Source: Rhodococcus antarcticus
GTDB lineage: Bacteria; Actinomycetota; Actinomycetes; Mycobacteriales; Mycobacteriaceae
Assembly (NCBI RefSeq): GCF_026153295.1
Contig: NZ_CP110617.1
Coordinates: 1 to 64,000 of the forward strand
Direction: 5' to 3'
DNA length: 64,000 bases
In this document: positions 1-64,000 of the stretch, piece after piece
Layout of the letters: each line of letters begins with the position of its first letter
Position numbering within the stretch: position 1 is the first letter of the stretch
Program-made: the position numbers and the translations under genes
The notes under the pieces: generated by a model
What the model saw: the letters and a program-made list of their open reading frames with translations, nothing else
Databases searched by the model: none
What the model was told of the DNA's origin: nothing

Positions 1-1695
1 ATGAGCGCGGGTGCAGGGCCTCGGTCCCACAGTGTGTGGCGGCTGCCCACGATCGCCGGGGACCCGACGATCGTGGGGTTCGAGTTCCTGGGTGTGGAGA
101 TCGCGATCGTCAACCGAACCCACCTGCGGGGACTACCCGAGAAGGGCGACGTGTGGTCCCGGGGAGGCGCGTACATCCTGCTGAACCCCACCTCGGACGA
201 CGGGTCAACGGGCACGTATGTGGGTCACGCACGAGATTTGACGATCCGGTTGACGCAGCACACGGCGTTGAAGCCAGAGTGGCGGCGGGCGGTCCTGATC
301 CGTCGGACCGGGCAGGAGCAGTTCTCGACGGCGCACGCTGAGTGGTTGGAAGCGGCGTTGCACACACGGATGTCCGGTGCCCCCAACGTGATGTTGTCGA
401 ACGTGCGGATCCCCGCGAACGACAGCATCCCCAACGCTGACGCGGAGTTGATGCGGCCGATCGTCACCAACGTGATGGGGGTCCTCCTCGCCCTGGGCGT
501 GAACGTGGACCGTCCAGCGAAGAAGAAGATCCTGAAGCCCCCGATGGTGACCACTGCCGACGACGCCGAGGACACCGAGGACACCGAGGGGGGTGGGGAG
601 GAGGCAAGCCCGGTGGGGGCGTCGACGTGGTGGTTGGCGGTGTACCTCGCTGCCCTCGCCGCACAAAACGTCACCCCCACACCCCACACCGCCCCCGACG
701 CCGACCCGGTGGTGCTGCGTCACAACCCGACCCCGCAGGACGTGACCCTCGCTGACCTGCTCCGCGTCGAGATGGTGCAACCAGGCGCGGTGCTCCGACC
801 GTTCACCAACCCCGACCCACACACCACGGTCGTGTCGTTGATAGTGCAGCCGGACGGTCAGGTCACGTTCGAGCACGACGACAACCCTGCGCAGTGGGCG
901 TTGAAGGACGCGACCGTGCACGCCCAGATTTTTGAGAACGTCTGGCACTACTGGGCTGACCCCACCGTCGACAAGCCGCGGCGGCGCCTGCAGAAACTCG
1001 CTGAGCAGTTCCTTCGCACCGGGCACGTTCCCGACGGATTCGACCCCAACCCCACCCCCGAAACAACACCCCCGAGCGCGGACACCGCAACGCACCCGGA
1101 CACCGTTATACCGCTCACCCAGCGGCTGTCGGATGTGTGGGCTGCAGCGTCGCACTTCGGTCCACCTCCCGTGCGACCTGTCGCCACGGAGAGCCTGGGT
1201 AACCCGGCACCTATTCCCGTGACACCTCCCGTGAAGGCCGCCAAGAACGTCACCGCGAAGAGCCGCGGGAAGACTGCTGCACCTGGTGAGCACCGGCCCG
1301 CCGCGAAACTCGGGTCGGGACGCTCCGAGATCCTTGCGCTCATGGATCGGGGTCACCTGAAGGCCGGTCAACGCCTGCACGCCACCTACCGGAACCGTCA
1401 GCACCACCTCAAGGTGCAACGGGACGGGAACCTACTCGTCGATGGCACCGCCCTCTGCGACTCGTTCAGCGGCGCCAAAAACCACATCACCATGACTGGC
1501 GGAAACGGTTGGTCGTTCTGGTACACCGACCAGAACATCCCAGTCCACGTCCTCCGCATCGACGACCTCACGACAGCCATCCGCCTCTACCGCGAGGAAC
1601 AAGCCGAGAACACTAAAGCCAAAGCGAAGAAGAAAAAGAAAACCACCCAACAGTCGACGCAGACGTTCCCGGTAACCGTGCGCCGCCAGAAATAG
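1..1695 (+). CDS. GIY-YIG domain + RAMA domain protein
   Basis: The predicted protein has 564 residues if the ATG at base 1 is the start; the window edge hides anything upstream, so it may be longer. Residues about 55-115 look like a GIY-YIG nuclease fold (GAYILLNP, then TYVGHARDLTIRL). Residues about 441-505 resemble the RAMA domain (RSEILALMDRGHLKAGQRL, then LLVDG and NGWSFW), a module associated with restriction enzymes and adenine methylases. A long low-complexity, acidic and proline-rich stretch lies between them, and the C-terminus is lysine-rich. The family pattern suggests a nuclease that senses modified DNA; that role is inference. It sits at the edge of a segment rich in defence genes. 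Confidence 0.7.
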   Translation: MSAGAGPRSHSVWRLPTIAGDPTIVGFEFLGVEIAIVNRTHLRGLPEKGDVWSRGGAYILLNPTSDDGSTGTYVGHARDLTIRLTQHTALKPEWRRAVLIRRTGQEQFSTAHAEWLEAALHTRMSGAPNVMLSNVRIPANDSIPNADAELMRPIVTNVMGVLLALGVNVDRPAKKKILKPPMVTTADDAEDTEDTEGGGEEASPVGASTWWLAVYLAALAAQNVTPTPHTAPDADPVVLRHNPTPQDVTLADLLRVEMVQPGAVLRPFTNPDPHTTVVSLIVQPDGQVTFEHDDNPAQWALKDATVHAQIFENVWHYWADPTVDKPRRRLQKLAEQFLRTGHVPDGFDPNPTPETTPPSADTATHPDTVIPLTQRLSDVWAAASHFGPPPVRPVATESLGNPAPIPVTPPVKAAKNVTAKSRGKTAAPGEHRPAAKLGSGRSEILALMDRGHLKAGQRLHATYRNRQHHLKVQRDGNLLVDGTALCDSFSGAKNHITMTGGNGWSFWYTDQNIPVHVLRIDDLTTAIRLYREEQAENTKAKAKKKKKTTQQSTQTFPVTVRRQK

Positions 1696-1860
1696 GACCG
1701 ACCAGAGGTTTCACCGAGCAGGCCCACCGATGCTGACGGAAGGGCAAGTTCCGTCGCTGGCATGCGGAACATAACGGCTTTGATCTGAACCATAGTAGGT
1801 AACAGGGTGTCTTGCTATTGGATTGTTACCAATCGGCTTAATGGCGCCCAGCTCAACACT

Positions 1861-1885
1861 CCGCACGCCATTTGTTGGTGTGCGG
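1861..1885. terminator. Candidate terminator between convergent genes
   Basis: A 9-bp stem with one wobble pair (CCGCACGCC / GGTGTGCGG) and a 7-nt loop lies between two convergent genes. There is no long T-run, so termination is inferred mainly from position. Confidence 0.4.
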
Positions 1886-1909
1886 GGTATTGCAACTCAG
1901 TAGGGACGG

Positions 1910-2903
1910 CTACGGAATGGTCGTGGTGGTGTCCTGGGTGAAGCCTGAGGAGAGCCAGAGGGTGTAGGCGATGGTCGCGGGGGCGTTGATGGGGAGTCCG
2001 CCAGCTTCCAGCGCGACGTTCTCCCAGCTGAGGAGTGCGCCAGTGGTGGGGTCGAAGATGGCGGTGTGGTGCAACGCGGGAGCCTTGTGGCGGTCGTCGG
2101 CGCCCACGGCGATGCCGGGTCGTCCCAGTCGGTCGTAGACCGTGCCCTGCAGGGTGAGATCGGTGCGGGCGGCGAGGATGGTGAGCAGGGCGCTCTGCAG
2201 GTTCGGGGTGACTGCTTGGCTCGACCAGAGCTCAGCAGTCAGGCTGAGCCACCCGGAGCCATCGCGGTCGGGGTTCTTCGCGATGAGCTCGGAGACGAGG
2301 GCGGCCGTGCTCTGCCCCCCGCGACCCGACGATGCCAGTGCTGAGCTTGCCCGGTGCGTAGTCACCACTCGCGGCCACCGCGGGCCCGGACCCGGTCTCG
2401 GCAATGCGCCCGGACCCATCAGCGCTGCGCCACCGCTGGCTGTCTCCAGGGTCGATGCTGGAGCTGAGGACGGTGCCGTCGGTGCTCTGCGCCGTGTTCA
2501 GGTACCAACCCTGGGTGTGGACGTAGTTGTAGGGCCCGGTGCCAGGGAGCGGTGGTTGCGCTGCGGCCCGGGTGGCGAGGTCGCCGAGGATCTGCGCCGG
2601 GGTGTCGGTTGCGGGAAGCGCGGTGTAGAGCAGCGAGGCCGCGGTCTGCACGGTGGCCGGCGCGGTTGCGTGCAGGGCCGTCACACCGCCGATCGCGACC
2701 GCGGCGGTGACGGCGGCAGCAACCAGGATCCGCACCCGGGGCCGAGACGTCGATGGGCGGAGTTCAGGTAGTCGAACGATGCGGTCATCGATGTCGTTCG
2801 GTGGCCTGAACGCAGGGGGGTGCACGGACCGGACGGCGTCGTCGGTGGGGAACTTCTGTGCGGCCATCCGTTGCAGCGCGCTCCTGGTATCGGTGTTCAT
2901 CAC
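1910..2903 (-). pseudogene. CU044_5270-type membrane protein, frameshifted
   Basis: Two overlapping frames together encode one protein. The N-terminal frame (from ATG 2903) has a cytoplasmic start, one membrane helix at about residues 55-75 (ILVAAAVTAAVAIGGVTAL) and an extracellular region. The C-terminal frame continues the domain to 1910. The frame changes at a run of six C (2315-2320, plus strand); one base too many explains it. The family normally follows an ECF sigma gene and is thought to act as its membrane partner. Here its ATG overlaps the sigma stop by 3 nt (ATGA). It is either a true frameshift or a homopolymer error. Confidence 0.7.
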
Positions 2904-3466
2904 CGGTTCCTTCCTGAAGTCTGATCGATCCGGGGTTCAGCACCTGAGTGAGGGGTCGGGCCGGCTTCGTCGGCGCGGATCAGTGCTTCGGTGAGCCGTC
3001 GGCGGGCGCGGTGCAGGCGCACCGCCAGGGTCGCCGGGCTGCATCCCGCTACCCGAGCAGCCTCGAGGGTGCTCAGCCCGTCCCAGACGGTCATCATCAG
3101 CACGTCACGGTCGTTATCGGAGAGCTGGGCCAGAGTGGTGAGGAAGACAAGCCGCTCGAGGGCGGGGTCATCAGCTCCAACGTCGTGGCTGGTGCGTGCG
3201 GTCCGCGCGATCTCCGTGGCGAGGGCGTCATCGCGTTGCCCACGGCGCCACTGCTCGCCGAGGAGGTGACGGGCGGTGACCAACAACCACGGCAGCACCG
3301 ACCCCGGCAGCTCGGCACGTCGGCGCCACGCGATGAGGAAGACCTCGTCGGTGACCTCGCGTGCCTGCTCAGCCGAGGTCCGCCTCATGGCCTACCCCAG
3401 CACCCGACCGTGGTGGGTCTTGTACAGCTGAGTGAAGCGCGCCTCGTCCGGATCCACGTGTGCCAC
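2900..3466 (-). pseudogene. ECF/sigma-70 family sigma factor with in-frame stop
   Basis: A sigma factor with region 2 (EVTDEVFLIAWRRRAEL) and region 4 (LSDNDRDVLMMTVWDGLS, then a helix-turn-helix with ATLAVRLHRARRRL). Reading back from ATG 3388, the frame continues as RFTQLYKTHHGRVLG, then TAG at 3392-3394, where relatives usually have an aromatic residue. A GTG start at 3464-3466 with AGGAGG just upstream fits the original start. The intact part (3388-2900, 162 residues) lacks the beginning of region 2. The gene overlaps its downstream partner (ATGA). With both genes of the pair damaged, the sigma switch is probably dead, unless the stop is a base-call error. Confidence 0.7.
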
Positions 3467-3950
3467 CGCCTCCTCACCACTGGAGCCAACGCGGCTCACA
3501 GTTACGTAATGGCCACCAGCGCCAGATTCTTACCGCGGTCCCGCACATCAAATCGGCCAGCGCAACGCTCTTGGGCCAGCAACACCAGGACATATCGCAG
3601 GTAACTGCACGGCAACCGGCCGCACCCCGTTGGGCCGGGGGAGGGCCAGTTAGTTGTTGGCCACGAGGCCGCCTACAGCGCTGACAGCGCTACGAGGGCG
3701 TTACAGGCCTGCACCGACTCGGCCGCAGCGCACTCGCCCCCTCGGCCGGTCCGGCGGCGGTGCCATGCCCTTCGCGGTACTCCACCCGCCACACCCCGAC
3801 CGCGTCCGCGGCCTGATTTCCCCGTTCATGGGTCGCCTGGCTCCATTCAAACCTGGCGAACACCACGGTCACCCTTCAGCCGCCTCGACGAGGTTCCCTG
3901 AGCGGTGGCTGGCCATCCATCGTCGCCGCAGCGACTCCGCTGTCAGCTCG
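3467..3950. other. Intergenic, no gene seen
   Basis: About 480 bases between the sigma gene and the IS30 element. Open frames here lack coding character and ribosome sites. Short repeats of AGCGCT occur near 3675-3690. No feature is supported. Confidence 0.5.
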
Positions 3951-3969
3951 GTGGGGCCAAGTCAGGTTC

Positions 3970-3996
3970 GGTGGATCCCAGTGAACGTCGCACCAC
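3970..3996 (+). repeat. IS30 left inverted repeat (core)
   Basis: Matches the reverse complement of 5242-5268 with about two mismatches, including a shared 13-base block GGTGGATCCCAGT. Confidence 0.8.
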
Positions 3997-4005
3997 CTGA
4001 GCGAG

Positions 4006-5256
4006 ATGCGGGGTGTGGTGGTGGCGGGTCGAGGTCGTCCAGGTCCGGAGCCGTTGTCAGGTCAGCGGGAGTGGTTCGCCGCCCTGGTCGCGGCGGGGGT
4101 CAGCAACAGCGAGGCGTGTCGGACTGTGGGGGTGAACCGTAAGACCGGGACCCGGTGGCGTTACGGGCGCAGCATCCCCGCCGCGGGTGGTGGGCTGCTG
4201 CACTATGCGCCGGTGCTGCGCCCCCGTGATGGTGTCATCAGCTCCCGCTACCTATCGGAGCAGGAGCGGGTGGTCATCGCCGACCTGCACCGGGGCGGGG
4301 TCAGTGGGCGGGTCATTGCCGCCGAGCTCGGGCGCAGCCCGTCGACGGTGAGCCGGGAGCTGGCCCGCAACACCGACCCCGGCCGCCGCTACGGCGCCGG
4401 GGTGGCCCAGGCCCGGGCGGTGCTCCGCCGGGGTCGACCGCGACCGCGGAGGGTGGAGAGGGATGTGGTGTTGCGGGTCTTCGTGCAGCAGTGCCTGGAC
4501 GTGCGGTGGTCCCCGGAGCAGGTCAGCCACGCCCTGAGTGTGGAGTTCGCCGACCAGCCGGCCCGGCAGCTGTGCACCGAGAGCCTCTACCAGGCCCTGT
4601 ACAGCCGAAACCCGTTCGTGCAGCGGACGTTGCGGTCGAGGCGGTGGCGGTCACGGCGCCGCCCGCACCGGCACCCCGACGCCCGCCGACCGGCTCGGCA
4701 CGCGACACCCCTGGTGATGATCGAGGACCGCCCGGCCTCGGTGAACGACCGGGTCGAGGTCGGCAACTGGGAGGGAGACTTGATCATGGGACCGGGCAAC
4801 CGGTCGGCGATCGGGACCCTCGTCGAGCGCTCCACCAGGGCGGTGGTGCTGGTGCACCTGCCCGATGGGCGGACCGCGGTCGCCGTCCGCGACGCCCTCG
4901 TCGAGGTCTTCGCCGCCATGCCGGCCGGGGTGCGCCGGTCGTTGACCTGGGACCAGGGCACCGAGCTCAGCGCCCACGCCGAGATCACCCGGATCTTGTC
5001 GCTGCCGGTGTTCTTCTGCCACCCGCACAGCCCCTGGGAGCGCGGCAGCAATGAGAACATGAATGGATTGCTCCGCGACTATTTCCCCAAGGGCACCGAC
5101 CTCGCTGTCCACCCCGCGCAGCGACTGCGCGCGGTGGCCGACGAGCTCAACAACCGACCCCGCAAGACCCTGAACTGGGCCACCCCCGCCGCTCTGCTCG
5201 CCGCCCACATCGCCGCGCTACCCTCGGCTTCGAAGTCCATCGTGGTGCGACGATGA
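4006..5256 (+). CDS. IS30-family transposase
   Basis: A 416-residue DDE transposase. The N-terminal half has two helix-turn-helix regions: around residues 30-50 (GVSNSEACRTVGVNRKTG) and around 85-120 (LSEQERVVIADL, then RSPSTVSRELARN). The catalytic core has D258 (NWEGDLIMG), D316 (TWDQGTEL) and E350 (SNENMNGLLRDYFPKGTDL), the IS30 signature. Length is slightly above the family norm of about 340-400. It is complete and lies inside matching inverted repeats, so it probably mobilises only this element. Confidence 0.93.
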   Translation: MRGVVVAGRGRPGPEPLSGQREWFAALVAAGVSNSEACRTVGVNRKTGTRWRYGRSIPAAGGGLLHYAPVLRPRDGVISSRYLSEQERVVIADLHRGGVSGRVIAAELGRSPSTVSRELARNTDPGRRYGAGVAQARAVLRRGRPRPRRVERDVVLRVFVQQCLDVRWSPEQVSHALSVEFADQPARQLCTESLYQALYSRNPFVQRTLRSRRWRSRRRPHRHPDARRPARHATPLVMIEDRPASVNDRVEVGNWEGDLIMGPGNRSAIGTLVERSTRAVVLVHLPDGRTAVAVRDALVEVFAAMPAGVRRSLTWDQGTELSAHAEITRILSLPVFFCHPHSPWERGSNENMNGLLRDYFPKGTDLAVHPAQRLRAVADELNNRPRKTLNWATPAALLAAHIAALPSASKSIVVRR

Positions 5257-5268
5257 CTGGGATCCACC
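5242..5268 (-). repeat. IS30 right inverted repeat (core)
   Basis: Mirror of the left repeat; it overlaps the last codons of the transposase gene. Confidence 0.8.
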
Positions 5269-5522
5269 TTCCCACACTGGGGCCACTTCGGGTTGACACA
5301 CTCAGGTTGAGCGCCGACTTGACCATCCGGTCGTAGCTCGCCAAGGGCGGCAGTCCCTTAGTCTGTCGACCAGAATTCCCTGTCACGGCTCAACTCCCCG
5401 GTTATTGTTTTCTCAGACGGTGACCCTCAGAGGCGGTTCAGTCAACTTCCCCGGGGGTTTGACACCCGCTCCGCAAGACCTTGCAACCCACTAATCACCA
5501 TTCTTGTAATTGGCGCTCAAGC

Positions 5523-5552
5523 TTGACGCTAGACGCCTCTGAATGGTAGGAT
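5523..5552 (+). promoter_or_regulatory. Strong sigma-70-like promoter
   Basis: TTGACG (5523-5528) and TAGGAT (5547-5552) are separated by 18 bases, close to housekeeping consensus. It lies 52 bases upstream of a small reading frame with a good ribosome site, in an AT-rich patch. Confidence 0.6.
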
Positions 5553-5603
5553 GAACCTGCGTTCGGAACGTCCGACGCGATCAAATAAGAGGAAGGAAAA
5601 AGG

Positions 5604-5687
5604 GTGCCAAGTAAGCGAAAACCATGGGATCTACTCTTGCGTTCAGTGTATTACGTAGCAATGATCTTCATTAACATTCTTGACTAA
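5604..5687 (+). CDS. 27-residue basic/hydrophobic peptide
   Basis: GTG at 5604 follows AGAGGAAGG (5588-5596) by 7 bases. The peptide begins with a basic tract (VPSKRKPWDLLL) and ends in a hydrophobic stretch (VYYVAMIFINILD), as in small membrane peptides. It lies between a consensus-like promoter (5523-5552) and a 15-bp hairpin (5723-5759), so the three parts form a free-standing transcription unit. The AT-rich composition differs from neighbours. No family is recognised. It could be a small membrane toxin, a regulatory leader peptide, or chance; the compact arrangement argues against chance. Confidence 0.5.
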   Translation: MPSKRKPWDLLLRSVYYVAMIFINILD

Positions 5688-5722
5688 AGTCAAATAATAT
5701 CGATCGAATTGCTGAAATCCTC

Positions 5723-5759
5723 AAGTAGCCTTCATGCCCGGTATGCATGAAGGCTACTT
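5723..5759. terminator. Perfect 15-bp hairpin, intrinsic terminator
   Basis: Arms at 5723-5737 and 5745-5759 pair perfectly around a 7-nt loop, followed by TTAGG. It ends the small-peptide unit on the plus strand and may also stop minus-strand transcripts from the DUF2188 side. Confidence 0.7.
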
Positions 5760-5830
5760 TAGGCTACGAATAGGCCACGTTCGGCGTGTCGTCTCAGGGG
5801 CAGGGCGAGATCATCTGTGCCTCGAGGGGT

Positions 5831-6073
5831 TCAGCCCCGGGTGGACCTCGGATCGTTGCCCGGCTTGACGGTGTCCTGCTTCCGGATCGTTCCGTTAAGC
5901 CCTCGAACCTGGAGCTCGCCCCCACCGTCGTTGCCCAATATCTCTCGAGCCCGATCGACACCCTCCGCCTGCGTGCCGACGACCGCGCTCGCCCGCGCAG
6001 CCCCCGGCTTCCGCACCTCGGTCCTGCCGTCGTCCCGCCGCTGCACGACCCGCTTGTTGGCCTTCTCGGTCAT
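5831..6073 (-). CDS. DUF2188 domain protein
   Basis: An 80-residue protein. The start is set at ATG 6073 because GAGGAGAAG precedes it; the frame stays open further upstream but without a ribosome site. The pattern KRVVQRRDDGRTEVRKPGA, then THAEGVDRAREI-like (here TQAEGVDRAREILGNDGGG) and LNGTIRKQDTV, is that of small DUF2188 proteins, in which two such segments form one compact fold. Function is unknown. It is monocistronic, just past a terminator hairpin. Confidence 0.75.
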   Translation of the reverse strand: MTEKANKRVVQRRDDGRTEVRKPGAARASAVVGTQAEGVDRAREILGNDGGGELQVRGLNGTIRKQDTVKPGNDPRSTRG

Positions 6074-6317
6074 GGTGTCTTCTCCTCGAGCTCCGCGGCC
6101 GCACACGGAGGCGAGCCGACGCGCTTGGGATACCACGGACCACCGACATTTCTGGGCTCTCGGTGGAACGCTGGAGCCCTCATCGGCACTCATACGCTCC
6201 AAATCAACTTGCTGGCACCTGCGCCAGACCGACCGTGATTCTGAACGGCCACGGTGCCTCGCTGCCACGGCTCCGACATCCCGGATCTAGGGCAGAGTCA
6301 GAGCGGTGCCCGAACGT

Positions 6318-6989
6318 TCATCGCCGGTCCGGGCCTGGTAGTGCCGCCGGCACGACTACCCGTCCACCGAGCTCGACCCGTAGTCCTTGCGGTACGGCGA
6401 TGCCATTCAGCCGTTGCCAGCACTCGTCGACCAGGTCGAACAGCCCCGTGATTCCGGGCGCGGCGACGGCACCTCGCCCTCGGGAGCCAGTCATGTCCCT
6501 GTCCGTCCAGATTCCACTCCGTCCTCGTCGCCGCTGGTTCAGCAGCGGGGCCCGCGACACCTGGACCAAATGTTCCAGCGCTTCGCCCACCACCTGGTCC
6601 CCCAGCTCGCGCAAGTGACGTCGATCAGCCGCCGGCAACACGTCGCAGAGTGAGGGCCACTGCACGACAATGATCCGGTCCCACACCTCGGGTGGCACGG
6701 TGTTGGCCAGGTGATGACTCTCGCCGATCGGTAGATCGCGGAGGCGACGCTGGGCTGTCTGCGTCTGACCCACATAGATCAGACCGGGCCCCTGGCACAC
6801 CACGCCGTACAGCGCCGGTCCTTCCACGGCAGCACCGTCGCCACCGTGCGGTGCCGTCAGAGCGTGTCCGAGGGCCGCAGCGAACATCAGCCTGCGGTCT
6901 TGCAGCGCGCGGACCTTCATCGGTTCGCTGATGAGCTCCCGGGTGGCGGCTACCCATCGCTCAAACCCGTCCAGGGCGTCGCTGCTCAT
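6318..6989 (-). CDS. GIY-YIG superfamily protein
   Basis: A 223-residue protein using ATG 6989. Residues 60-82 carry the GIY-YIG core: LYGVV, then GLIYVGQTQTAQRRL, with R82 as a possible catalytic arginine. The N-terminus (1-55) is helical; the C-terminal third has QRRRGRSG and a domain ending in VPAALPGPDRR. Such domains cut DNA in repair, homing and restriction enzymes. The gene is divergent from a DGQHR-domain gene, sharing a 200-bp control region with palindromes. The two GIY-YIG proteins in this window are not obvious copies of each other. A role in DNA defence is inference. Confidence 0.65.
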   Translation of the reverse strand: MSSDALDGFERWVAATRELISEPMKVRALQDRRLMFAAALGHALTAPHGGDGAAVEGPALYGVVCQGPGLIYVGQTQTAQRRLRDLPIGESHHLANTVPPEVWDRIIVVQWPSLCDVLPAADRRHLRELGDQVVGEALEHLVQVSRAPLLNQRRRGRSGIWTDRDMTGSRGRGAVAAPGITGLFDLVDECWQRLNGIAVPQGLRVELGGRVVVPAALPGPDRR

Positions 6990-7113
6990 GCCCAACGCTA
7001 GAACAGCCGATCGTTGCCCTCTCCGGACGGGACGGTGGCCACTGCGCGCCCCCGGACGCCTCCTACGCACGGATGTACAGCGGGCTGCATGCGACAACCA
7101 AGTCTGCAGGGGT

Positions 7114-7173
7114 TGCTACGTAGATTATTCGTGCGTAGCATCGTCTACAGGAGGCACACTCGGTGTCGCTACG
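7114..7173. promoter_or_regulatory. Inverted/direct GCTACG repeats in a divergent promoter
   Basis: TGCTACG (7114-7120) and CGTAGCA (7134-7140) form a perfect 7-bp dyad with a 13-nt spacer. A third GCTACG is at 7168-7173. They lie between divergent starts at 6989 and 7191, as an operator would. Confidence 0.4.
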
Positions 7174-7190
7174 CAGGGATTGGTCAGGTC

Positions 7191-8363
7191 ATGGCGGAGA
7201 AGATCAAGCGCCCCACCTTCGGGCGGATCGCGCGGCCGGGCATTGGTTACCACCAGGGATCGCGTCAGATGGTCACCACCGTGTTGTCACCGGTGCAGTT
7301 CGTGAACGCGATCGGTGAGCGGGAGGAGTGGGACCCGCTCTCGGGGACGGGTACCAACCGGAGGGAAGACAAGCAGCACCGGCGCGGCATCGCGGACTAC
7401 CTGGCCGCGAACGCCGACTACGTCCTGAACAGCATCCTGGTGTACCTCTCGCCGGACGAGGCCGAGTTCGTCGCCGACGAACCTGGCGCACCTGTCTCTC
7501 TGGGAACCCTCTACATCGACGCCGACGCCAAGATGGTCGTCGGCGACGGAGGCCACCGCTCGAGCGCCTACGGCGATGTCATCGACGCCCACCGCCCCCT
7601 CGCCGACGAGGTCTTCGCCCGCATGACAGCGAACGGGCAGCCGGTCATCGTGGTGTTGGACGACAACCAGGCCCGCCGCGTCCAGGACTTCACCGACCTC
7701 CAGAACAACGCGAAGCCGCTCAACCAGTCCGTGGCCCAGTCGATGGACCGCCGAGAGCTGGTCAACCGCATGCTGCTCGAGGCCGTGATCAAGGCAGGCG
7801 ACGTGCCGGTGTTCGACAACGGCAACAGGGTCGAGTTCCTCACCGACTCCCCGGGCAAGCTCTCCGCCAAGATCGCCAGCTACAAGACGCTGCGGTACGC
7901 CTCGGGCACCCTGCTCGTCGGCACCGGATACCGCTCGACCAAGGCGTGGGCGGAGGCCGTGGACCTCCTCGTCTCACGCGACGAGGAGGCCGCCGCCGAG
8001 AAGGTCATCGCCTTCTGGCAGGGCTACTCCGATCTCCCCCCGGTGGCCCAGGCGCTCTCCGTCGACCGCGGAGTGGCCATCCTGCGTGAGGACACCTGGC
8101 TGACCTCGGCGAACGTGATGTACGCCCTCGCCGCCGCCGTGCACAACGTGACGACCGGCGACGCCGCCATCACGACCCCCGAAGCGTTCGCCGCCCTTGG
8201 CTCCTTCGACTTCACCCGGACCGCGACGGGTCTGCACGGCACGCTGGTCGATCCGCCACTCACCGCCGGAGGTAACCCGAAGGCGAGGACCGGCCGGGAC
8301 GCCTGGGAGAGCGCCGCGGAGGTGTTCACCAACGTCATCGTGCAGTCGGCCACGACGACGTAG
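7191..8363 (+). CDS. DGQHR/DndB-like protein
   Basis: A 390-residue protein. ATG 7191 is the first start without an upstream in-frame alternative; GCAGGGA precedes it at 7173-7179. The hallmark loop is GDGGHRSSAYG at residues 118-128 (DGGHR instead of DGQHR). Flanking segments (RRGIADYLAANADYVLNSILV before, QPVIVVLDDNQARRVQDF and DLQNNAKPLNQS after) fit the DndB/DGQHR fold. DndB represses or limits phosphorothioation in Dnd systems, and related domains occur in other DNA-modification defence loci. No dndACDE genes are near, so this is a stand-alone use. It is followed after 125 bases by a GHKL ATPase gene and probably cotranscribed. Confidence 0.75.
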   Translation: MAEKIKRPTFGRIARPGIGYHQGSRQMVTTVLSPVQFVNAIGEREEWDPLSGTGTNRREDKQHRRGIADYLAANADYVLNSILVYLSPDEAEFVADEPGAPVSLGTLYIDADAKMVVGDGGHRSSAYGDVIDAHRPLADEVFARMTANGQPVIVVLDDNQARRVQDFTDLQNNAKPLNQSVAQSMDRRELVNRMLLEAVIKAGDVPVFDNGNRVEFLTDSPGKLSAKIASYKTLRYASGTLLVGTGYRSTKAWAEAVDLLVSRDEEAAAEKVIAFWQGYSDLPPVAQALSVDRGVAILREDTWLTSANVMYALAAAVHNVTTGDAAITTPEAFAALGSFDFTRTATGLHGTLVDPPLTAGGNPKARTGRDAWESAAEVFTNVIVQSATTT

Positions 8364-8488
8364 TCGGCCGCTACACCCCCGTTCGGCAGGCAACTTCCGG
8401 GAACACCACCAGAACGCTGCACCCCGCTGCTCGACTACTACCCAACCGCCCGACCCGACCCGCGCCTCTCCCCCGTCAGGAGTACTCC

Positions 8489-10858
8489 ATGACCCACCCC
8501 GCCGGCATCGTTCAGGCAGCGCTCGCTGCGAAGACCGCGACCGATGCCACCAACGTTCAGAAGATGCTCGCCGAGTCCTTCGGCGCCACCCACAAGCGCC
8601 CCCTCGGGGACAAGTGGAACAACCACGGGCTGATGAGCACCTCGGGCAGCTTCGATCTCAAGCTGATCGAGAACGTCACGAACATGCAGGACGCCGTCAT
8701 CGAGCGCCACGCGCTCCTCAAGCACGGCACCGTCGCCGCCGTCCCCTACCCCTCCCCGCAGGCCGCCGCCGCCGACCTGTTCCCGTTCCAGACGGCGGCG
8801 GAGCGCGCCCGCATGGTGACCGTCACCTTCGAGGAGTCCGACAAGCCCACCGGCACGACCAAGCGGCTGACGCCCGTCTTCCGGGACCAGGGCTGCGGGC
8901 TGCGCCCCGAGTCCGTGCCCACCACCATCTTCGGCCTCGGTGGGTCCCAGAAGGACGGGGCCCTGTACCAGCAGGGCGCCTTCGGGCTCGGTGGGGCGAT
9001 GACCTTCCGCAACGCCAGGGCCGTCGTCCTGGTCTCCCGTCGCGACCCGCAGCTGCTGACGGCCGGCGAGCAGGACCTCATCACCGTGGCCGTCGTCCAG
9101 TGGCAGGACAACGTCAAGGGGCGCACCGCCTACTACCTCGTCGACCAGAAGTGGAACACCGCAGGGGACCCGGGCAAGCCGTGGTCCTGCCCGGCTACCG
9201 AAGTCCCCGACTTCGAGCCGGGCACCCACCTCGCCCTGGTGTCCTACCGCGTCGACGGATTCCACCGGGTCCGGGAGGGCGATGAGCGCACCTTCGACAC
9301 CGTCACCAACACCCGCCTGTTCCGGCCGGTGCTGCCCGTCCGCTTCACCAACATGATCGCGCGCGGCGAGACGCGCTCCACCAACCTCGTCGGGCTCGAG
9401 TATCGGCTGGACAACGCCAAGCAGACCTTCGACGAGGGCGAGGACGCCCTCCCGTTCTCCTTCGAGGGCACCACCTACACCCTGCCCGTCCGCTACGTGC
9501 TCTTCGCCAAGAAGCCCGGCGATCCCGGTGGCCGCCGCAGCTACGTCGCCCACAACCACGCCGTCCTGTTCCTCTCCAACGGCCAGACGCACCACCACTG
9601 GACGCCCCAGCAGTTCAAGCTCAAGACCAAGCTCAACAAGCTCCACGACCGGATCCTCGTGGTGGTCGACACCGATCAGCTCCCCATCCGCGTCCGCACC
9701 GGGCTGTTCACCGCCGACCGCAGCGAACTGGTCCGCGGCGACGCCGCTCTGCGCCTCGAGGAGGACCTGCGTGCGTTCCTCAACGACTGGGATGCCCTCA
9801 AGGAGGAGAACAACGCCGCCATCCGCGAGGCCCTCACCGGCACGGGTTCCGAGCCCACCCTCGAGGCTGCCCGCAAGATCAGCCGCGCCATGAACATCCC
9901 CGGCTTCGGCTCATCCGGAGACGGTGGTAGCGGCGGTGGCGGAACGAAGACCGGGGGCACCGGTAGCGGCGGCGGCGGCGGCAAGCCCACCAAGCCGGTC
10001 GACCTCAAGAACGACCCCACCACCATCACCGGACCCAGCACCGTCCAGGCCGTCATCGGGCGCACCAGGTCGATCACCTACACCGTCGACGTCGTGGACG
10101 AGTTCTTCAACGGCCGCGGCCAGCTCACCGTCGACAGCGACCACCCGAACATCAAAGGCGGCCACGACATCACCGTGGGCAAGGGCAACAAGGGTCGTGT
10201 CCGGGTCAGCGTTGCCGTCTCCGACGCCCTCGAGCCCGGCACCTACGAGCTCCGGGTGAGCCTCGCGGACTGGATGAAGTCCAGTGGTGGCGTCGGGCCC
10301 ACCCTCGAGCACACGACCAAGATCGAGCTCGTCGAGGAGATCCCCGGACAGGGCAACGGCAGCGGAAAGCCCACCCCCGGAACCGGCACGGCCGGAGGTC
10401 CCTCCCAGGGCACCAGCGTGGCCCTGGTGTGGAAGGGAATGAATGACGAGACCACCTGGTCGCGCACCACGGTCGGGGAGATCGTCGACACCCCCGCCCA
10501 CGTGCTCGCGGAGGCCAACCCCGACTACGCGGAACTGGCCGTGCTGGGCGACCAGAACATCCCCACGGTGGTGCTGAACACCGACTTCACTCCGCTCAAG
10601 CAGTACCTCGCCGGGCGCAACAAGCAGCTCGATTCCCTGGCCAACCCCAGGGAGCGCTACTCCGTCGGTGTGGGCGTTGGTCTCCTCCTGCTCAAGACGA
10701 GCGCGGACCAGCAGGCCGCCACCGATCCCATCAGCGACCGAGCGTTGGCCGCCGCGCAGAACGCCATTGCCAAGGGCGTCCTCGCCGTCATGCCGGCGTT
10801 CGACGACCTCAGCAAGGCCGCAGGCCTCGACGACACCGAGGACGACACCAACGAGTAG
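8489..10858 (+). CDS. GHKL (HSP90-like) ATPase with Gly-rich linker and C-terminal domains
   Basis: A 789-residue protein; AGGAG at 8479-8483 supports ATG 8489. The ATP site is clear: N-box E61-N65-D68-A69 (IENVTNMQDAV), G1 box D133-x-G135-x-G137 (RDQGCGLRPE) and G2 box GAFGLGGA (163-170). After the ATPase and a transducer-like region comes a Gly/Ser/Thr-rich linker (about 476-505). A beta-rich Ig-like domain follows (about 515-615), then a second linker and a C-terminal helical domain. The C-terminus is acidic (DDTEDDTNE). GHKL proteins of this style occur in several defence loci as sensors or clamps. The partner is presumably the DGQHR protein upstream; the function is unknown. Confidence 0.7.
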   Translation: MTHPAGIVQAALAAKTATDATNVQKMLAESFGATHKRPLGDKWNNHGLMSTSGSFDLKLIENVTNMQDAVIERHALLKHGTVAAVPYPSPQAAAADLFPFQTAAERARMVTVTFEESDKPTGTTKRLTPVFRDQGCGLRPESVPTTIFGLGGSQKDGALYQQGAFGLGGAMTFRNARAVVLVSRRDPQLLTAGEQDLITVAVVQWQDNVKGRTAYYLVDQKWNTAGDPGKPWSCPATEVPDFEPGTHLALVSYRVDGFHRVREGDERTFDTVTNTRLFRPVLPVRFTNMIARGETRSTNLVGLEYRLDNAKQTFDEGEDALPFSFEGTTYTLPVRYVLFAKKPGDPGGRRSYVAHNHAVLFLSNGQTHHHWTPQQFKLKTKLNKLHDRILVVVDTDQLPIRVRTGLFTADRSELVRGDAALRLEEDLRAFLNDWDALKEENNAAIREALTGTGSEPTLEAARKISRAMNIPGFGSSGDGGSGGGGTKTGGTGSGGGGGKPTKPVDLKNDPTTITGPSTVQAVIGRTRSITYTVDVVDEFFNGRGQLTVDSDHPNIKGGHDITVGKGNKGRVRVSVAVSDALEPGTYELRVSLADWMKSSGGVGPTLEHTTKIELVEEIPGQGNGSGKPTPGTGTAGGPSQGTSVALVWKGMNDETTWSRTTVGEIVDTPAHVLAEANPDYAELAVLGDQNIPTVVLNTDFTPLKQYLAGRNKQLDSLANPRERYSVGVGVGLLLLKTSADQQAATDPISDRALAAAQNAIAKGVLAVMPAFDDLSKAAGLDDTEDDTNE

Positions 10859-10975
10859 ATCAACATCAGGCGCTCCGGAGATCCAGATGCCTAGTCAGCG
10901 CCAGGATCTTCCACATTCGCATTATTCAGAAGCTCTAACCAAAACTACTAAACTCTCGAGAACGGTAACCCAAAG

Positions 10976-11374
10976 ATGCCCGAAAAGCCAGCCGTAATGG
11001 CGGACCTACCACCAGCGTTGCGGAGCGCGTTTGATGCTCTGAAAGAAGGTCTGGCAATCGGTAGCGAATACACGCTTGATCTGACTTCGATCGACAGTCT
11101 TTCGGAGAAGAATCTGTCTAATCCGCACGACGTAGCAGCTATCGCCATGCGCAAGCTTCAACTTCTCGCAGCCGTCTGCGGACCAGGCGTTACCACGACC
11201 AACGACATCGTGGTGTCTCTGTGTACAGAGCTATACCGCGCCCTGGGGCAGTTACAGCACTCGCTGGAAGGAGACCATGTCGACCTGATCAGGATCTGCA
11301 GAACAGAGATCAGGGACTGCGGCTTGGGAGTAGCGCGAATGCTACCGCCAGGAGAAATTGGCGAACTGGAGTAG
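10976..11374 (+). CDS. Small helical protein of unknown function
   Basis: A 132-residue protein starting at ATG 10976. It reads as mostly alpha-helical (LRSAFDALKEGLAIGSEYTL, then AAIAMRKLQLLAAVCGPGV and ELYRALGQLQHSL). No family is recognised. Composition is clearly less GC-rich than the upstream ATPase gene, which it follows by 117 bases on the same strand. It could be the last gene of the DGQHR/GHKL unit or an independent acquisition. Confidence 0.5.
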   Translation: MPEKPAVMADLPPALRSAFDALKEGLAIGSEYTLDLTSIDSLSEKNLSNPHDVAAIAMRKLQLLAAVCGPGVTTTNDIVVSLCTELYRALGQLQHSLEGDHVDLIRICRTEIRDCGLGVARMLPPGEIGELE

Positions 11375-11473
11375 ACAGCAGCACACCTACCAAAGGTAGC
11401 GCTTTACCATACGCGCTACGCGGCGTAAAAAGAGATACCACCAGTCCGAAACAAAATCTCTAACGCATGACCT

Positions 11474-11812
11474 CTATGCGGGACATAGCCAATCCCTCAC
11501 AGGGCGTGCGCCATTCTCGACCGAATCCAACGTTCGCAGCGGAGGACGCAACTCGCGACCTGTCATATACCAAACGTGGTTACCGTCGTGACCAGGCAAT
11601 GAAGTCGTCGTGCCAACAAACAGGTCGTCGTGAAGCGCCTGTTCCTGCCAAATCATCGTAAGGCGAGCAAAGTCGGCATCTTCGGGCTCACCGAACTCAA
11701 CTCGATCGGCAAGCTTCTCGAAGGTTCGGGCAGCGGCAGCGCCACGCACGCCAAGGAGAACCGAGGCTAGGACCGCAACCACATGGTTGGTCCGCTGCTG
11801 CTTGATGCTCAT
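11474..11812 (-). CDS. Unknown 112-residue protein, downstream of an RHH-like gene
   Basis: ATG 11812 gives a 112-residue product with a short hydrophobic stretch near the N-terminus (VVAVLASVLLGVRGAAAA) and a polar remainder (ADFARLTMIWQEQALHDD). The stop of the upstream RHH-like gene is 10 bases away, so the two form an operon. Family not recognised. The arrangement is like a toxin-antitoxin or regulator-effector pair, which is inference. Confidence 0.5.
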   Translation of the reverse strand: MSIKQQRTNHVVAVLASVLLGVRGAAAARTFEKLADRVEFGEPEDADFARLTMIWQEQALHDDLFVGTTTSLPGHDGNHVWYMTGRELRPPLRTLDSVENGARPVRDWLCPA

Positions 11813-11822
11813 CTCACGCCCT

Positions 11823-12152
11823 TCAGAGCCCGGTGCGTGCCTGTGCAGACACCGAGGGGTCTTGATCGTGCCCGTTCGCCCCGGGCGGAGCAAGAGGCAC
11901 GTCGGACATGAGCGAGTTCATCTGCCGGCTGATCGACTGCTCCCGCGCTTCGGCGGTGGCGCGGTTGTCGCGGACGATCGTGTCTGGACCCACTTCGCGT
12001 ACGTACTCGCGGATGTAGTCCTGGATCGCCCTGGCGACAAGCTTCGAGACCGTCAGCCCCTGGTGCTCGGCTACAGCTTCGAGGAGTACACGGTCAGCTT
12101 CACTGGCGAGCCGCGCCGTAACGGGTGCTGGTGCCTTGTAGGCCACGACCAT
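11823..12152 (-). CDS. Ribbon-helix-helix-like DNA-binding protein
   Basis: A 109-residue protein with ATG 12152; AGAGG lies 7 bases upstream. The N-terminal part (APVTARLASEADRVLLEAV, then TVSKLVARAIQDYIREYV) has the beta-strand plus two helices seen in CopG/Arc antitoxins and plasmid regulators. The C-terminus is unstructured. It is the first gene of a two-gene minus-strand unit, and a dyad plus TGTATACA lie in its upstream region (12230-12274), consistent with autoregulation. Confidence 0.55.
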   Translation of the reverse strand: MVVAYKAPAPVTARLASEADRVLLEAVAEHQGLTVSKLVARAIQDYIREYVREVGPDTIVRDNRATAEAREQSISRQMNSLMSDVPLAPPGANGHDQDPSVSAQARTGL

Positions 12153-12229
12153 CTCCAAACCTCTGGACACTGATCCCAAAGACGGTACGCCGAACGATGC
12201 GCGAAGCAAACCTTCTGATGATGTGCGTC

Positions 12230-12274
12230 GTGCTGCTAGGAGCGATGGTGCAAGCAGCACATTTTGTGTATACA
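12230..12274. promoter_or_regulatory. Dyad and palindrome between divergent genes
   Basis: GTGCTGCT (12230-12237) pairs perfectly with AGCAGCAC (12253-12260), and the 8-base palindrome TGTATACA lies at 12267-12274. The region separates the RHH-like gene (start 12152) and the secreted repeat protein (start 12321). Confidence 0.4.
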
Positions 12275-12425
12275 TCGAGTGTGATGCTGCTCGGCATCCA
12301 CGGCGCAGTCAGGAGATGGCATGTCCGCTCACTTCGTCCGGCGAGGCTCCGCCCAGATCAGAGCCTCCCTCGCGGTCACCGCGATGTTCTCGATGGTCGT
12401 CCAGGTGCCGGCGCAGGCCGCGACC

Positions 12426-13171
12426 ACGACGTCCACGTCCACGACGGCGGTCGCCATCGTGGCGCCGCCCGACAAGCCCGCCGGCAGCGACGGCTGGGCG
12501 CAGCTGGGCTCCGGCAGCAAGGTCTGGATCGACGCCGCCTGCCGCACCTCCCTCGTCGCCGCCGGCGTGCCCCTCAAGACGCTGGACTGGTCGGTCATCT
12601 CCACCTACCCCGACGTCGCCGCCATCGGCTGCTCCGCCCTCACCCCCACCCCCGCGCAGGCGCCCGCGCAGCCCACGCCCACGACGTCCACGTCCACGAC
12701 GGCGGTCGCCATCGTGGCGCCGCCCGACAAGCCCGCCGGCAGCGACGGCTGGGCGCAGCTGGGCTCCGGCAGCAAGGTCTGGATCGACGCCGCCTGCCGC
12801 ACCTCCCTCGTCGCCGCCGGCGTGCCCCTCAAGACGCTGGACTGGTCGGTCATCTCCACCTACCCCGACGTCGCCGCCATCGGCTGCTCCGCCCTCACCC
12901 CCCACCCCCGCGCAGGCGCCCGCGCAGCCCACGCCCACGACGTCCACGTCCACGACGGCGGTCGCCATCGTGGCGCCGCCCGACAAGCCCGCCGGCAGCG
13001 ACGGCTGGGCGCAGCTGGGCTCCGGCAGCAAGGTCTGGATCGACGCCGCCTGCCGCACCTCCCTCGTCGCCGCCGGCGTGCCCCTCAAGACGCTGGACTG
13101 GTCGGTCATCTCCACCTACCCCGACGTCGCCGCCATCGGCTGCTCCGCCCTCACCCCCACCCCCGCGCAGG
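12426..13171 (+). repeat. Three tandem 255-bp repeats
   Basis: Copies begin at 12426, 12681 and 12937. They look identical at the DNA level apart from one extra C at the end of copy 2, which makes its spacing 256 rather than 255. Near identity implies recent duplication or ongoing gene conversion. Confidence 0.85.
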
Positions 13172-13938
13172 CCGCGGCCAACGCGGCCAACGCGATCGCG
13201 AAGATCCCCGCCGTCGGCGGCACGTCCTCGTCGATGACCTCCGTGAGCAGCGGGGGCTCCACCACCACCTCCGAGGCCGGCACCACCACCGTCGTCCCCG
13301 ACAACAGCTCCAAGCCGGTGCAGATCACGACCCCGGACGGTGGCACCGCCTCGCTCACGCTGCCGACCGCGTCCGTCCCCTCGATCGTCATGAAGGGCAC
13401 GAGCTACTTCCCCTCGGGCGCCAAGACCACGGCGGTCCAGCCCGTGGCCCAGGCCTCCGGAGGCGGGGCGCGGACCATGATCACCCTCACCGACCCCAGC
13501 GTGCCGAACACGGTGGACGTCCGCATCGACGTCCCGACGGGGTCGTCGCTGGTCCTGCAGGAGGACGGCTCCGTCGCGGTGAAGGCCGCGGACGGCTCCT
13601 CCACCGCCGGTCTCGCCCCTCCGTGGGCCGTGGACGGGGGAGGCAACAAGCTGACGACCTTCTACGACGTCAACGGAAACACCGTCACCCAGGTCATCGA
13701 CACGCTGGCCGCGACGTCGTGGCCCGTCGTGGCCGACCCCTGGTACAAGCCCTGGCAGTGGCAGGTCGTGAAGGCCGCCGCGAACTGGTGGAGCAACCAC
13801 CCGTTCGTCCAGGGCTGCCAGAAGGGGATCACGGCGGTGTGGAACGCCGTGCCGCCCACGCCGACCTACCGACTCCCGTCCGCGGCCGTCATGTGCCTGG
13901 CCTTCGGCACCGTCTACTGGGCCGCCTACCCCCCCAAC

Positions 13939-14090
13939 GCGGCCCCGGCCCCGGTGAGCAACCCGGCGCCCGCCCCGGCCCCGGCCCCCGCCCCGGCCCC
14001 GGCCCCCGCCCCGGCCCCGGCCCCCGCCCCGGCCCCGGCCCCGGCCCCGGTGAGCAACCCGGCCCCCGCCCCCAGCCCCGCCCCGGCGGG
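13939..14090 (+). repeat. Pro-Ala low-complexity tract
   Basis: Repeated codons GCC CCG / GCC CCC encode an alternating Ala-Pro stalk, interrupted twice by VSNPAPAP. Such stalks space domains through cell walls. Confidence 0.8.
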
Positions 14091-14391
14091 TGCGTCGATC
14101 TCCGCGTCGAAGGGCGCCTACTACGGCAGCGGCTCCTACTGGATCAACGTCCGCGTGAACAACTTCCCGACGGGGACCTACCGCTACCAGTGCATCGACA
14201 GCACGGGCGCGTTCTACACGAACACGGTGACGGTGACCAGCCCGAACCAGAGCACGTGGAACGGCAACTTCTGCCGCAACTACGCCCCCTACGTGACGCG
14301 GGTGGTGATCAACGGCATCAGCTCCAACCCCGTGAGCATGTAGCCCAGCCACGCTTCACTCCGTGCGGCACGTAGTTGGGTGATGACTGGG

Positions 14392-14421
14392 AAGGCCCCG
14401 ACCTCCAGAGGTCGGGGCCTT
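14392..14421. terminator. Intrinsic terminator, 14-bp perfect stem
   Basis: Arms 14392-14405 and 14408-14421 pair perfectly around a 2-base loop. It ends the repeat-protein gene and lies in a convergent junction with the restriction gene. Confidence 0.75.
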
Positions 14422-14552
14422 CTCCGTGCCTGTCCCCGCCGACAACGTCGTCTCACGTCCGCTTGTCGTCAAAACCCTGCTCGCTGTCCCGCGGTCGGCC
14501 GGTTCTGGTGGTGCGTGCCCTCACCTGGAACCCCTGTGCCGACAGGTCCGGC

Positions 14553-15431
14553 TCACACAGCAAGATCGAGGGGCAGGTCGGCGATGTCCTTGAGGCGTCG
14601 TCCGTCGATCATCATCTGGAGCAGGTCGGTGGTCTCTTCGGTGCCGACCTGGTGGGCGGCGTCGAGGAGCTCGGGGAGGGCGAAGTGGTAGACGCAGTCG
14701 AGGTCGCCGGTGCCCAGGGCGAGCGAGCTGATGCGCACGGGGGTGGGTTCGCCGGTGACGACGACGACGTGGGGTAGGCGTCCCTTGCGGTTGCGGATGA
14801 GGTTGAGGGCTTCGCTGCGGGCGTTCTGGGCGCGGTCGCTGCGCAGGGTCCACTTGCAGGAGATGACGGCGTGCAGGATCGGGTGCGGCTGCACCGCCGC
14901 GCGCAGCGTGGCGTGGGTGGCGACGGAGTCGTCGACGAACACCTCGTGGGTGTTGATCTCGGCGTCGCTGACGGGGGCGCGGGAGACGACGACGTCGGGG
15001 GCGATGGCGTAGGCGTTGCCGAGGACGGCCTGCAAGGACGGGTTGGCGGTGACGGCGGCGTCGAGCTCGACGAGGTGGGCGTACTGCTCGAACTGCGCGA
15101 CCCCGGAGGTCTTACCCCGGGTGGTCAGCTTCGCCACCGACCAGGCCCCGGGACGCAGGTGACCCAGGCGGGGGAAGGTGGCCTGCAGGAAGTTGGTGCA
15201 GGCCTGCTCGAACCCACCCCCGGCGGTCTGCCCGGCCAGGCGCTCGCCCTCGGTCTCGACCTTGAGGGCGGTGGCGACGTGACCGGCGAGGGCCTTGCTG
15301 AGCTTGCTGCTGCTGTCGGCGTTACTCGCCACACCCTGGGTGACCGACAGGATGCCATCGGCCAGCAGGGAGGCGTGGAACACCGAACGCTGCTCGGCGA
15401 GGAACGCCTCCACCGCTGGCTGGTCGGTCAT
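14553..15431 (-). CDS. NgoMIV-family type II restriction endonuclease
   Basis: A 292-residue protein; ATG 15431 is two bases after the stop of the methyltransferase gene. The C-terminal half carries the family core (AVISCKWTLRSDRAQNARSE, then GRLPHVVVVTGEPTPVRIS and GDLDCVYHFALPELLDA). In NgoMIV this region holds the catalytic acidic and lysine residues. NgoMIV itself cuts GCCGGC; that this enzyme does so is inference. The gene sits downstream of its methyltransferase in one operon, so host DNA would be methylated first. Confidence 0.88.
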   Translation of the reverse strand: MTDQPAVEAFLAEQRSVFHASLLADGILSVTQGVASNADSSSKLSKALAGHVATALKVETEGERLAGQTAGGGFEQACTNFLQATFPRLGHLRPGAWSVAKLTTRGKTSGVAQFEQYAHLVELDAAVTANPSLQAVLGNAYAIAPDVVVSRAPVSDAEINTHEVFVDDSVATHATLRAAVQPHPILHAVISCKWTLRSDRAQNARSEALNLIRNRKGRLPHVVVVTGEPTPVRISSLALGTGDLDCVYHFALPELLDAAHQVGTEETTDLLQMMIDGRRLKDIADLPLDLAV

Positions 15432-15433
15432 GT

Positions 15434-16561
15434 TCAGGCGACGTCCGGGACCGCGACGAGGTGCCGCTCCGTCGCGGCGGCGACGTAGGGCTTGAGGTGG
15501 TCGGCGATGGCCCGGGCGAGGCCGACGGGGACGGCGTTGCCGATCTGCTTGGCGATACCGATCTTGGTGCCGCACCACCGGAAGTCGTCACCGAAGCCCT
15601 GGATGCGGGCGGCCTCGAGGTGGGTGATGGGCCGATTGGTGCGGGCGGTGGGGTCGTGCTCGTCCCACTGGGGGTGGAGGTACTGGCCCTTCTCGGGCTT
15701 GAAGAACTCGGTGCGGATGGTCAGGGAGGGCTGGTCCCAACGCATCCGGCCCATGACGTCGGTGGTGCCGGTGGGCTTGTTACGCCAGCAGTCGGGCAGC
15801 AGTTCGTCCGGCAGGTCGAAACGGCCACCGCCGGGGGGGATGCAGTCGTAGCGCAGCAGCGACTTCGGGGTGGGGGTACGCCCGAGGTGCAGGTCCTCAC
15901 CGGTGAACGGTCCGGGCATGTTCGTACCGTCGAAGGCCCACGTGCGGGCCGGGAGGGCGGTGTCGCGGGTGGCCATGGGGATCCCGGCGAGGGCGTCGCG
16001 GACGGTGTTCCACGGGAGCAGGCCGCCGGCGCCGCCGCGGGCGTGGGTGGGGGTGGGCAACGGGATGGCCCCGATGCGGGAGCCGATGACGATGGTGCGG
16101 TTGCGGCGCTGGGAGACCCCGAAGTCAGCGGCGTTCAGCACCCCGTAGTTCAGGGAGTAGCCCTTGAGGTCGCCGTCGGCGACGCTGCCCTGCAGAGCGG
16201 CGAACTCGGTGCTGGAGAGGAACCGGTCGACGTTCTCGATGACGAAGACCTTGGGCTTCGCGTGGGTCACCACCCGCAGGTACTGCTGCCACAGCTTGTT
16301 GCGGGGGTCGTTGACGTCGCGGCTACCGAGGTTGGAGAACCCCTGGCACGGGGGCCCGCCGATGACGAGGTCGGCGGTGGGGATGTCGGCGTTGTCCAGG
16401 GCGGTGATGTCCCCGGCGAAGGTGTGGTCGGCCCCGTAGTTCGCGGCGTAGGTGGCGGCAGCCTGCTGGTCCCACTCCACCGACAGCACCGGCTCGTAGC
16501 CGGCGTCGACGAACCCGGCGGTCATGCCCCCGCACCCAGCGAACAGGTCGATGATCTTCAT
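15434..16561 (-). CDS. DNA (cytosine-5) methyltransferase
   Basis: A 375-residue enzyme. The start is set at ATG 16561 because GGGAG is 5 bases upstream; another ATG 15 bases earlier is possible. Motifs: I DLFAGCGGMTAGF (residues 5-17), IV GPPCQGFSN with the catalytic Cys, VI ENVDRF, VIII QRRNR, and X GNAVPV near the end. The target-recognition region lies around residues 190-290. It methylates cytosine to protect host DNA from the adjacent NgoMIV-type enzyme, and is divergent from a vsr gene that repairs its deamination products. A dyad upstream may give autoregulation. Confidence 0.93.
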   Translation of the reverse strand: MKIIDLFAGCGGMTAGFVDAGYEPVLSVEWDQQAAATYAANYGADHTFAGDITALDNADIPTADLVIGGPPCQGFSNLGSRDVNDPRNKLWQQYLRVVTHAKPKVFVIENVDRFLSSTEFAALQGSVADGDLKGYSLNYGVLNAADFGVSQRRNRTIVIGSRIGAIPLPTPTHARGGAGGLLPWNTVRDALAGIPMATRDTALPARTWAFDGTNMPGPFTGEDLHLGRTPTPKSLLRYDCIPPGGGRFDLPDELLPDCWRNKPTGTTDVMGRMRWDQPSLTIRTEFFKPEKGQYLHPQWDEHDPTARTNRPITHLEAARIQGFGDDFRWCGTKIGIAKQIGNAVPVGLARAIADHLKPYVAAATERHLVAVPDVA

Positions 16562-16578
16562 CCGCGCTCCCAGCACCT

Positions 16579-16601
16579 ACACCACCGAATGACAGTGGTG
16601 T
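16579..16601. promoter_or_regulatory. 7-bp perfect dyad upstream of the methyltransferase
   Basis: ACACCAC (16579-16585) and GTGGTGT (16595-16601) with a 9-nt spacer lie 18 bases upstream of the methyltransferase ATG, where a repressor of the restriction-modification operon could bind. Confidence 0.35.
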
Positions 16602-16707
16602 GACTCTAGCCGCGCGGCACCGGCGACCGGGCACCACAGGGTCGCACCCATGACCCGTGCGACCCCGAGGTGCCCACCAGGGCGGCACCGGCGATTCTGG
16701 GTGCGTT

Positions 16708-17181
16708 ATGACCACACACCCGGATGCCGACGACACCGCCCCCGGGCCGTCAGCCGGCTACCGGCCAGTCCCCTCCTCGGTGGCGGCTCGGGCACGGTTC
16801 CGCGCCCAGCGGCGGCGGGACACCGCCCCCGAGCTCGCGCTGCGGCGGCTGCTCCACGCCCGGGGGCTGCGGTACCGGGTCGACACCGCCCCCCTGCCGG
16901 GGGTCCGCCGCCGGGCCGACGTGGTGTTCACCCGGGTGCAGCTGGCGGTGTTTGTCGACGGCTGCTTCTGGCACTCCTGCCCCGTCCACGGCACCAGCCC
17001 GAAGGCCAACGGACCGTGGTGGCGGGACAAGCTCGAAGCCAACGTGCGCCGGGACCGCGACACCGATACTCGGCTGGCCGAGGCAGGGTGGGCGGTGGTT
17101 CGGGTGTGGGAACACGAACCCCCCGCCGAGGCCGCCGACCGCGTCGCCCGGGCCTACGCAGCCCGCACCACCGGTCACTAA
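16708..17181 (+). CDS. vsr: Very short patch repair (Vsr) endonuclease
   Basis: A 157-residue protein; ATG 16708 is chosen because earlier in-frame starts precede the family domain by a long unlike tail. The Vsr core is present: RRDTAPELALRRLLHARGLR, then RRRADVVFTRVQLAVFVDGC with the catalytic Asp region, FWHSCPVHG (zinc/His site) and KLEANVRRDRDTDTRLAEAG. Vsr nicks T:G mismatches produced when methylcytosine deaminates. It is divergent from the cytosine methyltransferase and belongs to the same restriction-modification cluster. Confidence 0.9.
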   Translation: MTTHPDADDTAPGPSAGYRPVPSSVAARARFRAQRRRDTAPELALRRLLHARGLRYRVDTAPLPGVRRRADVVFTRVQLAVFVDGCFWHSCPVHGTSPKANGPWWRDKLEANVRRDRDTDTRLAEAGWAVVRVWEHEPPAEAADRVARAYAARTTGH

Positions 17182-17319
17182 CCGCCGCGCCGGCCGGGCC
17201 GCCCTAGTCACGGTCGTCGAGGCCATGACGCGCCAGCGCCGCGGCGAGGTCATGAAGCAGCGGGTGTTCACCCACCTGGGCATGACCGACTCCGCGTCCC
17301 GTGCAGATAGGAGGTACAC

Positions 17320-18066
17320 CTAAGCGGGCGCTGGTCCCTCCGGGAGCTCGGCTCGAGCGAGCGTCTCCAGAAGTTCCCACGCGATCTGGAGCACCGTCGG
17401 GCTGGCCGCATCGCCCGGGTAGGTCCGCTGCTCCCAGAGTGTCGGGTCGACCTGCTGAGGCAGCTCTGTCTGGTCCGGCGACATCGGGATGGTTACAACG
17501 CCCGCGCCGCGCAGCTTGTACTCCCGAAACTCTGGTGTCATCTCCTCTAGGTCGAGGTGCGCACCGCCGTCCTTGTGCGCCATCTGGTCGATTAGGTCCC
17601 AGCGCGAGAACGTCGCCTGCCCTACCGAGTAGAGCGCCTTGCCGCTCCACCAGTTTGCGAACGGCAGAGTCGGTGGGATCGCTTGTCCGCTCATCGGGGC
17701 CGGAGCTTCCTCGCCCAGCGGGGCGACGTACCTCAGTCCGCCGTCCTGCACCGCGCGTAAAACGACGAGGCCGAACGCCTCGCCCACCGTCTCGCCCGTG
17801 TCGGTGCCGAGTGACACGATGATCCCCGGCGCGATCTCCAGCGGTCGCAGGCTGTTCACGTACTGCAGCTTGTGCTTCCAGCCAAGTTGGCCGAGCACCG
17901 AGCGCGAGCTCCGGGTGTCGTGAAGCAGAACCCGCAGGGACACCGCTAAGCGGACCGCCTCGTCGTAGTCGCCCTGCGCTACGAGGTTGCCGGACGAAAC
18001 CAGGAACCGCATCTGCTTCCGGACCGCCGCGCGCAGTTCGTCCTCGGTCGGTGGCCGTTTCGTCAC
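17320..18066 (-). CDS. Conserved protein of unknown function
   Basis: About 248 residues from GTG 18066 (a longer frame exists with a TTG). The N-terminus has a helical pattern (DELRAAVRKQMRFLVSSGNL, then EAVRLAVSLRVLLHDTRSS). The middle has a beta-rich part, and PFANWWSGKALYSVGQATFS is followed by MAHKDGGAHLDLEEM. The last segment resembles a conserved actinobacterial domain, but no function is known to me. The downstream start of a damaged gene (18106-18464) lies close upstream, so both may be one unit. Confidence 0.6.
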   Translation of the reverse strand: MTKRPPTEDELRAAVRKQMRFLVSSGNLVAQGDYDEAVRLAVSLRVLLHDTRSSRSVLGQLGWKHKLQYVNSLRPLEIAPGIIVSLGTDTGETVGEAFGLVVLRAVQDGGLRYVAPLGEEAPAPMSGQAIPPTLPFANWWSGKALYSVGQATFSRWDLIDQMAHKDGGAHLDLEEMTPEFREYKLRGAGVVTIPMSPDQTELPQQVDPTLWEQRTYPGDAASPTVLQIAWELLETLARAELPEGPAPA

Positions 18067-18105
18067 TCGGCCGACGGTACGGGCCACGCCGCCCAACGTC
18101 CGTGA

Positions 18106-18464
18106 TCAGTACACCTGGCTGCCGGGCCGACCGGCCGGACTCAGCACCTCCCGCACCAAGCGCAGCAAGGTCTCCGTGCTGGTGGAGTCCTCGTCCTCGG
18201 CGAACCGCTCGGGCCCGTCGTCGCCCTCGCTGCCGGGGCGGTACAGCCCCACCCCCACCCGTTCTGCTCCTCCCGGCTCCAGGACAAGGAGTCCCCGGCG
18301 TCGGTGATGAGCAGGTAGCGCCCGGTCTCCAACACGACCTCGAGGGCGGCGCACATGCCCCCGGTCTGGGTGAAGATCGTGGGCAGGCCCGCGGCGTTGA
18401 GGGCGTCGATGACGTCCCGGTAGCGCTCGGTGCCGATGTCCATCGCGGCCTGGATGTCTCGCAT
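18106..18464 (-). pseudogene. Small protein of unknown function, frameshifted
   Basis: ATG 18464 has AGGGAG upstream. The first frame encodes MRDIQAAMDIGTERYRDVID, then TQTGGMCAALEVVLETGRYL and AGDSLSW; the coding then continues in another frame as GVGLYRPGSEGDDGPERF to the stop at 18106. One G missing from the G-runs (plus strand 18247-18260) restores a single 110-130-residue protein. It could be a real loss or a consensus error. No function is recognised. Confidence 0.55.
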
Positions 18465-18814
18465 GCTGTTCTCCCTACACTGGAGCGCCCACGTTCCGGC
18501 ACTGACGGTCCCACCCGGGTACTGGGCTCTGCCGGGGCCAACCGGCCCCCGCCCCCGCTGGGGTAGGCCGAAGGACGGCCCGCGTCGAGCCACGCAGTAC
18601 CCGCCGCAGGCGAGCGAAGCCCCCGGTAGAGCGGAGCGGGCCGGGGGTACGCAGTGGTGAGCGCGGGCCACACTGAGAGCCCCAGCGGGAAGGGGCCCAA
18701 CGACCGCGGCCCGCAGGGACGCGGCACAGCGCCGGGCGCAGCCCGGCTCCGATCGCACGTCAGCTGCCTGCCGCTCGAGGTGCCGTCTCGGGTCTCGGAG
18801 GCCCGGCAACTTCC
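18465..18814. other. Intergenic, no gene seen
   Basis: About 350 GC-rich bases between a damaged gene and the HNH gene end. Open frames show no family pattern. Nothing is supported here. Confidence 0.4.
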
Positions 18815-20008
18815 TCAATGGTCTGAGGCGGTCTCCGCTCGCCGTTCGGCCTCGTCGCGGTGATCTTCGAGGAGCTCGCCGCGTGGCCGCGTGGCCTCCT
18901 CGATCCTCAGCGGTTTCCCGTGGACCTCCGCCATGAGCTCGGCGTAGCCGTGCAGCTCCGGGGCGAGGTGCACCGTCCAGGTGGTTGTGTCGATCGTCAG
19001 CAGGAAGGCATCGAAGAGCCGGTGGATGTCGGCCCGGAGCAGGAGTCCCCCGTCGAGGTGGTGCACCGGGGTGTCGGCGAACCGATACAGGTGGGCTGCG
19101 TCGAGCACGGTCACCGGCTGCGGACCGGTGACCGCGCAGCAGGCACCGAACCGCTCGAGCAACGCGGCCTTGAAGCTCTGCTGACCGACCCGGCGCACAC
19201 CCACCGACGGCACGAGCCCCCCGTCGGGTGCCACGGCGATCCGTCCACTCCCCTCGTCGCCGTCCGACCGAAGATCGGCCAGCCCGTCCACCGACGTGTG
19301 ATCGCTGAGCAGTGCGACAGCGGCCGACCAGTCCAGGCGCCGCACCGCGTTCTGACGGTCACCCCCGGTAAAGACCCCCTCGAGCAGGCGCCGCGGCAGC
19401 GGCGTCGGCAGCTCGGTCCAGGTCGGGGCGTAGATCGCCTCGAACACCGCGAGCTCGCGCTCGACGTACTCGGGGTCGTCGAACTGGCTGCCGCAGTCCG
19501 GGCAGCGGTACGTCGGGGACATCGTGGTCCGCCGGTCCGGGCCCGACCGTTTGCACTGCGGGCACAACGTCATCGTCTTGCTGCCCAGCTCGGTCACGAC
19601 CTCATCAACGAAGGCGTGGCCGTAAATGCTGACCTCGTCACGGATGACGACGAGATCCCCGACCGACACCGCCTTGTGGTTGGGCACCGTCGCGTCGTAG
19701 CTGTACTTCACGCCGAGCACGTCGCGGTACCGAACGGCCGGGTCCAACTCATCCACACGCGAGAAGCAACTCCACGCAGAAGGCTGCGGACGAGCAGAGG
19801 TGGTCGCGGACGACACGTCAGCAGCGTGATCCCGCGCCGGCGCGGACACGCCTTTCCTGCTGGGGAACTCGGCCCTCACGACCGCCACCTGCTCCGGCGT
19901 GAGAACCCACCGGGTGTAGGGAACCGGCGGCGGCCAGGTCCGCCGAAGCCAATTCCGCAGCACGAGCTGGGTCACTCCCAGCTCCAGCGCAAGCTCCCGC
20001 GGCGTCAT
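18815..20008 (-). CDS. HNH endonuclease with N-terminal HTH and zinc ribbon
   Basis: A 397-residue protein from ATG 20008. Residues 1-50 form a helix-turn-helix (PRELALELGVTQLVLRNWLR). A zinc ribbon follows (CPQCKRSG, then YRCPDCGSQF). The C-terminal part has an HNH_2-type nuclease (ACCAVTGPQPVTVLDAAHLY, then GLLLRADIHRLFDA). Similar HNH proteins act as modification-dependent or plain restriction nucleases; that function is inferred. It is the last member of the cluster of DNA-cutting enzymes at 0-20 kb. Confidence 0.75.
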   Translation of the reverse strand: MTPRELALELGVTQLVLRNWLRRTWPPPVPYTRWVLTPEQVAVVRAEFPSRKGVSAPARDHAADVSSATTSARPQPSAWSCFSRVDELDPAVRYRDVLGVKYSYDATVPNHKAVSVGDLVVIRDEVSIYGHAFVDEVVTELGSKTMTLCPQCKRSGPDRRTTMSPTYRCPDCGSQFDDPEYVERELAVFEAIYAPTWTELPTPLPRRLLEGVFTGGDRQNAVRRLDWSAAVALLSDHTSVDGLADLRSDGDEGSGRIAVAPDGGLVPSVGVRRVGQQSFKAALLERFGACCAVTGPQPVTVLDAAHLYRFADTPVHHLDGGLLLRADIHRLFDAFLLTIDTTTWTVHLAPELHGYAELMAEVHGKPLRIEEATRPRGELLEDHRDEAERRAETASDH

Positions 20009-20265
20009 CAACTCATCTTCCTAAACGACTGCCGGGGGGGCCAGTAAGCGCGCGGCAGGCCCGCCTTGGCCACCTAACCACTTCTCATGTTTCATAACCG
20101 TCGACGTGCCTTAAACGAAGGGTTTTGCACCGTGTCTGCCATCGCTGGCGGGGCACCCCGCTCCTTCGGTGCCCGTGTCTGGGGGCGAGGACGGTCCGCG
20201 TAACGCGCGCCCCAATAAGGAGCGATCCGTTGGTGGATGTCGATGAGGGGCTTCGCGGGAGGCGA

Positions 20266-21105
20266 CTACACGCAGGTCGGGCGGAAGTTGGGGTCGCCCG
20301 GTCCCTTGACCTGCGCGAGGGCGTTGCTGACGAGCTGGTGCACCACGGGGTCGTTGGGGGTTTGGTCGTGCTCGATCGGGTCGAGGGGGCACAGGTTCTG
20401 GATGACGATGTTGGTAACCCGCTTGGCCGGCCCGGCCAGGGCCTGGCTGGTGTAGGGCCGCACGACTTCGTCGTTGACCGTGGAGATGACGGTGTAGCTG
20501 GGGCCCGCAACGATGTCGCCGATGGAGTTGAGCTTGGTCAGAAACGGTGATCCTGCTGCTTGGTCGTCGCACGCCGCGCAGGGGTTCGGGACCAGCGTGG
20601 ACCCGGCCGGTGGTGTCGGGGCGGCGGTGGTGCCGTGGTTGGAGGGTGCGATGCCGATGAGCTGGTGGACCTGGCGGGCTCCGCCGAGGAACCCCATGTA
20701 GTAGCGGGGCATCATCCCGCCCTGGCTGTGGCCGACGATGTCGACCTGCTTGGCCCTGGATGCGGTGAGCACCCGGTCCACGAACGTCCGCAGCTCTGCC
20801 GCGGAGGCGGTGATGGGGCCCGACGCGGGTACCCCGTTGCTCACCCCGTAGTCCAGGGAGTACACGCAGTACCCCTGGCTTTTCAGGTCTGGTGAGAGTG
20901 TGGCCCAGTTCTTCGCCATCAACTCGAACGTGCCGGGGACGAGCACCACCGGGTAGGGGTGCGCCGCACTGGGCCGACACGCGAAGTCGTTGGCCCCGGG
21001 CGGAGAGATTCCGACCGCGCTGGCCGGGGATCCGGCCGCCACCGCCAGGGCCAGGGACACCAGGGTGGCCGCCGAGACCGCCGTGAGGCGACTGATGATC
21101 GACAT
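20266..21105 (-). CDS. Secreted triacylglycerol lipase/esterase
   Basis: A 279-residue protein; GGAGGAGCTCC precedes ATG 21105. A signal peptide (AATLVSLALAVAAGSPASA) is followed by an alpha/beta hydrolase of the Lipase_2 type: oxyanion region VVLVPGTFEL, nucleophile motif GHSQGG, a likely Asp in VNDEVV and a His in DPVVHQLV. Two or three disulfides are likely (CAAC, NLC, PTC). It would hydrolyse lipid esters outside the cell. It is monocistronic and of ordinary base composition. Confidence 0.85.
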   Translation of the reverse strand: MSIISRLTAVSAATLVSLALAVAAGSPASAVGISPPGANDFACRPSAAHPYPVVLVPGTFELMAKNWATLSPDLKSQGYCVYSLDYGVSNGVPASGPITASAAELRTFVDRVLTASRAKQVDIVGHSQGGMMPRYYMGFLGGARQVHQLIGIAPSNHGTTAAPTPPAGSTLVPNPCAACDDQAAGSPFLTKLNSIGDIVAGPSYTVISTVNDEVVRPYTSQALAGPAKRVTNIVIQNLCPLDPIEHDQTPNDPVVHQLVSNALAQVKGPGDPNFRPTCV

Positions 21106-21306
21106 GGAGCTCCTCCGTCAGGGTGGGGCCCGCCGAGAGTGGGTTCGCTGGGCGGGCTCGCCGAGGTTCTCTGTGGTCAACGACACGCCCCCCGACCAGG
21201 TGACGGAAGGCGCCGCTGCAGGAACCCAGACTTTCTCGGTTCGGCTGATGCTGGCTCTGTGCCGACTGAACAGCGGGACCTGTCAGGACCTCGCCCCACC
21301 ACGACC
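21106..21306. other. Intergenic upstream of Lsr2 remnant
   Basis: No gene seen. The segment joins the lipase promoter region to the Lsr2 relic; the relic probably once continued upstream, but similarity is not visible there. Confidence 0.4.
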
Positions 21307-21399
21307 ATCCGGGAGTGAGCACGGGCCAACGGACACACCGTCTCCGACCGCGGCCGACTGACCACCACCGTCACGCGGGCCTACTACGCCGCCCACTGA
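21307..21399 (+). pseudogene. C-terminal remnant of an lsr2 gene
   Basis: Reading from 21307 gives IRE, a TGA stop in place of Trp, then ARANGHTVSDRGRLTTTVTR and AYYAAH before TGA (21397-21399). This matches the DNA-binding tail of the intact Lsr2 at 22226-22612 ([26 protein letters not shown]). The N-terminal dimerisation domain is absent. A second Lsr2 copy has decayed here. Confidence 0.65.
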
Positions 21400-21637
21400 C
21401 CCCGACGGCAACCCCAGCCTGAAGGGGTTTCAGCGGGTCGCTCAAGAAGCTGATGGCCACGGCGAGAGCGATCGGCGATGGGCCTGCCCGCCCCTCTCAC
21501 GCATCCTCGCCGCGCCGATTCCGTTCGTCTCCCATTACGCCGGCTGGCAGTACCCCGATCCCGTATGTCGCACACCCTCCACCCCTTTCCCATGTCACCA
21601 TCAGCCCAAACAATCTGATGACCTGGTGGAGGAACTC

Positions 21638-22066
21638 ATGAACCGTTCGCAGCTGATCAACGCCGTAGCCGCCGCGACCGACCTGCCCCCCGCTCAGGTC
21701 GAGGCCACCCTCAGCGCCACCCTTTCCGAGGTTCGGGGCGCGGTGGCCTCCGGTGACAAGGTGCAGCTGCTGGGCTTCGGCACCTTCGAGCCCCGTGAGC
21801 GTGCAGCGCGCACCGCCCGCAACCCCGCAACCGGGGCGCAGCTGCAGCTGGCCGCGACCCGGGTGGTGGGCTTCAAGGTCGGTGCCCCCTTCAAGCAGGA
21901 GGTCGCCGCCAGCGCCACCACCAAGAAGGCGACGGCGAAGAAGACCCCCGCCGCGAAGACAGCGGCCAAGCAGACCCCGACCAAGGCCAGCGCCGCAACC
22001 ACGAAGACAGCGGCCAAGAAGGCCACGGCGAAGAAGGCGCCGGCGAAGAAGTCCGCCAAGAAGTAG
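21638..22066 (+). CDS. hup: HU-family DNA-binding protein with lysine-rich tail
   Basis: A 142-residue protein; GGAGGA lies upstream of ATG 21638. Residues 1-90 are a HU fold (MNRSQLINAVAAATDLPPAQ, then VQLLGFGTFEPRERAART and RNPATGAQLQ). The C-terminal 50 residues are Ala/Lys-repeats (KKATAKK, AKKAPAKKSAKK) as in mycobacterial HupB, which bind and bridge DNA. It precedes an lsr2 gene by 160 bases. A nucleoid-protein pair on a mobile element could soften its burden on the host; that is inference. Confidence 0.9.
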   Translation: MNRSQLINAVAAATDLPPAQVEATLSATLSEVRGAVASGDKVQLLGFGTFEPRERAARTARNPATGAQLQLAATRVVGFKVGAPFKQEVAASATTKKATAKKTPAAKTAAKQTPTKASAATTKTAAKKATAKKAPAKKSAKK

Positions 22067-22225
22067 TCATCCCCGCCGCACGGTTGTGCGCCTGCAGGTC
22101 GCTACGGGGTTCCACCCGTGGTGTGCTGACTATCCGACCCGCAGCCCGGGGGTCACCCTTGCGGGTCACCCGGCCCACGATTCGCGCGTCCCCCACCATC
22201 TCTACCCCCCAAGGAGCTCACTGAC

Positions 22226-22612
22226 GTGGCACGGCAGCAGAAGGTGGAGACCGTGTTCACCGACGACCTCACCGGCGACACCCTCACCCCCGACGACACC
22301 CAGACGGTGACCTTCACCGTTGACGGCGTCTCCTACGAGATCGACCTGTCAGCGAAGAACGCGGCCTCGCTGCGCAACGACTTCGCCGCGTGGACCGAGC
22401 ACGCCCACACCGTCCCCGGAACCACGACCACCCGCCGGGCTGCACGTCAGCCTTTGACCACTGCGCAGCGGCCAAAGACTGTTCAGCGATCCACCGCCGA
22501 CCGGGAAGGCTCGACGCGGATCCGGGAGTGGGCACAGAGCAACGGACACACCGTGTCCGCGCGGGGCCGCATCCCCGCCACCGTCGTCGACGCCTACAAC
22601 GCAGCCCACTAA
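22226..22612 (+). CDS. lsr2: Lsr2-family nucleoid protein
   Basis: A 128-residue protein from GTG 22226 with AAGGAG 9 bases upstream. The N-terminal dimerisation domain has [20 protein letters not shown] and [12 protein letters not shown]. The C-terminal DNA-binding domain has [20 protein letters not shown] with the RGR that inserts in the minor groove. Lsr2 silences AT-rich foreign DNA in actinobacteria. The linker is Thr/Arg-rich. It lies next to HU and to a relic of a second Lsr2. Confidence 0.93.
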
Positions 22613-22754
22613 CACCACCGCCGACGACACCGGCTCACCGCACCGCCGCACCGCCGGCCGAACGTGGGAGTCCGCACCGCCGGCGCCGGCACACCCTGCT
22701 CGACCCCGCCGATGGCGTCCCCCTGCACGGGTCGCCACCCATGTGCTGACCTGC

Positions 22755-23327
22755 TCAGCGGCTGCGGGAGGAGTCCAGGACGGCGGCAGCGTGCTGGAGG
22801 CGTTCGGTGGCGGTGCGCTGCGCACGCCCGACGGTCACGAGGTGGTCGAACAGGGCGTCGGTGGGCAGCGCCTCCGCAGCCTGGGTCAGTGCGGCGGCAG
22901 CGGTGTGGAAGGAACGCCGGTAGGCGGCAGCCAGCACGTTGACCGCGTGGTGACCGGTGGCTTCGGGGGTGGCCCCGGCGGCGGTGGCATCGGCCAGGGC
23001 CCGGGTCAGCAGCCCACCCTGGTGGGCCCCGGTGCCCTGCTGGGTGATGACGGCGGCAATGGACGCTGGGTCGTGCGGGCGCCCCCGCTGCAGCTGCCCG
23101 GCGATGAGCGTGAACAGGGCACCGTGGGCGGGGCGGGTGAAGTCCCCCGCCTGCAGCACCTCCACCACCGGGCTGGCGGCGGCCGCGGTGGACCACAGCA
23201 CCCCACACAGACACAGGGCTTCACTGTCCAGGCGGGGGTCCTCGGTCAGGTCACCGGCGTCCAAGCGCTCATCGGGCTCGAGCCCACCGTCGTCGTCGGG
23301 GTCCCCGCTGGTGGGGTCGGTACTCAC
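22755..23327 (-). CDS. DnaB N-terminal domain protein (no ATPase)
   Basis: A 190-residue protein; GGAGG precedes GTG 23327 by 5 bases. After an acidic start comes the DnaB N-domain pattern: LDSEALCLCGVLWS, then LQAGDFTRPAHGALFTLIAG and ALADATAAGATPEATGHHAV. The RecA-like helicase part is absent. In DnaB this domain mediates contacts with primase and loader, so this protein could bind host replication proteins or serve plasmid replication. It starts a series of minus-strand genes leading toward ParA/Rep. Confidence 0.7.
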   Translation of the reverse strand: MSTDPTSGDPDDDGGLEPDERLDAGDLTEDPRLDSEALCLCGVLWSTAAAASPVVEVLQAGDFTRPAHGALFTLIAGQLQRGRPHDPASIAAVITQQGTGAHQGGLLTRALADATAAGATPEATGHHAVNVLAAAYRRSFHTAAAALTQAAEALPTDALFDHLVTVGRAQRTATERLQHAAAVLDSSRSR

Positions 23328-23422
23328 GGGGACCTCCGTTCTCCTGCCCCGCAGGGGGGACGTGGTCGTATTTGTGGCTGATCTCGGGGTGGGTGGTCGC
23401 GGGGTGGGTGGTCGGGTGGGGG

Positions 23423-23710
23423 TCACGTCCGCTGACCGGTGTCGGTCTCGGGGGCGGGTTGGGCGAGGTGGTCGCGGATGATGTCCATCATCGCGGTGGT
23501 CCCGGTGAGCTCGTAGCACCCCGCCTCGTCGCGGGCCGGACCGATATAGGCGTCGGTGGCCTCCACCCAGATCCGCACCCCCTCCCCCGCCCCGGTCACC
23601 GGGTGCTGACGCCCCCAGTGCGCCAGCACCGCCTCGGTGGCCTGCGTGGCGGCCAGGGTGCGGGTGTCGGCGGCACCGCTGTCGCCGGTACTACAGGTCC
23701 AGATGATCAC
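23423..23710 (-). CDS. Small protein of unknown function
   Basis: GTG 23710 with CGAGGAG upstream gives 95 residues: IIWTCSTGDSGAADTRTLAA, then HWGRQHPVTGAGEGVRIWVE and TGTTAMMDIIRDHLAQP. The good ribosome site and codon pattern support a gene, but no family is recognised. It lies between other element genes on the same strand and may be expressed with them. Confidence 0.5.
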   Translation of the reverse strand: MIIWTCSTGDSGAADTRTLAATQATEAVLAHWGRQHPVTGAGEGVRIWVEATDAYIGPARDEAGCYELTGTTAMMDIIRDHLAQPAPETDTGQRT

Positions 23711-23916
23711 GGTGGTGCTCCTCGAGCTCAGTGGTACCCGGTGTGGTGCGCTGGTGTTCTGAGGGTGCGCGGGTCCCGGCGGAGCCGGGCCCGTTCCCGG
23801 GGACGGTGTGGACAGCTGCACCACCGTGTGGACAACCACCCCGCCCGAGGCGGCGGGAGCCTGGCAGACCCGCCGGGCCCCCAGGGCCCGGCGGGTACCA
23901 CCCGCTCCCCCGGCTC

Positions 23917-24402
23917 TCAGGGTCCGAAGACGGCGTGGGCGAGGGTGGCGGTGCGGGTGAGGATCCCCAGGGCGCTGCGGTAGGTGGTCTGGTCGTGGAC
24001 CTGGAAGGTGACCGTGCCGATGCTGATCGCGACGTGCTCGGTGATGACCCTGCGCCCGGGAGTCACCCGGTGAGGCTGGTGGGTGATGCCCACCGCCGGG
24101 GTCCCCCACAACCGCACCACCGTCGACGTCCCGGTGAGGCGGTGGTCGATGTGCCGGTGGGCGGGGACCGCCCCCAGGGGCAGCCGGGCCGCCTGCTGGG
24201 CGGCCTGCGTCCACGCCTTCGCCACGTGCACCGCCTGGTGCAGGTCGCTGATGGTGAGCATCAGCGAGCCCCACAGCACCGTCAGGGTGGCCTCGGTGGT
24301 GCCGGCGGCGTGGGCATCCAGGCGGGCCCGCTGCTCCCCGGTCAGGGCCAGGGAGGTGCTGATGATCTGCGTGCTGGGCTGTCCGGACACCGGCGCCACC
24401 AC
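23917..24402 (-). CDS. Protein of unknown function
   Basis: About 161 residues from GTG 24402 (GTG 24399 is the alternative) after AAAGG. It has helical and beta segments (LALTGEQRARLDAHAAGTTE, then AVHVAKAWTQAAQQAARLPL and HVAISIGTVTFQVHDQTT). No family is recognised. The reading frame has third-position GC bias like its neighbours. Plus-strand frames over it lack ribosome sites. Confidence 0.5.
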   Translation of the reverse strand: MVAPVSGQPSTQIISTSLALTGEQRARLDAHAAGTTEATLTVLWGSLMLTISDLHQAVHVAKAWTQAAQQAARLPLGAVPAHRHIDHRLTGTSTVVRLWGTPAVGITHQPHRVTPGRRVITEHVAISIGTVTFQVHDQTTYRSALGILTRTATLAHAVFGP

Positions 24403-24898
24403 CTTTCGTGAGGCCCGGGACCAAACATGACCACGGGGTGTCAGCAGGGGTTCTGCCAACCACTCCCCCGGGCCGCCCGAGCACGCAGTGCTCCAGGGGC
24501 CCAGCCAGGGGCCGAACCCCCGGTGAGGCGGTGCGGGGGTTCCGGCTCGTCCGGGCGGGTGGTCTCGCGCAGCGACCGAGCACCGCGAGGCTCGGATCAC
24601 CGGCCCGGATGGGCCGGGTTCCTCGGGCCCTCGCCCTGGCAGGGGCGCCCATCCTGGGCGAAGCCGGGCGGCCGGGGGATAAGAAGGGCCGGCGGGCGCG
24701 AGGCACGAGCAGACGTCGGTCATCAGCTGCGACGACCGACGCAGGAGGCCGGCGCACCCGATGTCGTGGTCGGCGGTACCGGGCGAGGCACGAGCCGGGC
24801 ACCGCCGGTGCAGGTCGGTCGGTGCCCGCCACGAGTGCCACACGCGGGGTGCGGCGGCGGGAGCTGCGGGCCGGCAGCAGGGCTGGTACGGCGCTACG
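24403..24898. other. GC-rich intergenic, no gene seen
   Basis: About 500 bases upstream of 23917-24402. Open frames exist in several directions but without ribosome sites or family patterns. GC-rich inverted segments around 24595-24660 could fold. Nothing firm. Confidence 0.4.
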
Positions 24899-25282
24899 TC
24901 AGGTTTGTCCCCGGTGACCGTCCTCGGACCTGCCCAGTCCGGTAGGTCGAACGGCGGCGGGTCGGATGGCCGTCGCGGGGACCCACTGGAGCATGGGCAG
25001 AACACCACGGTGGGCGGCCACCGGCACCTCCATGCGGACCAGACCCAACCACCGGCCGTCACTGACCCGCGCCCACCCCAGCAGCTCACCGTCCTGGTCC
25101 CCCACCAGCCGCAACCCCGCCTGCACCACCCGCATCGGCAAACCCCGAGTCGGGGCCGTGTTCGCCGGCAACATCGCCCCCAGATCCACCACCACCGACT
25201 TCGGCGGGGTCACCGGAATCCGGTTCGGACGCTCAAAGTCATCCGGCCACGACACAAAAGGATCGAACACCTGTTCGATCAT
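24899..25282 (-). CDS. Small protein of unknown function
   Basis: A 127-residue candidate from ATG 25282: MIEQVFDPFVSWPDDFERPN, then PPKSVVVDLGAMLPANTAPT and VQAGLRLVGDQDGELLGWAR. The C-terminus is polar. Regular actinobacterial codon use supports it. No function is recognised. It precedes by about 100 bases the end of the ParB-like gene. Confidence 0.45.
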   Translation of the reverse strand: MIEQVFDPFVSWPDDFERPNRIPVTPPKSVVVDLGAMLPANTAPTRGLPMRVVQAGLRLVGDQDGELLGWARVSDGRWLGLVRMEVPVAAHRGVLPMLQWVPATAIRPAAVRPTGLGRSEDGHRGQT

Positions 25283-25383
25283 GCCGCATTGTCTTGCTCT
25301 GCAGCCAACAGGTGGTGGAAGGGGCGCCGGGTAAGGATTCTCCGGCCGCATCCGGGCCCCTGTCGCCTACTGGATTGCGCTGT

Positions 25384-26004
25384 TCAGGACTGCAGGCGCT
25401 CCTCAACGATCAGGTACCGGCGTAGGGCTGCTTCCACCAGGGCGCTACGGCTGCCGGCGCCCCACTGCCCCGCCAACGCGTCAAGCTGTTCGACGTCGGA
25501 ACGAAGAACGCCAGCAAGAGGAACGCGCGCTGGTGCCTGGGAATGACGCCGCCGTGTCGATATGGGGCTGGATGAACTGAAGAGCCCCCCGTGTGGTGCC
25601 GGGGTACCCGCGGGACCGGTCCAGTGCTGTGCCAGATCGTCTGCGTGGGCCTCAATGGCGTCGAGTGCGACCCGCCCGTACGTCCGCGCAGTAGCCGGGT
25701 TGGTTCCCCTTTCCTGCAGGGTCAGTGCACGCAGAGCTGCGTACACCTCGGGGGCGAGGGTGACCTCCGGGGGGGCGACTCGTGATGGTGCAGCGAGGCT
25801 GGCTGCGCGTTGCGAACGCGCGGTCGCAGCGGCGGTTGGCCGGGCCTGTTCGGGGGTAGTCGACGGTGCGTTAACCCGAGTGTTGTCCACCGAGGCGGCC
25901 GCATCAGGCGCGGGACGAGTGGGCGCAGGGAGCGGCGGTAGCAACTCGTCGATGTCGTCGAGAGCCGTGGGGTCGAACGCCGCGCGCCTGCGGGCGGTGC
26001 TCAT
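25384..26004 (-). CDS. ParA partner protein (putative ParB/RHH-type)
   Basis: A 206-residue protein. Its ATG (26004-26002) overlaps the parA stop (ATGA), so the two are coupled. The N-terminal half is disordered and acidic (DPTALDDIDELLPPLPAP). The C-terminal third has a helical DNA-binding pattern (VPLAGVLRSDVEQLDALAGQ, then SALVEAALRRYLIVEERL) like ribbon-helix-helix proteins. Order and coupling suggest the centromere-binding partner of ParA; sequence alone does not prove it. Confidence 0.6.
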   Translation of the reverse strand: MSTARRRAAFDPTALDDIDELLPPLPAPTRPAPDAAASVDNTRVNAPSTTPEQARPTAAATARSQRAASLAAPSRVAPPEVTLAPEVYAALRALTLQERGTNPATARTYGRVALDAIEAHADDLAQHWTGPAGTPAPHGGLFSSSSPISTRRRHSQAPARVPLAGVLRSDVEQLDALAGQWGAGSRSALVEAALRRYLIVEERLQS

Positions 26005-26924
26005 GCCACTCCCCCATCGCGAACGCTGACCTGCTCGGCTGCCCGCATGCGGTTGAGAATTTCTCGAGTGAGTGCCTGGTAGTCCCCCGCCAGCCCAGAG
26101 GGGTCTCGAGACCACAACCGATCACCGCCGCCGACCTTCTTGCGAAGCTGGGCGATTCGGTGCCGCTGGTGATCGCTTGCCACCGCAACCAGCTCGCCTG
26201 GGGTGAGGTGTCGCGTCCGCAGGTCCACGCTTGCGGCCCTGTCAGATCGAATGATGCTCTCGAAGGCGTTCGCGCCGCTGCCCTCGAGAAGCTGAGCGAC
26301 CTGGTCGACGATCTCACTGTTTCGGGCAGTGGCCCGAGGATTGACGTCGAACAGAACCACTCCGAGAAGTTCGACCAGGGAACCTGATGCCCGCGCCCGC
26401 AGGTATCGAGCGGCTAGCATCTCCACTCCTGACAGGCTGGCATCGTCGTCTCGAGTGGGTACCAGCAGGTATCGAGCAGTGGCGAGAAGTGCGTCGAGCA
26501 GGGGTGCGTCACCAGGTCCAGAATCGATGAGGACGAGGTCGTAGGCCTCTCGTGCGCAGAGGTCGTCGAGGGTGCTTGCGAGGTTGGCGCGCAGGTCCAT
26601 GCCGGTCTGCGCGGCGGTCGCTGCCATCGCCCCGACCAAGGCCAGGGATGCACCGCCCGGGATGACATCGAGCCCAGGCCGGACGTCGCGAACCGGCTGA
26701 AGCGGCTCGGCGTACTGCAGGGCCATAGCGAGCGAGCGACCGCGATCACCTTCGACTCCGAGATCAGAGGTCGAAACGTTTGCTTGCTGGTCAGCGTCGA
26801 GAACGAGAACGCGCTTGTTCGCGGCCGCGACCATGCCTGCAACGGCGGCCACGATGGAGCTCTTGCCGACACCCCCCTTCTGGTTGGCGACCAGAAGGGT
26901 TCGGTTCGCATGGCCGGTGCTCAT
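26001..26924 (-). CDS. parA: ParA-family partition ATPase
   Basis: A 307-residue protein from ATG 26924 (a longer frame reaches 27005 without a ribosome site). Walker A deviant motif NQKGGVGKSS (residues 14-23), then VLVLDADQQANVS (A'), and DLVLIDSGPGD (Walker B). The C-terminal region has helices typical of plasmid partition ATPases. It overlaps the ParB-like gene. It would move element copies to daughter cells; a repeat-rich region (27008-27125) lies upstream. Confidence 0.88.
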   Translation of the reverse strand: MSTGHANRTLLVANQKGGVGKSSIVAAVAGMVAAANKRVLVLDADQQANVSTSDLGVEGDRGRSLAMALQYAEPLQPVRDVRPGLDVIPGGASLALVGAMAATAAQTGMDLRANLASTLDDLCAREAYDLVLIDSGPGDAPLLDALLATARYLLVPTRDDDASLSGVEMLAARYLRARASGSLVELLGVVLFDVNPRATARNSEIVDQVAQLLEGSGANAFESIIRSDRAASVDLRTRHLTPGELVAVASDHQRHRIAQLRKKVGGGDRLWSRDPSGLAGDYQALTREILNRMRAAEQVSVRDGGVA

Positions 26925-27007
26925 GCCGTCGCACAGTACGTACCACCGTCCGTGCCGCGTGCCTTCGACACGCACCTGCATACGACCTTTTGGACGGTAT
27001 TTCATCC

Positions 27008-27125
27008 TGCCTTACGTTCGGCGTTACATCTTGCCTTCCGACCGTCGTTGTAGATGGTCGTGTTGATGGCTTTATGTCCGCCCTGTCACCCGTCCGTGTA
27101 CATGACCATGCGTATGGCTTTACGT
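27008..27125. repeat. Iteron-like repeats upstream of parA
   Basis: TGGCTTTACGT (27115-27125), TGGCTTTATGT (27067-27077) and TGCCTTACGT (27008-27017) recur with 48- and 59-base offsets. This is a candidate centromere, operator or origin region between parA and the replication-like gene. Confidence 0.4.
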
Positions 27126-27151
27126 GTGGCCGACTGTGCGGCAAGGCCAGG

Positions 27152-28504
27152 TCACTGGTGGCCGCGGCGGTGCTGGACGTGCTCGGCCAGGGCCAGCCTG
27201 TCGGCGGCTTCTTGTTCGGATCGTCGGTGGGCTGCGTTGGTGGCGGTGGTGTGGGCGGCGGTGAGGGCGGCGGCTCGTCCGGGGCCGGTGAGGGCGGCGA
27301 CCGCTGTGTGGCGGGCGGCGGTGTGGGTGTCGCGGGCGTTGAGCTGGGCGGTGGTGCGGGCGGTGCGGGCGGCGAGCTCGGCAGTGGCCTGGGCGTCGGG
27401 GATGGCGGTGGGGCGTTCGTTGATGTCGACGAGGTTGAGAAGGTGGCAGAGGTAGGAGATGGGTCGTCGTGGTGCGGTGAGGATCTGGTGGCCGGTGGTG
27501 GTGAGGTCGGTGAGCAGCTGGTTGAGGTCGCGGGCGGTCCACCCTGCCGCGGCGGCGGCGCTGAGTGCCCCGGACCAGCGGTGGGCCCCGTACTGCCTCG
27601 CCCACCTGGGGCACCGCTCGGAGGCCCTCCAATCAAGCATGAGGGCCGTTGCGGGGGTCCTGGAGCCCTCCGACCCACCAAAATCATCCTGCGCATGTCC
27701 TGGTGTCGTTGCCCGGCGCGCAGCGCCGTCCTCGTCCCGCGCAGCGGGTGTGCTTGGCTGGTTAGGGGTGGAGGTAACAACATTCCCATCGCTGCGCTCG
27801 GGGGAAGAACTACCACTACGTGGTGGGGTGCCACGCACCGTCTGACCTGCGATGACGCGCCCGGGGTTGTCCACAGGGATGGGGACGGGATCGGGTGCAG
27901 GGTCGGGGAAGCGGGGGGAGGGGTGCAGGGCGTACTCCGCGGTCCAGCCTCGACGGGTGTCCCCCCGCTCCCAGGAGGCCAGCCGCTCGATGAAGCTCCG
28001 GTGCCGGCCGGGCGCGACCTCGGTGGCCAGCCCGACCAGACGTAGCCAGGTCCGGGCTCGGGTGACGGTCCGCTTGCCGAGCTGTGTGGTGGCGGTGATC
28101 CCGGTGGTGCCGCCGGTGACCCCGAGCAGGGGCCGTGAGCAGCGCCCGGTGCGGTAGTCACCGGCCCGGGCGTGGGCGGTGGCCACCGCGTGCACAGCCC
28201 GCAGCGACACCCCACCCCCGGTGGCAGCGACCAGTTGGGGGCGGGTGAGCAGGTAGCCACGGCGGTACACCGCCACCACATGGGCCAGCCAGCGCTCGGC
28301 CGACCACCAGCAGGGCAGGGCCGACCACGAGATCGGCTCCACGCTCGCGCGGGCCAACGGCCGACGCAACAGGATCGAAGCAGTGGGGGAGGAGGAGTCA
28401 CGCCGGGCCGGCGGACGCGTGTGCCGCGAAGCGACACGCGAACCACTAGACCGGGTGTATGGACCGGATTCAGGGTGCGAGGTACCCTGAGACAAGGCAG
28501 CCAA
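27152..28504 (-). CDS. Putative plasmid replication protein
   Basis: A 450-residue frame, start uncertain (TTG 28504 or later). The N-terminal third contains a helix-turn-helix-like run (SAERWLAHVVAVYRRGYLLT, then GGVSLRAVHAVATAHARAGD). The C-terminal third has coiled-coil or helical Ala-rich stretches and WTARDLNQLLTDLTTTGHQ. Position next to ParA, the upstream terminator and hairpin, and the general pattern suggest the initiator of the element, but no catalytic motif is visible. It could also be another DNA-binding element protein. Confidence 0.45.
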   Translation of the reverse strand: MAALSQGTSHPESGPYTRSSGSRVASRHTRPPARRDSSSPTASILLRRPLARASVEPISWSALPCWWSAERWLAHVVAVYRRGYLLTRPQLVAATGGGVSLRAVHAVATAHARAGDYRTGRCSRPLLGVTGGTTGITATTQLGKRTVTRARTWLRLVGLATEVAPGRHRSFIERLASWERGDTRRGWTAEYALHPSPRFPDPAPDPVPIPVDNPGRVIAGQTVRGTPPRSGSSSPERSDGNVVTSTPNQPSTPAARDEDGAARRATTPGHAQDDFGGSEGSRTPATALMLDWRASERCPRWARQYGAHRWSGALSAAAAAGWTARDLNQLLTDLTTTGHQILTAPRRPISYLCHLLNLVDINERPTAIPDAQATAELAARTARTTAQLNARDTHTAARHTAVAALTGPGRAAALTAAHTTATNAAHRRSEQEAADRLALAEHVQHRRGHQ

Positions 28505-28573
28505 GCCAAGTCCCTTCGGGGCAGTGCACCAAGCCAGCGAGCGTCAACTCACTGGTCCTAGTTTTTAACCCGG

Positions 28574-28598
28574 ACCCGCCCTGCCAGGGGCGGGTTTT
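28574..28598 (+). terminator. Intrinsic terminator candidate
   Basis: CCCGCCC / GGGCGGG stem with TTTT following on the plus strand. No plus-strand gene ends just before it; it may end a short plus-strand RNA over the start of the replication-like gene. Confidence 0.5.
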
Positions 28599-28665
28599 CG
28601 GCGTACTAGGGCCTACTGACCAGGTGCGATGTGGAGTTGTTTTGCGGTCTGTCGACCGCTCACCG

Positions 28666-28863
28666 TCACGCGGTCTGAGGCAGCACCTCCTGGTCAAGCT
28701 GACGAACGAGGTCGTCCCGGCCAACGTGGGCGGCCATGACGTCAGCGACGTACTGGCTGATGCTCACGCCCCGTTCAGCAGCGGCATTGCGCACCACGTC
28801 GTGGACGGGGTGAGCAAGCCGCGTGATCGTGACGACGCGGTCTCCCTTGTGTGGCTGGGCCAT
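28666..28863 (-). CDS. Small RHH-like protein
   Basis: 65 residues from ATG 28863, or 88 residues from ATG 28932. The pattern RVVTITRLAHPVHDVVRNAA, then GVSISQYVADVMAAHVGRDD fits a ribbon-helix-helix regulator, often an antitoxin or relaxosome/plasmid regulator. It lies between the replication-like gene and the winged-helix gene. The partner is not evident. Confidence 0.55.
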   Translation of the reverse strand: MAQPHKGDRVVTITRLAHPVHDVVRNAAAERGVSISQYVADVMAAHVGRDDLVRQLDQEVLPQTA

Positions 28864-28972
28864 GCGCCACACCCTGCCGCCTCGTATCTGATTCGCCGGG
28901 TAGACACGCCCGAGTCGCGTAGAAGTACGCATCTCTAACCATCGCTGTCCCGACAGGGTTGTCGGCATGGTC

Positions 28973-29293
28973 CTAACCGCCGAGCAGGTACTCCCGCAGT
29001 GCGTCGACGAGGGTCTGCACCCGGTCACGGTCGAGGTCGTAGCGGACCCGGCGCCCGCTGCGCGCACCCGCCGCGGTGTCGGCGACAACGAGGTGGGCGG
29101 CCTCGAGCTGCACCAGACGCCGCCGGGCGGTGTTGGCGTCGGTGCCCAGGGCCTCGGCGATCTCCCCGGTGGTCGAGGGCCCGTGCACGGCGAGGTAGCG
29201 CACCACCCCCCGGGCGAACATCGTCCCGAAGCTCTCAATGGCCGCTGCCACCTCCCCGTCCACAGGCTCGGAGGGTCGGAGATAGCGCGGCAC
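28973..29293 (-). CDS. Winged-helix transcriptional regulator
   Basis: About 106 residues from GTG 29293. The ArsR/MarR-like pattern is VRYLAVHGPSTTGEIAEALG, then ANTARRRLVQLEAAHLVVAD and RRVRYDLDRDRVQTLVDALR. It is divergent from the transfer operon; a perfect 9-bp palindrome (29339-29361) lies between the two starts. It probably represses itself and the operon. Confidence 0.7.
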   Translation of the reverse strand: MPRYLRPSEPVDGEVAAAIESFGTMFARGVVRYLAVHGPSTTGEIAEALGTDANTARRRLVQLEAAHLVVADTAAGARSGRRVRYDLDRDRVQTLVDALREYLLGG

Positions 29294-29338
29294 CCACCCA
29301 TCGTGCCGGACACCGACCCTGTCGTGACCAGCAACGCT

Positions 29339-29361
29339 AGCACGACACTTATTGTCGTGCT
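29339..29361. promoter_or_regulatory. Perfect palindrome, probable operator
   Basis: AGCACGACA (29339-29347) and TGTCGTGCT (29353-29361) pair perfectly around CTTAT. It lies between the winged-helix gene and the transfer operon, the expected site of the regulator. Confidence 0.6.
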
Positions 29362-29520
29362 TTGATGGTGGGGTAGTCCGAAGATCACAAGCCGAGCACG
29401 AGGCGCAGCAGCCTGTGCCGGATGGAGCAGAGCAGAAGCGGGAGAAGCCCTGGGGAGGGGTTTCCCGCCAAGGGGGAGAAGCGATGAGGCCGTCCACGAC
29501 CGCGCCCACTGGGCCACCCA

Positions 29521-30663
29521 ATGTCTGATCAGGAAGCACGGAAGTCGGGCGCCGCGGCTGTGGTGGCGGTGCTGGGGGTGCCGGTCGGTGTGGTGCTGTT
29601 GGTGGTGTTGCTGCTGAGCGGGGGGAGCGCTGCGGCGGCGGCGTGTGCTCCTGGTACGCCGGGGTCGCTGGGGGTCCTGGTCGCTGGGGGGATGCCCGCG
29701 GGGTACCTGCCGCTGGTGCAGCGGGCGGGGAGGCTGTGCTCGGAGTTCCCGGCCCCGGTGATCGCCGCCCAGCTGTCCGCCGAGTCCACCTTCTCCGATG
29801 CCACCTCGCCGTCGGGGGCGCAGGGCCCGGCGCAGTTCATGCCCGGCACCTGGGCCACCTGGGGTCGTGACACCACCGGCAAGGGATTCGCCGACGTCCA
29901 CGACCCCTCCGACGCCGTGGATGCCCAGGCCCGCTTCGACTGCTCCCTCGCCGCCCAGGTCCGCGAGGGAATCGCCGGGGGCCGGATCGACGCCGGGTCC
30001 TCGGTCACCGAGATCGCCCTCGGCGCCTACAACGCCGGCTTCGGAGCCGTCCTGGGTGCCCGTGGGGTGCCGGGCAACTCCCAGACCCAGGCCTACGTCC
30101 CGCGCATCCTCGACCTGGCCCGCACCCGGTTCTCCGACACCGCCACCGCGACCCCGCCGGGCCCGGCCACCCCGGGTACCACCGTCACCGCCGCCTCCGC
30201 CGCGTCGGCGGGGTGTGGGGCAGCGGGCGGGGCTGTGCCGGTGGGTCCCGGTGGTGGGCCCCGGGCCCAGCAGGTCGTCGCCGCCGCCCTGACCCAGCGG
30301 GGTCTGCCCTACATCTGGGGCGGGGGCAACTACACCGGGCCCACCGGTGGTGGCTTCGACTGCTCCGGGCTCACCGCCTTCGCCTTCCACCAGGTCGGGC
30401 TCGACCTGCCCCGCACCGCCCAGACCCAGTACGCGGCCACCGCCAGCGTGCAGCTGCCCGGCGGCTACACCCCGGCGGCTTACCAGCCCGGGGACCTCCT
30501 GTTCTGGGGGACCCCGGACAACATCCACCACGTCGGCATCGCCATCGGCAACGGGCAGATGGTCCACGCCTCCACGTTCGGCCAACCCCTCGCGGTGGCC
30601 CCGATCTATGACGGCGACTTCCTCGCCGCCACCCGCCCCCTCGGCGCAGGAGCCACGCAGTGA
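29521..30663 (+). CDS. Bifunctional lytic transglycosylase/NlpC-P60 hydrolase
   Basis: A 380-residue protein with one N-terminal membrane helix (VPVGVVLLVVLLLS). Residues about 65-160 are an SLT-type domain (AAQLSAESTFSDATSPSGAQ, GPAQFMPGTWATWG). Residues about 245-370 are an NlpC/P60 domain with Cys in GGGFDCSGLTAF and His in NIHHVGIAI. It would open the peptidoglycan for the type IV secretion channel. It is the first gene of the operon and overlaps the next gene (GTGA). Confidence 0.88.
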   Translation: MSDQEARKSGAAAVVAVLGVPVGVVLLVVLLLSGGSAAAAACAPGTPGSLGVLVAGGMPAGYLPLVQRAGRLCSEFPAPVIAAQLSAESTFSDATSPSGAQGPAQFMPGTWATWGRDTTGKGFADVHDPSDAVDAQARFDCSLAAQVREGIAGGRIDAGSSVTEIALGAYNAGFGAVLGARGVPGNSQTQAYVPRILDLARTRFSDTATATPPGPATPGTTVTAASAASAGCGAAGGAVPVGPGGGPRAQQVVAAALTQRGLPYIWGGGNYTGPTGGGFDCSGLTAFAFHQVGLDLPRTAQTQYAATASVQLPGGYTPAAYQPGDLLFWGTPDNIHHVGIAIGNGQMVHASTFGQPLAVAPIYDGDFLAATRPLGAGATQ

Positions 30664-31325
30664 CCCGCCGCCACGCCGTCCTCACCGCGGCGACCACCGC
30701 GGCACTGCTGGTCGCCGCCGCCGGGTGCACAACCAACACCCAGGACGCACCGACCCCGGCCCCGCCCAGCTCGAGCACACCGGCACCGATCCCAGCCCCG
30801 ACGTCGGCCGGCGCTTCGGCGACGTCGGGGGTCCAGACTCCGACCGCGTCGGCCCCGGCGATGCCGACCGGCACCCCTGGCCGGCCGCGCGGGCTGCCCG
30901 CCGCGACGGTCGACACCACCAGCGCGGACGCCTTGGCGGAGGCCTTCACGACCACCACGTTCGCCTACGACACGGCCATCGATCTCAGCGTGTTCGACGC
31001 CCAGGTCCGCTCCGCCGTCTACGCCACCCCCGCCTTCGCGACCGAGCTCACCACCCCCCTGGCGCAGACCGGCACCGCATTCTTCGCGGACCTGGCCTCC
31101 CACCAGGGGTTCACCACCGTGGCCCTGGCGACCAACGCCGACGACGGCCAACCCGCGGACGCGCTGCGTTCCGCCGCGCGGTCGTACTCGGTCACCACGA
31201 CCGCGCGGGGCAGCGGCGGGTACACAGCCCCGGTCGACACCACCACCGTGTACCTGATGCTGACCCGGGCCGGGGCCAGCGCCGGGTGGCAGGTCACCTC
31301 GGTCACCTTCGGGCTGGGCCGATGA
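30660..31325 (+). CDS. Secretion-system lipoprotein (NTF2-like tail)
   Basis: A 221-residue protein from GTG 30660. A lipobox (LLVAAAGCTT) follows a signal peptide; the next 60 residues are Pro/Ser/Thr-rich. The C-terminal half (DALAEAFTTTTFAYDTAID, then VYLMLTRAGASAGWQVTSVT) fits a small NTF2-like fold as in VirB8/TcpC proteins. Gene overlaps (GTGA upstream, ATGA downstream) support translational coupling. Confidence 0.65.
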   Translation: MTRRHAVLTAATTAALLVAAAGCTTNTQDAPTPAPPSSSTPAPIPAPTSAGASATSGVQTPTASAPAMPTGTPGRPRGLPAATVDTTSADALAEAFTTTTFAYDTAIDLSVFDAQVRSAVYATPAFATELTTPLAQTGTAFFADLASHQGFTTVALATNADDGQPADALRSAARSYSVTTTARGSGGYTAPVDTTTVYLMLTRAGASAGWQVTSVTFGLGR

Positions 31326-33022
31326 CCCGCCCCCGCCCCCGCCGCAACTCCCGCCCCGGGGGTGCTGCCACCGGGTACCTGGGCCCCGACGGGCGGCTCT
31401 GGCAGGTCCCCGCCTACCCGCGCCCGGTCGTCGTCCTGGACACCGACGTGGTGACCATCGACGGACGTCGTTACCCGGTGCGCCCCGGGCAGGAGCCCCG
31501 CGACGCCGCCAACCCCGTCCTGGTCGAGCTGGCATTGCGGCTGCGGGGGGAGGCCGGGGCCATCCACGCCGACGTCCGCACCACCGGCAGCGAGCAGTCG
31601 TGGCCGGTGGTCGTCACCGGCACCGGCGACGTCTTCGACGCCACCCCCACCAGCAGCGGGAGCGGGACCCGGCGCAACGGGCGGCTGCTGCTCGCCGGGG
31701 GAGGGGTCCTCGTCGCGGTCCTGGGCCTGGCCACCGCCGTGGTGGTCGTGGTGTCCACCTCCTCCGCCCCCGCGGCCACGGTGGCCGTCGTGGCCGGGCC
31801 CGCACCGACGGGGACGCCGGTGCCCTACCCGCAGCTGCCCCCACCCGGGTTCTCTCAGACCGCCGCCTGGTCGGCACCCATCGACCCGGGCACCACCCCC
31901 GTGATCACCACCACCGGGCAGATCGTCACCGTCAGCCCCCCCGGGGCGGGGGAGCGGACCCTGGACGTCCGGGACCCCGCCACCGGCATCACCGCCTGGT
32001 CCGCGGTCCTGCCCCGGGGTGCCGGAACCGGCTCGGAGGGTGTGCGCCTGTCCCAGGTCGAGGGCCACGAGTCCGTGGTCGCCACCACCTCCACCGACCT
32101 CACCTGGTGGCCCACCGACGGCGAGGATCACACCCCCCGCACCGTGGCCCTGCCGGTGGGTGCGGTCGTGTCCTTCGCCGGGTCCACCCCGCTGGTGACC
32201 TGGCCCGCCCAGCACGCCGGCATCCTCACCGACAGCACCCCCACCACCGGCGCAGCCCTCACTGACCTGGCGGTCCCCGCCGGTGCGGTCGCCGTGGGTG
32301 CCACCGCCGGGACCGTGATCGCGGTGAACAGCGTCGGGCAGCTGTGGCGGCTCACCCCGGCCACCGCGCAGTTCCCGCCGGCCCCGGTGGCTACTGCCGC
32401 CCTGGTTCCCGGGGCGAGTGCCCTGGAGTCCGTCGCCGCCTACACCGCCCCCACCCCGGCCGGGGCCACCCCCGAGCTGCTGGTGCTGACCTGGTTCACC
32501 CCCGACCCCGCGGTGCGGGTGGTGAGCCTGCTCGATGCCACCACCGGCGCCCCTGTCGGTGCCCCGGTGACGGTGGCCCGCAGTGACCTCACCGGCGGGT
32601 GGCAGACCTCCGAGCACAACACCCTGGGCACCCTGGGTCGGGTCCTGCTCGACACCACCGTCCCCGCCCTGCGGACCCTGCCCGCCGGATGGGCCACCAC
32701 CGCGATCAGCGACACCCAGGTCCACGGCAGCGCCGCGAGCACCCCGATGGTCCTCACCCCTGCTGGTGTCGCCACCCCCACCGGCTCCGGGGTCATCCCC
32801 CTCGGCGTCATCCCCACCGTGGTTATCCCAGGGGCTATCGCCGCCGGGTTGGCCGTGGTCACCGCGACCGCCGGCACCCTCACCACCCTCTACGGGCTAC
32901 CCACCTCCACCACCCCGGCCGGGCCCACCCCGTCGGTGCCGGTGCCCGCACCCCCGGCGCTGCGGCCCACCAACCCCGTCCCGAGCCCTGCCCCCGCCCC
33001 CACCTCTGGAGCTGCCTCGTGA
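31322..33022 (+). CDS. Single-pass membrane protein with beta-propeller-like domain
   Basis: A 566-residue protein from ATG 31322. Residues 1-115 form a cytoplasmic domain (VTIDGRRYPVRPGQEP). A membrane helix follows (LAGGGVLVAVLGLATAVVVVV). Residues about 160-530 show repeated beta-strands (TWWPTDGE, VISVNSVGQLWRL-like stretches, LLVLTWFTPDPAVRVVSLLD), suggesting a PQQ/WD-type propeller. The end is Pro-rich. In transfer operons of this type its role is unknown; a scaffold outside the membrane is plausible. Confidence 0.6.
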   Translation: MTRPRPRRNSRPGGAATGYLGPDGRLWQVPAYPRPVVVLDTDVVTIDGRRYPVRPGQEPRDAANPVLVELALRLRGEAGAIHADVRTTGSEQSWPVVVTGTGDVFDATPTSSGSGTRRNGRLLLAGGGVLVAVLGLATAVVVVVSTSSAPAATVAVVAGPAPTGTPVPYPQLPPPGFSQTAAWSAPIDPGTTPVITTTGQIVTVSPPGAGERTLDVRDPATGITAWSAVLPRGAGTGSEGVRLSQVEGHESVVATTSTDLTWWPTDGEDHTPRTVALPVGAVVSFAGSTPLVTWPAQHAGILTDSTPTTGAALTDLAVPAGAVAVGATAGTVIAVNSVGQLWRLTPATAQFPPAPVATAALVPGASALESVAAYTAPTPAGATPELLVLTWFTPDPAVRVVSLLDATTGAPVGAPVTVARSDLTGGWQTSEHNTLGTLGRVLLDTTVPALRTLPAGWATTAISDTQVHGSAASTPMVLTPAGVATPTGSGVIPLGVIPTVVIPGAIAAGLAVVTATAGTLTTLYGLPTSTTPAGPTPSVPVPAPPALRPTNPVPSPAPAPTSGAAS

Positions 33023-33765
33023 GCACCCCCGACCGCAGCCGCGCGGGCAACCCGCTGCTGCCCACCGCGCCGCCGCCGTCGCCCCGCGAGGCACCGATCG
33101 AGTCCTCCGCGGTGCTCCGCGACCAGGTCGAGGCCCGCTACGGACCGCAGACCCCGCTGAACATCCCCCAGCAGGTCGGGGTCGGGCTACCCCCGTGGCG
33201 GGTGACCACCAACCCCGCCCTCTGGGTCGTCGGTGTGCACGGCGGCGCCGGGGCCACCACCATCACCCGCCTCCTCGGGCCCGCCACGGCAGAGCTGGCC
33301 CGGCACTACCCCGTCGCGCCCACCGGGGCACCGGCACCCCGGGTGCTGCTGGTGGCCCGCACCCACGCCAGCGGCCTGACCGCCGCCCGGGGTGCCGCCG
33401 CGCAGTGGGCGTCCGGCACCACCGGGGTGACCCTGGTGGGCCTGGTCGTCGTCGACGACGGACCGCGGCTGCCCAAGGACCTCGTCGCCACGGTGACCGC
33501 CCTGGGCGGCATGGTCCCCGCCCTGTGGCACCTGCCCTGGTGCGAAGCCTGGCGCAGCACCACCACCACGCCCACCGAGGTGCCGCGGCGCACCCGCAAG
33601 AGCCTCGACGCCATCACCGCCGCCGCCGAGAAGGCCACCGCCTGCCTACCGGCCCCGGGCACCCCGGGTGGGGCACTGCGACCACCACCCCCGGCTCACC
33701 CCGACCGCCACCCACCCGCCCCGCACCACACCACCCTGTGGGCCGCCCGGCCCACAGCCGACTGA
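33019..33765 (+). CDS. P-loop protein of the transfer operon (ParA/MinD-like)
   Basis: A 248-residue protein from GTG 33019. The pattern GVHGGAGATTITRLLG resembles a deviant Walker A, though the classic lysine is not present where expected. RVLLVARTHASGL and TLVGLVVVDDGPRL follow, as in MinD-like folds. The tail is Pro-rich. It lies in the operon between the propeller protein and the VirB2-like gene. A role in positioning or regulating the secretion machine is inference. Confidence 0.6.
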   Translation: MSTPDRSRAGNPLLPTAPPPSPREAPIESSAVLRDQVEARYGPQTPLNIPQQVGVGLPPWRVTTNPALWVVGVHGGAGATTITRLLGPATAELARHYPVAPTGAPAPRVLLVARTHASGLTAARGAAAQWASGTTGVTLVGLVVVDDGPRLPKDLVATVTALGGMVPALWHLPWCEAWRSTTTTPTEVPRRTRKSLDAITAAAEKATACLPAPGTPGGALRPPPPAHPDRHPPAPHHTTLWAARPTAD

Positions 33766-33783
33766 CCCCAGAAGGAACCCACC

Positions 33784-34083
33784 ATGGCCACCCTCAGCAC
33801 CCTCCGCGACACCCTCGTCACCGAGCTCTACCTCGGCCAGTCCGGCATCACCGTCACCCCCGAACGGCCCCCGGGCACCGACGGACTCGTCCGCCTCATC
33901 AACTACGTCGCCTGGGGCGCCTTCGCGATCTGCCTCGTCGGCTTCATCATCGCCGCCGCCACCATGGGCATCAAGCACTCCCGCGGCGAAGACCTCCCCG
34001 GCATGAAGGGCATCGCCCTGTCCCTGCTCGGCACCGTCCTCATCGGCAGCGCCGGGGCCATCGTCGGCTCCGTCACCAACTAA
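33784..34083 (+). CDS. VirB2/TrbC-like small membrane protein
   Basis: A 99-residue protein; AGAAGGA precedes ATG 33784. Two membrane helices (LINYVAWGAFAICLVGFIIA and GIALSLLGTVLIGSAGAIVG) flank a short polar loop (IKHSRGEDLPGMKG). Size, topology and place fit a pilin-like VirB2 subunit. Confidence 0.65.
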   Translation: MATLSTLRDTLVTELYLGQSGITVTPERPPGTDGLVRLINYVAWGAFAICLVGFIIAAATMGIKHSRGEDLPGMKGIALSLLGTVLIGSAGAIVGSVTN

Positions 34084-34127
34084 CCACCCGCACCCTTACC
34101 CACCGACCAACCAGCAGGGGGACGACC

Positions 34128-34931
34128 ATGCTCGGCAGACGCACCACCTCACGCGGTGAAGAACCAGGCTCGGGACTGGGGCCCGGCTGGTGGGCCGCCG
34201 CCGCCCTCATGGCCGTGGTCGTCATCGCCCTCGTCGGCGTCCTCGTCGTCGTTGGGACCCGCGACAAGACCACGGTGGCGGCGGGGGACCCGACAACGGC
34301 CCCCGCCGCCCCCTCAGCCCTCCCCGCACCCGACGGCGGCGGCAGCCCCGCCACCACACCGCCCAGTGGGGACACCCGGCCCGCTGGGTGTGCCACCACC
34401 GGCACCGACCAGACCATCCCCATCGACACCCCCGCCGACGTCACCTGGACGTTGAACAAGGGCCTCGCGGTGCCGATGTCGCCCAGCGACGGTCCGGCAC
34501 TGCGAGGACCGGCAGGCGTCGCCTACTGCTACTCGCAGACACCGGTCGGCGCCGTGCTGGCCGCGACGAACCTCGGTCGTGGAACAGGTACCGACGCTGC
34601 CGTGAAGGCGGAGCAGCTGAAGTTCTCGACGGTGCCCGGCCCCCTGGCGGATGCCTACGCCGCTGAGCCGGTAAAGCCGAGCGACCCCGCTGCGTCGGCG
34701 GGCGTGCAGTTCCGCGGGTTTCGAGTCATCAGCTACTCGAAGGACAGCGCCAGTATCGCGTTGGCGGGCGCCAACGCCGCGCAGCCGGGGATCTACGCGG
34801 TGCTGACCATCGCTCTGCAGTGGTTCCAGGGAGATTGGCGGGTAGTCCTACAGCCCCAGTCTGGGGGCGTTGTCACGACCACGACGACCCGGTCGCTTGA
34901 TGGCTTCGTGGCCTGGTCAGGTGTTTCCTAA
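34128..34931 (+). CDS. Membrane-anchored VirB8/TcpC-like protein
   Basis: A 267-residue protein from ATG 34128. One membrane helix (WWAAAALMAVVVIALVGVLV), then a Pro-rich linker and a globular C-terminal domain (VPMSPSDGPALRGPAGVAYC, then VLTIALQWFQGDWRVVLQPQ) with an NTF2-like pattern. It overlaps the next gene by one base (TAATG). Likely a periplasm-side-equivalent channel part. Confidence 0.65.
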   Translation: MLGRRTTSRGEEPGSGLGPGWWAAAALMAVVVIALVGVLVVVGTRDKTTVAAGDPTTAPAAPSALPAPDGGGSPATTPPSGDTRPAGCATTGTDQTIPIDTPADVTWTLNKGLAVPMSPSDGPALRGPAGVAYCYSQTPVGAVLAATNLGRGTGTDAAVKAEQLKFSTVPGPLADAYAAEPVKPSDPAASAGVQFRGFRVISYSKDSASIALAGANAAQPGIYAVLTIALQWFQGDWRVVLQPQSGGVVTTTTTRSLDGFVAWSGVS

Positions 34932-36403
34932 TGCCGGATTGCACTCCTCTTGACTTCGGTTGCAAGCTGTCCGACGGCATTGGTGGCGCGATCGGGAGTG
35001 CCACCAGCGCCGTCGCCGGTGGCGTCCTGGATGAGGTGCGGAAGTCGGCGGTCGAGATGACCACGACGATGCTGAAGACGTTGGGCACGTTCTGGTTGAA
35101 GATCCCGTCACCGAGCTTGGACGTGTCCCCGGGCACGGGCACCGGTGGCGGTTCGGGTGTCGGTGCTTTGGGGGTGTTGCAGTCCAACCTGGCGTTCTTC
35201 ACCATCCTCGCCGCCGTCGTCGGCCTCATCATCTGCGCGGCGAAGATGGCGATCACCGCCCGCGGTGAGCACGGCGCCGAAGGGCTGAAGATGCTCGCCC
35301 GCCTCGTCGGCGTCGCCGGTGCCGGCGCCGCCGTGGTCGCGCTGCTGGTGGCCTCAGGGGACGCGTTCGCCCCGTGGATCATCGAGCAGGCCACCGGGGC
35401 ACCGTTCGAGCAGTCCGCCCCCACCATCATCACCCGTGAGGCGCTGGGAAGCATGACGGCGCTGCTCGCGATCCTGGTCGCGGTCTTCGCCCTGTTCGGG
35501 TCCCTGGCCCAGGTGCTGTTCATGATCCTGCGCGGCGGGATGCTCGTGGTCCTGGTCGCCGTGTGGCCCCTGGCCGCGTCGCTGTCCTCCACCGAGCAGG
35601 GCCTGGGTTGGTACAAGAAGATCAATGCCTACCTGATCGCCTTCGTCCTGTTCAAGCCCGTCGCCGCCATCCTCTACAGCGCAGGCTTCCTGCTGCTCAC
35701 CGGCGGCAACGCCACCACCTCCGACGATCCGAGCGTGGACGCCACCATCGGCACCCTGCAGGGCCTGGCCCTGCTCACGGTGGCCGCGCTGGCGTTGCCG
35801 GCGCTGCTGCGGTTCGTGTCCCCGCTGACCTCAGCGGGGTCGGGCTCGATGAGCGGTGCCGCCGCCCTGGCGGGCACCGTCGCCGTCGGCGCTGCCGTCG
35901 TCACGATGGGCGGTGGAGCCGCCGCTGCCGGTGCCGGTGGCGGGGCCAGTGCGGGCGGGGCCGCCTCGGGCGCTGGTGCTGGTGCTGGTGCCGGTGCCGG
36001 TGGTGGTGCTGGTGCCGCCGGCGGTCAGGGCCCGGCCGGCGGCGGAGGCAGCCCCGGTGGGAGCTCCGGCGGCTCCGGTGGCGGCTCTGGTGGTGGTGGC
36101 GTCGCCGGTGGTGGCGCGACCCCGTCCGGTGGTGGTTCCGCCGAGGACCCCGGTGCCGGTGCAGGAGGTGGCAGTGGCAGCGGTAGTGGGGGCGGTGGTG
36201 GCTCGGCACCGCCGCCACGACCGGCGCCGTCGGAGGGTGGGAGTGGCGCCGACCGCCCCGCCCCCGCCTACGCCGGGGCGGCATCCGGGTCGCGGATGGC
36301 CGCGGCCAGCAACGGTGTCCGGGTGATGACCGCGGCCGCGGAGAACGCCGCCACCGATCACAGCGAGCCCTCCGGGGCCCGCCACGAACAGCAGACCCAG
36401 TGA
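34931..36403 (+). CDS. VirB6/TrbL-like polytopic membrane protein
   Basis: A 490-residue protein with about six membrane helices between residues 80 and 330 (LAFFTILAAVVGLIICAAKM, GVAGAGAAVVALLVASGDAF, LLAILVAVFALFGSLAQVLF, MLVVLVAVWPLAASLSSTEQ, YLIAFVLFKPVAAILYSAGF, then LALLTVAALALPALLRFV). A long Gly/Ser/Ala-rich tail follows. It would form the inner channel of the secretion system. It starts one base before the end of the upstream gene. Confidence 0.8.
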   Translation: MPDCTPLDFGCKLSDGIGGAIGSATSAVAGGVLDEVRKSAVEMTTTMLKTLGTFWLKIPSPSLDVSPGTGTGGGSGVGALGVLQSNLAFFTILAAVVGLIICAAKMAITARGEHGAEGLKMLARLVGVAGAGAAVVALLVASGDAFAPWIIEQATGAPFEQSAPTIITREALGSMTALLAILVAVFALFGSLAQVLFMILRGGMLVVLVAVWPLAASLSSTEQGLGWYKKINAYLIAFVLFKPVAAILYSAGFLLLTGGNATTSDDPSVDATIGTLQGLALLTVAALALPALLRFVSPLTSAGSGSMSGAAALAGTVAVGAAVVTMGGGAAAAGAGGGASAGGAASGAGAGAGAGAGGGAGAAGGQGPAGGGGSPGGSSGGSGGGSGGGGVAGGGATPSGGGSAEDPGAGAGGGSGSGSGGGGGSAPPPRPAPSEGGSGADRPAPAYAGAASGSRMAAASNGVRVMTAAAENAATDHSEPSGARHEQQTQ

Positions 36404-36431
36404 TGCGCACCGACGGTAAGGACGTGACCTT

Positions 36432-37946
36432 GTGACCACCCCGCAGATCGTGGAGCCCGTGCGCTACGGCAACCTCCGCAACCCCCGCCGCCCCGGCGTG
36501 GCCGGACTGTCCCTCGCCGCCACCGTGCTGGCCGGGTCCTCGGCGCTGGCGGTGGTGACGTCGATGATGGCGTTCAACCTGGCCACCGCCGGCGTGGTGC
36601 TGGTGGTGGCCGTGGTGGTCCTCGCCCCCCTGGTCCAGACCGACCGGGAGGGCCGCATCGGCTACCAGCGGATCGTGGCGCGCTTGCGGCACCGGCGGGC
36701 GGCGAAGGCCGGGCGCACCACCTACGTCGCCGGCCCCGCGTCGACCGGCACCCCCGACGGCCGCACCCGGCTGCCCGGGTTGGCTGCGGCCACGGAGCTG
36801 CTGGAGGGCCACGACGTGTACGGCACCCCGTTCGCCGTGCTGCACACCAAGGCCACCGACCACTACTCCGTGGTCTTCCAGGGTGAGGCCGATGGTGACG
36901 ACCTGGTCGACCAGTCGGTGACGGACGCCCAGGTCGCGCACTGGGGTGGGTGGCTGGCCCGGTTGGGTCAGGAGGCCGACGTCGCCGCCGCGTCGGTGAC
37001 GGTGGAGACCGCGCCGGACCCCGGTACCCGGCTGACCCGCATGATCCGTGGCCACCAGCAGCCCGGGGCCCCTGAGTTCGCCGCGACCACCCTCGACGAG
37101 ATCGTGGCCAACTACCCCTCGGCGTCCAGCATCATCACCACCCGCATCGCGATGACGTTCACCGGCAAGGCCCGCAGCGACGAGACCCGCCGCAGCCCGG
37201 CCCAGATGCTGGAGTACCTGGCCCGAGTGGTGCCCGGCTACCGCAACCACCTGCGGGTCACCGGTGCCGGGACGTCGGTGCGAATGATGAGCGCCGCGGA
37301 CCTCACCGACGCCATCCGCGTCTGCTTCGACCCGTCGGTGTCGCAGCTGGTCGACGAGCAGCGGGCCGAGAACCCGAACGGCACGGGCCTGACGTGGTCC
37401 GAGGCCGGACCCGCCTTCGCCCAGGAGCACCCCGACCGCTACGCCCACGACGGGGCGTTCTCCATGGTGTGGCAGATGCGCCAGCCCCCCACCGGGGTGT
37501 TCACCGACACCGTGCTGAAAGCGTTGTTGGCCCCGCACCCCGACATCGCCCGCAAACGGGTCACCATCATCTACCGCCCCGAGTCCGCCGAGGCCGCCGC
37601 GACGATCGTGGAGCGCGACGTCCGCGACGCCAACACGATCATGACCGGCAAGGCCCGCGCCCAGCACCGGGACTCCACCGCCCTGCGGGCAGCGAACAAG
37701 GCCGCCTCCGAGGAAGCCGAAGGCGCCGGGCTGGTCCGCTTCGGGATGATCGTCACCGCCACCGTCACCACCGAGGCAGGTTTGCAGCGGGCCGCGTCCA
37801 CGATCAACCAGCTCTCCGCCCCGGTGAAGCTGCGGCTGCGCCTGGCCCGGCACAACCAGGCCGCCGCGTTCACCGCCGGGCTGCCCCTGGGCCTGGTCCT
37901 GCCCGCGCACCTGCTGCTCCCGGACATGCTGCGGGACGCCCTGTGA
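36432..37946 (+). CDS. SCO6880-family transfer protein
   Basis: A 504-residue protein from GTG 36432. Two membrane helices near the N-terminus (GLSLAATVLAGSSALAVVTS and LATAGVVLVVAVVVLAPLVQ) are followed by a soluble domain like the N-terminal part of VirB4/TraC (HYSVVFQGEADGDDLVDQSV, then VTIIYRPESAEAAATIVERD). In this system VirB4 is split: this protein gives the membrane-linked front half, and the next gene gives the ATPase. It overlaps that gene (GTGA). Confidence 0.85.
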   Translation: MTTPQIVEPVRYGNLRNPRRPGVAGLSLAATVLAGSSALAVVTSMMAFNLATAGVVLVVAVVVLAPLVQTDREGRIGYQRIVARLRHRRAAKAGRTTYVAGPASTGTPDGRTRLPGLAAATELLEGHDVYGTPFAVLHTKATDHYSVVFQGEADGDDLVDQSVTDAQVAHWGGWLARLGQEADVAAASVTVETAPDPGTRLTRMIRGHQQPGAPEFAATTLDEIVANYPSASSIITTRIAMTFTGKARSDETRRSPAQMLEYLARVVPGYRNHLRVTGAGTSVRMMSAADLTDAIRVCFDPSVSQLVDEQRAENPNGTGLTWSEAGPAFAQEHPDRYAHDGAFSMVWQMRQPPTGVFTDTVLKALLAPHPDIARKRVTIIYRPESAEAAATIVERDVRDANTIMTGKARAQHRDSTALRAANKAASEEAEGAGLVRFGMIVTATVTTEAGLQRAASTINQLSAPVKLRLRLARHNQAAAFTAGLPLGLVLPAHLLLPDMLRDAL

Positions 37947-39640
37947 GCACCCGAGGGGACCTGAGCCCAGGGCAGCAGGGGGGTCAGCAGCCGGGGCACC
38001 AGCTGCAGGTGTCACCGGCAGATGACCGTGACCCGAACATGACGATGCGCATCCCCGCCCGGCAGGTCCCGCCGCGGCTGCACACCCCGCCGACGATCGC
38101 CGCACCCCTGACGCGGGCGCAGCGCAAGTCCGCCCGGAAGGCGACCCGCGCCGCCGCACGCGTGGAGCGGGCGAACCGGCCCGGTGCCCGCGGGTGGCGC
38201 CGCCCGGGTGGGGGTTCGGTGGCGTGGGTGGAGGCACCCCCGGAGTTCCGGGGCACCACCGTGCAGGTGTGCGGGTTGTGGCCGTTCACCGCCGGCTCGG
38301 GCACCCCCACCGACGGGGTGCCGTTGGGTCGTCACCTGCTGTCGGGGGCCACGGTGTGTGGGGACCCGCTGTTCTGGTTCCTCGCCGGCCGCATCTCCAA
38401 CCCCTCCGGGTTCATCCTCGGTCGCCCCGGGCTGGGCAAGTCGTCGTTGGCCCGTCGGATCGTGAACGTGTCCACCGGGTTCGGGATCATCCCCCTGATC
38501 CTGGCGGACCTGAAGCCGGACTACCCCCCTTTGGTGCGGGCCCTGGGGGGGCAGGTCATCGTCGTCGGACGCGGCCGTGGCTACGTCAACCCCCTGGACC
38601 CCGGACCCCTCGCCGGGGATCTCCACCTGCTCCCAGTGGTGGCGCGGGAGCGGGTCGCCGCCGAGCAGCTCGCGCGCGCCCTCAACGTCCTGACCGGGCT
38701 GCTCGAGCTGGTCCGCGGTGGGCGGCTCACCGACCGGGAGCAGACCATGCTCGCCGCCGCCCTGCGCGTGCTCTACGCCGACCCCGACGGCCGGGTCCCG
38801 GTGATGGGCGACGTGCTCGACCTGGTGGCGTCGCGGCACCCGCGGGTGCGGGCGGTGTCGCTGGACCGCGGTGACGACGACCGCTACGACGACGTCACCG
38901 AGAACCTTCAGACCGCGCTGATGGCGTTGTGTGAGGACGGGCAGTTCGGGGACACCTTCGCCCGCCCCACCAGCGTGCCCATGCTGCTGGACCGGGCCGT
39001 GGTCTTCGACGTCTCCGCCATCGACGACGCGGAGATCATGTTGCAGGCCGCCGTCCAGCTCGTGTGCTGGTCCTACGGCCAGTCCGCGGTGTCCGCGGCG
39101 AAGGAGCTGGCGGAGGCGGGGCTGCGCCCGCAGCAGTACTACCTGATGGTCATGGACGAGCTGTGGCGCACCCTGCGGGCCTCAACGGAGATGGTCGACC
39201 GCGTCGATGCGATCACCCGGCTGAACCGGCAGAAGATGCTCGGCCAGCTCCTCATCACCCACACCATGAACGACCTGAAGCTCTCCGACGCGACCGCCAC
39301 GGCGAAGGCGTGGGGGTTCGTGGAACGCTCGGAGATGGTGTTCATCGGCGGCCTCGCCCCCGCCGAGATGGGCAACCTCACCCAGGTCTTCGCCATGAGC
39401 ACCGCCGAGACGCAGATGATCGCCGAGTGGTCCACCGAAGGTGGGTTCTCCTCCGAGACCGGCACCCAGGCCGTCCCCCCGGGCCGGGGCAAGTTCCTGC
39501 TGAAGATCGGGAAGAACCCCGGCACCCCCTTCGAGGTGGAGCTCACCGCCACCGAGCGCGACGTCAACAACACCAACCGCGGCTGGGAACAGCTCCGGGA
39601 GCGCCACCGCACCAGCCTGGTCGCTCTGGACAAGTCGTGA
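37943..39640 (+). CDS. VirB4-like conjugation ATPase
   Basis: A 565-residue protein from GTG 37943. Walker A GRPGLGKSS (residues about 157-165) and Walker B-like LMVMDELWRTL are evident, with HTMNDLKLSD and SEMVFIGGLAP after. The N-terminal 75 residues are basic. It would power assembly of the channel. It is coupled with the SCO6880-type and VirD4-like genes by GTGA overlaps. Confidence 0.88.
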   Translation: MSTRGDLSPGQQGGQQPGHQLQVSPADDRDPNMTMRIPARQVPPRLHTPPTIAAPLTRAQRKSARKATRAAARVERANRPGARGWRRPGGGSVAWVEAPPEFRGTTVQVCGLWPFTAGSGTPTDGVPLGRHLLSGATVCGDPLFWFLAGRISNPSGFILGRPGLGKSSLARRIVNVSTGFGIIPLILADLKPDYPPLVRALGGQVIVVGRGRGYVNPLDPGPLAGDLHLLPVVARERVAAEQLARALNVLTGLLELVRGGRLTDREQTMLAAALRVLYADPDGRVPVMGDVLDLVASRHPRVRAVSLDRGDDDRYDDVTENLQTALMALCEDGQFGDTFARPTSVPMLLDRAVVFDVSAIDDAEIMLQAAVQLVCWSYGQSAVSAAKELAEAGLRPQQYYLMVMDELWRTLRASTEMVDRVDAITRLNRQKMLGQLLITHTMNDLKLSDATATAKAWGFVERSEMVFIGGLAPAEMGNLTQVFAMSTAETQMIAEWSTEGGFSSETGTQAVPPGRGKFLLKIGKNPGTPFEVELTATERDVNNTNRGWEQLRERHRTSLVALDKS

Positions 39641-41451
39641 GTGCCCCCACCCGCAACCCGGACCGGCTGTGGCTGTGGATCGCGGTCGCTGTTGTGGCCG
39701 TGATTGGGCTGCTCGGGGTGCTGTGGGCAGCGGTGTACGCCGGGGCCGGCAACGCCGGACAGCCCACCCCCGGCGGCCCGGTCACCCTGGTGGTCGACCT
39801 GGCCACCGGCACCCGGGCGTGGCCCGGCGGCATCTCCACCGTCCTGGCCATCGGGGTACCGCTGCTCGTGGTCGTGCTCGCGGTGGCGTGGTGGCTGGTG
39901 TTCGGCACCACCACCAGGGCCCGCGTCGACCCGGCCGCGAAAGACCTCGCCCGGCCCCGTGACCTCGCGGGGTTGACCCCCACCGCGGTGAAGGCCTCCG
40001 CGGCGACGCTGCGTCCCGGGGCCGACCTCACCGACCCCGGCAGCTGGGGCGTCCTGCTCGGGGTCACCCTCGGTGGCCGGGTCCCGCTGCGCATGGACTG
40101 GGAGTCCGTCGCTGTGTGCGTCGCCGGGCCCCGGGTCGGCAAGTCCATGTCCCTGGCCATCCCCGCCCTGGTCGCGGCCCCCGGCCCGGCGGTGGCCACC
40201 TCCAACAAGGCCGACCTGCACGACGCCACCCGGTCGCTGCGCATGGCCCGCGGCCGGGTGTGGGTCTTCGACCCCCAGAACATCGCCAGCACCGAGCCGG
40301 CCTCGGCGTGGTGGGTAAACCTGCTCGCGTCGGTGTACAGCCCAGCCACCGCCGAACGCCTGGCCGGGCACCTCGCTGACGGCAACACCGACCCCGGCGC
40401 CACCCCGGACGCCTACTTCGAGCCCGAAGGCCGCTCCCTGCTGGCCACCTACATCCTCGCCGCCGCAGTCTCCGGTGGTGACCTGCTGCACGTCCTGCAC
40501 TGGATCACCAGCGCAAGCTCCGATGTGCCGCACCGCCTGCTCGCCCAGCACGACCAGCCCGCCGCCGCCGCCACCGCCCGGCGGTACCTGGAGATCACCC
40601 CGAAGCAGCGCGACGGCCTGTTCGGCACCGCGGCCAAGATGATCCGCGTCCTCACCGAACCGGCCTACTCCCAGTGGGTCACCCCACCGGTGCGGGTCAC
40701 CTTCACCGAGGACGCCGGCCGCCTGGTCGCGGTGCCGCAGGCACCGTGGCGTGACCAGGTGCCGGAGTTCGACCCGCTCGGCTTCGTCACCTCCACCGGG
40801 GACACCCTCTACGCCCTGTCCATCGAGGGGCGGGCCGCGGCGACGTCGCTGACCACCGCCCTGACCGCCATGCTGTTCGACGCCGGCCAGCTCGCCGCCA
40901 CCCGCACCCCCACCCGCCGGCTGGCCACCCCGCTGCTGTTCGTCCTCGACGAGGCCGCGAACGTGTGCCGCATCCGGGCGCTGCCCGACCTGTACTCCCA
41001 CTTCGGGTCCCGCGGCATGCCCGTCATCACCATCCTGCAGTCCTGGTCCCAAGGCTGCGAGGTGTTCGGCGAGGCCGGGATGCGCAAGCTCTGGTCCGCG
41101 GCCAACGCCAAGCTCTACCTCGGCGGGGTGAGCGAGGCCGGGTTCCTCCGCGACCTGTCCGCCGTCGTCGGCGAGCACGACGTCCAGCGCTGGTCCACCT
41201 CGAGTTCCCGCAACGGCGGGTCCCGCTCCCAGTCCTGGTCACGGGAGCCGATCCTGAGCGTCGCCCAGCTCCAGGCCCTCGACCGCGGCCGCGCCGTGCT
41301 GCTCACCTCCGGCAACCCGGCCGCACTCATTGCCACCGTCCCCTGGACCCACGGCCCGGATGCGGACAACATCCGGGCTTCGCTGGCCTACTGGGCACCG
41401 GACGCAGAGACCGCCGACACCCGCGTCGCACGTGGCTGGGGGCCGGCGTGA
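39637..41451 (+). CDS. VirD4/TraG-type coupling protein
   Basis: A 604-residue protein from GTG 39637. Two N-terminal membrane helices (WLWIAVAVVAVIGLLGVLWA and VLAIGVPLLVVVLAVAWWLV). Walker A is AGPRVGKSMSLAIPAL; Walker B is LLFVLDEAANV; a TraM-recognition-like region includes MPVITILQSWSQGCEVFG. It would deliver the DNA-relaxase complex to the channel. No relaxase gene is seen in the window; it may lie outside or be unrecognised. Confidence 0.88.
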   Translation: MSAPTRNPDRLWLWIAVAVVAVIGLLGVLWAAVYAGAGNAGQPTPGGPVTLVVDLATGTRAWPGGISTVLAIGVPLLVVVLAVAWWLVFGTTTRARVDPAAKDLARPRDLAGLTPTAVKASAATLRPGADLTDPGSWGVLLGVTLGGRVPLRMDWESVAVCVAGPRVGKSMSLAIPALVAAPGPAVATSNKADLHDATRSLRMARGRVWVFDPQNIASTEPASAWWVNLLASVYSPATAERLAGHLADGNTDPGATPDAYFEPEGRSLLATYILAAAVSGGDLLHVLHWITSASSDVPHRLLAQHDQPAAAATARRYLEITPKQRDGLFGTAAKMIRVLTEPAYSQWVTPPVRVTFTEDAGRLVAVPQAPWRDQVPEFDPLGFVTSTGDTLYALSIEGRAAATSLTTALTAMLFDAGQLAATRTPTRRLATPLLFVLDEAANVCRIRALPDLYSHFGSRGMPVITILQSWSQGCEVFGEAGMRKLWSAANAKLYLGGVSEAGFLRDLSAVVGEHDVQRWSTSSSRNGGSRSQSWSREPILSVAQLQALDRGRAVLLTSGNPAALIATVPWTHGPDADNIRASLAYWAPDAETADTRVARGWGPA

Positions 41452-42080
41452 GCGGCTACGACGACGACGGACCGGTCGTCCCGGCAGCCGACGGCGACGG
41501 CCCGGGCGGTGATGGCCAGGGTGCCCGGTCGGTGCTGGCATTGACGGTGGAGCTGGGAGACGCCGTCGACCGAGCGGTGCTCAAGCGGGTGCAGACCGAG
41601 GCCGACGCCATGGCTGCGATCGCGTTCGAGGAGCTGCTGACCCCGGAGCTGTCGGTGGTCCTGCAGGAGCGGGCCCGGCAGGCCACCGCCGCGGTGCTGG
41701 ACAACCGGGACGACGACCACACCGCGGAGCTCGCGGGCGCCGGCCCCTTGTTCACCACCGTGCAGGACTGGGTGGCCGGCTTCCTCGCCCGCGTCATCGT
41801 CCGGTGGCCCTCCCAGGACTTCATCTGGTGCCCACGTTGGTGGGCCCACGCCGAGGTCGTCTCCCGCCTCACCGGGCTCTGGATCACCTGGGAGCAGGCC
41901 CGGCTCGGATCCCCCGCAGACATCAACACGTGGTGGCTGCAGCAGCTCGACCCGCACCTGGCCGTCATCACCGCCCAGGGCGGACCGCTCACCGGCTGCA
42001 ACCAGAACGAGGGGCACGGCGGCACCAGGGCCGGACTGCGCATCGAGCCACCACCACCCGGGACCTTCGAGTCCCCCTGA
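41448..42080 (+). CDS. DUF4913-type protein
   Basis: A 210-residue protein from GTG 41448, overlapping the coupling-protein stop. The C-terminal half is the DUF4913 pattern: FTTVQDWVAGFLARVIVRWP, then WCPRWWAHAEVVSRLTGLWI and WWLQQLDPHLAVI. Function is unknown but it is frequent at the end of such transfer operons. Confidence 0.75.
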   Translation: MSGYDDDGPVVPAADGDGPGGDGQGARSVLALTVELGDAVDRAVLKRVQTEADAMAAIAFEELLTPELSVVLQERARQATAAVLDNRDDDHTAELAGAGPLFTTVQDWVAGFLARVIVRWPSQDFIWCPRWWAHAEVVSRLTGLWITWEQARLGSPADINTWWLQQLDPHLAVITAQGGPLTGCNQNEGHGGTRAGLRIEPPPPGTFESP

Positions 42081-42124
42081 ACCTGGGTGCCGGCGTCCCA
42101 CCCCTTCGCCGAGCACCCCTGCCT

Positions 42125-42177
42125 GGGGCGCTGGTCCCATCCCCCCTGGTCCAGCGCCCCCCACCCGTCGGGTGGGG
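42125..42177 (+). terminator. Two adjacent hairpins ending the transfer operon
   Basis: GGGGCGCTGG (42125-42134) pairs with CCAGCGCCCC (42151-42160); directly after, CCCCACCC (42159-42166) pairs with GGGTGGGG (42170-42177). The two share a few bases, so only one may form at a time. Confidence 0.55.
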
Positions 42178-42228
42178 ACCTTCGCCGTGCGGGCTGCGGC
42201 TGCTGTCGTGCGGGTCGTCTCAGCCGAG

Positions 42229-42258
42229 GGTGTCTCAGTTCCTCAGAAGTGAGACACC
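42229..42258. promoter_or_regulatory. Perfect 9-bp inverted repeat
   Basis: GGTGTCTCA and TGAGACACC with a 12-nt spacer. It lies in a gene-free region after the transfer operon. It could be an operator or a recombinase site; no gene for it is near. Confidence 0.4.
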
Positions 42259-42345
42259 GGACGGCACCGCAGCAGGCCCCGTCACCGGAATGTTCTCCGG
42301 ACAGGGCCTACGGGACGCGCCGGCGCTCGCCCCCTCTGTGGCCTG

Positions 42346-42371
42346 CCGCTATCCCGGTAGCGGTTTCTCTT
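42346..42371 (+). terminator. Terminator-like hairpin with T-rich tail
   Basis: CCGCTA / TAGCGG stem around TCCCGG, then TTTCTCTT on the plus strand. Confidence 0.5.
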
Positions 42372-42581
42372 GCGGGGCGGCCGGACGGGCTGAGGTGAGT
42401 GGCAACGACTACCGGGGTGGGTGGGTGTGAATCCCCGGCAGACGCACTTCTCCCGCCACCCGCCTGTCTGGTGATGGACTTTCGACCCTGGTGCGAGCAC
42501 GAGGCCGGAGGTCGAATAACGCATGGAGTACGCGGGTTTGACGATGGGTGCCGACGCGGGTCGTGGCTGGGGGTGCTCGGC
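42372..42581. other. Intergenic leader of the decayed AhpD-like gene
   Basis: No gene seen. With the preceding hairpins, about 500 bases (42081-42581) separate the operon from the next coding trace. Confidence 0.4.
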
Positions 42582-42922
42582 GTGAGCGGGGGGACGTCGC
42601 AGGAGGTGATCGAGGAGCTCAAGGTGAGCACGCGGTCGTTGGCGCAGGCTGCGCCGGCGACCTGGACCGCCTTCGCGGATCTGCATCGTGGCGCCGTGGC
42701 TGACGGTGCCCTGTCGGGGAAGGTCAAGGAGCTGATGACGCTGGCCACCGCGACGGTCAAGCCGCGCGACGGGTGCATTACCTACCACGGGAAAGCTGCC
42801 GCTCGACGGGAGGCGTTGGGGTGGCCCTGCTGATAGATGGGGGAACTGCGTCGGTGTACGCACCTCGTACGTGGGCGGCGTTCCACGAGTTCACCGAACC
42901 GCCGATAGCGCCGCCGTCGTGA
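42582..42922 (+). pseudogene. Carboxymuconolactone decarboxylase/AhpD-like, degraded
   Basis: From GTG 42582: SQEVIEELKVSTRSLAQAAP, then FADLHRGAVADGALSGKVKE and GCITYHGKAAARREALG, then the frame breaks in the G-run 42818-42821. The continuation VALLIDGGTASVYAPRTWAA is in another frame and ends at 42922. The family's CxxC is reduced to one Cys (RDGC), and about 9 residues seem missing. So it is more than one homopolymer error and is probably inactive. Its original stop overlaps the next start (GTGA). Confidence 0.65.
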
Positions 42923-43617
42923 CGGTCGTGGGCGTTGAGTCGCTGGTGCTGGGCGAGCTCGCTCAGCGTGGGCCGGTGCTCGCCGTGGTCGCGCACCCTG
43001 ACGACGAGAGCTTCGGCCTCGGCGCGGTGATCGCCGCGTTGCACGTGGAGGGCGCTGACATCCGGGTCCTGTGCCTGACCCGCGGGGAGGCCAGCACTCT
43101 CGGGGCGAGCGCTGACCTCGGGGTGGTCAGGTTGCTCGAGCTGAGGGCCGCTGCGGGCGTGTTGGGGGTGTCGGAGGTCGTCCTGGAGGACTTCGCCGAC
43201 GGCGGCCTCAGCGGTGTCCCTGTAGCCACTATCGACGATGTCCTCAACGCGCAGCTGCGCGATGCGGTGACGCTGCTCGTCTTCGACGTGTCAGGGGTGA
43301 CAGGCCACCCCGATCATCGGGCGGCGAGCGCTGCGGCGCTCCGGGTGGCCCGGCGTCACCACCTGGACGTCCTGGAGTGGGGCGTCACCCCCCAGGTCGC
43401 TTCCCAGCTGAACATCGAGCTTGCTACCAGCTTCGTCGCGCTGGCCGGTGATGGCGTCACCGACATCGTGGTCGACCGCACCGTCCAGCTGGCGGCCATC
43501 GCCTGCCACCAGAGCCAGGCCCACGACAACCCGGTCCTGACCCGTCGCCTCGAGCTGCAGGGCACCCTCGAACGCGTCCGCCTGCATCCCGCCGACCGGG
43601 TGCAGGGCACCGGATAA
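42919..43617 (+). CDS. PIG-L family deacetylase
   Basis: A 232-residue protein; GTG 42919 is chosen because it overlaps the stop of the AhpD-like gene (GTGA). Zinc-binding motif AVVAHPDDESFGLG and GVTGHPDHRAA are typical of LmbE/PIG-L N-acetylglucosaminyl deacetylases such as MshB. DVSG takes the place of the usual Asp region. Possible substrate: an N-acetylglucosaminyl thiol or lipid precursor. A perfect terminator follows. Confidence 0.85.
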   Translation: MTVVGVESLVLGELAQRGPVLAVVAHPDDESFGLGAVIAALHVEGADIRVLCLTRGEASTLGASADLGVVRLLELRAAAGVLGVSEVVLEDFADGGLSGVPVATIDDVLNAQLRDAVTLLVFDVSGVTGHPDHRAASAAALRVARRHHLDVLEWGVTPQVASQLNIELATSFVALAGDGVTDIVVDRTVQLAAIACHQSQAHDNPVLTRRLELQGTLERVRLHPADRVQGTG

Positions 43618-43620
43618 CAG

Positions 43621-43653
43621 GTGGTACCCCGATCACCTTTGTCGGGGTACCAC
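43621..43653. terminator. 12-bp perfect hairpin terminator
   Basis: GTGGTACCCCGA (43621-43632) and TCGGGGTACCAC (43642-43653) pair perfectly with a 9-nt loop. It serves the PIG-L gene and the convergent aminotransferase-like gene. Confidence 0.75.
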
Positions 43654-43753
43654 TTAGCCCTGTGGTGCCAGCCGGGACCAGGTCGTTGCACGCCCGGCCG
43701 GTAGTTGTCCCAATCGCTTCGCCCTGACGGTGGCGGGGCAGCGTGATCAGCGG

Positions 43754-45688
43754 TCAAGGCCTCGGTGGTCGGTCTCCGGCAGGGGCCAGTGGTGTCCCTG
43801 TGGTGCTGGTGGGTTGTAGGCACTGCGGTGGTAGGGGGAACCAGCGCAGTGCCTCGAAGTCCGGTGGAAGGCCGGTGGGTCCGTCGGGCACTTCCGCGGT
43901 CCGTGACGTCAGCAGGGTGCGGGCGTCGCGCACGTCATTGGCGAGGGCGTCCTCGCCGAGGGTCGCCCGGGCCGCCGGGTACCGCAGCTCACCGGTGTCG
44001 TCGTAGCGCACGTCATGCAGGCGCAGGATGGGTTGCCACGGGCCTGCGCGGTGGTGCCATAGTCCGGTGTGTGGGTCGAAGGTGTAGTCGGTGAGCAGCC
44101 GGTGGCCGTAGTGGGCCACCAGGTCGACCGCGTCGATGAGGTAGTCCCGCACGGTGTCGGAGATGAAGTAGTTGAAGTTGAGGCGGGTCCAGCCGGGTTT
44201 GATGCCCTCGCAGCCGAGCCCGATCTCGTGCCGGAAGGCGTGGGAGTGCTGGGGGTCGATGGCCAGCAGGCGGTGGCCGTACGGTCCGGCGCAGGAGCAG
44301 CCACCGCGGGTCTGGATGCCGAACAGGTCGTTGAGCAGGGCAACGACGAAGTTGTGGTGCAGGTAGCGCCCGCCGCCGGCCCGCAGGCGGAAGGAGACGA
44401 TGGACAGTCTCCGGGCCTGGGAGTGGCCGAGGATGTCGATGTCGGGGTTGCTCTGCCACCGTTGCAACGCGTGGCGCCACAGGCGCGTCTCTCGTTGCTC
44501 GATGAGGTCGGTGCCCACGGCGTCCTTGAGGGCGAACACCAGCCCGGCGCGGATCGACTCGATGATCGCCGGGGTGCCGCCCTCCTCCCGGGCCACGGGG
44601 TCGTCGAGGTAGCGATGGCCCGTCGGGTCCACGAACGCCACCGTGCCGCCACCAGGCGCGGTGGGCACGCTGTTGCCCACCAGCTCTCGGCGCACCACCA
44701 GGACCCCGGGGGTCTGCGGGCCACCGACGAACTTGTGCGGGGAGAGGAACACCGCGTCCTTGTGGTCGTCGGCCCCCAGGCCGCTGCTGCGCACCCGGAT
44801 GGGGACGTAGGGCCCGGCGGCGGCGTAGTCCCAGAAGGACAGTGCGCCGTGCTTGTGGAGCAGGGCGGCGACCCGTTCGGTGTCGGTGAGCACACCGGTG
44901 ACGTTCGATGCGGCGGAGAAGCTCCCGATGAGCAGCGGCCGGTCGGCGTACTCGGTGAGCCGTTCGGCCAGCTGAACCAGGTCGATGTGGCCGTCGGGGT
45001 CCTCGTCGATGACGATGACGTCGGCGATGGACTCCCGCCACGGCAGCTCGTTGGAGTGGTGCTCGTAGGGGCCCAGGAACACCACCGGACGCTGGTGTGC
45101 GGGGATCCGCTCACCCAACCGGTAGCGCTCGTCGAGGCCCGCGGGAAGGCGGAGCTCGAGGATGCCCACGAGCTTGTTGACCGCCGCGGTGGCCCCCGAC
45201 CCGCAGAAGATCACCACGTCGTCCTCAGTGCCCCCGACCGCGTCGTGGATGAGCCGCCGGGCGTCCTCCCGCAGCTGCGAGGTCTGCAGCCCGGTGCCGG
45301 AGCTCTCGGTGTGGGTGTTGGCGTACCGCGGGAGCACCTGGTGGCGCAGGAAGTCCTCCAGGAAGTCCAGTGACCGCCCCGAGGCGGTGTAGTCGGCGTA
45401 CACGATCTGACGCCGGCCATAGGGACCGTCCACCACCTCACCCTCACCCAGGACCCCACCCCGGATTCGCTCCACCAACGGTGAGCTCGGTGCCGGACCC
45501 GAGCAAGAGGTGCCCCCTGACCGCAGCCCGAGCCCCGCCGCACCGTCGTCGGTGGCGTACGGGCCCCGGCCCCAAGTTGGGTCAGAGACGACGGTGGTGT
45601 CCACCTCGGCGTTGGTCAGATCGGCGGGTGGAGCAGTCCAAGCCCCGGCGGGTGCGGTGAGGGCGGAATCTTGTCTGGGCGTCGCCAT
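43754..45688 (-). CDS. Class V aminotransferase-fold PLP enzyme (SufS/Csd-like)
   Basis: A 644-residue protein from ATG 45688. The PLP lysine is in LSPHKFVGGPQTPG; SGATAAVNKLV and SFWDYAAAGPYVPI match cofactor contacts. The cysteine loop is RGGCSCAGPYGH. N- and C-terminal extensions of about 90 and 120 residues make it longer than SufS (about 410). A cysteine desulfurase or selenocysteine-lyase-like role is inferred. No Fe-S assembly genes are adjacent; other sulfur genes follow downstream. Confidence 0.8.
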   Translation of the reverse strand: MATPRQDSALTAPAGAWTAPPADLTNAEVDTTVVSDPTWGRGPYATDDGAAGLGLRSGGTSCSGPAPSSPLVERIRGGVLGEGEVVDGPYGRRQIVYADYTASGRSLDFLEDFLRHQVLPRYANTHTESSGTGLQTSQLREDARRLIHDAVGGTEDDVVIFCGSGATAAVNKLVGILELRLPAGLDERYRLGERIPAHQRPVVFLGPYEHHSNELPWRESIADVIVIDEDPDGHIDLVQLAERLTEYADRPLLIGSFSAASNVTGVLTDTERVAALLHKHGALSFWDYAAAGPYVPIRVRSSGLGADDHKDAVFLSPHKFVGGPQTPGVLVVRRELVGNSVPTAPGGGTVAFVDPTGHRYLDDPVAREEGGTPAIIESIRAGLVFALKDAVGTDLIEQRETRLWRHALQRWQSNPDIDILGHSQARRLSIVSFRLRAGGGRYLHHNFVVALLNDLFGIQTRGGCSCAGPYGHRLLAIDPQHSHAFRHEIGLGCEGIKPGWTRLNFNYFISDTVRDYLIDAVDLVAHYGHRLLTDYTFDPHTGLWHHRAGPWQPILRLHDVRYDDTGELRYPAARATLGEDALANDVRDARTLLTSRTAEVPDGPTGLPPDFEALRWFPLPPQCLQPTSTTGTPLAPAGDRPPRP

Positions 45689-45820
45689 GGTTCAAGCCTG
45701 CCCCCGGTGGGGTTCGAGCAGCAGGGACCAACGACACCCACCACAGGGGTCGTGCGAACCACGCAGGGTGGGGATCCTTGGGCCCGCTGCGCGGGGTGGT
45801 CGGCGACCAGACCCGGTGTC

Positions 45821-45955
45821 ATGACCAGGACAGTGCGAGACCAGGCCGTGGTGGTAGGCGTCGACGGATCGGAGAGCGCGGACCGGGCGGTGCGGTGGGG
45901 TGCTACCGAGGCGGCTCGCCACCACGTGGGTCTGCTTACGGTGGACATCAGCTGA
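45821..45955 (+). pseudogene. Universal stress protein fragment
   Basis: A 44-residue frame from ATG 45821: QAVVVGVDGSESADRAVRWG, then ATEAARHHVGLL. This is only the first third of a UspA domain; its end overlaps by 8 bases the end of a convergent lipoprotein gene. It is a truncated relic. Confidence 0.65.
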
Positions 45956-46616
45956 CGTCGAGCTCCTGGTGCATGCCGTCGCTGTAGTGGTTGGCGAGGT
46001 TGCACACCATCTCGTAGTGGCCGGCGGGCAAGGTGACGTTGACCCAGGACGCGCTGCCGGAGGTGATGCCGTCACCGGCACCGTTCCCGCAGCTGGTGGA
46101 GGCTTCGCCGAGCGCGCCGTCCTCGGTGACCTTGCCGTCAGCACCGACGGTGCGTTGACCCGCACCCGCCCCGGCGTCCAACGGCAAGATGATGAGTTCG
46201 TGGGTGCGCCAGCCCCGGTTGTCCACGACGAAGCTGACCTGCCCGGCCGGCACGCTCACCGGGGTGGCCTGCAGCATCATCTGCGCACCCGCTGGCGCGG
46301 TCCCGCCCATCGTGGTGTTCATCCCCATGTCGCCCAGGGTCACGGTGACGGTGCTGCCAGGAAGCGATGTCGGCCGCGACGAGCACGAGGCTGCAGAGGA
46401 CTGGTAACCCCCACCGCCCATGCCGCCGCCGCCCGAGCCCCCACCGCCCATGCCGCCGCCGCCCGAGCCCCCACTGCTCGTGTCGCTGCCAGCGCCGCCC
46501 ATCAGGGAGCTGCCCGATCCCTGCGAGGGACTCGAGCAGCCCGTGAGAACAACTCCACCCACCACCGCGACCACGACAGACGTCCTCACCCGGCGCCAAG
46601 ACCACAGTCCATCCAT
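45948..46616 (-). CDS. Cupredoxin-like lipoprotein
   Basis: A 222-residue protein; GGTGGAG precedes ATG 46616. Lipobox VVLTGCSS at the N-terminus, then a Gly/Met-rich linker (GGGGMGGGGSGGGGMGGGG). The C-terminal cupredoxin domain keeps copper ligands: His in WRTHELIILP, Cys in EMVCNLANHY, His and Met in SDGMHQEL. It would carry electrons or bind copper at the cell surface, in line with the multicopper oxidase downstream. Confidence 0.85.
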   Translation of the reverse strand: MDGLWSWRRVRTSVVVAVVGGVVLTGCSSPSQGSGSSLMGGAGSDTSSGGSGGGGMGGGGSGGGGMGGGGYQSSAASCSSRPTSLPGSTVTVTLGDMGMNTTMGGTAPAGAQMMLQATPVSVPAGQVSFVVDNRGWRTHELIILPLDAGAGAGQRTVGADGKVTEDGALGEASTSCGNGAGDGITSGSASWVNVTLPAGHYEMVCNLANHYSDGMHQELDVS

Positions 46617-46625
46617 GGCTCCACC

Positions 46626-46832
46626 TCACCGGGGCATGCGCATCACCGGAAGAGACGGAGGTCCCGGCGACCCGCGACCAACGGTCCCTCCAGGGTTTAC
46701 CTGCCAGTCCACAACCCGGGCTCGGGTACTGAGCGCGAGATCACCGTCGGAGCCCAGGTCCCCTACGTGCGCCTTCCGCGCGAGGTGGACCTCGTTCGCG
46801 AGGTCAGGCTCGTGCTGCAGCTTGAGCACCAC
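46626..46832 (-). pseudogene. Fragment related to the small gene at 47424-47585
   Basis: The frame reads VLKLQHEPDLANEVHLARKA, like LLELEHELDVANDSHPARPN of the small gene at 47424-47585. No ribosome site or start is evident. Probably a relic of a duplicate. Confidence 0.35.
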
Positions 46833-47032
46833 CTCAACATCCCGAGGTGTCCGCGAGACGATGGGCGGCGGCGTAGGCGCTCGAGGACGTAGGACGCCGG
46901 GCAGCTACCGGTGGCCACCAGCAGAAGCTGGTTGACCTCCACGAGGCCGGCGACCACGAGGAACCGCGGGCTGACGGTCGCGGCCAGTACGGCGGTTCCC
47001 AGCGTGACCGTCCCCGCCATCGCGAGCGGCAT
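46763..47032 (-). CDS. DUF2892-like small membrane protein
   Basis: 89 residues from ATG 47032: MPLAMAGTVTLGTAVLAATV, then FLVVAGLVEVNQLLLVATGS and CPASYVLERL. Two hydrophobic segments and the N-Q-L...G-x-C-P pattern match DUF2892 proteins, often near rhodaneses. The C-terminal 40 residues are unlike the family, so the end may be altered. The ribosome site is weak. Confidence 0.45.
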   Translation of the reverse strand: MPLAMAGTVTLGTAVLAATVSPRFLVVAGLVEVNQLLLVATGSCPASYVLERLRRRPSSRGHLGMLRWCSSCSTSLTSRTRSTSRGRRT

Positions 47033-47423
47033 GCAAGTGGTGGGCTATCCGGCGGTGGTGCTGCACCGCGTGGTCGGGGGTCTCCTGGTGGTGGCATTTC
47101 AGCGGTGTGCCGCGACAGGCACCCACAAACTCCCCATGCGGTACGTCGGTGGGGCTGTACCCCATGGGTTGGGGGTGTTGGCCGTGCGGTCGTCGGTGCT
47201 GTCGGGTCCCGACCAGGGGTGCACCCCGCCGTGTGGTCGCGCCTCGTCACCAGGACGCACGAGAACGTCCACCGGTGTAGTCGGTGGGCGGCGACCCTCC
47301 GTCACGTCGGGTGCCGCACGGCGGTAGCGGGGATGGACGGGTCGTACTGTCTCCGACGGCCGAGAGGAGTGCGCATGCTCACCCCCTGCTTCCGCACCCC
47401 ACTTCAGCGCACTTGAGCGGGGC
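47033..47423. other. Intergenic, no firm gene
   Basis: About 390 GC-rich bases. Frames run through but lack starts or family patterns. Nothing is supported. Confidence 0.4.
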
Positions 47424-47585
47424 TCAGCTCCGGGAGGGGCGGGCGGGGTCGGGGGTGGCTTCCCGCACCGCCCACGTGTTGGGCCGTGCTGGGTGGGAGT
47501 CATTGGCGACGTCGAGCTCGTGCTCGAGCTCGAGCAGGGTCTCGACGCGGCTGGGGGGCGGTGGGTCGTTCGTGGGTGTTGGCAT
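47424..47585 (-). CDS. Small polar protein of unknown function
   Basis: 53 residues from ATG 47585, preceded by the strong site AAGGAGGGACC. Sequence features: Pro-rich start, then VETLLELEHELDVANDSHPA, a short acidic helix. Not recognised. It follows DUF302 and the CstR-like gene on the same strand and may be cotranscribed. Confidence 0.6.
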   Translation of the reverse strand: MPTPTNDPPPPSRVETLLELEHELDVANDSHPARPNTWAVREATPDPARPSRS

Positions 47586-47684
47586 GGTCCCTCCTTGCGG
47601 GGTCGGATCGGGTTCCACGGTGCTCGTGTGGCCGCCCCGGGGCCAGGGTCGTTGGACCTCGTCCGGCCTGCGGGGTGGGGCTGG

Positions 47685-48077
47685 TCAGCCGGCGAGGGTG
47701 GCGAGGGCGGCGTCGAGGCGGGTGGTGGCCTCGTCGGCGAGGGCGGCCATCGCGGGCAGGTCAGTGACCGAGGCCATCAGCTGCGGGTCGAGGAAGGAGA
47801 CGATGGAGCCCTCCCCGTCCCCGCGGACGACCACGTTGCAGGGCAGCAGGACCCCGGTGGAGCGGTCGGCGTCGATGGCCTGTTCGGCCAGCGCCGGGTT
47901 GCAGGCGCCGAGGATGACGTAGGGCTCCATGTTCTTGTCCCGCTTGGCCTTCATGGTGGCCTGCACGTCGATCTCAGTGAGGATCCCGAAGCCCTGCTCG
48001 GCGAGGGCGGTGGTGGTGGCGGCGACGGCCTCGGCGAACGGGAGCTCGACGGAGACGCTGTTCTGGTAGCTGGTCAC
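47685..48077 (-). CDS. DUF302 protein
   Basis: A 130-residue protein from ATG 48077: VSVELPFAEAVAATTTALAE, then GILTEIDVQATMKAK, YVILGACNPALAEQAI and VLLPCNVVVRGDG. This is a complete DUF302 domain with its two conserved cysteines (GACNP, LPCNV). Members are often near persulfide/sulfur oxidation genes. The gene lies 40 bases after the CstR-like regulator gene. Confidence 0.88.
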   Translation of the reverse strand: MTSYQNSVSVELPFAEAVAATTTALAEQGFGILTEIDVQATMKAKRDKNMEPYVILGACNPALAEQAIDADRSTGVLLPCNVVVRGDGEGSIVSFLDPQLMASVTDLPAMAALADEATTRLDAALATLAG

Positions 48078-48117
48078 GGTGGGCCTCTCGGTGTGGTGGG
48101 CGTGCTCGGGTTCGTGC

Positions 48118-48381
48118 TCAGGCGAGGGAGAGGAAGAGGCGCTCGAGCTCGGCCTGGTCGACGGCGCGGGTGCCCACGTCCTCGAGCAGGCACTGCTCCA
48201 GACCCGTCGCGATGATCTTGAACCCCGCCTTGTCCAGGGCCTTGGAGGCCGCGGCGAGCTGGGTGACCACCTTGGAGCAGTCCTGACCCTCCTCGATCAT
48301 GCGGATCACCCCGCCGACCTGACCCTGGACCCGCTTCAGGCGGGCCAGCACATCGGTCAGCTGGTCGGTGTCGATGTCCAC
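48118..48381 (-). CDS. CsoR/CstR-family sensor repressor
   Basis: 87 residues from GTG 48381 (GGAG 7 bases upstream); an earlier ATG (48408) lies inside the operator and lacks a ribosome site. Helix 1 LARLKRVQGQVGGVIRMIEE, then GQDCSKVVTQLAAASKALDK and FKIIATGLEQCLL. Cys35 and Cys64 match the two cysteines of the family. The histidine four residues before the second Cys in copper-sensing CsoR is Gly60 here. That favours a CstR-like persulfide sensor over a Cu(I) sensor. It is divergent from an MMPL exporter gene across three TACCC/GGGTA boxes. Confidence 0.82.
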   Translation of the reverse strand: MDIDTDQLTDVLARLKRVQGQVGGVIRMIEEGQDCSKVVTQLAAASKALDKAGFKIIATGLEQCLLEDVGTRAVDQAELERLFLSLA

Positions 48382-48397
48382 GGTCCGCTCCGTCCCT

Positions 48398-48520
48398 GGT
48401 ACCCCCATGGGTACCTCTCCACGCGACTGTAGCGCTAGGGCCGGAGGTCCTGTTCCTGCGAACCGGTACCCCCCAGGGTACTGCTACGTTTGACGGCAGC
48501 GGGTACCCCCACCCGTATCC
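48398..48520. promoter_or_regulatory. Three CsoR/CstR-type operator boxes
   Basis: GGTACCC...GGGTACC (48398-48415), GTACCCCCCAGGGTAC (48466-48481) and GGGTACCCCCACCCGTATCC (48501-48520, imperfect). G/C-tract sites flanked by TAC/GTA are typical of this repressor family and lie between divergent genes. Confidence 0.65.
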
Positions 48521-48540
48521 CGATCGTGGAGGAGAACGTC

Positions 48541-50715
48541 GTGAGCAGCGCAACCACCCTGGTGACGGACCCGTCGCCCGGCCCCGATCCGTCGGGGCCG
48601 GGCGTGCGCACCGAGGGTGTGCTGGCCCGGCTCGGGCGGACCATGGCGCTGCGGGCGCGGTGGGTGTTCAGCGTGTGGCTGATCGCCCTGGTGGCGCTGG
48701 GTGCGCTGGCCCCGTCGGTGTTCAGCTCGCTGGCGGGGGCGGGGTGGCAGGCGAACGGTTCGGAGTCCGTCGCCGTGCGGGAGCTGGCCCAGGCCCACTT
48801 TGGTGGGGCGTCCTCGGCCGCCGTGCAGCTGGTGGTGCACTCCGACACCGCAGTGGTGACCGACCCGGCCGTGCAGGACGTGCTGACCCGGGCGACGGCG
48901 GTGTTCGCCGCCGACCCCCGCTTCGGGCAGGTCGTTGCGCCGCAGCCCGGGGCCACGATCTCCGCCGACGGTCACACCGGGATCCTGATGGCCGGGGCCA
49001 CGGGCACCACCGACGACATGGTGAAGGCCGTCGACGACGTGAAGGACCGCCTCACCGCACTGTCGGGCAACGGGATCGACGTCTACCCCACGGGCGCCTC
49101 CGCACTGTGGTCGGACTTCAACGCCGCCAACCACGACGCGATGATCACCGCAGAGCTGTTCTCCTGGCCGGTGACCCTGGCGATCATGGTGGTCGCCTTC
49201 GGCTCCCTGGTGGCCGCGGGCCTGCCGCTGCTGCTCACCCTGGCCGGGCTCGTCGCCTCCGCCGGTGGGCTGGTGCTGCTCAACACCGTCACCCCGATCT
49301 CGGTGTGGGCGATGAACTTCGCGATGATGTTCGCCCTCGCCCTGGGCATCGACTACGCCCTGTTCCTGGTGGCCCGCTTCCGCGACGCCCTGAGCCGCTC
49401 CGGCGACCGGGAGCAGGCCGTGGCCGAGACGATGGACACCGCGGGCAAGGCCGTCGTGCTCTCCGGGCTCACCGTGCTGGTCAGCCTCTCGGCCGTGCTG
49501 CTCGTGCCCGCCCCGGCCGTCCGGACCATGGCCGTCGGCATCATGCTCGCAGTCGCCTTCGTGCTGCTGGCGACGCTGACGCTGCTCCCGGCCGCCCTGG
49601 GTCGGCTGGGGGAGAAGGTCAACGCCGGGTCCCTGCCGCACGCCCGCCGTCAGGTCCACCGCTCCCCGCGGTTCGCCTCCTGGGGCCGGCTGCTGCACGC
49701 CCACCCGTGGCCCTTCGCCCTCGGCGCGCTCGGGGTCCTCGTCGCCCTGACCGTCCCGGTGTTCGGCCTCAAGGTCGCCATGCCCTCGATCCAGGTGGTG
49801 CCCGCGGACTCCGCGGTCCGCCAGGGCTACGACCTCGTCCAGGCCGGCTTCGGCCAGGGGGCACCCGGCCAGCTGCAGATCATCGCCCCCGCCACCCAGG
49901 CCGACGCCGTCGCGGCGGCCGCACGGGCGGTCCCGGGCATCGCGATGGTCGGCCCCGCCCAGGCCGCACAGGACGGGTCCGGGCTCGTGCTGCTCTCCGC
50001 AGTCCCCAACGTCGACCCCTCCGCCCCCGCCATGGGGGGCATCCTCGACCAGCTCAGGGCCGACCTGCCCACCGATGCGCTGGTCGGTGGGGCGCCGGCG
50101 GAGAACCTCGACCTGCAGTCCGCCCTGAACACCTACCTGCCGATCGTGGTCACCGTGATCCTCGTGCTCGGGTTCCTGCTGCTGCTCGTGGCCCTGCAGG
50201 CCCCCCTGATCGCCCTGCTGGGCACCCTGGTCAGCCTGCTCTCCACCGGTGCCGCGTTCGGCGTCGCCAAGCTCGTGTTCCAGGACGGGCACGGTTCCGG
50301 GCTGCTCGGGTTCACCCCGCAGGGCTTCCTCGACGGCTGGGGCCCGGTGTTCTTCTTCGCGATGATCTTCGCGATCGCCATGGACTACACCGTGTTCCTG
50401 CTCTCCACCGCCAAGGAGCACTACGAGCGCACCGGGGACCCCGAGGTCGCCGGAGTCGACGGGCTCGCCCACTCCGGGCGGGTCATCCTCGCCGCCGCCG
50501 CCGTGATGGTCGCGGTGTTCTTCTCCTTCGCCCTGGCCGACCCGCTGCCCCCCAAGGAGATGGGCGTCATCCTCGGCGTCGCCGTCCTGCTCGACGCCGG
50601 ACTCGTCCGGCTCATCCTGCTGCCGGTGCTGCTGCGCCTGACCGGGCACGCCGCCTGGTGGTCCCCGCCCTGGCTGCGCCGCGTCCTGCCCACCATCCGC
50701 TTCTCCCACACCTGA
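48541..50715 (+). CDS. MMPL/RND-family membrane transporter
   Basis: A 724-residue protein from GTG 48541 (GGAGGAGAAC upstream). Twelve membrane helices in two blocks; after helix 1 (WVFSVWLIALVALGALAPSV) and a large outer loop comes LFSWPVTLAIMVVAFGSLVA. MFALALGIDYALFLVARFRD and MIFAIAMDYTVFLLSTAKEH carry the conserved GxxxDY-type motif (D-Y) for proton coupling. Substrate unknown; lipid or sulfur compounds are possible. Operator boxes put it under the CstR-like repressor. Confidence 0.88.
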   Translation: MSSATTLVTDPSPGPDPSGPGVRTEGVLARLGRTMALRARWVFSVWLIALVALGALAPSVFSSLAGAGWQANGSESVAVRELAQAHFGGASSAAVQLVVHSDTAVVTDPAVQDVLTRATAVFAADPRFGQVVAPQPGATISADGHTGILMAGATGTTDDMVKAVDDVKDRLTALSGNGIDVYPTGASALWSDFNAANHDAMITAELFSWPVTLAIMVVAFGSLVAAGLPLLLTLAGLVASAGGLVLLNTVTPISVWAMNFAMMFALALGIDYALFLVARFRDALSRSGDREQAVAETMDTAGKAVVLSGLTVLVSLSAVLLVPAPAVRTMAVGIMLAVAFVLLATLTLLPAALGRLGEKVNAGSLPHARRQVHRSPRFASWGRLLHAHPWPFALGALGVLVALTVPVFGLKVAMPSIQVVPADSAVRQGYDLVQAGFGQGAPGQLQIIAPATQADAVAAAARAVPGIAMVGPAQAAQDGSGLVLLSAVPNVDPSAPAMGGILDQLRADLPTDALVGGAPAENLDLQSALNTYLPIVVTVILVLGFLLLLVALQAPLIALLGTLVSLLSTGAAFGVAKLVFQDGHGSGLLGFTPQGFLDGWGPVFFFAMIFAIAMDYTVFLLSTAKEHYERTGDPEVAGVDGLAHSGRVILAAAAVMVAVFFSFALADPLPPKEMGVILGVAVLLDAGLVRLILLPVLLRLTGHAAWWSPPWLRRVLPTIRFSHT

Positions 50716-50736
50716 ACCCACGAGAGGACCACCACC

Positions 50737-50901
50737 ATGTGCCGAGCAACCCCCTGCACGACGTGCGGCAAGACCACCTGGGCCGGCTGCGGCCAACACG
50801 TCGACACCGTCATGGCCCGCGTCCCGGCCGCGCAACGCTGCACCTGCGACCGCACCACCCCGGCACCGTCACTGCTGCGCCGGTGGCTCACCCGAGGCTG
50901 A
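50737..50901 (+). CDS. Cys-rich miniprotein downstream of the MMPL gene
   Basis: 54 residues from ATG 50737 (GAGAGGA upstream): MCRATPCTTCGKTTWAGCGQ, HVDTVMARVPAAQRCTCDRT. Six cysteines in CxxxxCxxC, GC and CxC patterns plus a His suggest zinc or other metal binding. It lies 21 bases after the transporter gene. Small Cys-rich proteins of this look are seen beside such transporters in actinobacteria, role unknown. Confidence 0.7.
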   Translation: MCRATPCTTCGKTTWAGCGQHVDTVMARVPAAQRCTCDRTTPAPSLLRRWLTRG

Positions 50902-51224
50902 GCAGCCGGCCAGCCGGTGGGCGAGGTCCCCGACGCCGCGCGGCGGCGGCCTCGCCGAGCTCACCTCCTCATGACCAGCAGATGCTGGTACCGCAGCACC
51001 AGGATCCGCCCGCCGCCGGGGCCTGAGACCCCGTTCCTGGGGTTCTGGTCCCCGGCGTCGTGTGGCCGCCGCCGAGAGTGCTCGCAGCGGTCCCCGTGCT
51101 GGGTCGCGGGTCGGATGGCCGCGGTGGGTGGGACGTTGGGCCCTGCCCCGGGGAGGTGGCTGTCCGACACGGTGGGAAGGGCAGGGAGCGCCGAGGGCGT
51201 GCCCTGAACGCGAGGAGGTTAGGG
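50902..51224. other. Intergenic with a nested hairpin
   Basis: About 320 bases without a gene. At 51015-51056 an outer stem (GCCGGGG... / ...CCCCGGC) encloses ACCCC gttcct GGGGT; it may terminate the transporter transcript. A promoter for the SHOCT gene must lie in the second half. Confidence 0.5.
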
Positions 51225-51485
51225 ATGTTCTGGTACGGCAACGACGGTGGTTACGGCGGCGGTGGGGGTGTCGTGGTCATGGTGGTGGGCATGCTGCTGT
51301 TCTGGGGGCTGGTGATCGCCGGCATCGCTCTGCTCCTGCGGCGCCCGCACCGGGAAGCGGGCGGGATGGTCCCCGCCCACCGCAGCGCCCAGCAGGTCCT
51401 CGCTGAGCGGTTCGCCCGCGGCGAGATCGACGAGGGTGAGTTCACCGCCCGCCTGTCCGCCCTTCACGGCCCGAAGAAGCTCTGA
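51225..51485 (+). CDS. Small membrane protein with SHOCT domain
   Basis: 86 residues; CGAGGAGG precedes ATG 51225. A Gly/Tyr-rich start, one membrane helix (VVVMVVGMLLFWGLVIAGIA) and a C-terminal SHOCT domain (QQVLAERFARGEIDEGEFTA). SHOCT domains are short oligomerisation modules on membrane proteins. It is one of three in this region. Confidence 0.85.
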   Translation: MFWYGNDGGYGGGGGVVVMVVGMLLFWGLVIAGIALLLRRPHREAGGMVPAHRSAQQVLAERFARGEIDEGEFTARLSALHGPKKL

Positions 51486-51593
51486 CCGCGTGCACCCGGC
51501 GCTCTGATCGACCGGCCCCGGCAAGGTCCGCCTCGCGCAGGCCGTCCGATCGAACACCCAGGGCCTCGTGGCCCTGCCACAGACAGGAACACG

Positions 51594-52091
51594 ATGCTCG
51601 GAGCTGGTCGCACTGCCGCCACCAACATGGACAAGCAGGGCTTTGGGGACCTCGACGCAGCAGCCAAGTCCCGCTACGCGGTGCCGCTGCGCTTCACGCC
51701 CGCGCTCGGCACGGCCCTGATCGTGGTCGGCCTGGTGTTGCAGTCCCCGCTCTGGCTGGCCGCTGTCGCGGTGATAGCCCTGAGCGGTGTCCTGCTGCCC
51801 GAGGCCATGGTCCTCGACCTCGTCTACAACCACGGCGTCCGGCACCTGTTCGGCGGCCCAGCACTACCCCCGACACCACCACCACGACGGTTCTCCTACG
51901 CCCTGTCCGCCACCCTGCTGGCTGGTTCGGCGCTCGCCTTCACCCTTGGCCTCCCGGCGTGGGGATACCTCCTCGGAGGCGCCGTCGCCGTCGGCGGCAC
52001 GATCCTCACCCTCACGCTGTGGTGCCTCGGATCGTGGATCTACCGGCTGATCCCCGGACGCACACCAGCAACCACCACGAACCCGAGGTAG
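51594..52091 (+). CDS. DUF4395 membrane protein
   Basis: A 165-residue protein from ATG 51594. Four hydrophobic segments (PALGTALIVVGLVLQSPLWL, LAAVAVIALSGVLLPEAM, then ALSATLLAGSALAFTLGLPA and YLLGGAVAVGGTILTLTLWC). The N-terminal part RYAVPLRFTPALG... and the overall shape fit DUF4395, often linked with thioredoxin or rhodanese genes. Role in redox or sulfur metabolism is inferred. Confidence 0.7.
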   Translation: MLGAGRTAATNMDKQGFGDLDAAAKSRYAVPLRFTPALGTALIVVGLVLQSPLWLAAVAVIALSGVLLPEAMVLDLVYNHGVRHLFGGPALPPTPPPRRFSYALSATLLAGSALAFTLGLPAWGYLLGGAVAVGGTILTLTLWCLGSWIYRLIPGRTPATTTNPR

Positions 52092-52287
52092 CCGCACACG
52101 CCGGCAACGACACCACCTCGACGACTGGACGACTGGACGTCCCTGCTCGTGTTCCTCGCCACCGTCACCGTCCGGCTGTGGCCCGCCTACGTCGCGGTGC
52201 GGGCCGGGACATCGCTGTGACCGACCCGGCGCCCACCACTCCCGACGCCCGCCAGAGCGCGGACCCTGCAAACACAGAAGGAGTGAC

Positions 52288-52566
52288 GTGACCCAGCTCG
52301 TGATCGACGCAGTGCATCCGTTCGCGCTCGCTGGGCCGGATGGTCCGGTGACAGTGCTCGCAGGCCCGGGGGGTCCGGGAGGCCTGGTGGGCGTAGGGGG
52401 CGGGTTCGGCAGCATCACTGCCCTGCTGGTGGTGTTCGCGGTGGTCGCTCTGCTGGCGGTGGTGGCCCGGTTGACGACCTCCCGCCGCCGTGGTCGCGGC
52501 CGCGGCACCGGCACCGGAGTGGCTGAGCTCGACCAGCGAGACGTGCGGAGGGGTGGGTCGTCGTGA
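52288..52566 (+). CDS. Small single-pass membrane protein
   Basis: 92 residues from GTG 52288 with AGAAGGAG just upstream. One membrane helix (FGSITALLVVFAVVALLAVV) then a strongly basic stretch (RLTTSRRRGRGRG) and a polar tail. It overlaps the SHOCT gene. No family is recognised. Confidence 0.6.
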   Translation: MTQLVIDAVHPFALAGPDGPVTVLAGPGGPGGLVGVGGGFGSITALLVVFAVVALLAVVARLTTSRRRGRGRGTGTGVAELDQRDVRRGGSS

Positions 52567-52808
52567 TGGGTGGGTTCGGGATGGGTGTCGGGTGGCTGTT
52601 CGGGCTGCTGGTGCTGGCCGGGGTGGTGGCGTTGGTGGTGGTCGGGGTGCGCGCAGCGCGCGGCGGGATCGGGGGTGGACCCATCCGGTCGACGCCCGCC
52701 GACCGATCAGCGGGAGCACGGCAGATCCTGGAGCAGCGGTACGCCCGGGGTGAGCTCAGCACCGAGGAGTACCAGGAACGACGCGAGACCCTCGGCGGCG
52801 GCTCGTGA
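52566..52808 (+). CDS. Small membrane protein with SHOCT domain
   Basis: 80 residues from ATG 52566 (or GTG 52563). Helix (GWLFGLLVLAGVVALVVVGV), then SHOCT domain (ARQILEQRYARGELSTEEYQ). It overlaps both the previous gene and the oxidase gene (GTGA), so it is tied to the multicopper oxidase in expression. Confidence 0.85.
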   Translation: MGGFGMGVGWLFGLLVLAGVVALVVVGVRAARGGIGGGPIRSTPADRSAGARQILEQRYARGELSTEEYQERRETLGGGS

Positions 52809-54247
52809 CCGGGGCCATCAGCCGCCGGAGCTTCCTTCTCGTTGGTGGCGCCGGAGTCGTTGCCACCGCGGTCGGCGGCATCGGACGGGTCCGCTCGTCC
52901 GGGTCGGGCTTCGACCCGGTCGTCGGTGGGCCGCTGCGGTCGCCCCCGGTGCTGGCCAGCTCGGGTGGGGTGCTGGTGGCCACGTTGGAGGCGGCGCGGT
53001 CCCAGCTACCGGTGGCCGGTCGGGTGGTGACCGCACTGGGGTACAACGGTGGGCTGCCGGGCCCGACGCTGCGGGTGCACCCCGGTGACCTGGTGGGGGT
53101 GAGCCTGGTCAACCGGTTGGACGTGCCGACGAACCTGCACGTGCACGGCCTGACCGTGTCACCCGAGGGCAACGGGGACAACGTGTTCCGGCGGGTGGCC
53201 CCGGGGGAGACCGGGCAGTACGAGTACCGGCTGCCGGCGGATCACCCACCGGGGGTCTTCTGGTACCACCCGCACGTGCACGGGGCGGTCGCCGACCAGG
53301 TCTTCGGTGGCCTCTACGGCGCGATCATCGTCGAGGACCCCGCCGCCAGCGCGATCGCGGCCCGGGACGAGGTGATGGTCATCTCCGACACCACCATCGA
53401 CGGCGGCGAGGTCTCCGGGTCGGTGTCGGCGATGCAGCGGATGCGTGGGCGGGAGGGTGAGCTGCTGCTGCTCAACGGACAGGCCAGCCCGACGATCGCT
53501 GCGCGCCCCGGGGAGCGGGTGCGGTGGCGGGTGGTCAACGCGTGCGCGTCCCGCTACGTGACCCTGCAGCTCGAGGGTCACCGGTTCGGCGTGCTCGGGG
53601 TCGACTCCGGGCGCACCGCGGCGCCGCAGGACACCGAGCAGGTGACCCTCGCCCCGGGCAACCGGGCCGACCTCCTGATCACCGCCGCCGCCGGGCGCAG
53701 CGTGCTGCGCGCCCTTCCCCACGACCGGGGCGGGTCGATGATGGGCGGCACGAGCACCGGGCAGGCGACGACGCTGGCCACCCTGGAGGTGACCGGTGAG
53801 CAGGCCGCCGCACCGTCGCCGGTGCCCGTGCAGCCGGTGCCCACCGACCTGCGGGGTGCCCAGATCTCCGGGCGACGCACCCTGACCTTCGCCATGGGCA
53901 TGGGCATGGGGATGGGTGGCGGTATGACGGCCACCATCGACGGGGCGACGTTCGACCCGCGGCGGGTCGATCAGGATCCCCGCTCGGGCACCGTGGAGGA
54001 GTGGGTGCTGCGCAACACCTCGACCCTGAGCCACCCGGTGCACCTGCACGTCTGGCCGATGCAGGTCGTCAGCCAGGACGGCACCCTGGTGGCGGGCGTC
54101 GTCGTCCGGGACGTCGTCGACGTCCCGGCCGGCGCCAGCGTCACGGTGCGCATCGCGTTCACCGGACCGGTGGGTCGCACCGTCTACCACTGCCACATCC
54201 TCGACCACGAGGATGCCGGGATGATGGGCGTCGTCGACGTCCGTTGA
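52805..54247 (+). CDS. Multicopper oxidase
   Basis: A 480-residue protein from GTG 52805. Twin-arginine-like signal (SRRSFLLVGGAGVVATA). Copper motifs in order: LHVHGLTV, FWYHPHVHG, HPVHLHVWPM and YHCHILDHEDAGMM. Three cupredoxin domains and a Met-rich stretch (AMGMGMGMGGGM) like CueO. It would oxidise Cu(I) or organic substrates outside the membrane. A cupredoxin lipoprotein lies 6 kb upstream. Confidence 0.92.
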   Translation: MTGAISRRSFLLVGGAGVVATAVGGIGRVRSSGSGFDPVVGGPLRSPPVLASSGGVLVATLEAARSQLPVAGRVVTALGYNGGLPGPTLRVHPGDLVGVSLVNRLDVPTNLHVHGLTVSPEGNGDNVFRRVAPGETGQYEYRLPADHPPGVFWYHPHVHGAVADQVFGGLYGAIIVEDPAASAIAARDEVMVISDTTIDGGEVSGSVSAMQRMRGREGELLLLNGQASPTIAARPGERVRWRVVNACASRYVTLQLEGHRFGVLGVDSGRTAAPQDTEQVTLAPGNRADLLITAAAGRSVLRALPHDRGGSMMGGTSTGQATTLATLEVTGEQAAAPSPVPVQPVPTDLRGAQISGRRTLTFAMGMGMGMGGGMTATIDGATFDPRRVDQDPRSGTVEEWVLRNTSTLSHPVHLHVWPMQVVSQDGTLVAGVVVRDVVDVPAGASVTVRIAFTGPVGRTVYHCHILDHEDAGMMGVVDVR

Positions 54248-54255
54248 GCCATCGA

Positions 54256-54870
54256 TTATCGGGATGCCTCAGCGTGTGGGTCCGGCGCGGGCAGGGCATG
54301 GAGGTCTCGTCGCATGATGAGGCGTGGCATGCCGCTCGCTACGGCACCGGTGGTGCCCACGACTCGAAATCCGGCGCGTTCGAACATTGACCTGGTCCCA
54401 ACGAACGCCATCGTCAGATCCATCCGATCCGGAGGGTCGACCGGATGCGCCTCTACTGCTGGCGCTCCATGGGAGGCGGCGTAGGCAACCGCACCTTCGA
54501 GCAGGGGTGCCGTCACACCTTGTCGGCGATGACCGGAGCGGACGACAACGCACACGATGCTCCACACCGGCAGGTCATCGATGGGGCGGATGAGACGGGA
54601 GTGTGCCAGCCGCGAGATCTCGGTGCGGGGGCCGATGTTGCACCATCCGACCGGCTCGCCGTCCCGGTAGATCACGACTCCTGGCGGATGATCACGCTCG
54701 CACAGGGACCGCATGGCCTGCTCACGGCTCCCGCCGCCAAGTTCCTCGATCTCACCAGCCCGCAGCCGATGCGACAGACACCAGCAATGGTTAGCACGGC
54801 GGGTGCGGTTGATGACGTCAGCAAAGTCCTCAAAGCGATCCGGTGTCAGCGGATGCGTCTCCCAAGTCAC
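54256..54870 (-). CDS. GNAT-family N-acetyltransferase
   Basis: 204 residues from GTG 54870 (GGAG upstream); the frame is open further but unlike the family. WCNIGPRTEISRL, then VWSIVCVVVRSGHRRQGVTA and LLEGAVAYAASHGAPAVEAH form the acetyl-CoA fold (the V-x-x-x-x-R-x-x-G/A segment is RSGHRRQGVT). FVGTRSMFERAGFRVV is the usual C-terminal part. Substrate unknown. It is divergent from the MerR gene. Confidence 0.85.
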   Translation of the reverse strand: MTWETHPLTPDRFEDFADVINRTRRANHCWCLSHRLRAGEIEELGGGSREQAMRSLCERDHPPGVVIYRDGEPVGWCNIGPRTEISRLAHSRLIRPIDDLPVWSIVCVVVRSGHRRQGVTAPLLEGAVAYAASHGAPAVEAHPVDPPDRMDLTMAFVGTRSMFERAGFRVVGTTGAVASGMPRLIMRRDLHALPAPDPHAEASR

Positions 54871-54973
54871 GCTGCCACTCCACCACGGCCCGCCGACACT
54901 GGAGGCGGATCCGGCGACCGGGACGTCTTGAGCGTCGGTGGCGGCCAAGCCCAGGTTGATCCTGGACTCGCGC

Positions 54974-55005
54974 TTGACCTTGACGCTGCGGCAACTTCTA
55001 GCGTC
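54974..55005 (+). promoter_or_regulatory. MerR-type promoter with dyad
   Basis: TTGACCTTGACG (54974-54985) overlaps the dyad GACGCT (54982-54987) / AGCGTC (55000-55005) with a 12-nt spacer, 40 bases upstream of the MerR gene. Typical for MerR autoregulation. Confidence 0.5.
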
Positions 55006-55045
55006 GGCTGTGACCGGCACCAAGCCGGTCGGGAGGACGGGTGAG

Positions 55046-55804
55046 ATGACCTGGTCGATCACCGAGGTGGCCCGGATGTCGAAGGTGACGTCTCGGACGC
55101 TGCGGCACTACGACCAGATCGGTCTGCTCACGCCGGCGCACGTCAGCAGCAACGGCTACCGCTACTACGAGCAGGAGCAGCTGCTCAGACTGCAGCGCGT
55201 GTTGCTGCTGCGCGAGCTCGGCCTCGGGCTCACCGCGATCGCGGCGGTGCTGGGCGGCGAACAGGACCAGGTTGAGGCGCTGCGCGTGCACGAGCAGGAC
55301 CTGCGCTCCGAGGGTGCCCGGCTGGCCCGGCTCGCCGACACCGTCTCCCGCACCAGCACGCAGATCCGAGGAGGAGAGCAGATGAGCGCCGACGAGATGT
55401 TCGAAGGCTTCACCGCCCGGCAGGCCCGCTACGAGGAGAAGCTGGTCACCGAGCACGGCGAAGGCGTGCGCGAGCACTTCCGCAGCGCCAAGACGACCAC
55501 GAAGGACTGGGGCAAGGCGGAGTACGCCGACGCCGAACACCGCCAGGTCGAGCTCGACGACCGGATGATCACGGTCATGCGGTCCGGGGCAGCACCGGAT
55601 TCCGCCGCGGCCCAGGACGTGATTGCCGACCACCACGCCGAGATCAGCAGGTTCTGGACCCCGAACCGGGAGAGCTACACCGGCCTGGGGCGCACCTACG
55701 TCCAAGACCCGCAGTTCAAGACCAGGTACGACGCCAAGGCGCCAGGGCTCGCGAAGTTCCTGCGCGACGCCATCACCGGCTACGCGGCGCAGCACCTCAC
55801 CTGA
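55046..55804 (+). CDS. MerR-family regulator, TipA-like
   Basis: A 252-residue protein; GGGAGG precedes ATG 55046. MerR DNA-binding domain (ITEVARMSKVTSRTLRHYDQ, IGLLTPAHVSSNGYRYYEQE), then a coiled coil and a C-terminal TipAS-like drug-binding domain (RAQDVIADHH-like: AAQDVIADHHAEISRFW, then YVQDPQFKTRYDAKAPGLAK). It activates transcription on binding a ligand such as a peptide antibiotic. Confidence 0.88.
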   Translation: MTWSITEVARMSKVTSRTLRHYDQIGLLTPAHVSSNGYRYYEQEQLLRLQRVLLLRELGLGLTAIAAVLGGEQDQVEALRVHEQDLRSEGARLARLADTVSRTSTQIRGGEQMSADEMFEGFTARQARYEEKLVTEHGEGVREHFRSAKTTTKDWGKAEYADAEHRQVELDDRMITVMRSGAAPDSAAAQDVIADHHAEISRFWTPNRESYTGLGRTYVQDPQFKTRYDAKAPGLAKFLRDAITGYAAQHLT

Positions 55805-55910
55805 GGTCACAAGGCTCTCGACGCGCCAAGTACCTCACTAACGAAGTGGTCGAGAGCCGAGTCGGCCGTCCGGCAGCCGATCGACCAGCGGTCGGCGGCA
55901 GGCTCTCCCG

Positions 55911-56291
55911 TCAGCCCGCGTCGAGCTCGGCGATGAGACGCTTCGCCGCGGTGTTCCGGTAGGAGGCGTCGATAAGCTCCCGCACCTGCGGCCAGGCCGC
56001 CCTGTCGGCAGTGAGGTCGACGCCGATCCAGCCGTGGCTGCCGAGGTATCCTGGTACGTACGTCCGGGAGTCCGCGACGAGTGCCGCGCGCTCGTTCGCG
56101 TCTGGCAGCACCAGCAGCAACTGGTGGTGCTCGACCCAGACGCCGTCGACCTTCACCGATCCGCCGTAGTAGGCGAACACTTTCGTCGTGAAGAACGTCG
56201 GCCGCCCGTGCGAGATCTTCTCGGCGCTGCCCGGAAAGTCGAGCGCGAGCTGCCGAACCCGGGCGAGCACCGGGTCGTCGTCGCCGAACAT
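55911..56291 (-). CDS. MmcQ/YjbR-family protein
   Basis: 126 residues from ATG 56291: VRQLALDFPGSAEKISHGRP, FFTTKVFAYYGG, then GWIGVDLTADRAAWPQVREL and AELDAG. A complete CyaY-like fold of the MmcQ/YjbR family. Function is DNA binding in some members. Monocistronic. Confidence 0.85.
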   Translation of the reverse strand: MFGDDDPVLARVRQLALDFPGSAEKISHGRPTFFTTKVFAYYGGSVKVDGVWVEHHQLLLVLPDANERAALVADSRTYVPGYLGSHGWIGVDLTADRAAWPQVRELIDASYRNTAAKRLIAELDAG

Positions 56292-56563
56292 GATCGGGTG
56301 GCCCACGCCGTGACTGTAGGCAGGTGCCAGCGGCCAGTCGATGGCCGCCGCACCAACCACGTGGGTGTGAGCCCCCGGGCACGCGGGGACGGCTACGGCT
56401 ACGCCCTGCTCGCCGAGGAGTGGCACACAGCCCACGCGCTCACGCACCCTGAGGACTCCGAATACCGATCGCGCCGTGGCGCCTCCAGGGCCTGGCCGGC
56501 CCCCCTTTTGCGCCGGTGGGTTCGACGCGGCGAGCGAACGGATGCTTCCGCGGCTTCGTGGTG

Positions 56564-56845
56564 CTAAGTGACGTGGAACTCGATGCGGTAGACGAGCGTC
56601 TCGTCGGTGATCGGGCCGGCGTGAGCGGCGCGACTACGAAGCGTCTCCAGATCGCACTCACCTGCGCGTCGGACATCCTCGGACGTCACAGCAGAGAAGG
56701 GCAGCAGCTCGACGGAGTCGATCTCGATGACGACACCGGCGGTCGCGTATCGACCGCCGACCTTGACCTTCAGGCGGCTCCAGAGGCGGATCGAGACAGT
56801 AATTTCGCCCCCGGCCACAGGCTCTCGCAGCTCGTGAGCAAACAT
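56564..56845 (-). CDS. Small ASCH-like protein
   Basis: 93 residues from ATG 56845 (GTG 56848 is an alternative): ELREPVAGGEITVSIRLWSR, then GVVIEIDSVELLPFSAVTSE and LRSRAAHAGPI. This matches small ASCH/PUA-like proteins thought to bind RNA. Complete. Confidence 0.7.
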   Translation of the reverse strand: MFAHELREPVAGGEITVSIRLWSRLKVKVGGRYATAGVVIEIDSVELLPFSAVTSEDVRRAGECDLETLRSRAAHAGPITDETLVYRIEFHVT

Positions 56846-56941
56846 CACAGTTCGAGGCTACTGAGGACGCCGTCCGTCGCCAACGACCTCAACTAACAGC
56901 GTTGAGCGCGTCCCGACAGCCCAACCCTCGATGGTTTGGGT

Positions 56942-57454
56942 TCAGGTGGACGCCGGGGTTCGGCGGGCGGACCGGTCGGCCTGGAGGGCGACTGCAACCA
57001 CGCGGGGCACGTGGGGGTTGATGTCAGTTCCGAGGGCGGCCAGCTGCCGCACCAGCGAGCTGGAGATGTGGCTGGTGTCGTGACCGGCGGGCAGGAACAG
57101 GGTCTGGATACCCCCGAGGTCGTGGTTGGCGTGCGCCATCGGGATCTCGTGCGCGGCGTCGGTCGATGAGCGCAGGCCCCTCACGATGGTCGCGGCGCCG
57201 ACGTCGAGGCAGTAGTCGACGAGCAGGCCGGAGGTGAGTACGTCGACCACAACGTCGCCCGCGACGCCGGCGTCCGTGAGCGCTGTGCGGACGAGGTCTG
57301 CGCGGACGTCGGTCGGCAGCAAGGCGCTCTTGCCCGGGTTGTGGGTAACAAGGACCTGGACGCGGTCGAACAGGGCCGCGGTTCTGACGATGACGTCGAC
57401 GTGGCCGAGGGTCACCGGGTCGAACGACCCGGGCACGACGGCGACGCGCAGCAT
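56942..57454 (-). CDS. coaD: Pantetheine-phosphate adenylyltransferase (CoaD)
   Basis: A 170-residue enzyme from ATG 57454. Nucleotidyltransferase start VVPGSFDPVTLGHVDVI with the T-x-G-H motif, then RADLVRTAL, IVRGLRSSTDAAHEI and HISSSLVRQLAALGTDI. It makes dephospho-CoA. Normally a single chromosomal gene beside rsmD; here ASCH and SHOCT genes flank it, so it may be a second copy. The tail is about 10 residues longer than usual. Confidence 0.93.
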   Translation of the reverse strand: MLRVAVVPGSFDPVTLGHVDVIVRTAALFDRVQVLVTHNPGKSALLPTDVRADLVRTALTDAGVAGDVVVDVLTSGLLVDYCLDVGAATIVRGLRSSTDAAHEIPMAHANHDLGGIQTLFLPAGHDTSHISSSLVRQLAALGTDINPHVPRVVAVALQADRSARRTPAST

Positions 57455-57724
57455 GGGGTCACGGTATCGCCGGGCGCTTCGTCGCCCTCGGACTCCAAGG
57501 CCATCCACCCCCGAGCGGCTCGCAAGCCGACCCTGTTCCGGTCACCGATCGGTGCCCCGGGCACCCCGCCGAAGAGCGCACCGGTGGGTCCTTCCTCGGC
57601 CGCCGGTTCGGTCGCCGCTGACCTGCCCCACCCTGCTGGGTGACCCGGACCCCGATCCCGGTGACGATGCCCAACGCCACCGCTCATGCCGTTACGTCCA
57701 CGTCGGACGAGAGCCCTGTTGATG

Positions 57725-57786
57725 CGCGGCGCAGCGAAGACCAGTACCGCAGGGCCGCCCGAGGTACTGGTCTTCGCTGCGCCGCG
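57725..57786. repeat. 24-bp perfect inverted repeat (long hairpin)
   Basis: Arms 57725-57748 and 57763-57786 pair perfectly around 14 bases. It lies in a 410-base gene-free stretch (57455-57867) between two minus-strand genes. The stem is longer than a usual terminator; it may be a small mobile repeat or a strong structure. Confidence 0.7.
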
Positions 57787-57867
57787 GCCGGGGCTGAGCT
57801 TTCTCCTACGACGTGACGGGGTTCGGCGACGTCAAGGCGGGTGCGGGTGCGGGCGCTGTTCGCCGGG

Positions 57868-58155
57868 TCAGCTCCAGTAGGTGAGAGCGGAGAGGCGCCG
57901 CTCGTACTCCTCGTCGTCGATCTCACCGGCGGCGTAGCGCTCACGCAGTCGCGTGAGTGCCGGGTCGCCGGACGGAGTGGCCGTGCGCGGGAGGGCCGTG
58001 TGCGGGAGGGCCGTGTGCGGGAGGGCCGTGCGATGGGGTCGTGGGGCTGCGAGCCGGTGGTAGAGCCGGACTCCGCCGACCACCACCACCGCAAGGGCGG
58101 CCAGCATGACGAGGGACACGAGGAGTCCGAGAGAGCTACTTCCGTTCATCATCAT
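57868..58155 (-). CDS. Small membrane protein with SHOCT domain
   Basis: 95 residues from ATG 58155 (three ATGs in a row; GGAGAG upstream). Helix SLGLLVSLVMLAALAVVVVG, a tandem TALPH repeat (15-bp units near 57985-58030), and a SHOCT domain (TRLRERYAAGEIDDEEYERR). Third member of this type in the window. Confidence 0.85.
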   Translation of the reverse strand: MMMNGSSSLGLLVSLVMLAALAVVVVGGVRLYHRLAAPRPHRTALPHTALPHTALPRTATPSGDPALTRLRERYAAGEIDDEEYERRLSALTYWS

Positions 58156-58287
58156 GAGTTGCTCTCCTGCTCGATGGGCGGGTGCGGCTGGACACGGTGG
58201 GTGGGTAGGACGTTCCGGGGCACTGGGCGGGCCCGGTGCCGGCACCACGGATCTGATCCGCCGTCACCGCTCTTCGTCCTGTAGAGT

Positions 58288-58301
58288 TCCGTATGTACGG
58301 A
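58288..58301. promoter_or_regulatory. 14-base palindrome before the MBL-rhodanese gene
   Basis: TCCGTATGTACGGA, perfect, in the divergent region between the SHOCT gene (start 58155) and the GTG at 58329. Confidence 0.45.
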
Positions 58302-58328
58302 CATATTCTACCGCTGTTGGAGGTTGAC

Positions 58329-59684
58329 GTGCACGTCGAGACCATCGAGACCCCGTCGCTGGGTGACCGCTCCTACCTTGTCCATGATGGTCGGGTTGCC
58401 CTGGTGGTGGACCCGCAGCGCGACGTGGACCGGGTCCTGGATGCCGCGGAGACGGCGGGGGTGCGGATCGGGTGCGTGGCCGAGACCCACATGCACAACG
58501 ACTACGTGACCGGTGGTCTCGTGCTGGCCACCGACCTCGGGGTGGACTACCTGGTCAACGCCGCGGACCCGGTGGCCTTCGCCCGGCGTGGGGTCACCGG
58601 CGGTGAGGTGGTGCAGGTGGGGGAGCTGCGGGTCGAGGTCGTCGCCACCCCCGGGCACACCGAGACCCACCTGTCCTTCGTGGTCACCCACGACGGTCAG
58701 GAGGCCGTGTTCTCCGGCGGCAGCCTGCTCTTCGGCTCGGTCGGGCGCACCGACCTGCTCGGACCCGACCTGACCCAGCAGCTGACCCACGCCCAGTTCC
58801 ACTCCGTGCGGGCCATCGCCGCCGCGGCCGCGGAGGACGCCGAGCTCTACCCCACCCACGGGTTCGGCTCCTTCTGCTCCTCGGGCCCGGCCACCGGTGC
58901 GAACCACTCCACGGTGGGGGAGCAGGTCCGCACCAACCACGCCTTTACCACCACCGACGAGGACACCTTCGTCACCGACCTCATCAACGGTCTCGCCGCC
59001 TACCCCACCTACTACGCGCACATGGGCCCAGCCAACGCCGCGGGACCGGGCCCGGCGGACCTGAGCGTGCCGGCCCCGCTGACCGCGGCCGAGCTGCGCC
59101 GCCGGCTGGACGACGGGGGGTGGGTGGTGGACCTGCGCACCCGCACCACCTTCGCCGACGGCCACCTCGCAGGCGCCCTGAACGTGGAGATGGGCGGCAG
59201 CTTCGTGACCTACCTGGGCTGGACCCTGCCCTACGACCAGCCGATCACCCTGCTGGGCAGCGAGGACGACGTCCGCGAAGGAGTCCGCGAGCTGGCCCGC
59301 ATCGGCCTCGACCACCCGACCGCGGCCATCGGCGACGACCCGAACACCCTGGCCGGGGACCACCGGCTGAGCTCCTACCGCCGGGTCGGGTGGGCCGAGG
59401 TCGCCGCCGAGACCCCCACGGTGATCCTCGACGTCCGCCGCACCGACGAGTACGCCGACGGGCACCTCCCTGGTGCGGTCAACATCCCCCTGTCCGACCT
59501 GCTGGAGCGGATCGCCGACGTGCCCGACGGGCAGGTGTGGGTGCACTGCGCGTCCGGGTTCCGCTCCTCCATCGGGGCGAGCATCCTCGACCGCGCCGGC
59601 CGCCACCCCGTCTACATCGACGCCAGCTTCGACGACGCCGCCGCCGCCGGGCTCACCATCGAGACTGTCCAACCCGCCGGCTGA
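58329..59684 (+). CDS. MBL-fold hydrolase fused to two rhodanese domains
   Basis: A 451-residue protein; GGAGG precedes GTG 58329. MBL metal site: ETHMHNDYVTGG (HxHxD), then ATPGHTETHLSF and GSVGRTDL, like the persulfide dioxygenase ETHE1. Rhodanese 1 (WVVDLRTRTTFADGHLAGAL) has no active Cys; rhodanese 2 has it in VWVHCASGFRSSIG. It would oxidise or relay persulfide sulfur, like CstB. This fits the CstR-like sensor 10 kb upstream. Confidence 0.9.
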   Translation: MHVETIETPSLGDRSYLVHDGRVALVVDPQRDVDRVLDAAETAGVRIGCVAETHMHNDYVTGGLVLATDLGVDYLVNAADPVAFARRGVTGGEVVQVGELRVEVVATPGHTETHLSFVVTHDGQEAVFSGGSLLFGSVGRTDLLGPDLTQQLTHAQFHSVRAIAAAAAEDAELYPTHGFGSFCSSGPATGANHSTVGEQVRTNHAFTTTDEDTFVTDLINGLAAYPTYYAHMGPANAAGPGPADLSVPAPLTAAELRRRLDDGGWVVDLRTRTTFADGHLAGALNVEMGGSFVTYLGWTLPYDQPITLLGSEDDVREGVRELARIGLDHPTAAIGDDPNTLAGDHRLSSYRRVGWAEVAAETPTVILDVRRTDEYADGHLPGAVNIPLSDLLERIADVPDGQVWVHCASGFRSSIGASILDRAGRHPVYIDASFDDAAAAGLTIETVQPAG

Positions 59685-59732
59685 GTCCGATCTCCCGACC
59701 CTACGATGCTGGTTGTACGAGCAACAGAACAC

Positions 59733-59744
59733 AGTGACGTCACT
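59733..59744. promoter_or_regulatory. 12-base palindrome upstream of the GntR gene
   Basis: AGTGACGTCACT, perfect, 15 bases before ATG 59759. Candidate operator for autoregulation. Confidence 0.45.
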
Positions 59745-59758
59745 TGTCCGGAGACCCG

Positions 59759-60535
59759 ATGACCCGCTCCACCACGCCGGCACCGCTCGACCGAACGAGT
59801 CCTCTCCCGCTGTGGGCCCAGCTGCTCGACGAACTGCGCCGCCGGCTCCGCGCCGGGGCCTTCGGGGAGGCGTTCCCGGGCGAGTTGGAGCTCGTCACCG
59901 ACTACGGGGTGTCCCGGCACACCGTCCGGGAGGCGCTGCGCCGACTGCGGGACGAGGGCGTGCTCGACTCCTCCCGGGGCCGGGGCACCCGCGTGCGACG
60001 GACCGCGATCGAGCAACCCCTCGGCAGCATCTACAGCCTGTTCCGTCAGGTCGAGAGCCAGGGGATGACGCAGGAGAGCATCGTCCTGGACCAGGGCCGG
60101 GTCGAGAACTCCGACGCTGCCACCGCCCTCGGGTTGGCCGAGGACGCCGAGCTGTTCCACCTCGAGCGGATCCGCTGCGCCGACGGGGCACCGCTGGCCC
60201 ACGACCAGGTGTGGCTGCCCTGGGAGCTGGGCAGTGCCCTGATGGAAGCTGACTTCACCCACGCCGCCCTCTACGACGAGCTCGCCACTCGGTGCGCAGT
60301 GCGCATCACCCAAGGTCGGGAGCAGATCTCCGCGGTCGTCCCCACCCCGGCGCAACGCACGCAGCTCGCCGTGCCCCGGGGGAGTGCGTGCTTCGCCATC
60401 GAACGGACCGGCAGCACCACACGCACCCCGGTGGAGCACCGCCGCTCCCTGATCCGGGCCGACGTGTTCTCGTTGCTCGCGGAATGGTCACCCCGGGGGT
60501 ACTCGCTGAACTCCGCCACCTCCCGCCACGGCTGA
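59759..60535 (+). CDS. GntR-family regulator with UTRA domain
   Basis: A 258-residue protein from ATG 59759 (CGGAG upstream). N-terminal winged helix (LWAQLLDELRRRLRAG, then DYGVSRHTVREALRRLRDEG) and C-terminal UTRA ligand domain (LFHLERIRCADGAPLAHDQV, then AACFAIERTGSTT-like CFAIERTGSTTRTP). HutC-type. It follows the MBL-rhodanese gene by 75 bases and may regulate it. Confidence 0.9.
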   Translation: MTRSTTPAPLDRTSPLPLWAQLLDELRRRLRAGAFGEAFPGELELVTDYGVSRHTVREALRRLRDEGVLDSSRGRGTRVRRTAIEQPLGSIYSLFRQVESQGMTQESIVLDQGRVENSDAATALGLAEDAELFHLERIRCADGAPLAHDQVWLPWELGSALMEADFTHAALYDELATRCAVRITQGREQISAVVPTPAQRTQLAVPRGSACFAIERTGSTTRTPVEHRRSLIRADVFSLLAEWSPRGYSLNSATSRHG

Positions 60536-60580
60536 CGGCGCTCGCGGGCACCGGTGCAGGGACACCCACCGCAGTAGCGG

Positions 60581-60601
60581 CGCTCGGCGCTACGCCGAGC
60601 G
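60581..60601. terminator. 9-bp perfect hairpin between convergent genes
   Basis: CGCTCGGCG (60581-60589), loop CTA, CGCCGAGCG (60593-60601). Bidirectional terminator between gntR and the M56 gene. Confidence 0.6.
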
Positions 60602-60744
60602 GCCGAACCCGCCGTCCCCAGACCCACGCTGCCCCGCCCGGCCACGGCCACGTCGTCGTCTGCTCCGGGACTGGGGTCGCCGTGCAGGTCCGCACCGCGC
60701 TGCTGCAGGTGCACCACTGTCAGGTCAAGACGGGGGACAGGTCG

Positions 60745-61695
60745 TCAGAGGAGGTCGATGGCGGCACGGACGGCAGGCACCGCGAGCACGGCCCAGGGGG
60801 CGACGGTGATGCCCGCGGCCACCACCACCGCGGTCGCCCCGGTGCGGCGATGGGACGCACTGGGGGCGAGCAGGGCCTCCACGCGGGCATAGACCTCGTG
60901 AGTGGCTGCGCCCAGGACGCCGGCGTCGGGACGGGAGCCACCGGAAGCCATGGCGACAAGGGCACCCGCGACGACGCGGGGTCCCCACCGTGCGGCGGCG
61001 CTCTCGTCGGCGATCCGCTCGCAGGCGAGCTTGAGCCCGGCGTCGGCGTCGGCGAGCAGGCGCACACCGGGGAAGGCCCGGTGCAGGGTGCCCGACACTG
61101 CGGTAGCCAGGTGGTGGTGTCCACGCTGGTGGGCCTGCTCGTGGGCCAGGACTGCGGCGAGGGCATCGGTGGGCAGCAGCGCGACGGTGGCGGAGCTCAG
61201 GACCACGAGGCCCGCCCTGCCGGGCAGGCAGACCGCGAGGCACTCGGGGTCCTCGACCACCACGGCGGACCTCCCGCCTGGCATCGCGGTGCGGACCCCG
61301 TGCTGCGCGAGCCACAGGTGCAGGCCCTGACGTGCCCGCCGCCGACCGCGCGTGGTGGAGACGACCGCCCAGGCCAGACGTCCGGTCAGGGCCACCGCGG
61401 TGAGCAGACCGGCGGCGGGTGGTACGTCGACCGTGAAGCCCTGCCCGTAGGTGAGGCGCCAGGCGGAGAGGGCGTGCCGCAGCGGCCCGACGAGCTCCCA
61501 CCCGCCTGTGGACCACCCGGCGGCAGCGACCGCGGTGATCACGCAGGTCGACACCCATGCCAGCGCGCACGCCCCCCACGTCAGGGCCGCGGCCGCCGGG
61601 TCGGCACGGGAACGGGACAGCAGCAGGCGCAGAGCCGGTCCACCCGCCCACCCCGACAGCGCCAGCACCGCACACGTGATCGCCACAGCGGTCAT
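60745..61695 (-). CDS. M56-family membrane metallopeptidase (BlaR1-like)
   Basis: A 316-residue protein from ATG 61695. Four membrane helices (TAVAITCAVLALSGWAGG; WGACALAWVSTCVITAVAAA; PAAGLLTAVALTGRLAWAVV; GATAVVVAAGITVAPWAVLA). Zinc site LAHEQAHQRGHHH, and ACERIADESAA. It would cleave or signal to the BlaI-like repressor whose gene it overlaps (ATGA). No beta-lactamase gene is near. Confidence 0.88.
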   Translation of the reverse strand: MTAVAITCAVLALSGWAGGPALRLLLSRSRADPAAAALTWGACALAWVSTCVITAVAAAGWSTGGWELVGPLRHALSAWRLTYGQGFTVDVPPAAGLLTAVALTGRLAWAVVSTTRGRRRARQGLHLWLAQHGVRTAMPGGRSAVVVEDPECLAVCLPGRAGLVVLSSATVALLPTDALAAVLAHEQAHQRGHHHLATAVSGTLHRAFPGVRLLADADAGLKLACERIADESAAARWGPRVVAGALVAMASGGSRPDAGVLGAATHEVYARVEALLAPSASHRRTGATAVVVAAGITVAPWAVLAVPAVRAAIDLL

Positions 61696-62099
61696 GTGCG
61701 GTCGTCGTCCTGGACAGCCTCGTCGTGCTGGTGGAGCAGCTCACGGAGATGGGCGAGGTCGGTGTCGCCGATCTGTCCCACGAACGCGAGGAGAGCGGCG
61801 CCGGGTGCGGTGGTGTCGTGCAGCGCGAGCAGCATCGTCTCCGCGGTGGTCTCCGGACGGGCCGCTACCGGGGTGTAGCGCCACACCCTGCCGCCGCGCT
61901 GCCGGAGCAGCGTCCCCCGCCTCGTCAGCGCATCCAGTGCGCTGGCCAGGGTGGTGTACGGCGGACCGGGACGGTCCAGCCCATCGAGCACCTCACGCAC
62001 CGACAGCGGGCGCGGGGTGCGCCACAGCAGGTCGAGCACATCGGACTCCAGGGTCGTCGCGGGCGGTTGCCGCTCCGGTCCGGGTGCCACGATGACCAC
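61692..62099 (-). CDS. BlaI/MecI-family repressor
   Basis: A 135-residue protein from GTG 62099. Winged helix: ESDVLDLLWRTPRPLSVREV, then PPYTTLASALDALTRRGTLL and RQRGGRVWRYTPV. The C-terminal dimerisation part is MLLALHDTTAPGAALLAFVG. It controls its own promoter and perhaps the divergent dsbA-like/ccdA-like genes, through the region 62100-62163. Confidence 0.9.
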   Translation of the reverse strand: MVIVAPGPERQPPATTLESDVLDLLWRTPRPLSVREVLDGLDRPGPPYTTLASALDALTRRGTLLRQRGGRVWRYTPVAARPETTAETMLLALHDTTAPGAALLAFVGQIGDTDLAHLRELLHQHDEAVQDDDRT

Positions 62100-62163
62100 C
62101 TCCCCACGATCTACTACAGACTTCGGAGTAATGTACGGTCAATCTTGTCTGAGGGGAGACATC
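62100..62163. promoter_or_regulatory. Divergent control region, possible BlaI site
   Basis: TACTACAGACTTCGGAGTA (62110-62130) is a weak dyad resembling BlaI boxes; GAGGGGAGA is the ribosome site of the DsbA-like gene. Confidence 0.35.
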
Positions 62164-62886
62164 ATGCCGACGAGGTCAGCGCCCAACACCCGGTGGTCGC
62201 CCATCACCCTGGTTCTGGCTGCCGTGGTCGTCGTGCTGGCGGTGATCGGGGTGGTCGTCGCTGCTCCCTCCGGCGATAGCAGCAGGGCGGGGGCCGCCGG
62301 GTCGGCGGCGGCGGGTACGCCGGTGGTCGGGCCGCTGTCCGGCCTGGAGCGTCGGACACCGGGTGATCCGTACGCGTTGGGCGCTGTGGACGCACCGGTG
62401 GTGATGGTGGCGTACTCGGAGTTCCAGTGCCCGTTCTGCGGGCGCTTCGCCCGCGAGACCGAGCCGGCGCTGGTGCACCAGTACGTCGACACCGGGGTGC
62501 TGCGCATCGAGTGGCGGGACTTCCCCTACCTCGGTCCGGAGTCGGGCACCGCCGCGCTCGCCGGGCGGGCCGCCGCGGCACAGGGACAGTTCTGGGCGCT
62601 GCACGATGCGCTGTACGCCACCGAGCGCAAGGTCAACAGCGGCGCGCTCACCACCACGTACCTGACGGCGTTGGCCGGGCAGCTGGGGATGGACACCACG
62701 CGGTTCGCCACGGACATGGCCTCCCCCGAGGCCACGGCCGGCGTCCAGGCGGACTTCACCCAGGGCCAGCAGGTCGGCGTCTCCGGGACACCCGCGTTCA
62801 TCGTGAACGGCACCCCGGTGTTCGGGGCTCAGCCTCTGAGCGAGTTTCAGCACGCCATCGACGCTGCCGCGAGCACCGCGTCGTGA
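62164..62886 (+). CDS. DsbA-like thioredoxin-fold protein, membrane-anchored
   Basis: A 240-residue protein from ATG 62164. One membrane helix (PITLVLAAVVVVLAVIGVVV). Thioredoxin fold with active site EFQCPFCGRFA and cis-Pro loop GVSGTPAFIVNG. It would form disulfides outside the cell. It overlaps the CcdA-like gene (GTGA). Confidence 0.9.
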   Translation: MPTRSAPNTRWSPITLVLAAVVVVLAVIGVVVAAPSGDSSRAGAAGSAAAGTPVVGPLSGLERRTPGDPYALGAVDAPVVMVAYSEFQCPFCGRFARETEPALVHQYVDTGVLRIEWRDFPYLGPESGTAALAGRAAAAQGQFWALHDALYATERKVNSGALTTTYLTALAGQLGMDTTRFATDMASPEATAGVQADFTQGQQVGVSGTPAFIVNGTPVFGAQPLSEFQHAIDAAASTAS

Positions 62887-63749
62887 TCGACATCGGGTAC
62901 CTCGCGGCCTTCCTGGGCGGGGTGCTCGCACTGCTGAGCCCGTGCAGCGCCCTGCTGTTGCCGTCGTTCTTCGCCTACGCCTTCGACCAACGAGCCCAGC
63001 TCGTGCGCCGCACCGTCGTCTTCGCCGGGGGCCTGATGACCGTGCTGGTGCCGCTGGGTGTCGGCTCCTCGTTCGCCAGCACCCTGTTCTACGGCCACCG
63101 CGGGGCACTCATCACCGTCGCCGGGTGGCTGATCATCTCCCTGGGCGTCGCACAGATCCTGGGGCGCGGATTCTCCTTCGGCCCTGCCGCTCGCCTGCAG
63201 GCGCACCTGGCGGGGCGCACCGGCACGGTCGGGGTCTACGGACTCGGCGCCGCCTATGGCCTCGCGGGGTTCTGCTCCGGGCCCATCCTGGGTTCGGTGC
63301 TCACCGTGGCCGCCGCCGGGGGCAGTCCCACCCGGGGAGCGCTCTTGCTCGCGCTGTACTCGGTGGGCATGGCCGCACCCCTGTTCGTCCTCGCCTTGGG
63401 CTGGCAGCGGCTGCGCCTGGGGGAGCGCCGCTGGCTGCGAGGGCGGGCGTTCACCCTCGGCCGCATCGAGCTGCACTCCACGTCCCTGGTCTCCGGTGCC
63501 CTGTTCATCGGCATCGGTGCGTTGTTCCTGCTCTTCGACGGCACCGCGGGCCTCACCGGGACGTTGGGCCTCGGGGTCTCCACCAATGAGGAGTTCTCGG
63601 CGCAGCAGTGGGCCCTGGGCCTGGGTCACCTCGTCCCCGACCAGGTTCTGGTGGTGGTTCTGGCTGTGGTGGCCCTGGCCGTGCTCGCCCTGGCCGACCG
63701 GAGGCGCCGCCGATCCGCGTACCGCAGCGACGTGCGGGAGGACGCGTGA
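62883..63749 (+). CDS. CcdA/DsbD-type transmembrane electron carrier
   Basis: A 288-residue protein from GTG 62883. Six or seven membrane helices (YLAAFLGGVLALLSPCSALL; TVVFAGGLMTVLVPLGVGSS; ITVAGWLIISLGVAQILG; GLGAAYGLAGFCSGPILGSV; LALYSVGMAAPLFVLALGWQ; then LVSGALFIGIGALFLLFDGT). The two redox cysteines are in LSPCSALL and GFCSGPIL. It carries electrons across the membrane to thiol proteins such as the DsbA-like neighbour. Confidence 0.88.
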   Translation: MIDIGYLAAFLGGVLALLSPCSALLLPSFFAYAFDQRAQLVRRTVVFAGGLMTVLVPLGVGSSFASTLFYGHRGALITVAGWLIISLGVAQILGRGFSFGPAARLQAHLAGRTGTVGVYGLGAAYGLAGFCSGPILGSVLTVAAAGGSPTRGALLLALYSVGMAAPLFVLALGWQRLRLGERRWLRGRAFTLGRIELHSTSLVSGALFIGIGALFLLFDGTAGLTGTLGLGVSTNEEFSAQQWALGLGHLVPDQVLVVVLAVVALAVLALADRRRRRSAYRSDVREDA

Positions 63750-64000
63750 GCTCACGGTGGGCGCCGCGCCATGCGGTCGCGGTGATCGTCGTGTGCGCGC
63801 TGGTTCTCGCGGGGTGCTCCACCGGTCGGGAATCGGTTCCCATCTCGGCGGAGGCGTCGGCGCCGGGTGCCCTCCACCGGCAGGGCCAGGTCCCACCGGC
63901 CGGTGGGGTGCCCCCGGGGTTCGCCGCCACCCCGACATGGCAGGTGGACTTCGCGGGTAATCCCGTGTCGGTGGGTGACGGCTTCGTGGGGCTGGTGGAC
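63746..64000 (+). CDS. Lipoprotein, cut by the window end
   Basis: Partial, 85 codons from GTG 63746, overlapping the previous stop. Lipobox VLAGCSTG after a short signal, then TPTWQVDFAGNPVSVGDGFV, which looks like a beta-propeller start. The rest is outside the window. Confidence 0.65.
   Translation, partial: MSSRWAPRHAVAVIVVCALVLAGCSTGRESVPISAEASAPGALHRQGQVPPAGGVPPGFAATPTWQVDFAGNPVSVGDGFVGLVD

Follow-up and report, generated by a model that had tools for sequence, protein, structure and literature searches.

Fusions of a GIY-YIG nuclease domain with a RAMA domain, in a two-domain layout, were pointed out in 2024 as enzymes that might depend on 6mA, as stated in the accessible sections of PMC11037411. 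CMoRE, according to the available text of PMC12923530, is a proven type IV enzyme composed of a GIY-YIG domain, a flexible linker and a C-terminal sensor. The RAMA-fold domain of CcrM makes phosphate contacts that are termed nonspecific in the available portion of PMC6787082, and the RAMA domain of MPND binds dsDNA, where 6mA gave no significant binding increase in the accessible part of PMC9963953. The PDC-S14 family, a single-gene phage defence candidate in PADLOC, is named in the passages at hand of PMC11719660 and PMC10855318; the P. aeruginosa survey of the latter, in its available part, places it in 57% of 14 phage-susceptible strains, which counts against a defence reading. Within the partial literature coverage no activity or phage test of any member of the GIY-YIG-RAMA family was found. 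The reading of adenine methylation by RAMA is debated for bacteria and animals, and the cutting by a small nuclease would report the target of its RAMA domain.

A gene of this kind opens the window, i.e. the whole 64,000-nucleotide stretch that was analysed, which corresponds to bases 1-64000 of a contig of 99,635 b (C3) in a genome of 3.94 Mb on four contigs. It is an open frame from ATG to stop (1..1695, plus strand, as are all features of the gene given below) and encodes a GIY-YIG / RAMA / RAMA protein of 564 aa. The first-pass annotation had suspected that the 5' end lies outside the window. Since the ATG is at base 1 of the contig and the N-terminus of a chromosomal paralogue (paralogue B) is comparable, the gene is probably complete at this end. 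On a circular contig the frame would stay open for about 60 codons further upstream, in a stretch without ATG; an end overlap of the contig was looked for and none was found.

The nuclease domain and the two RAMA copies

The presence of GIY-YIG and RAMA modules in one protein, proposed in the first-pass annotation, was borne out by Pfam PF18755, by the PDC-S14 profile, by the catalytic positions and by the predicted fold. The N-terminal module, a GIY-YIG domain with an N-terminal strand extension, covers residues 12-172 (34..516). The catalytic set of GIY-YIG nucleases is, in order, Tyr, Tyr, Arg, Glu and Asn. These correspond to Y58 (172-174), Y73 (217-219), R83 (247-249), E117 (349-351) and N134 (400-402) in an alignment of 34 proteins, composed of the window protein, its two own paralogues and 31 loci from genome_contigs. 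All five residues, the loss of which would have spoken against a nuclease, are kept in the window protein and in 32 of its 33 relatives (33/34 rows), the exception being paralogue B; in UvrC, the mutants Y29F and N88A are named in PDB titles.

Profile evidence for this domain was divided: PADLOC PDC-S14 matched residues 15-179 at E 3.1e-49 (2.9e-93 for paralogue A of the same genome), while Pfam PF01541 gave 14.4 bits with the whole protein and 16.2 with the domain alone and did not reach its cut-off of 22.6, a gathering score that is a library threshold and not a structural trait of the GIY-YIG superfamily. The generic profile alone is thus insufficient to confirm the domain. Modelled alone, it reached a mean pLDDT of 90.5. 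Its best structural match was 2lwf (Z 8.2, rmsd 2.7 over 96), the N-terminal domain of a plant Grx which we take to be GRXS16, a GIY-YIG fold. UvrC followed with 1ycz, 1yd5, 1yd4 and 1yd6 at Z 6.0-6.2 (1ycz: Z 6.2, rmsd 2.3 over 77) and CMoRE 9u75 at Z 4.4; next came unrelated proteins at Z <=3.3, in a VIA-align comparison where rows with Z <4 were counted as noise. Foldseek alone returned no match at E <0.001 for either the nuclease or the RAMA model, and phmmer with single domains and the nuclease-domain profile against PDB sequences found no GIY-YIG structure. Taken together, the predicted structure and the alignment place the fold and the active site of a GIY-YIG nuclease in this protein, and it is very probably a working nuclease.

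The canonical RAMA domain (RAMA 2) lies at residues 431-522 (1291..1566) and scored 71.9 bits with the family profile and 53.2 bits with PF18755 (cut-off 35.2). The best PF18755 stretch was residues 430-516, so the domain is real but sits somewhat N-terminal of the last 65 residues to which it had been assigned. Its predicted structure matched MPND 7ydw at Z 9.4 and CcrM 6pbd at Z 8.9; furthermore, a profile built from 31 family RAMA sequences detected CcrM (E 1.8e-10) and MPND (0.008). Four of the five DNA-contact residues of CcrM are present (S488/S315, N502/N330, W504/W332 and R519/R350, with G503 completing the NGW motif), and the position of CcrM H317 is occupied by S490. The four shared CcrM residues are listed as structural or phosphate-binding in the available part of PMC6787082. 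Behind RAMA 2 stands a helix with a lysine-rich tail, recognized from sequence and secondary structure (residues 523-564, 1567..1692).

Between the nuclease and RAMA 2 we recognized a second, degenerate copy, absent from the earlier description. RAMA 1 (residues about 241-339, 721..1017) is largely folded by pLDDT and had weak profile scores: 19.8 bits with the family profile, against 71.9 for RAMA 2, and 17.8 bits (E 0.0032, below cut-off) with PF18755. It keeps the N and W of the NGW motif and has lost the G, as well as the Ser of the S-x-S motif. It is flanked by linker 1 (residues 173-240, 517..720), predicted to be disordered except for one helix, and by the mostly disordered linker 2 (residues 340-430, 1018..1290); pLDDT was below 50 over most of 173-240 and of about 346-435, in agreement with the disordered linker proposed at first sight.

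RAMA copy number varies among the 31 relatives: by motif count, 5 have none, 21 one, 4 two and 1 three. The five RAMA-less proteins are all from Nonomuraea of one Streptosporangiaceae branch, a branch in which the gene stands at the end of a conjugation cluster; RAMA is thus not required for the role of those proteins. RAMA diverged faster than the nuclease domain in 10/10 chosen pairs (5 at p <0.05; the pairs are not all independent), which might fit a domain that chooses the target, or weaker constraint.

Distribution and genomic setting

Any match to the protein was found in 24/397 genomes of the order, some of them to the RAMA part only. Five proteins of the order that matched by RAMA only were scanned, and all of them were GmrSD-type nucleases with a C-terminal RAMA (L031, L033, L034, L035 and L037). 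The search of genome_contigs with alignment A3 confirmed 74/149 candidate stretches, 31 of which span the nuclease domain and form the set of relatives used here. The viral_contigs gave no confirmed relative with alignment A2, and with the tighter A3 gave 11 loci from 53 stretches, in every case only through the RAMA side of the query. Two records, limited to the GIY-YIG part, came from tblastn in plasmids, and 50,697 phage records were searched without match. A protein from a genome in the window's family (L017) and that of Rhodococcoides kyotonense (L046) are one and the same, so that the host is probably related to Rhodococcus.

Two paralogues, A (L006:7970-9364) and B (L006:10940-12412), stand in tandem on contig C1 of the host genome, with a transposase-like sequence, recognized by eye, between them and an ATPase-like gene and an HsdR-HsdS-HsdM set nearby. 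Paralogue B has lost Y73, R83 and N134, but its frame is open and it carries two RAMA domains of 70.7 and 60.4 bits. In the tree the window copy pairs with paralogue B (99/86); since both are long branches, the pairing may be an artefact. The HsdM near the paralogues is the only N6_Mtase match of the genome above cut-off, and the N6_N4_Mtase, D12 and Eco57I families gave no match in the genome profile search.

No adenine methylase stands beside the window gene, where the only system is of NgoMIV (cytosine) type, about 13 kb off, with restriction enzyme, C5 cytosine methylase and Vsr endonuclease genes (14556-17178). The plasmid traits ParA, NlpC/P60-SLT, TraG/T4CP and relaxase were detected at window 26004-41448 and at L008:9192-10781. 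Other observations concern the neighbouring DNA in its own right. A DndB-like gene (7176-8360, PF14072 E 2e-29) adjoins a gene (8489-10855) whose 789-aa product resembles GHKL-type ATPases by eye but lacks a match in Pfam, and a divergent minus-strand frame (6321-7097) shows GIY-YIG-like motifs by eye, likewise without Pfam match; window 6321-10858 is possibly a separate defence cassette. Two adjoining minus-strand frames at 12332-12859 have an identical opening amino-acid sequence, suggesting tandem duplication, and a short intergenic repeat (TTCCACAACCG...) at L007 6914 and 9316, near a contig end, may mark where a mobile element ends.

Adenine-type restriction-modification (R-M) genes were detected by phmmer in 12/31 relatives' loci (L041, L042, L043, L044, L046, L048, L050, L051, L053, L059, L061 and L063); the other 19 had none within the stretch, and a type I R-like fragment occurs in L055. 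The gene can be intimately placed: in L053 the genes hsdM / GIY-YIG-RAMA / hsdS / hsdR succeed one another as in an operon, with ends that overlap, hsdM lies within 57 b downstream in L059 and a type ISP gene within 6 b upstream in L044, and an MmeI-type gene (L061) or an N6 methylase gene (L041) follows directly. The proteins of L043 and L044 are 89% identical, yet adjoin Eco57I-type and ISP-type genes, respectively; those of L046 and L047 are 93% identical, with MmeI near the former and a SMODS synthetase near the latter. Close homologues beside different systems make the nuclease look like a swappable defence part. In L043 an 868-aa T5orf172-domain protein (7306-9909) is encoded between the Eco57I-type methylase and the GIY-YIG-RAMA gene.

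Adenine-type R-M genes also belonged to the most frequent Pfam families in 85 neighbour proteins, a tally of two genes per side in 23/31 loci (all but L054, L058, L060 and L065-L069) that is based on a home-made gene caller, by which the target gene itself was uncalled in 6 loci. The density of PF02384 in 29 of the 31 genomes (L058 and L066 left out), 93 matches in ~174.6 Mb of summed rounded sizes, gives an expectation of 0.27 for the loci (511,636 b), where 8 HsdM/N6-type frames were found; the comparison is a rough guide as the two detectors differ, and the excess is inflated also by the clustering of defence genes. It shows residence in R-M islands, not partnership.

Possible function and its alternatives

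The best overall explanation, to which we assign a probability of about 0.55, is that the protein belongs to the PDC-S14 family and works alone, as a restriction-type defence nuclease. Its GIY-YIG domain would cut DNA, and the C-terminal RAMA, with the contact residues observed above, would grip the DNA backbone as the CcrM C-terminal domain does. RAMA would also pick the target, most likely an adenine modification state or a similar foreign-DNA feature; this is the weakest step of the model. Degenerate RAMA 1 and the flexible linkers might serve as a spacer and an additional DNA grip. The gene travels on a conjugative-type plasmid, its relatives moving into and out of R-M islands. A defence role as such is likely. 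The modification-dependent nuclease of the first-pass annotation holds in part: a nuclease is joined to a DNA-binding RAMA in a defence-candidate family, but the dependence is plausible only, at slightly below an even chance. The CMoRE-like layout and the RAMA of all five GmrSD nucleases argue for it; the lack of a clear 6mA preference of the CcrM and MPND RAMA domains argues against it, as do the adenine methylases adjoining the relatives. Beside such methylases a nuclease cutting any 6mA would be lethal, so sequence-specific or otherwise limited reading would be needed. If RAMA does read 6mA, the protein would offer a new 6mA-mapping enzyme and an explanation of how the nuclease coexists with adenine methylases.

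The operon-like row of L053, the tight adjacency in L059, L044, L061 and L041, and the place of the chromosomal pair near the only above-cut-off HsdM-type match could also be understood if the protein were an accessory nuclease of adenine-type R-M, acting with a neighbouring methylase or specificity subunit and not alone. We consider this unlikely: the type of partner differs between close homologues, 19/31 loci have no such gene within the stretch, and the window copy has only the distant cytosine system. A more novel reading, of low probability, would make GIY-YIG-RAMA a portable second layer of adenine-type R-M. RAMA, evolving fast, would sense the presence or absence of the adenine mark away from the sites of the resident methylase, and a catalytically dead paralogue such as B, both RAMA domains of which are intact, would be partner or brake of the active copies. 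A nonspecific grip by RAMA, with the nuclease targeting DNA structure or its own sequence preference (repair or type II-like), is likewise improbable; the nonspecific phosphate contacts of CcrM, the MPND binding and the position of UvrC among the closest solved nuclease folds are consistent with it, but RAMA is found again on nucleases of the type IV family GmrSD, and a housekeeping repair enzyme is ill-fitting with the patchy presence and the R-M island setting.

Finally, the protein might serve conjugative elements by processing transferred DNA or attacking rival plasmids. The window plasmid has TraG/T4CP, NlpC/P60-SLT and relaxase genes, and in L054, L060 and L068 a conjugation cluster (VirB4 or T4CP, Replic_Relax, NlpC/P60), identified by profile, ends with the GIY-YIG gene, in L069 partly so; L065 and L067 were labelled conjugation-type by neighbour size alone. 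This is nevertheless quite unlikely for the window copy, which does not adjoin transfer genes and is carried by a plasmid that encodes a relaxase of its own. RAMA is missing from three of the five rows with the conjugation label, and a Replic_Relax gene was not found in the genome, in a search whose controls were likewise silent. A role in conjugation only was set aside since such relatives group together in a single branch, apart from the window copy.

Comparison with known systems

The fusion and the 6mA idea are already present in PMC11037411, and the family is already in PADLOC. The fusions in the accessible sections of that paper, mentioned there without a sequence or a test, have the same domain pair, where the window protein has two RAMA copies. 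It belongs to PDC-S14 by profile, but exceeds the profile in length (564 aa against 280 positions), with the degenerate RAMA and the long linkers in addition. With CMoRE and PD-T4-3 it shares the layout of N-terminal GIY-YIG, linker and C-terminal sensor (fold Z 4.4-4.7); CMoRE, however, has a GIYxY motif as defined in the available text of PMC12923530, in place of which the window protein has Y58-I-L60, with Leu at Y58+2 in 34/34 rows, and its sensor is unrelated to RAMA. The winged-helix GIY-YIG 6mA enzymes Ahi29725I and Apa233I of PMC11037411, again in its accessible part, likewise join GIY-YIG to a DNA-reading domain, but their reader is a winged helix and is named first, whereas here it is RAMA.

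GIY-YIG-DUF4357 proteins (L022, L025, L030 and others) agree with the window protein in the N-terminal domain, conserved motifs included. In several proteins one stretch is matched by both the DUF4357 and the RAMA profile, and the C-terminal domain of the two scanned, L022 and L030, was above cut-off as DUF4357, not RAMA. The CcrM C-terminal domain (6pbd) shares the fold and most DNA-contact residues with RAMA 2, but CcrM is a methyltransferase and the window protein a predicted nuclease. New here are the two chromosomal paralogues in the host genome, one of them with a ruined active site, and the adenine R-M genes in 12/31 loci, in one of which the gene stands inside an operon-like hsd row.

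Follow-up and report, generated by a model that had tools for sequence, protein, structure and literature searches.

The window, that is, the whole stretch of DNA analysed here (64,000 nucleotides, positions 1 to 64,000 of contig NZ_CP110617.1, forward strand, assembly GCF_026153295.1, Rhodococcus antarcticus), contains a GIY-YIG / DGQHR / GHKL ATPase locus that appears to be a variant of known anti-invader machinery, loosely put together, and not a clearly new fixed system, because its GIY-YIG/DGQHR pair recurs elsewhere, often behind sulfur-based DNA-marking systems. Our preferred reading, which we hold tentatively, is that the plasmid carries an anti-invader locus made up of interchangeable parts, in which a DGQHR sensor, a GIY-YIG nuclease and a GHKL-S5 clamp may act jointly.

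Gene layout and the GHKL-S5 ATPase

All genes of the locus are carried by a plasmid. The four open reading frames claimed in the preliminary description (GIY-YIG protein, DGQHR protein, GHKL ATPase and small protein) are present, and a further group of genes lies downstream:

6318..6989, minus strand: GIY-YIG nuclease-like protein, 223 aa from ATG (motif order; PF01541 E=0.1)
7191..8363, plus strand: DGQHR-domain protein (PF14072, ParB/sulfiredoxin-type), 390 aa from ATG (PF14072 E=3.1e-29)
8489..10858, plus strand: GHKL-S5 ATPase, paraMORC-like, 789 aa (N-box, G1 and G2 motifs; S5 fold model)
10976..11374, plus strand: small ORF, 132 aa, 117 bp past the ATPase gene
14553..17181, mixed strands: NgoMIV-type enzyme (minus), C5 methylase and Vsr (Pfam matches), a possible functional partner

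The intact N-box, G1 and G2 motifs reported earlier for the 789-residue ATPase were borne out, as the N-box residues E61, N65 and D68 and the G1 (D133, G135 and G137) and G2 (G163 and G168) residues are all invariant in an alignment of 12 family members from bacteria and haloarchaea. No Pfam model matches the window ATPase itself; HATPase_c_3 is matched by 7 of the 12 family members. The AlphaFold model of residues 1-470 (pLDDT 77.7, pTM 0.79) has a GHKL plus S5 fold. A Foldseek search with this model returned Hsp90 (E 5e-11) and MORC2 (E 2.4e-10), and structure comparison gave Z scores of 20.9 for Hsp90, 19.5 for MORC3 and 17.1 for TopoVI-B, with GyrB also matching. The N-terminal ATPase module (about 1-450) is followed by a Gly-rich linker (about 473-500) and a C-terminal part. 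The MORC signature of the S5 domain (GhXhhpXXRhl) is absent from the window ATPase and from every relative scanned, which rules out the MORC family proper; the protein is thus best called paraMORC-like, given its GHKL+S5 fold, length, C-terminal extension and modification-gene neighbours. PADLOC has no model for it (one family member gave a weak DpdH match), phage records yielded 0 matches, a sequence search of the PDB gave no credible match, and none of the protein-family libraries searched models this family as a defence protein.

The small ORF had been counted as a member of the system, but we found no tie to the other genes, and composition and context indicate that it is probably outside the gene set. 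Its third-position GC is 0.61, compared with 0.92-0.93 in the DGQHR and ATPase genes, and its one relative, distant and weak (E 5e-5), stands alone on a Rhodococcus plasmid. It was not found beside the nearest ATPase relative, does not resemble the 102-aa ORF on the viral contig described below, and has no model in PADLOC.

The GIY-YIG/DGQHR pair in the window and elsewhere

The DGQHR protein matches PF14072 with 102.6 bits (cut-off 29.1) and TIGR03187 with 63.9 bits (cut-off 58.85), and a PF14072 search of the genome found it as the sole match. The pentapeptide reads DGGHR at residues 119-123, exactly as described earlier, with D, H and R retained and Q replaced; the FxxxN motif of DGQHR proteins likewise appears as FTDLQ at 167 (FxxLQ), with N replaced. 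The label "DndB-like" held for the family (PF14072/TIGR03187) but not for DndB, whose TIGR03233 equivalog scored 39.6 against a cut-off of 328 in a genome that has no PF01507 gene; DpdB was also rejected (NF041060 equivalog, score 16 against a cut-off of 300).

The profile search of the whole genome with PF01507 (PAPS-reductase family; SspD/DndC) gave 0 matches, while the control for this search gave matches in 14 of 14 genomes, and the genome therefore has no recognisable phosphorothioation enzyme. With SspD/DndC missing genome-wide, an Ssp or Dnd system at the window was rejected and phosphorothioation supplied in trans was ruled out. The earlier statement that the locus has no dnd, dpd or ssp genes thus extends to the entire genome, where the window also holds the single PF14072 gene. 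The neighbourhood does have modification genes, however: some 4 kb further downstream come genes for a C5 methylase, Vsr and an NgoMIV-type enzyme.

The putative GIY-YIG motifs LYGVV (60), IYVGQT (71), RRLR (81), E (136) and LLNQ (149) follow one another in what, read from the sequence, is the order of the GIY-YIG family; by profile the protein is weak (PF01541 E=0.1, under the cut-off). Its one relative, unannotated and encoded on a Streptomyces plasmid, shares 40% identity over 96 aa, and PADLOC has no model matching it.

A GIY-YIG gene lies directly 5' of a DGQHR gene in eight other loci (L094, L101, L102, L103, L110, L111, L054 and L055). The ends of the two genes overlap by 1-4 bases in all six loci with measured gaps (L094, L101, L102, L103, L110 and L111), and the genes are adjacent in the two actinobacterial loci L054 and L055. 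The pair comes after Ssp genes in three loci, one from an alphaproteobacterium (Roseobacter, L101) and two from actinobacteria (L054 and L055), where the Ssp calls come from annotation, from PADLOC SspB, SspC and SspD matches for L055 and from a PAPS reductase for L054; in L103 it stands ahead of dndBCDE. The window genes are adjacent yet divergent, unlike these co-directional pairs, and the window DGQHR protein, a long branch in the DGQHR tree, falls outside the GIY-YIG-linked clade, a grouping with which was neither supported nor rejected (p-AU 0.11). The surroundings of DGQHR genes, 12 of them actinobacterial and several from plasmids, were searched by profile and motif for GHKL genes, and none was found except in the Roseobacter locus, where Ssp, GIY-YIG and DGQHR genes are accompanied by a different GHKL protein (HATPase_c_3 E=3e-20, MzaB-like), a PLD protein and a helicase.

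These arrangements suggest that the GIY-YIG and DGQHR proteins may make up a sensor-plus-nuclease pair of the SspE kind, which would serve some orphan Ssp operons as restriction partner. About 84% of 2,678 sspBCD operons have neither SspE nor SspFGH, and the question of other restriction partners has been raised (Wang et al. 2021, PMC8092258); the pairs behind sspABCD in one alphaproteobacterium and two actinobacteria are a concrete candidate for such a partner. Our literature search on the pair returned only a general remark that URI (GIY-YIG) nucleases are found bordering Dnd loci (PMC10853773). A bolder version, which we consider rather unlikely, is that the two genes form an undescribed modification-sensing restriction cassette. 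It would be a restriction partner of many 'orphan' SspABCD operons, and in two places, the window and L094 (a viral contig), it would have lost its link to phosphorothioation and gained a paraMORC-like ATPase, making up a stand-alone system.

Co-occurrence, neighbouring genes and competing explanations

Of 396 actinobacterial genomes, 4 have the ATPase family and 13 have PF14072; the window's own genome alone has both. PF14072 was found in none of 11 other ATPase-bearing genomes or plasmids. A scan of genome contigs found just one close ATPase relative (L005, 65% identity), which has neither the DGQHR gene nor the small gene; a transposase remnant precedes it and an unrelated gene follows. The survey and this relative speak against a fixed four-gene system; what stands of the earlier proposal of one system is the recurring GIY-YIG/DGQHR pair, the defence-type genes on a mobile replicon and the likeness to L094. 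On this distant viral contig, a GIY-YIG remnant (first half missing), a DGQHR gene (PF14072 E=9e-33), a 102-aa ORF and a family ATPase (748 bits) follow one another on a single strand, almost overlapping. The window and L094 are the only two loci in which a DGQHR gene was found next to the ATPase family.

It is a serious possibility that the ATPase, DGQHR and GIY-YIG genes are unrelated defence-island neighbours, each of which reached the plasmid by itself and works on its own. The lack of co-occurrence and the lone nearest ATPase relative speak for this, as does the layout, in which the GIY-YIG gene is divergent and the ATPase gene, 125 bp past the DGQHR gene, has an AGGAG ribosome-binding site of its own close 5' of its ATG. 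The same region also contains an IS30 element, a PDC-S14-type GIY-YIG/RAMA gene, the NgoMIV system and an HNH gene. Against it, L094 matches the window in the kinds of parts and in their order, the GIY-YIG/DGQHR pairing is tight in other loci, and the rough chance that any of 17 other ATPase loci has a DGQHR gene no more than 4 kb away is 0.001, or 0.12 with a 100-fold island enrichment.

We consider it improbable that the ATPase is instead the paraMORC of the genes 4 kb away, with the DGQHR gene incidental. These genes encode the NgoMIV-type restriction enzyme (minus strand, PF09015 E=1e-113), the C5 cytosine methylase (15434-16576, minus strand, PF00145 E=1e-64) and the Vsr endonuclease (16657-17181, plus strand, PF03852 E=1e-17). 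NgoMIV-type systems are not known to need an ATPase, and the intervening stretch encodes a secreted repeat protein as well as other ORFs. In the ATPase family, 11 of 19 loci adjoin DNA-modification genes (Ssp phosphorothioation, C5 methylase plus Vsr, other methylases); relatives adjoin C5 methylases on two haloarchaeal plasmids and C5 methylase plus Vsr on a viral contig (L098), in line with the known proximity of MORC/paraMORC genes to C5 methylases and Vsr (PMC2292703), but others pair with Ssp or with adenine/N4 methylases.

It is more doubtful still that the DGQHR protein acts as a regulator, repressing as DndB does, or as an effector that depletes nucleotides, with the ATPase as target or partner. 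DndB reportedly exerts negative regulation that depends on ATP, and NTPases and nucleases occur within the ParB superfamily (PMC10853773), but the genome has no dnd operon to regulate, and the tight partner in relatives is a nuclease-type protein, a better fit with sensing and cutting.

Proposed mechanism and known systems

In the joint reading that we prefer, we infer sensing, licensing and defence as follows. The DGQHR protein, with its ParB/sulfiredoxin-type NTPase fold, would most likely read the modification state of DNA and then switch on nucleotide binding or hydrolysis, as in the DGQQR domain of SspE. The GIY-YIG protein would be the nicking or cutting part licensed by it. The GHKL-S5 ATPase may dimerise on ATP and clamp or remodel DNA, as proposed for MORC/paraMORC proteins, which would let the nuclease complex engage or move. 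As phosphorothioation enzymes are missing, the window copy may be a stand-alone, modification-dependent (type IV-like) device; alternatively, the plasmid's own C5 methylation could serve as self mark. In SspE, a DGQQR NTPase licenses its own nuclease and the arginine is essential (PMC13251355); the window motif retains D, H and R, which counts for the joint reading, whereas the divergent GIY-YIG gene, the gap before the ATPase and the DGGHR and FxxLQ variants count against it. What the window contributes is a version of the pair whose genome carries no recognisable gene for phosphorothioation and which adjoins an ATPase family that none of the libraries searched models as a defence protein. 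Should the parts act jointly, DGQHR sensors would thereby be connected with MORC-like clamps.

Compared with known systems, the locus resembles SspABCD-SspE and IscS-DndBCDE-DndI, in which a ParB-fold DGQQR-type NTPase (SspE) or a phosphorothioate-stimulated ATPase (DndI) is coupled to a nuclease, and relatives of the window pair sit directly behind sspABCD. SspE, however, is one fused protein, whereas here two separate proteins include a GIY-YIG partner, and the window genome is without phosphorothioation genes. DndB shares the DGQHR-domain superfamily but differs in score and motif and in the DndC/SspD-type gene that the window genome lacks. GmrSD, GrwAB and TgvAB (type IV) have a DUF262/DGQQR domain related to DGQHR (PMC4619093) and are triggered by modified DNA, but they use other nuclease parts (HNH/DUF1524 in GmrSD) and have neither GIY-YIG nor GHKL ATPase. 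VcSduA (GHKL-Shedu, paraMORC3 type) has a GHKL ATPase whose site is required for phage restriction (PMC12137116); it carries its own DUF4263 nuclease, whereas Pfam finds none in the window ATPase, of which the model covers only 1-470. MORC and paraMORC proteins (Iyer 2008, PMC2292703) lack neither the N-terminal GHKL plus S5 modules with intact motifs nor the long C-terminal extension seen here, and also have C5 methylase, Vsr and other methylases as neighbours; the window ATPase differs from them in its missing MORC signature and helicase partner.

Four genes on a non-chromosomal contig

The window begins at base 1 of a 99.6-kb, non-chromosomal contig, and its four genes of interest are bounded by an IS30 transposase on one side and a secreted repeat protein on the other. 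ORF reading, family alignment and a motif check upheld the coordinates and motifs of the preliminary description.

Features of the window and one plasmid-type gene from a retrieved locus
4006-5256: IS30 transposase, one border of the four-gene region
6318-6989, minus strand: GIY-YIG gene
7191-8363: DGQHR gene
8489-10858: ATPase gene, 789 aa
10976-11374: small ORF, 132 aa
26001-27005: ParA-like protein, plasmid-type gene (sequence reading only)
L019 (retrieved locus), 13190-14782: relaxase-like protein, plasmid-type gene (likewise)

Elsewhere in the window, the first gene on the contig (1-1692; its start may be cut) encodes a GIY-YIG and RAMA protein matching the PADLOC candidate PDC-S14 (E=3e-49). 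The gene at 12223-14375 has a signal-peptide-like start and near-identical tandem copies, between which the best reading frame shifts; copy number or frame may vary. A seemingly complete NgoMIV-type restriction-modification system with Vsr occupies 14553-17181. The gene at 18818-20011 encodes a protein resembling HNH_2 endonucleases (E=1e-10) that also carries a MerR-like stretch at its N terminus and a zinc ribbon.

By curated cut-offs, the window DGQHR protein is a member of the DGQHR family, and DndB or DpdB identity was ruled out. Its motif reads DGGHR, retaining D, H and R; SspE needs the arginine of its counterpart DGQQR motif for both GTP hydrolysis and nuclease activity (PMC13251355). 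Three DGQHR-family genes were also seen within ~22 kb of one actinobacterial genome (G181 contig 1, 149-172 kb; L056, L057).

The GIY-YIG/DGQHR pair at other loci

A putative GIY-YIG gene, identified by motif and arrangement (best Pfam hit E=0.05, to GIY_YIG_2), stands immediately upstream of a DGQHR relative in L054, L055, L101, L102, L103, L110 and L111, and a piece of one does so in L094. Ends overlap by 1-4 bases in all six loci with a computed gap. Six GIY-YIG-linked DGQHR proteins form one fully supported clade (tree without L110 and L111).

GIY-YIG/DGQHR pairs, GIY-YIG first
L054, 1610-2221 and 319-1581: actinobacterial genome, directly behind sspABCD-type genes
L055, 9309-9917 and about 8143-9306: actinobacterial genome, directly behind sspABCD-type genes
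L101, 7474-9254: Roseobacter litoralis plasmid, directly behind sspABCD-type genes
L110, 5441-7122: viral contig
L111, 5375-7122: viral contig

The Ssp genes that precede the pair in three loci were recognized by PADLOC models for SspB, SspC and SspD (L055), by annotated DUF4007 and PAPS reductase genes (L101) and by a PAPS reductase profile (L054). The pair is a candidate restriction partner of orphan Ssp operons. No Ssp or ATPase genes lie beside the pair in L110 and L111, where a PAPS-reductase-like phage gene was read nearby. In L101, an MzaB-like GHKL ATPase (10185-12023), with PLD-type nuclease and DEAD helicase neighbours (9247-13671), faces the Ssp-GIY-YIG-DGQHR operon. The literature searched consisted of open-licence papers, and the pair may have been described elsewhere.

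The paraMORC-like ATPase and its neighbours

The window ATPase itself matched no Pfam, NCBIfam, PADLOC or PHROGs model. Its relatives came from a Mycobacteriaceae MAG (65%), three more genomes of the same phylum, seven viral contigs, and plasmids of Ensifer, Devosia, Hymenobacter, Pontibacillus and three haloarchaea. In a twelve-member alignment, E61, N65, D68, D133, G135, G137, G163 and G168 are invariant, and seven members matched HATPase_c_3. An AlphaFold model of residues 1-470 (eight sequences; pLDDT 77.7, pTM 0.79) matched Hsp90 (Z 20.9), MORC3 (19.5), topoisomerase VI-B (17.1) and GyrB (15.9) over ~300 residues; GHKL and S5 domains are thereby shown. A motif scan found no MORC signature in the window ATPase, and paraMORC-like is the safest name.

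DNA-modification genes occur in the retrieved flank of 11 of the 19 ATPase loci, a purely descriptive count.

Genes beside the ATPase
L013, L014, L028: Ssp-type genes
L031, L032: C5 methylase
L098: C5 methylase and Vsr
L015, L094, L096, L099: N6/N4 or D12 methylases
Window: counted among the 11
L016: AbiEi/AbiEii

No such genes were found in the flanks read of L005, L017, L027, L029, L030, L095 and L097, several of them short or cut. The pattern fits published MORC/paraMORC neighbourhoods. In L013 (3228-7633) and L028 (11542-16044), a GHKL histidine-kinase-like gene and a large partner gene adjoin the ATPase and resemble the HEF_HK/Response_reg_2 pair (PMC8011034); for L013, Pfam gave HATPase domains and none of the named partner domains.

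One system or exchangeable parts

The proposal that the window genes form one system held in part. The same kinds of parts recur on the viral contig L094, where DGQHR, an ORF of 102 aa and an ATPase of the window family come one after another on one strand, preceded by a GIY-YIG piece; this is the only case besides the window with DGQHR next to this ATPase family. Against it, the window's own is the single one of 396 actinobacterial genomes with both PF14072 and the ATPase family, PF14072 is absent from eleven other ATPase records, and the closest ATPase relative (L005) stands alone, albeit on a contig of just 3.4 kb in a 91% complete genome. With the window genome removed, no overlap at all would be the expected outcome in 91% of cases, which leaves this test with low power. 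The window DGQHR protein is a long branch outside the GIY-YIG-linked clade; a joint clade was not rejected (p-AU 0.11). The collections sampled comprised a few hundred actinobacterial genomes, plasmids, phages and viral contigs. The main rival, that the genes came together by coincidence within a defence island, is almost as probable as the mechanism favoured below. Our overall reading is of exchangeable parts around DNA modification, with no fixed operon.

For these exchangeable parts, our best guess, held tentatively, is a set acting against foreign or wrongly modified DNA. The DGQHR protein would be the sensor, by analogy with the DGQQR domain of SspE, and the PT-stimulated ATPase of DndI offers a further analogy for sensing; the GIY-YIG protein would be the cutter. 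The GHKL ATPase may serve as a clamp, by analogy with MORC, topoisomerases and VcSduA, a GHKL-Shedu protein that depends on its ATPase site to restrict phage (PMC12137116).
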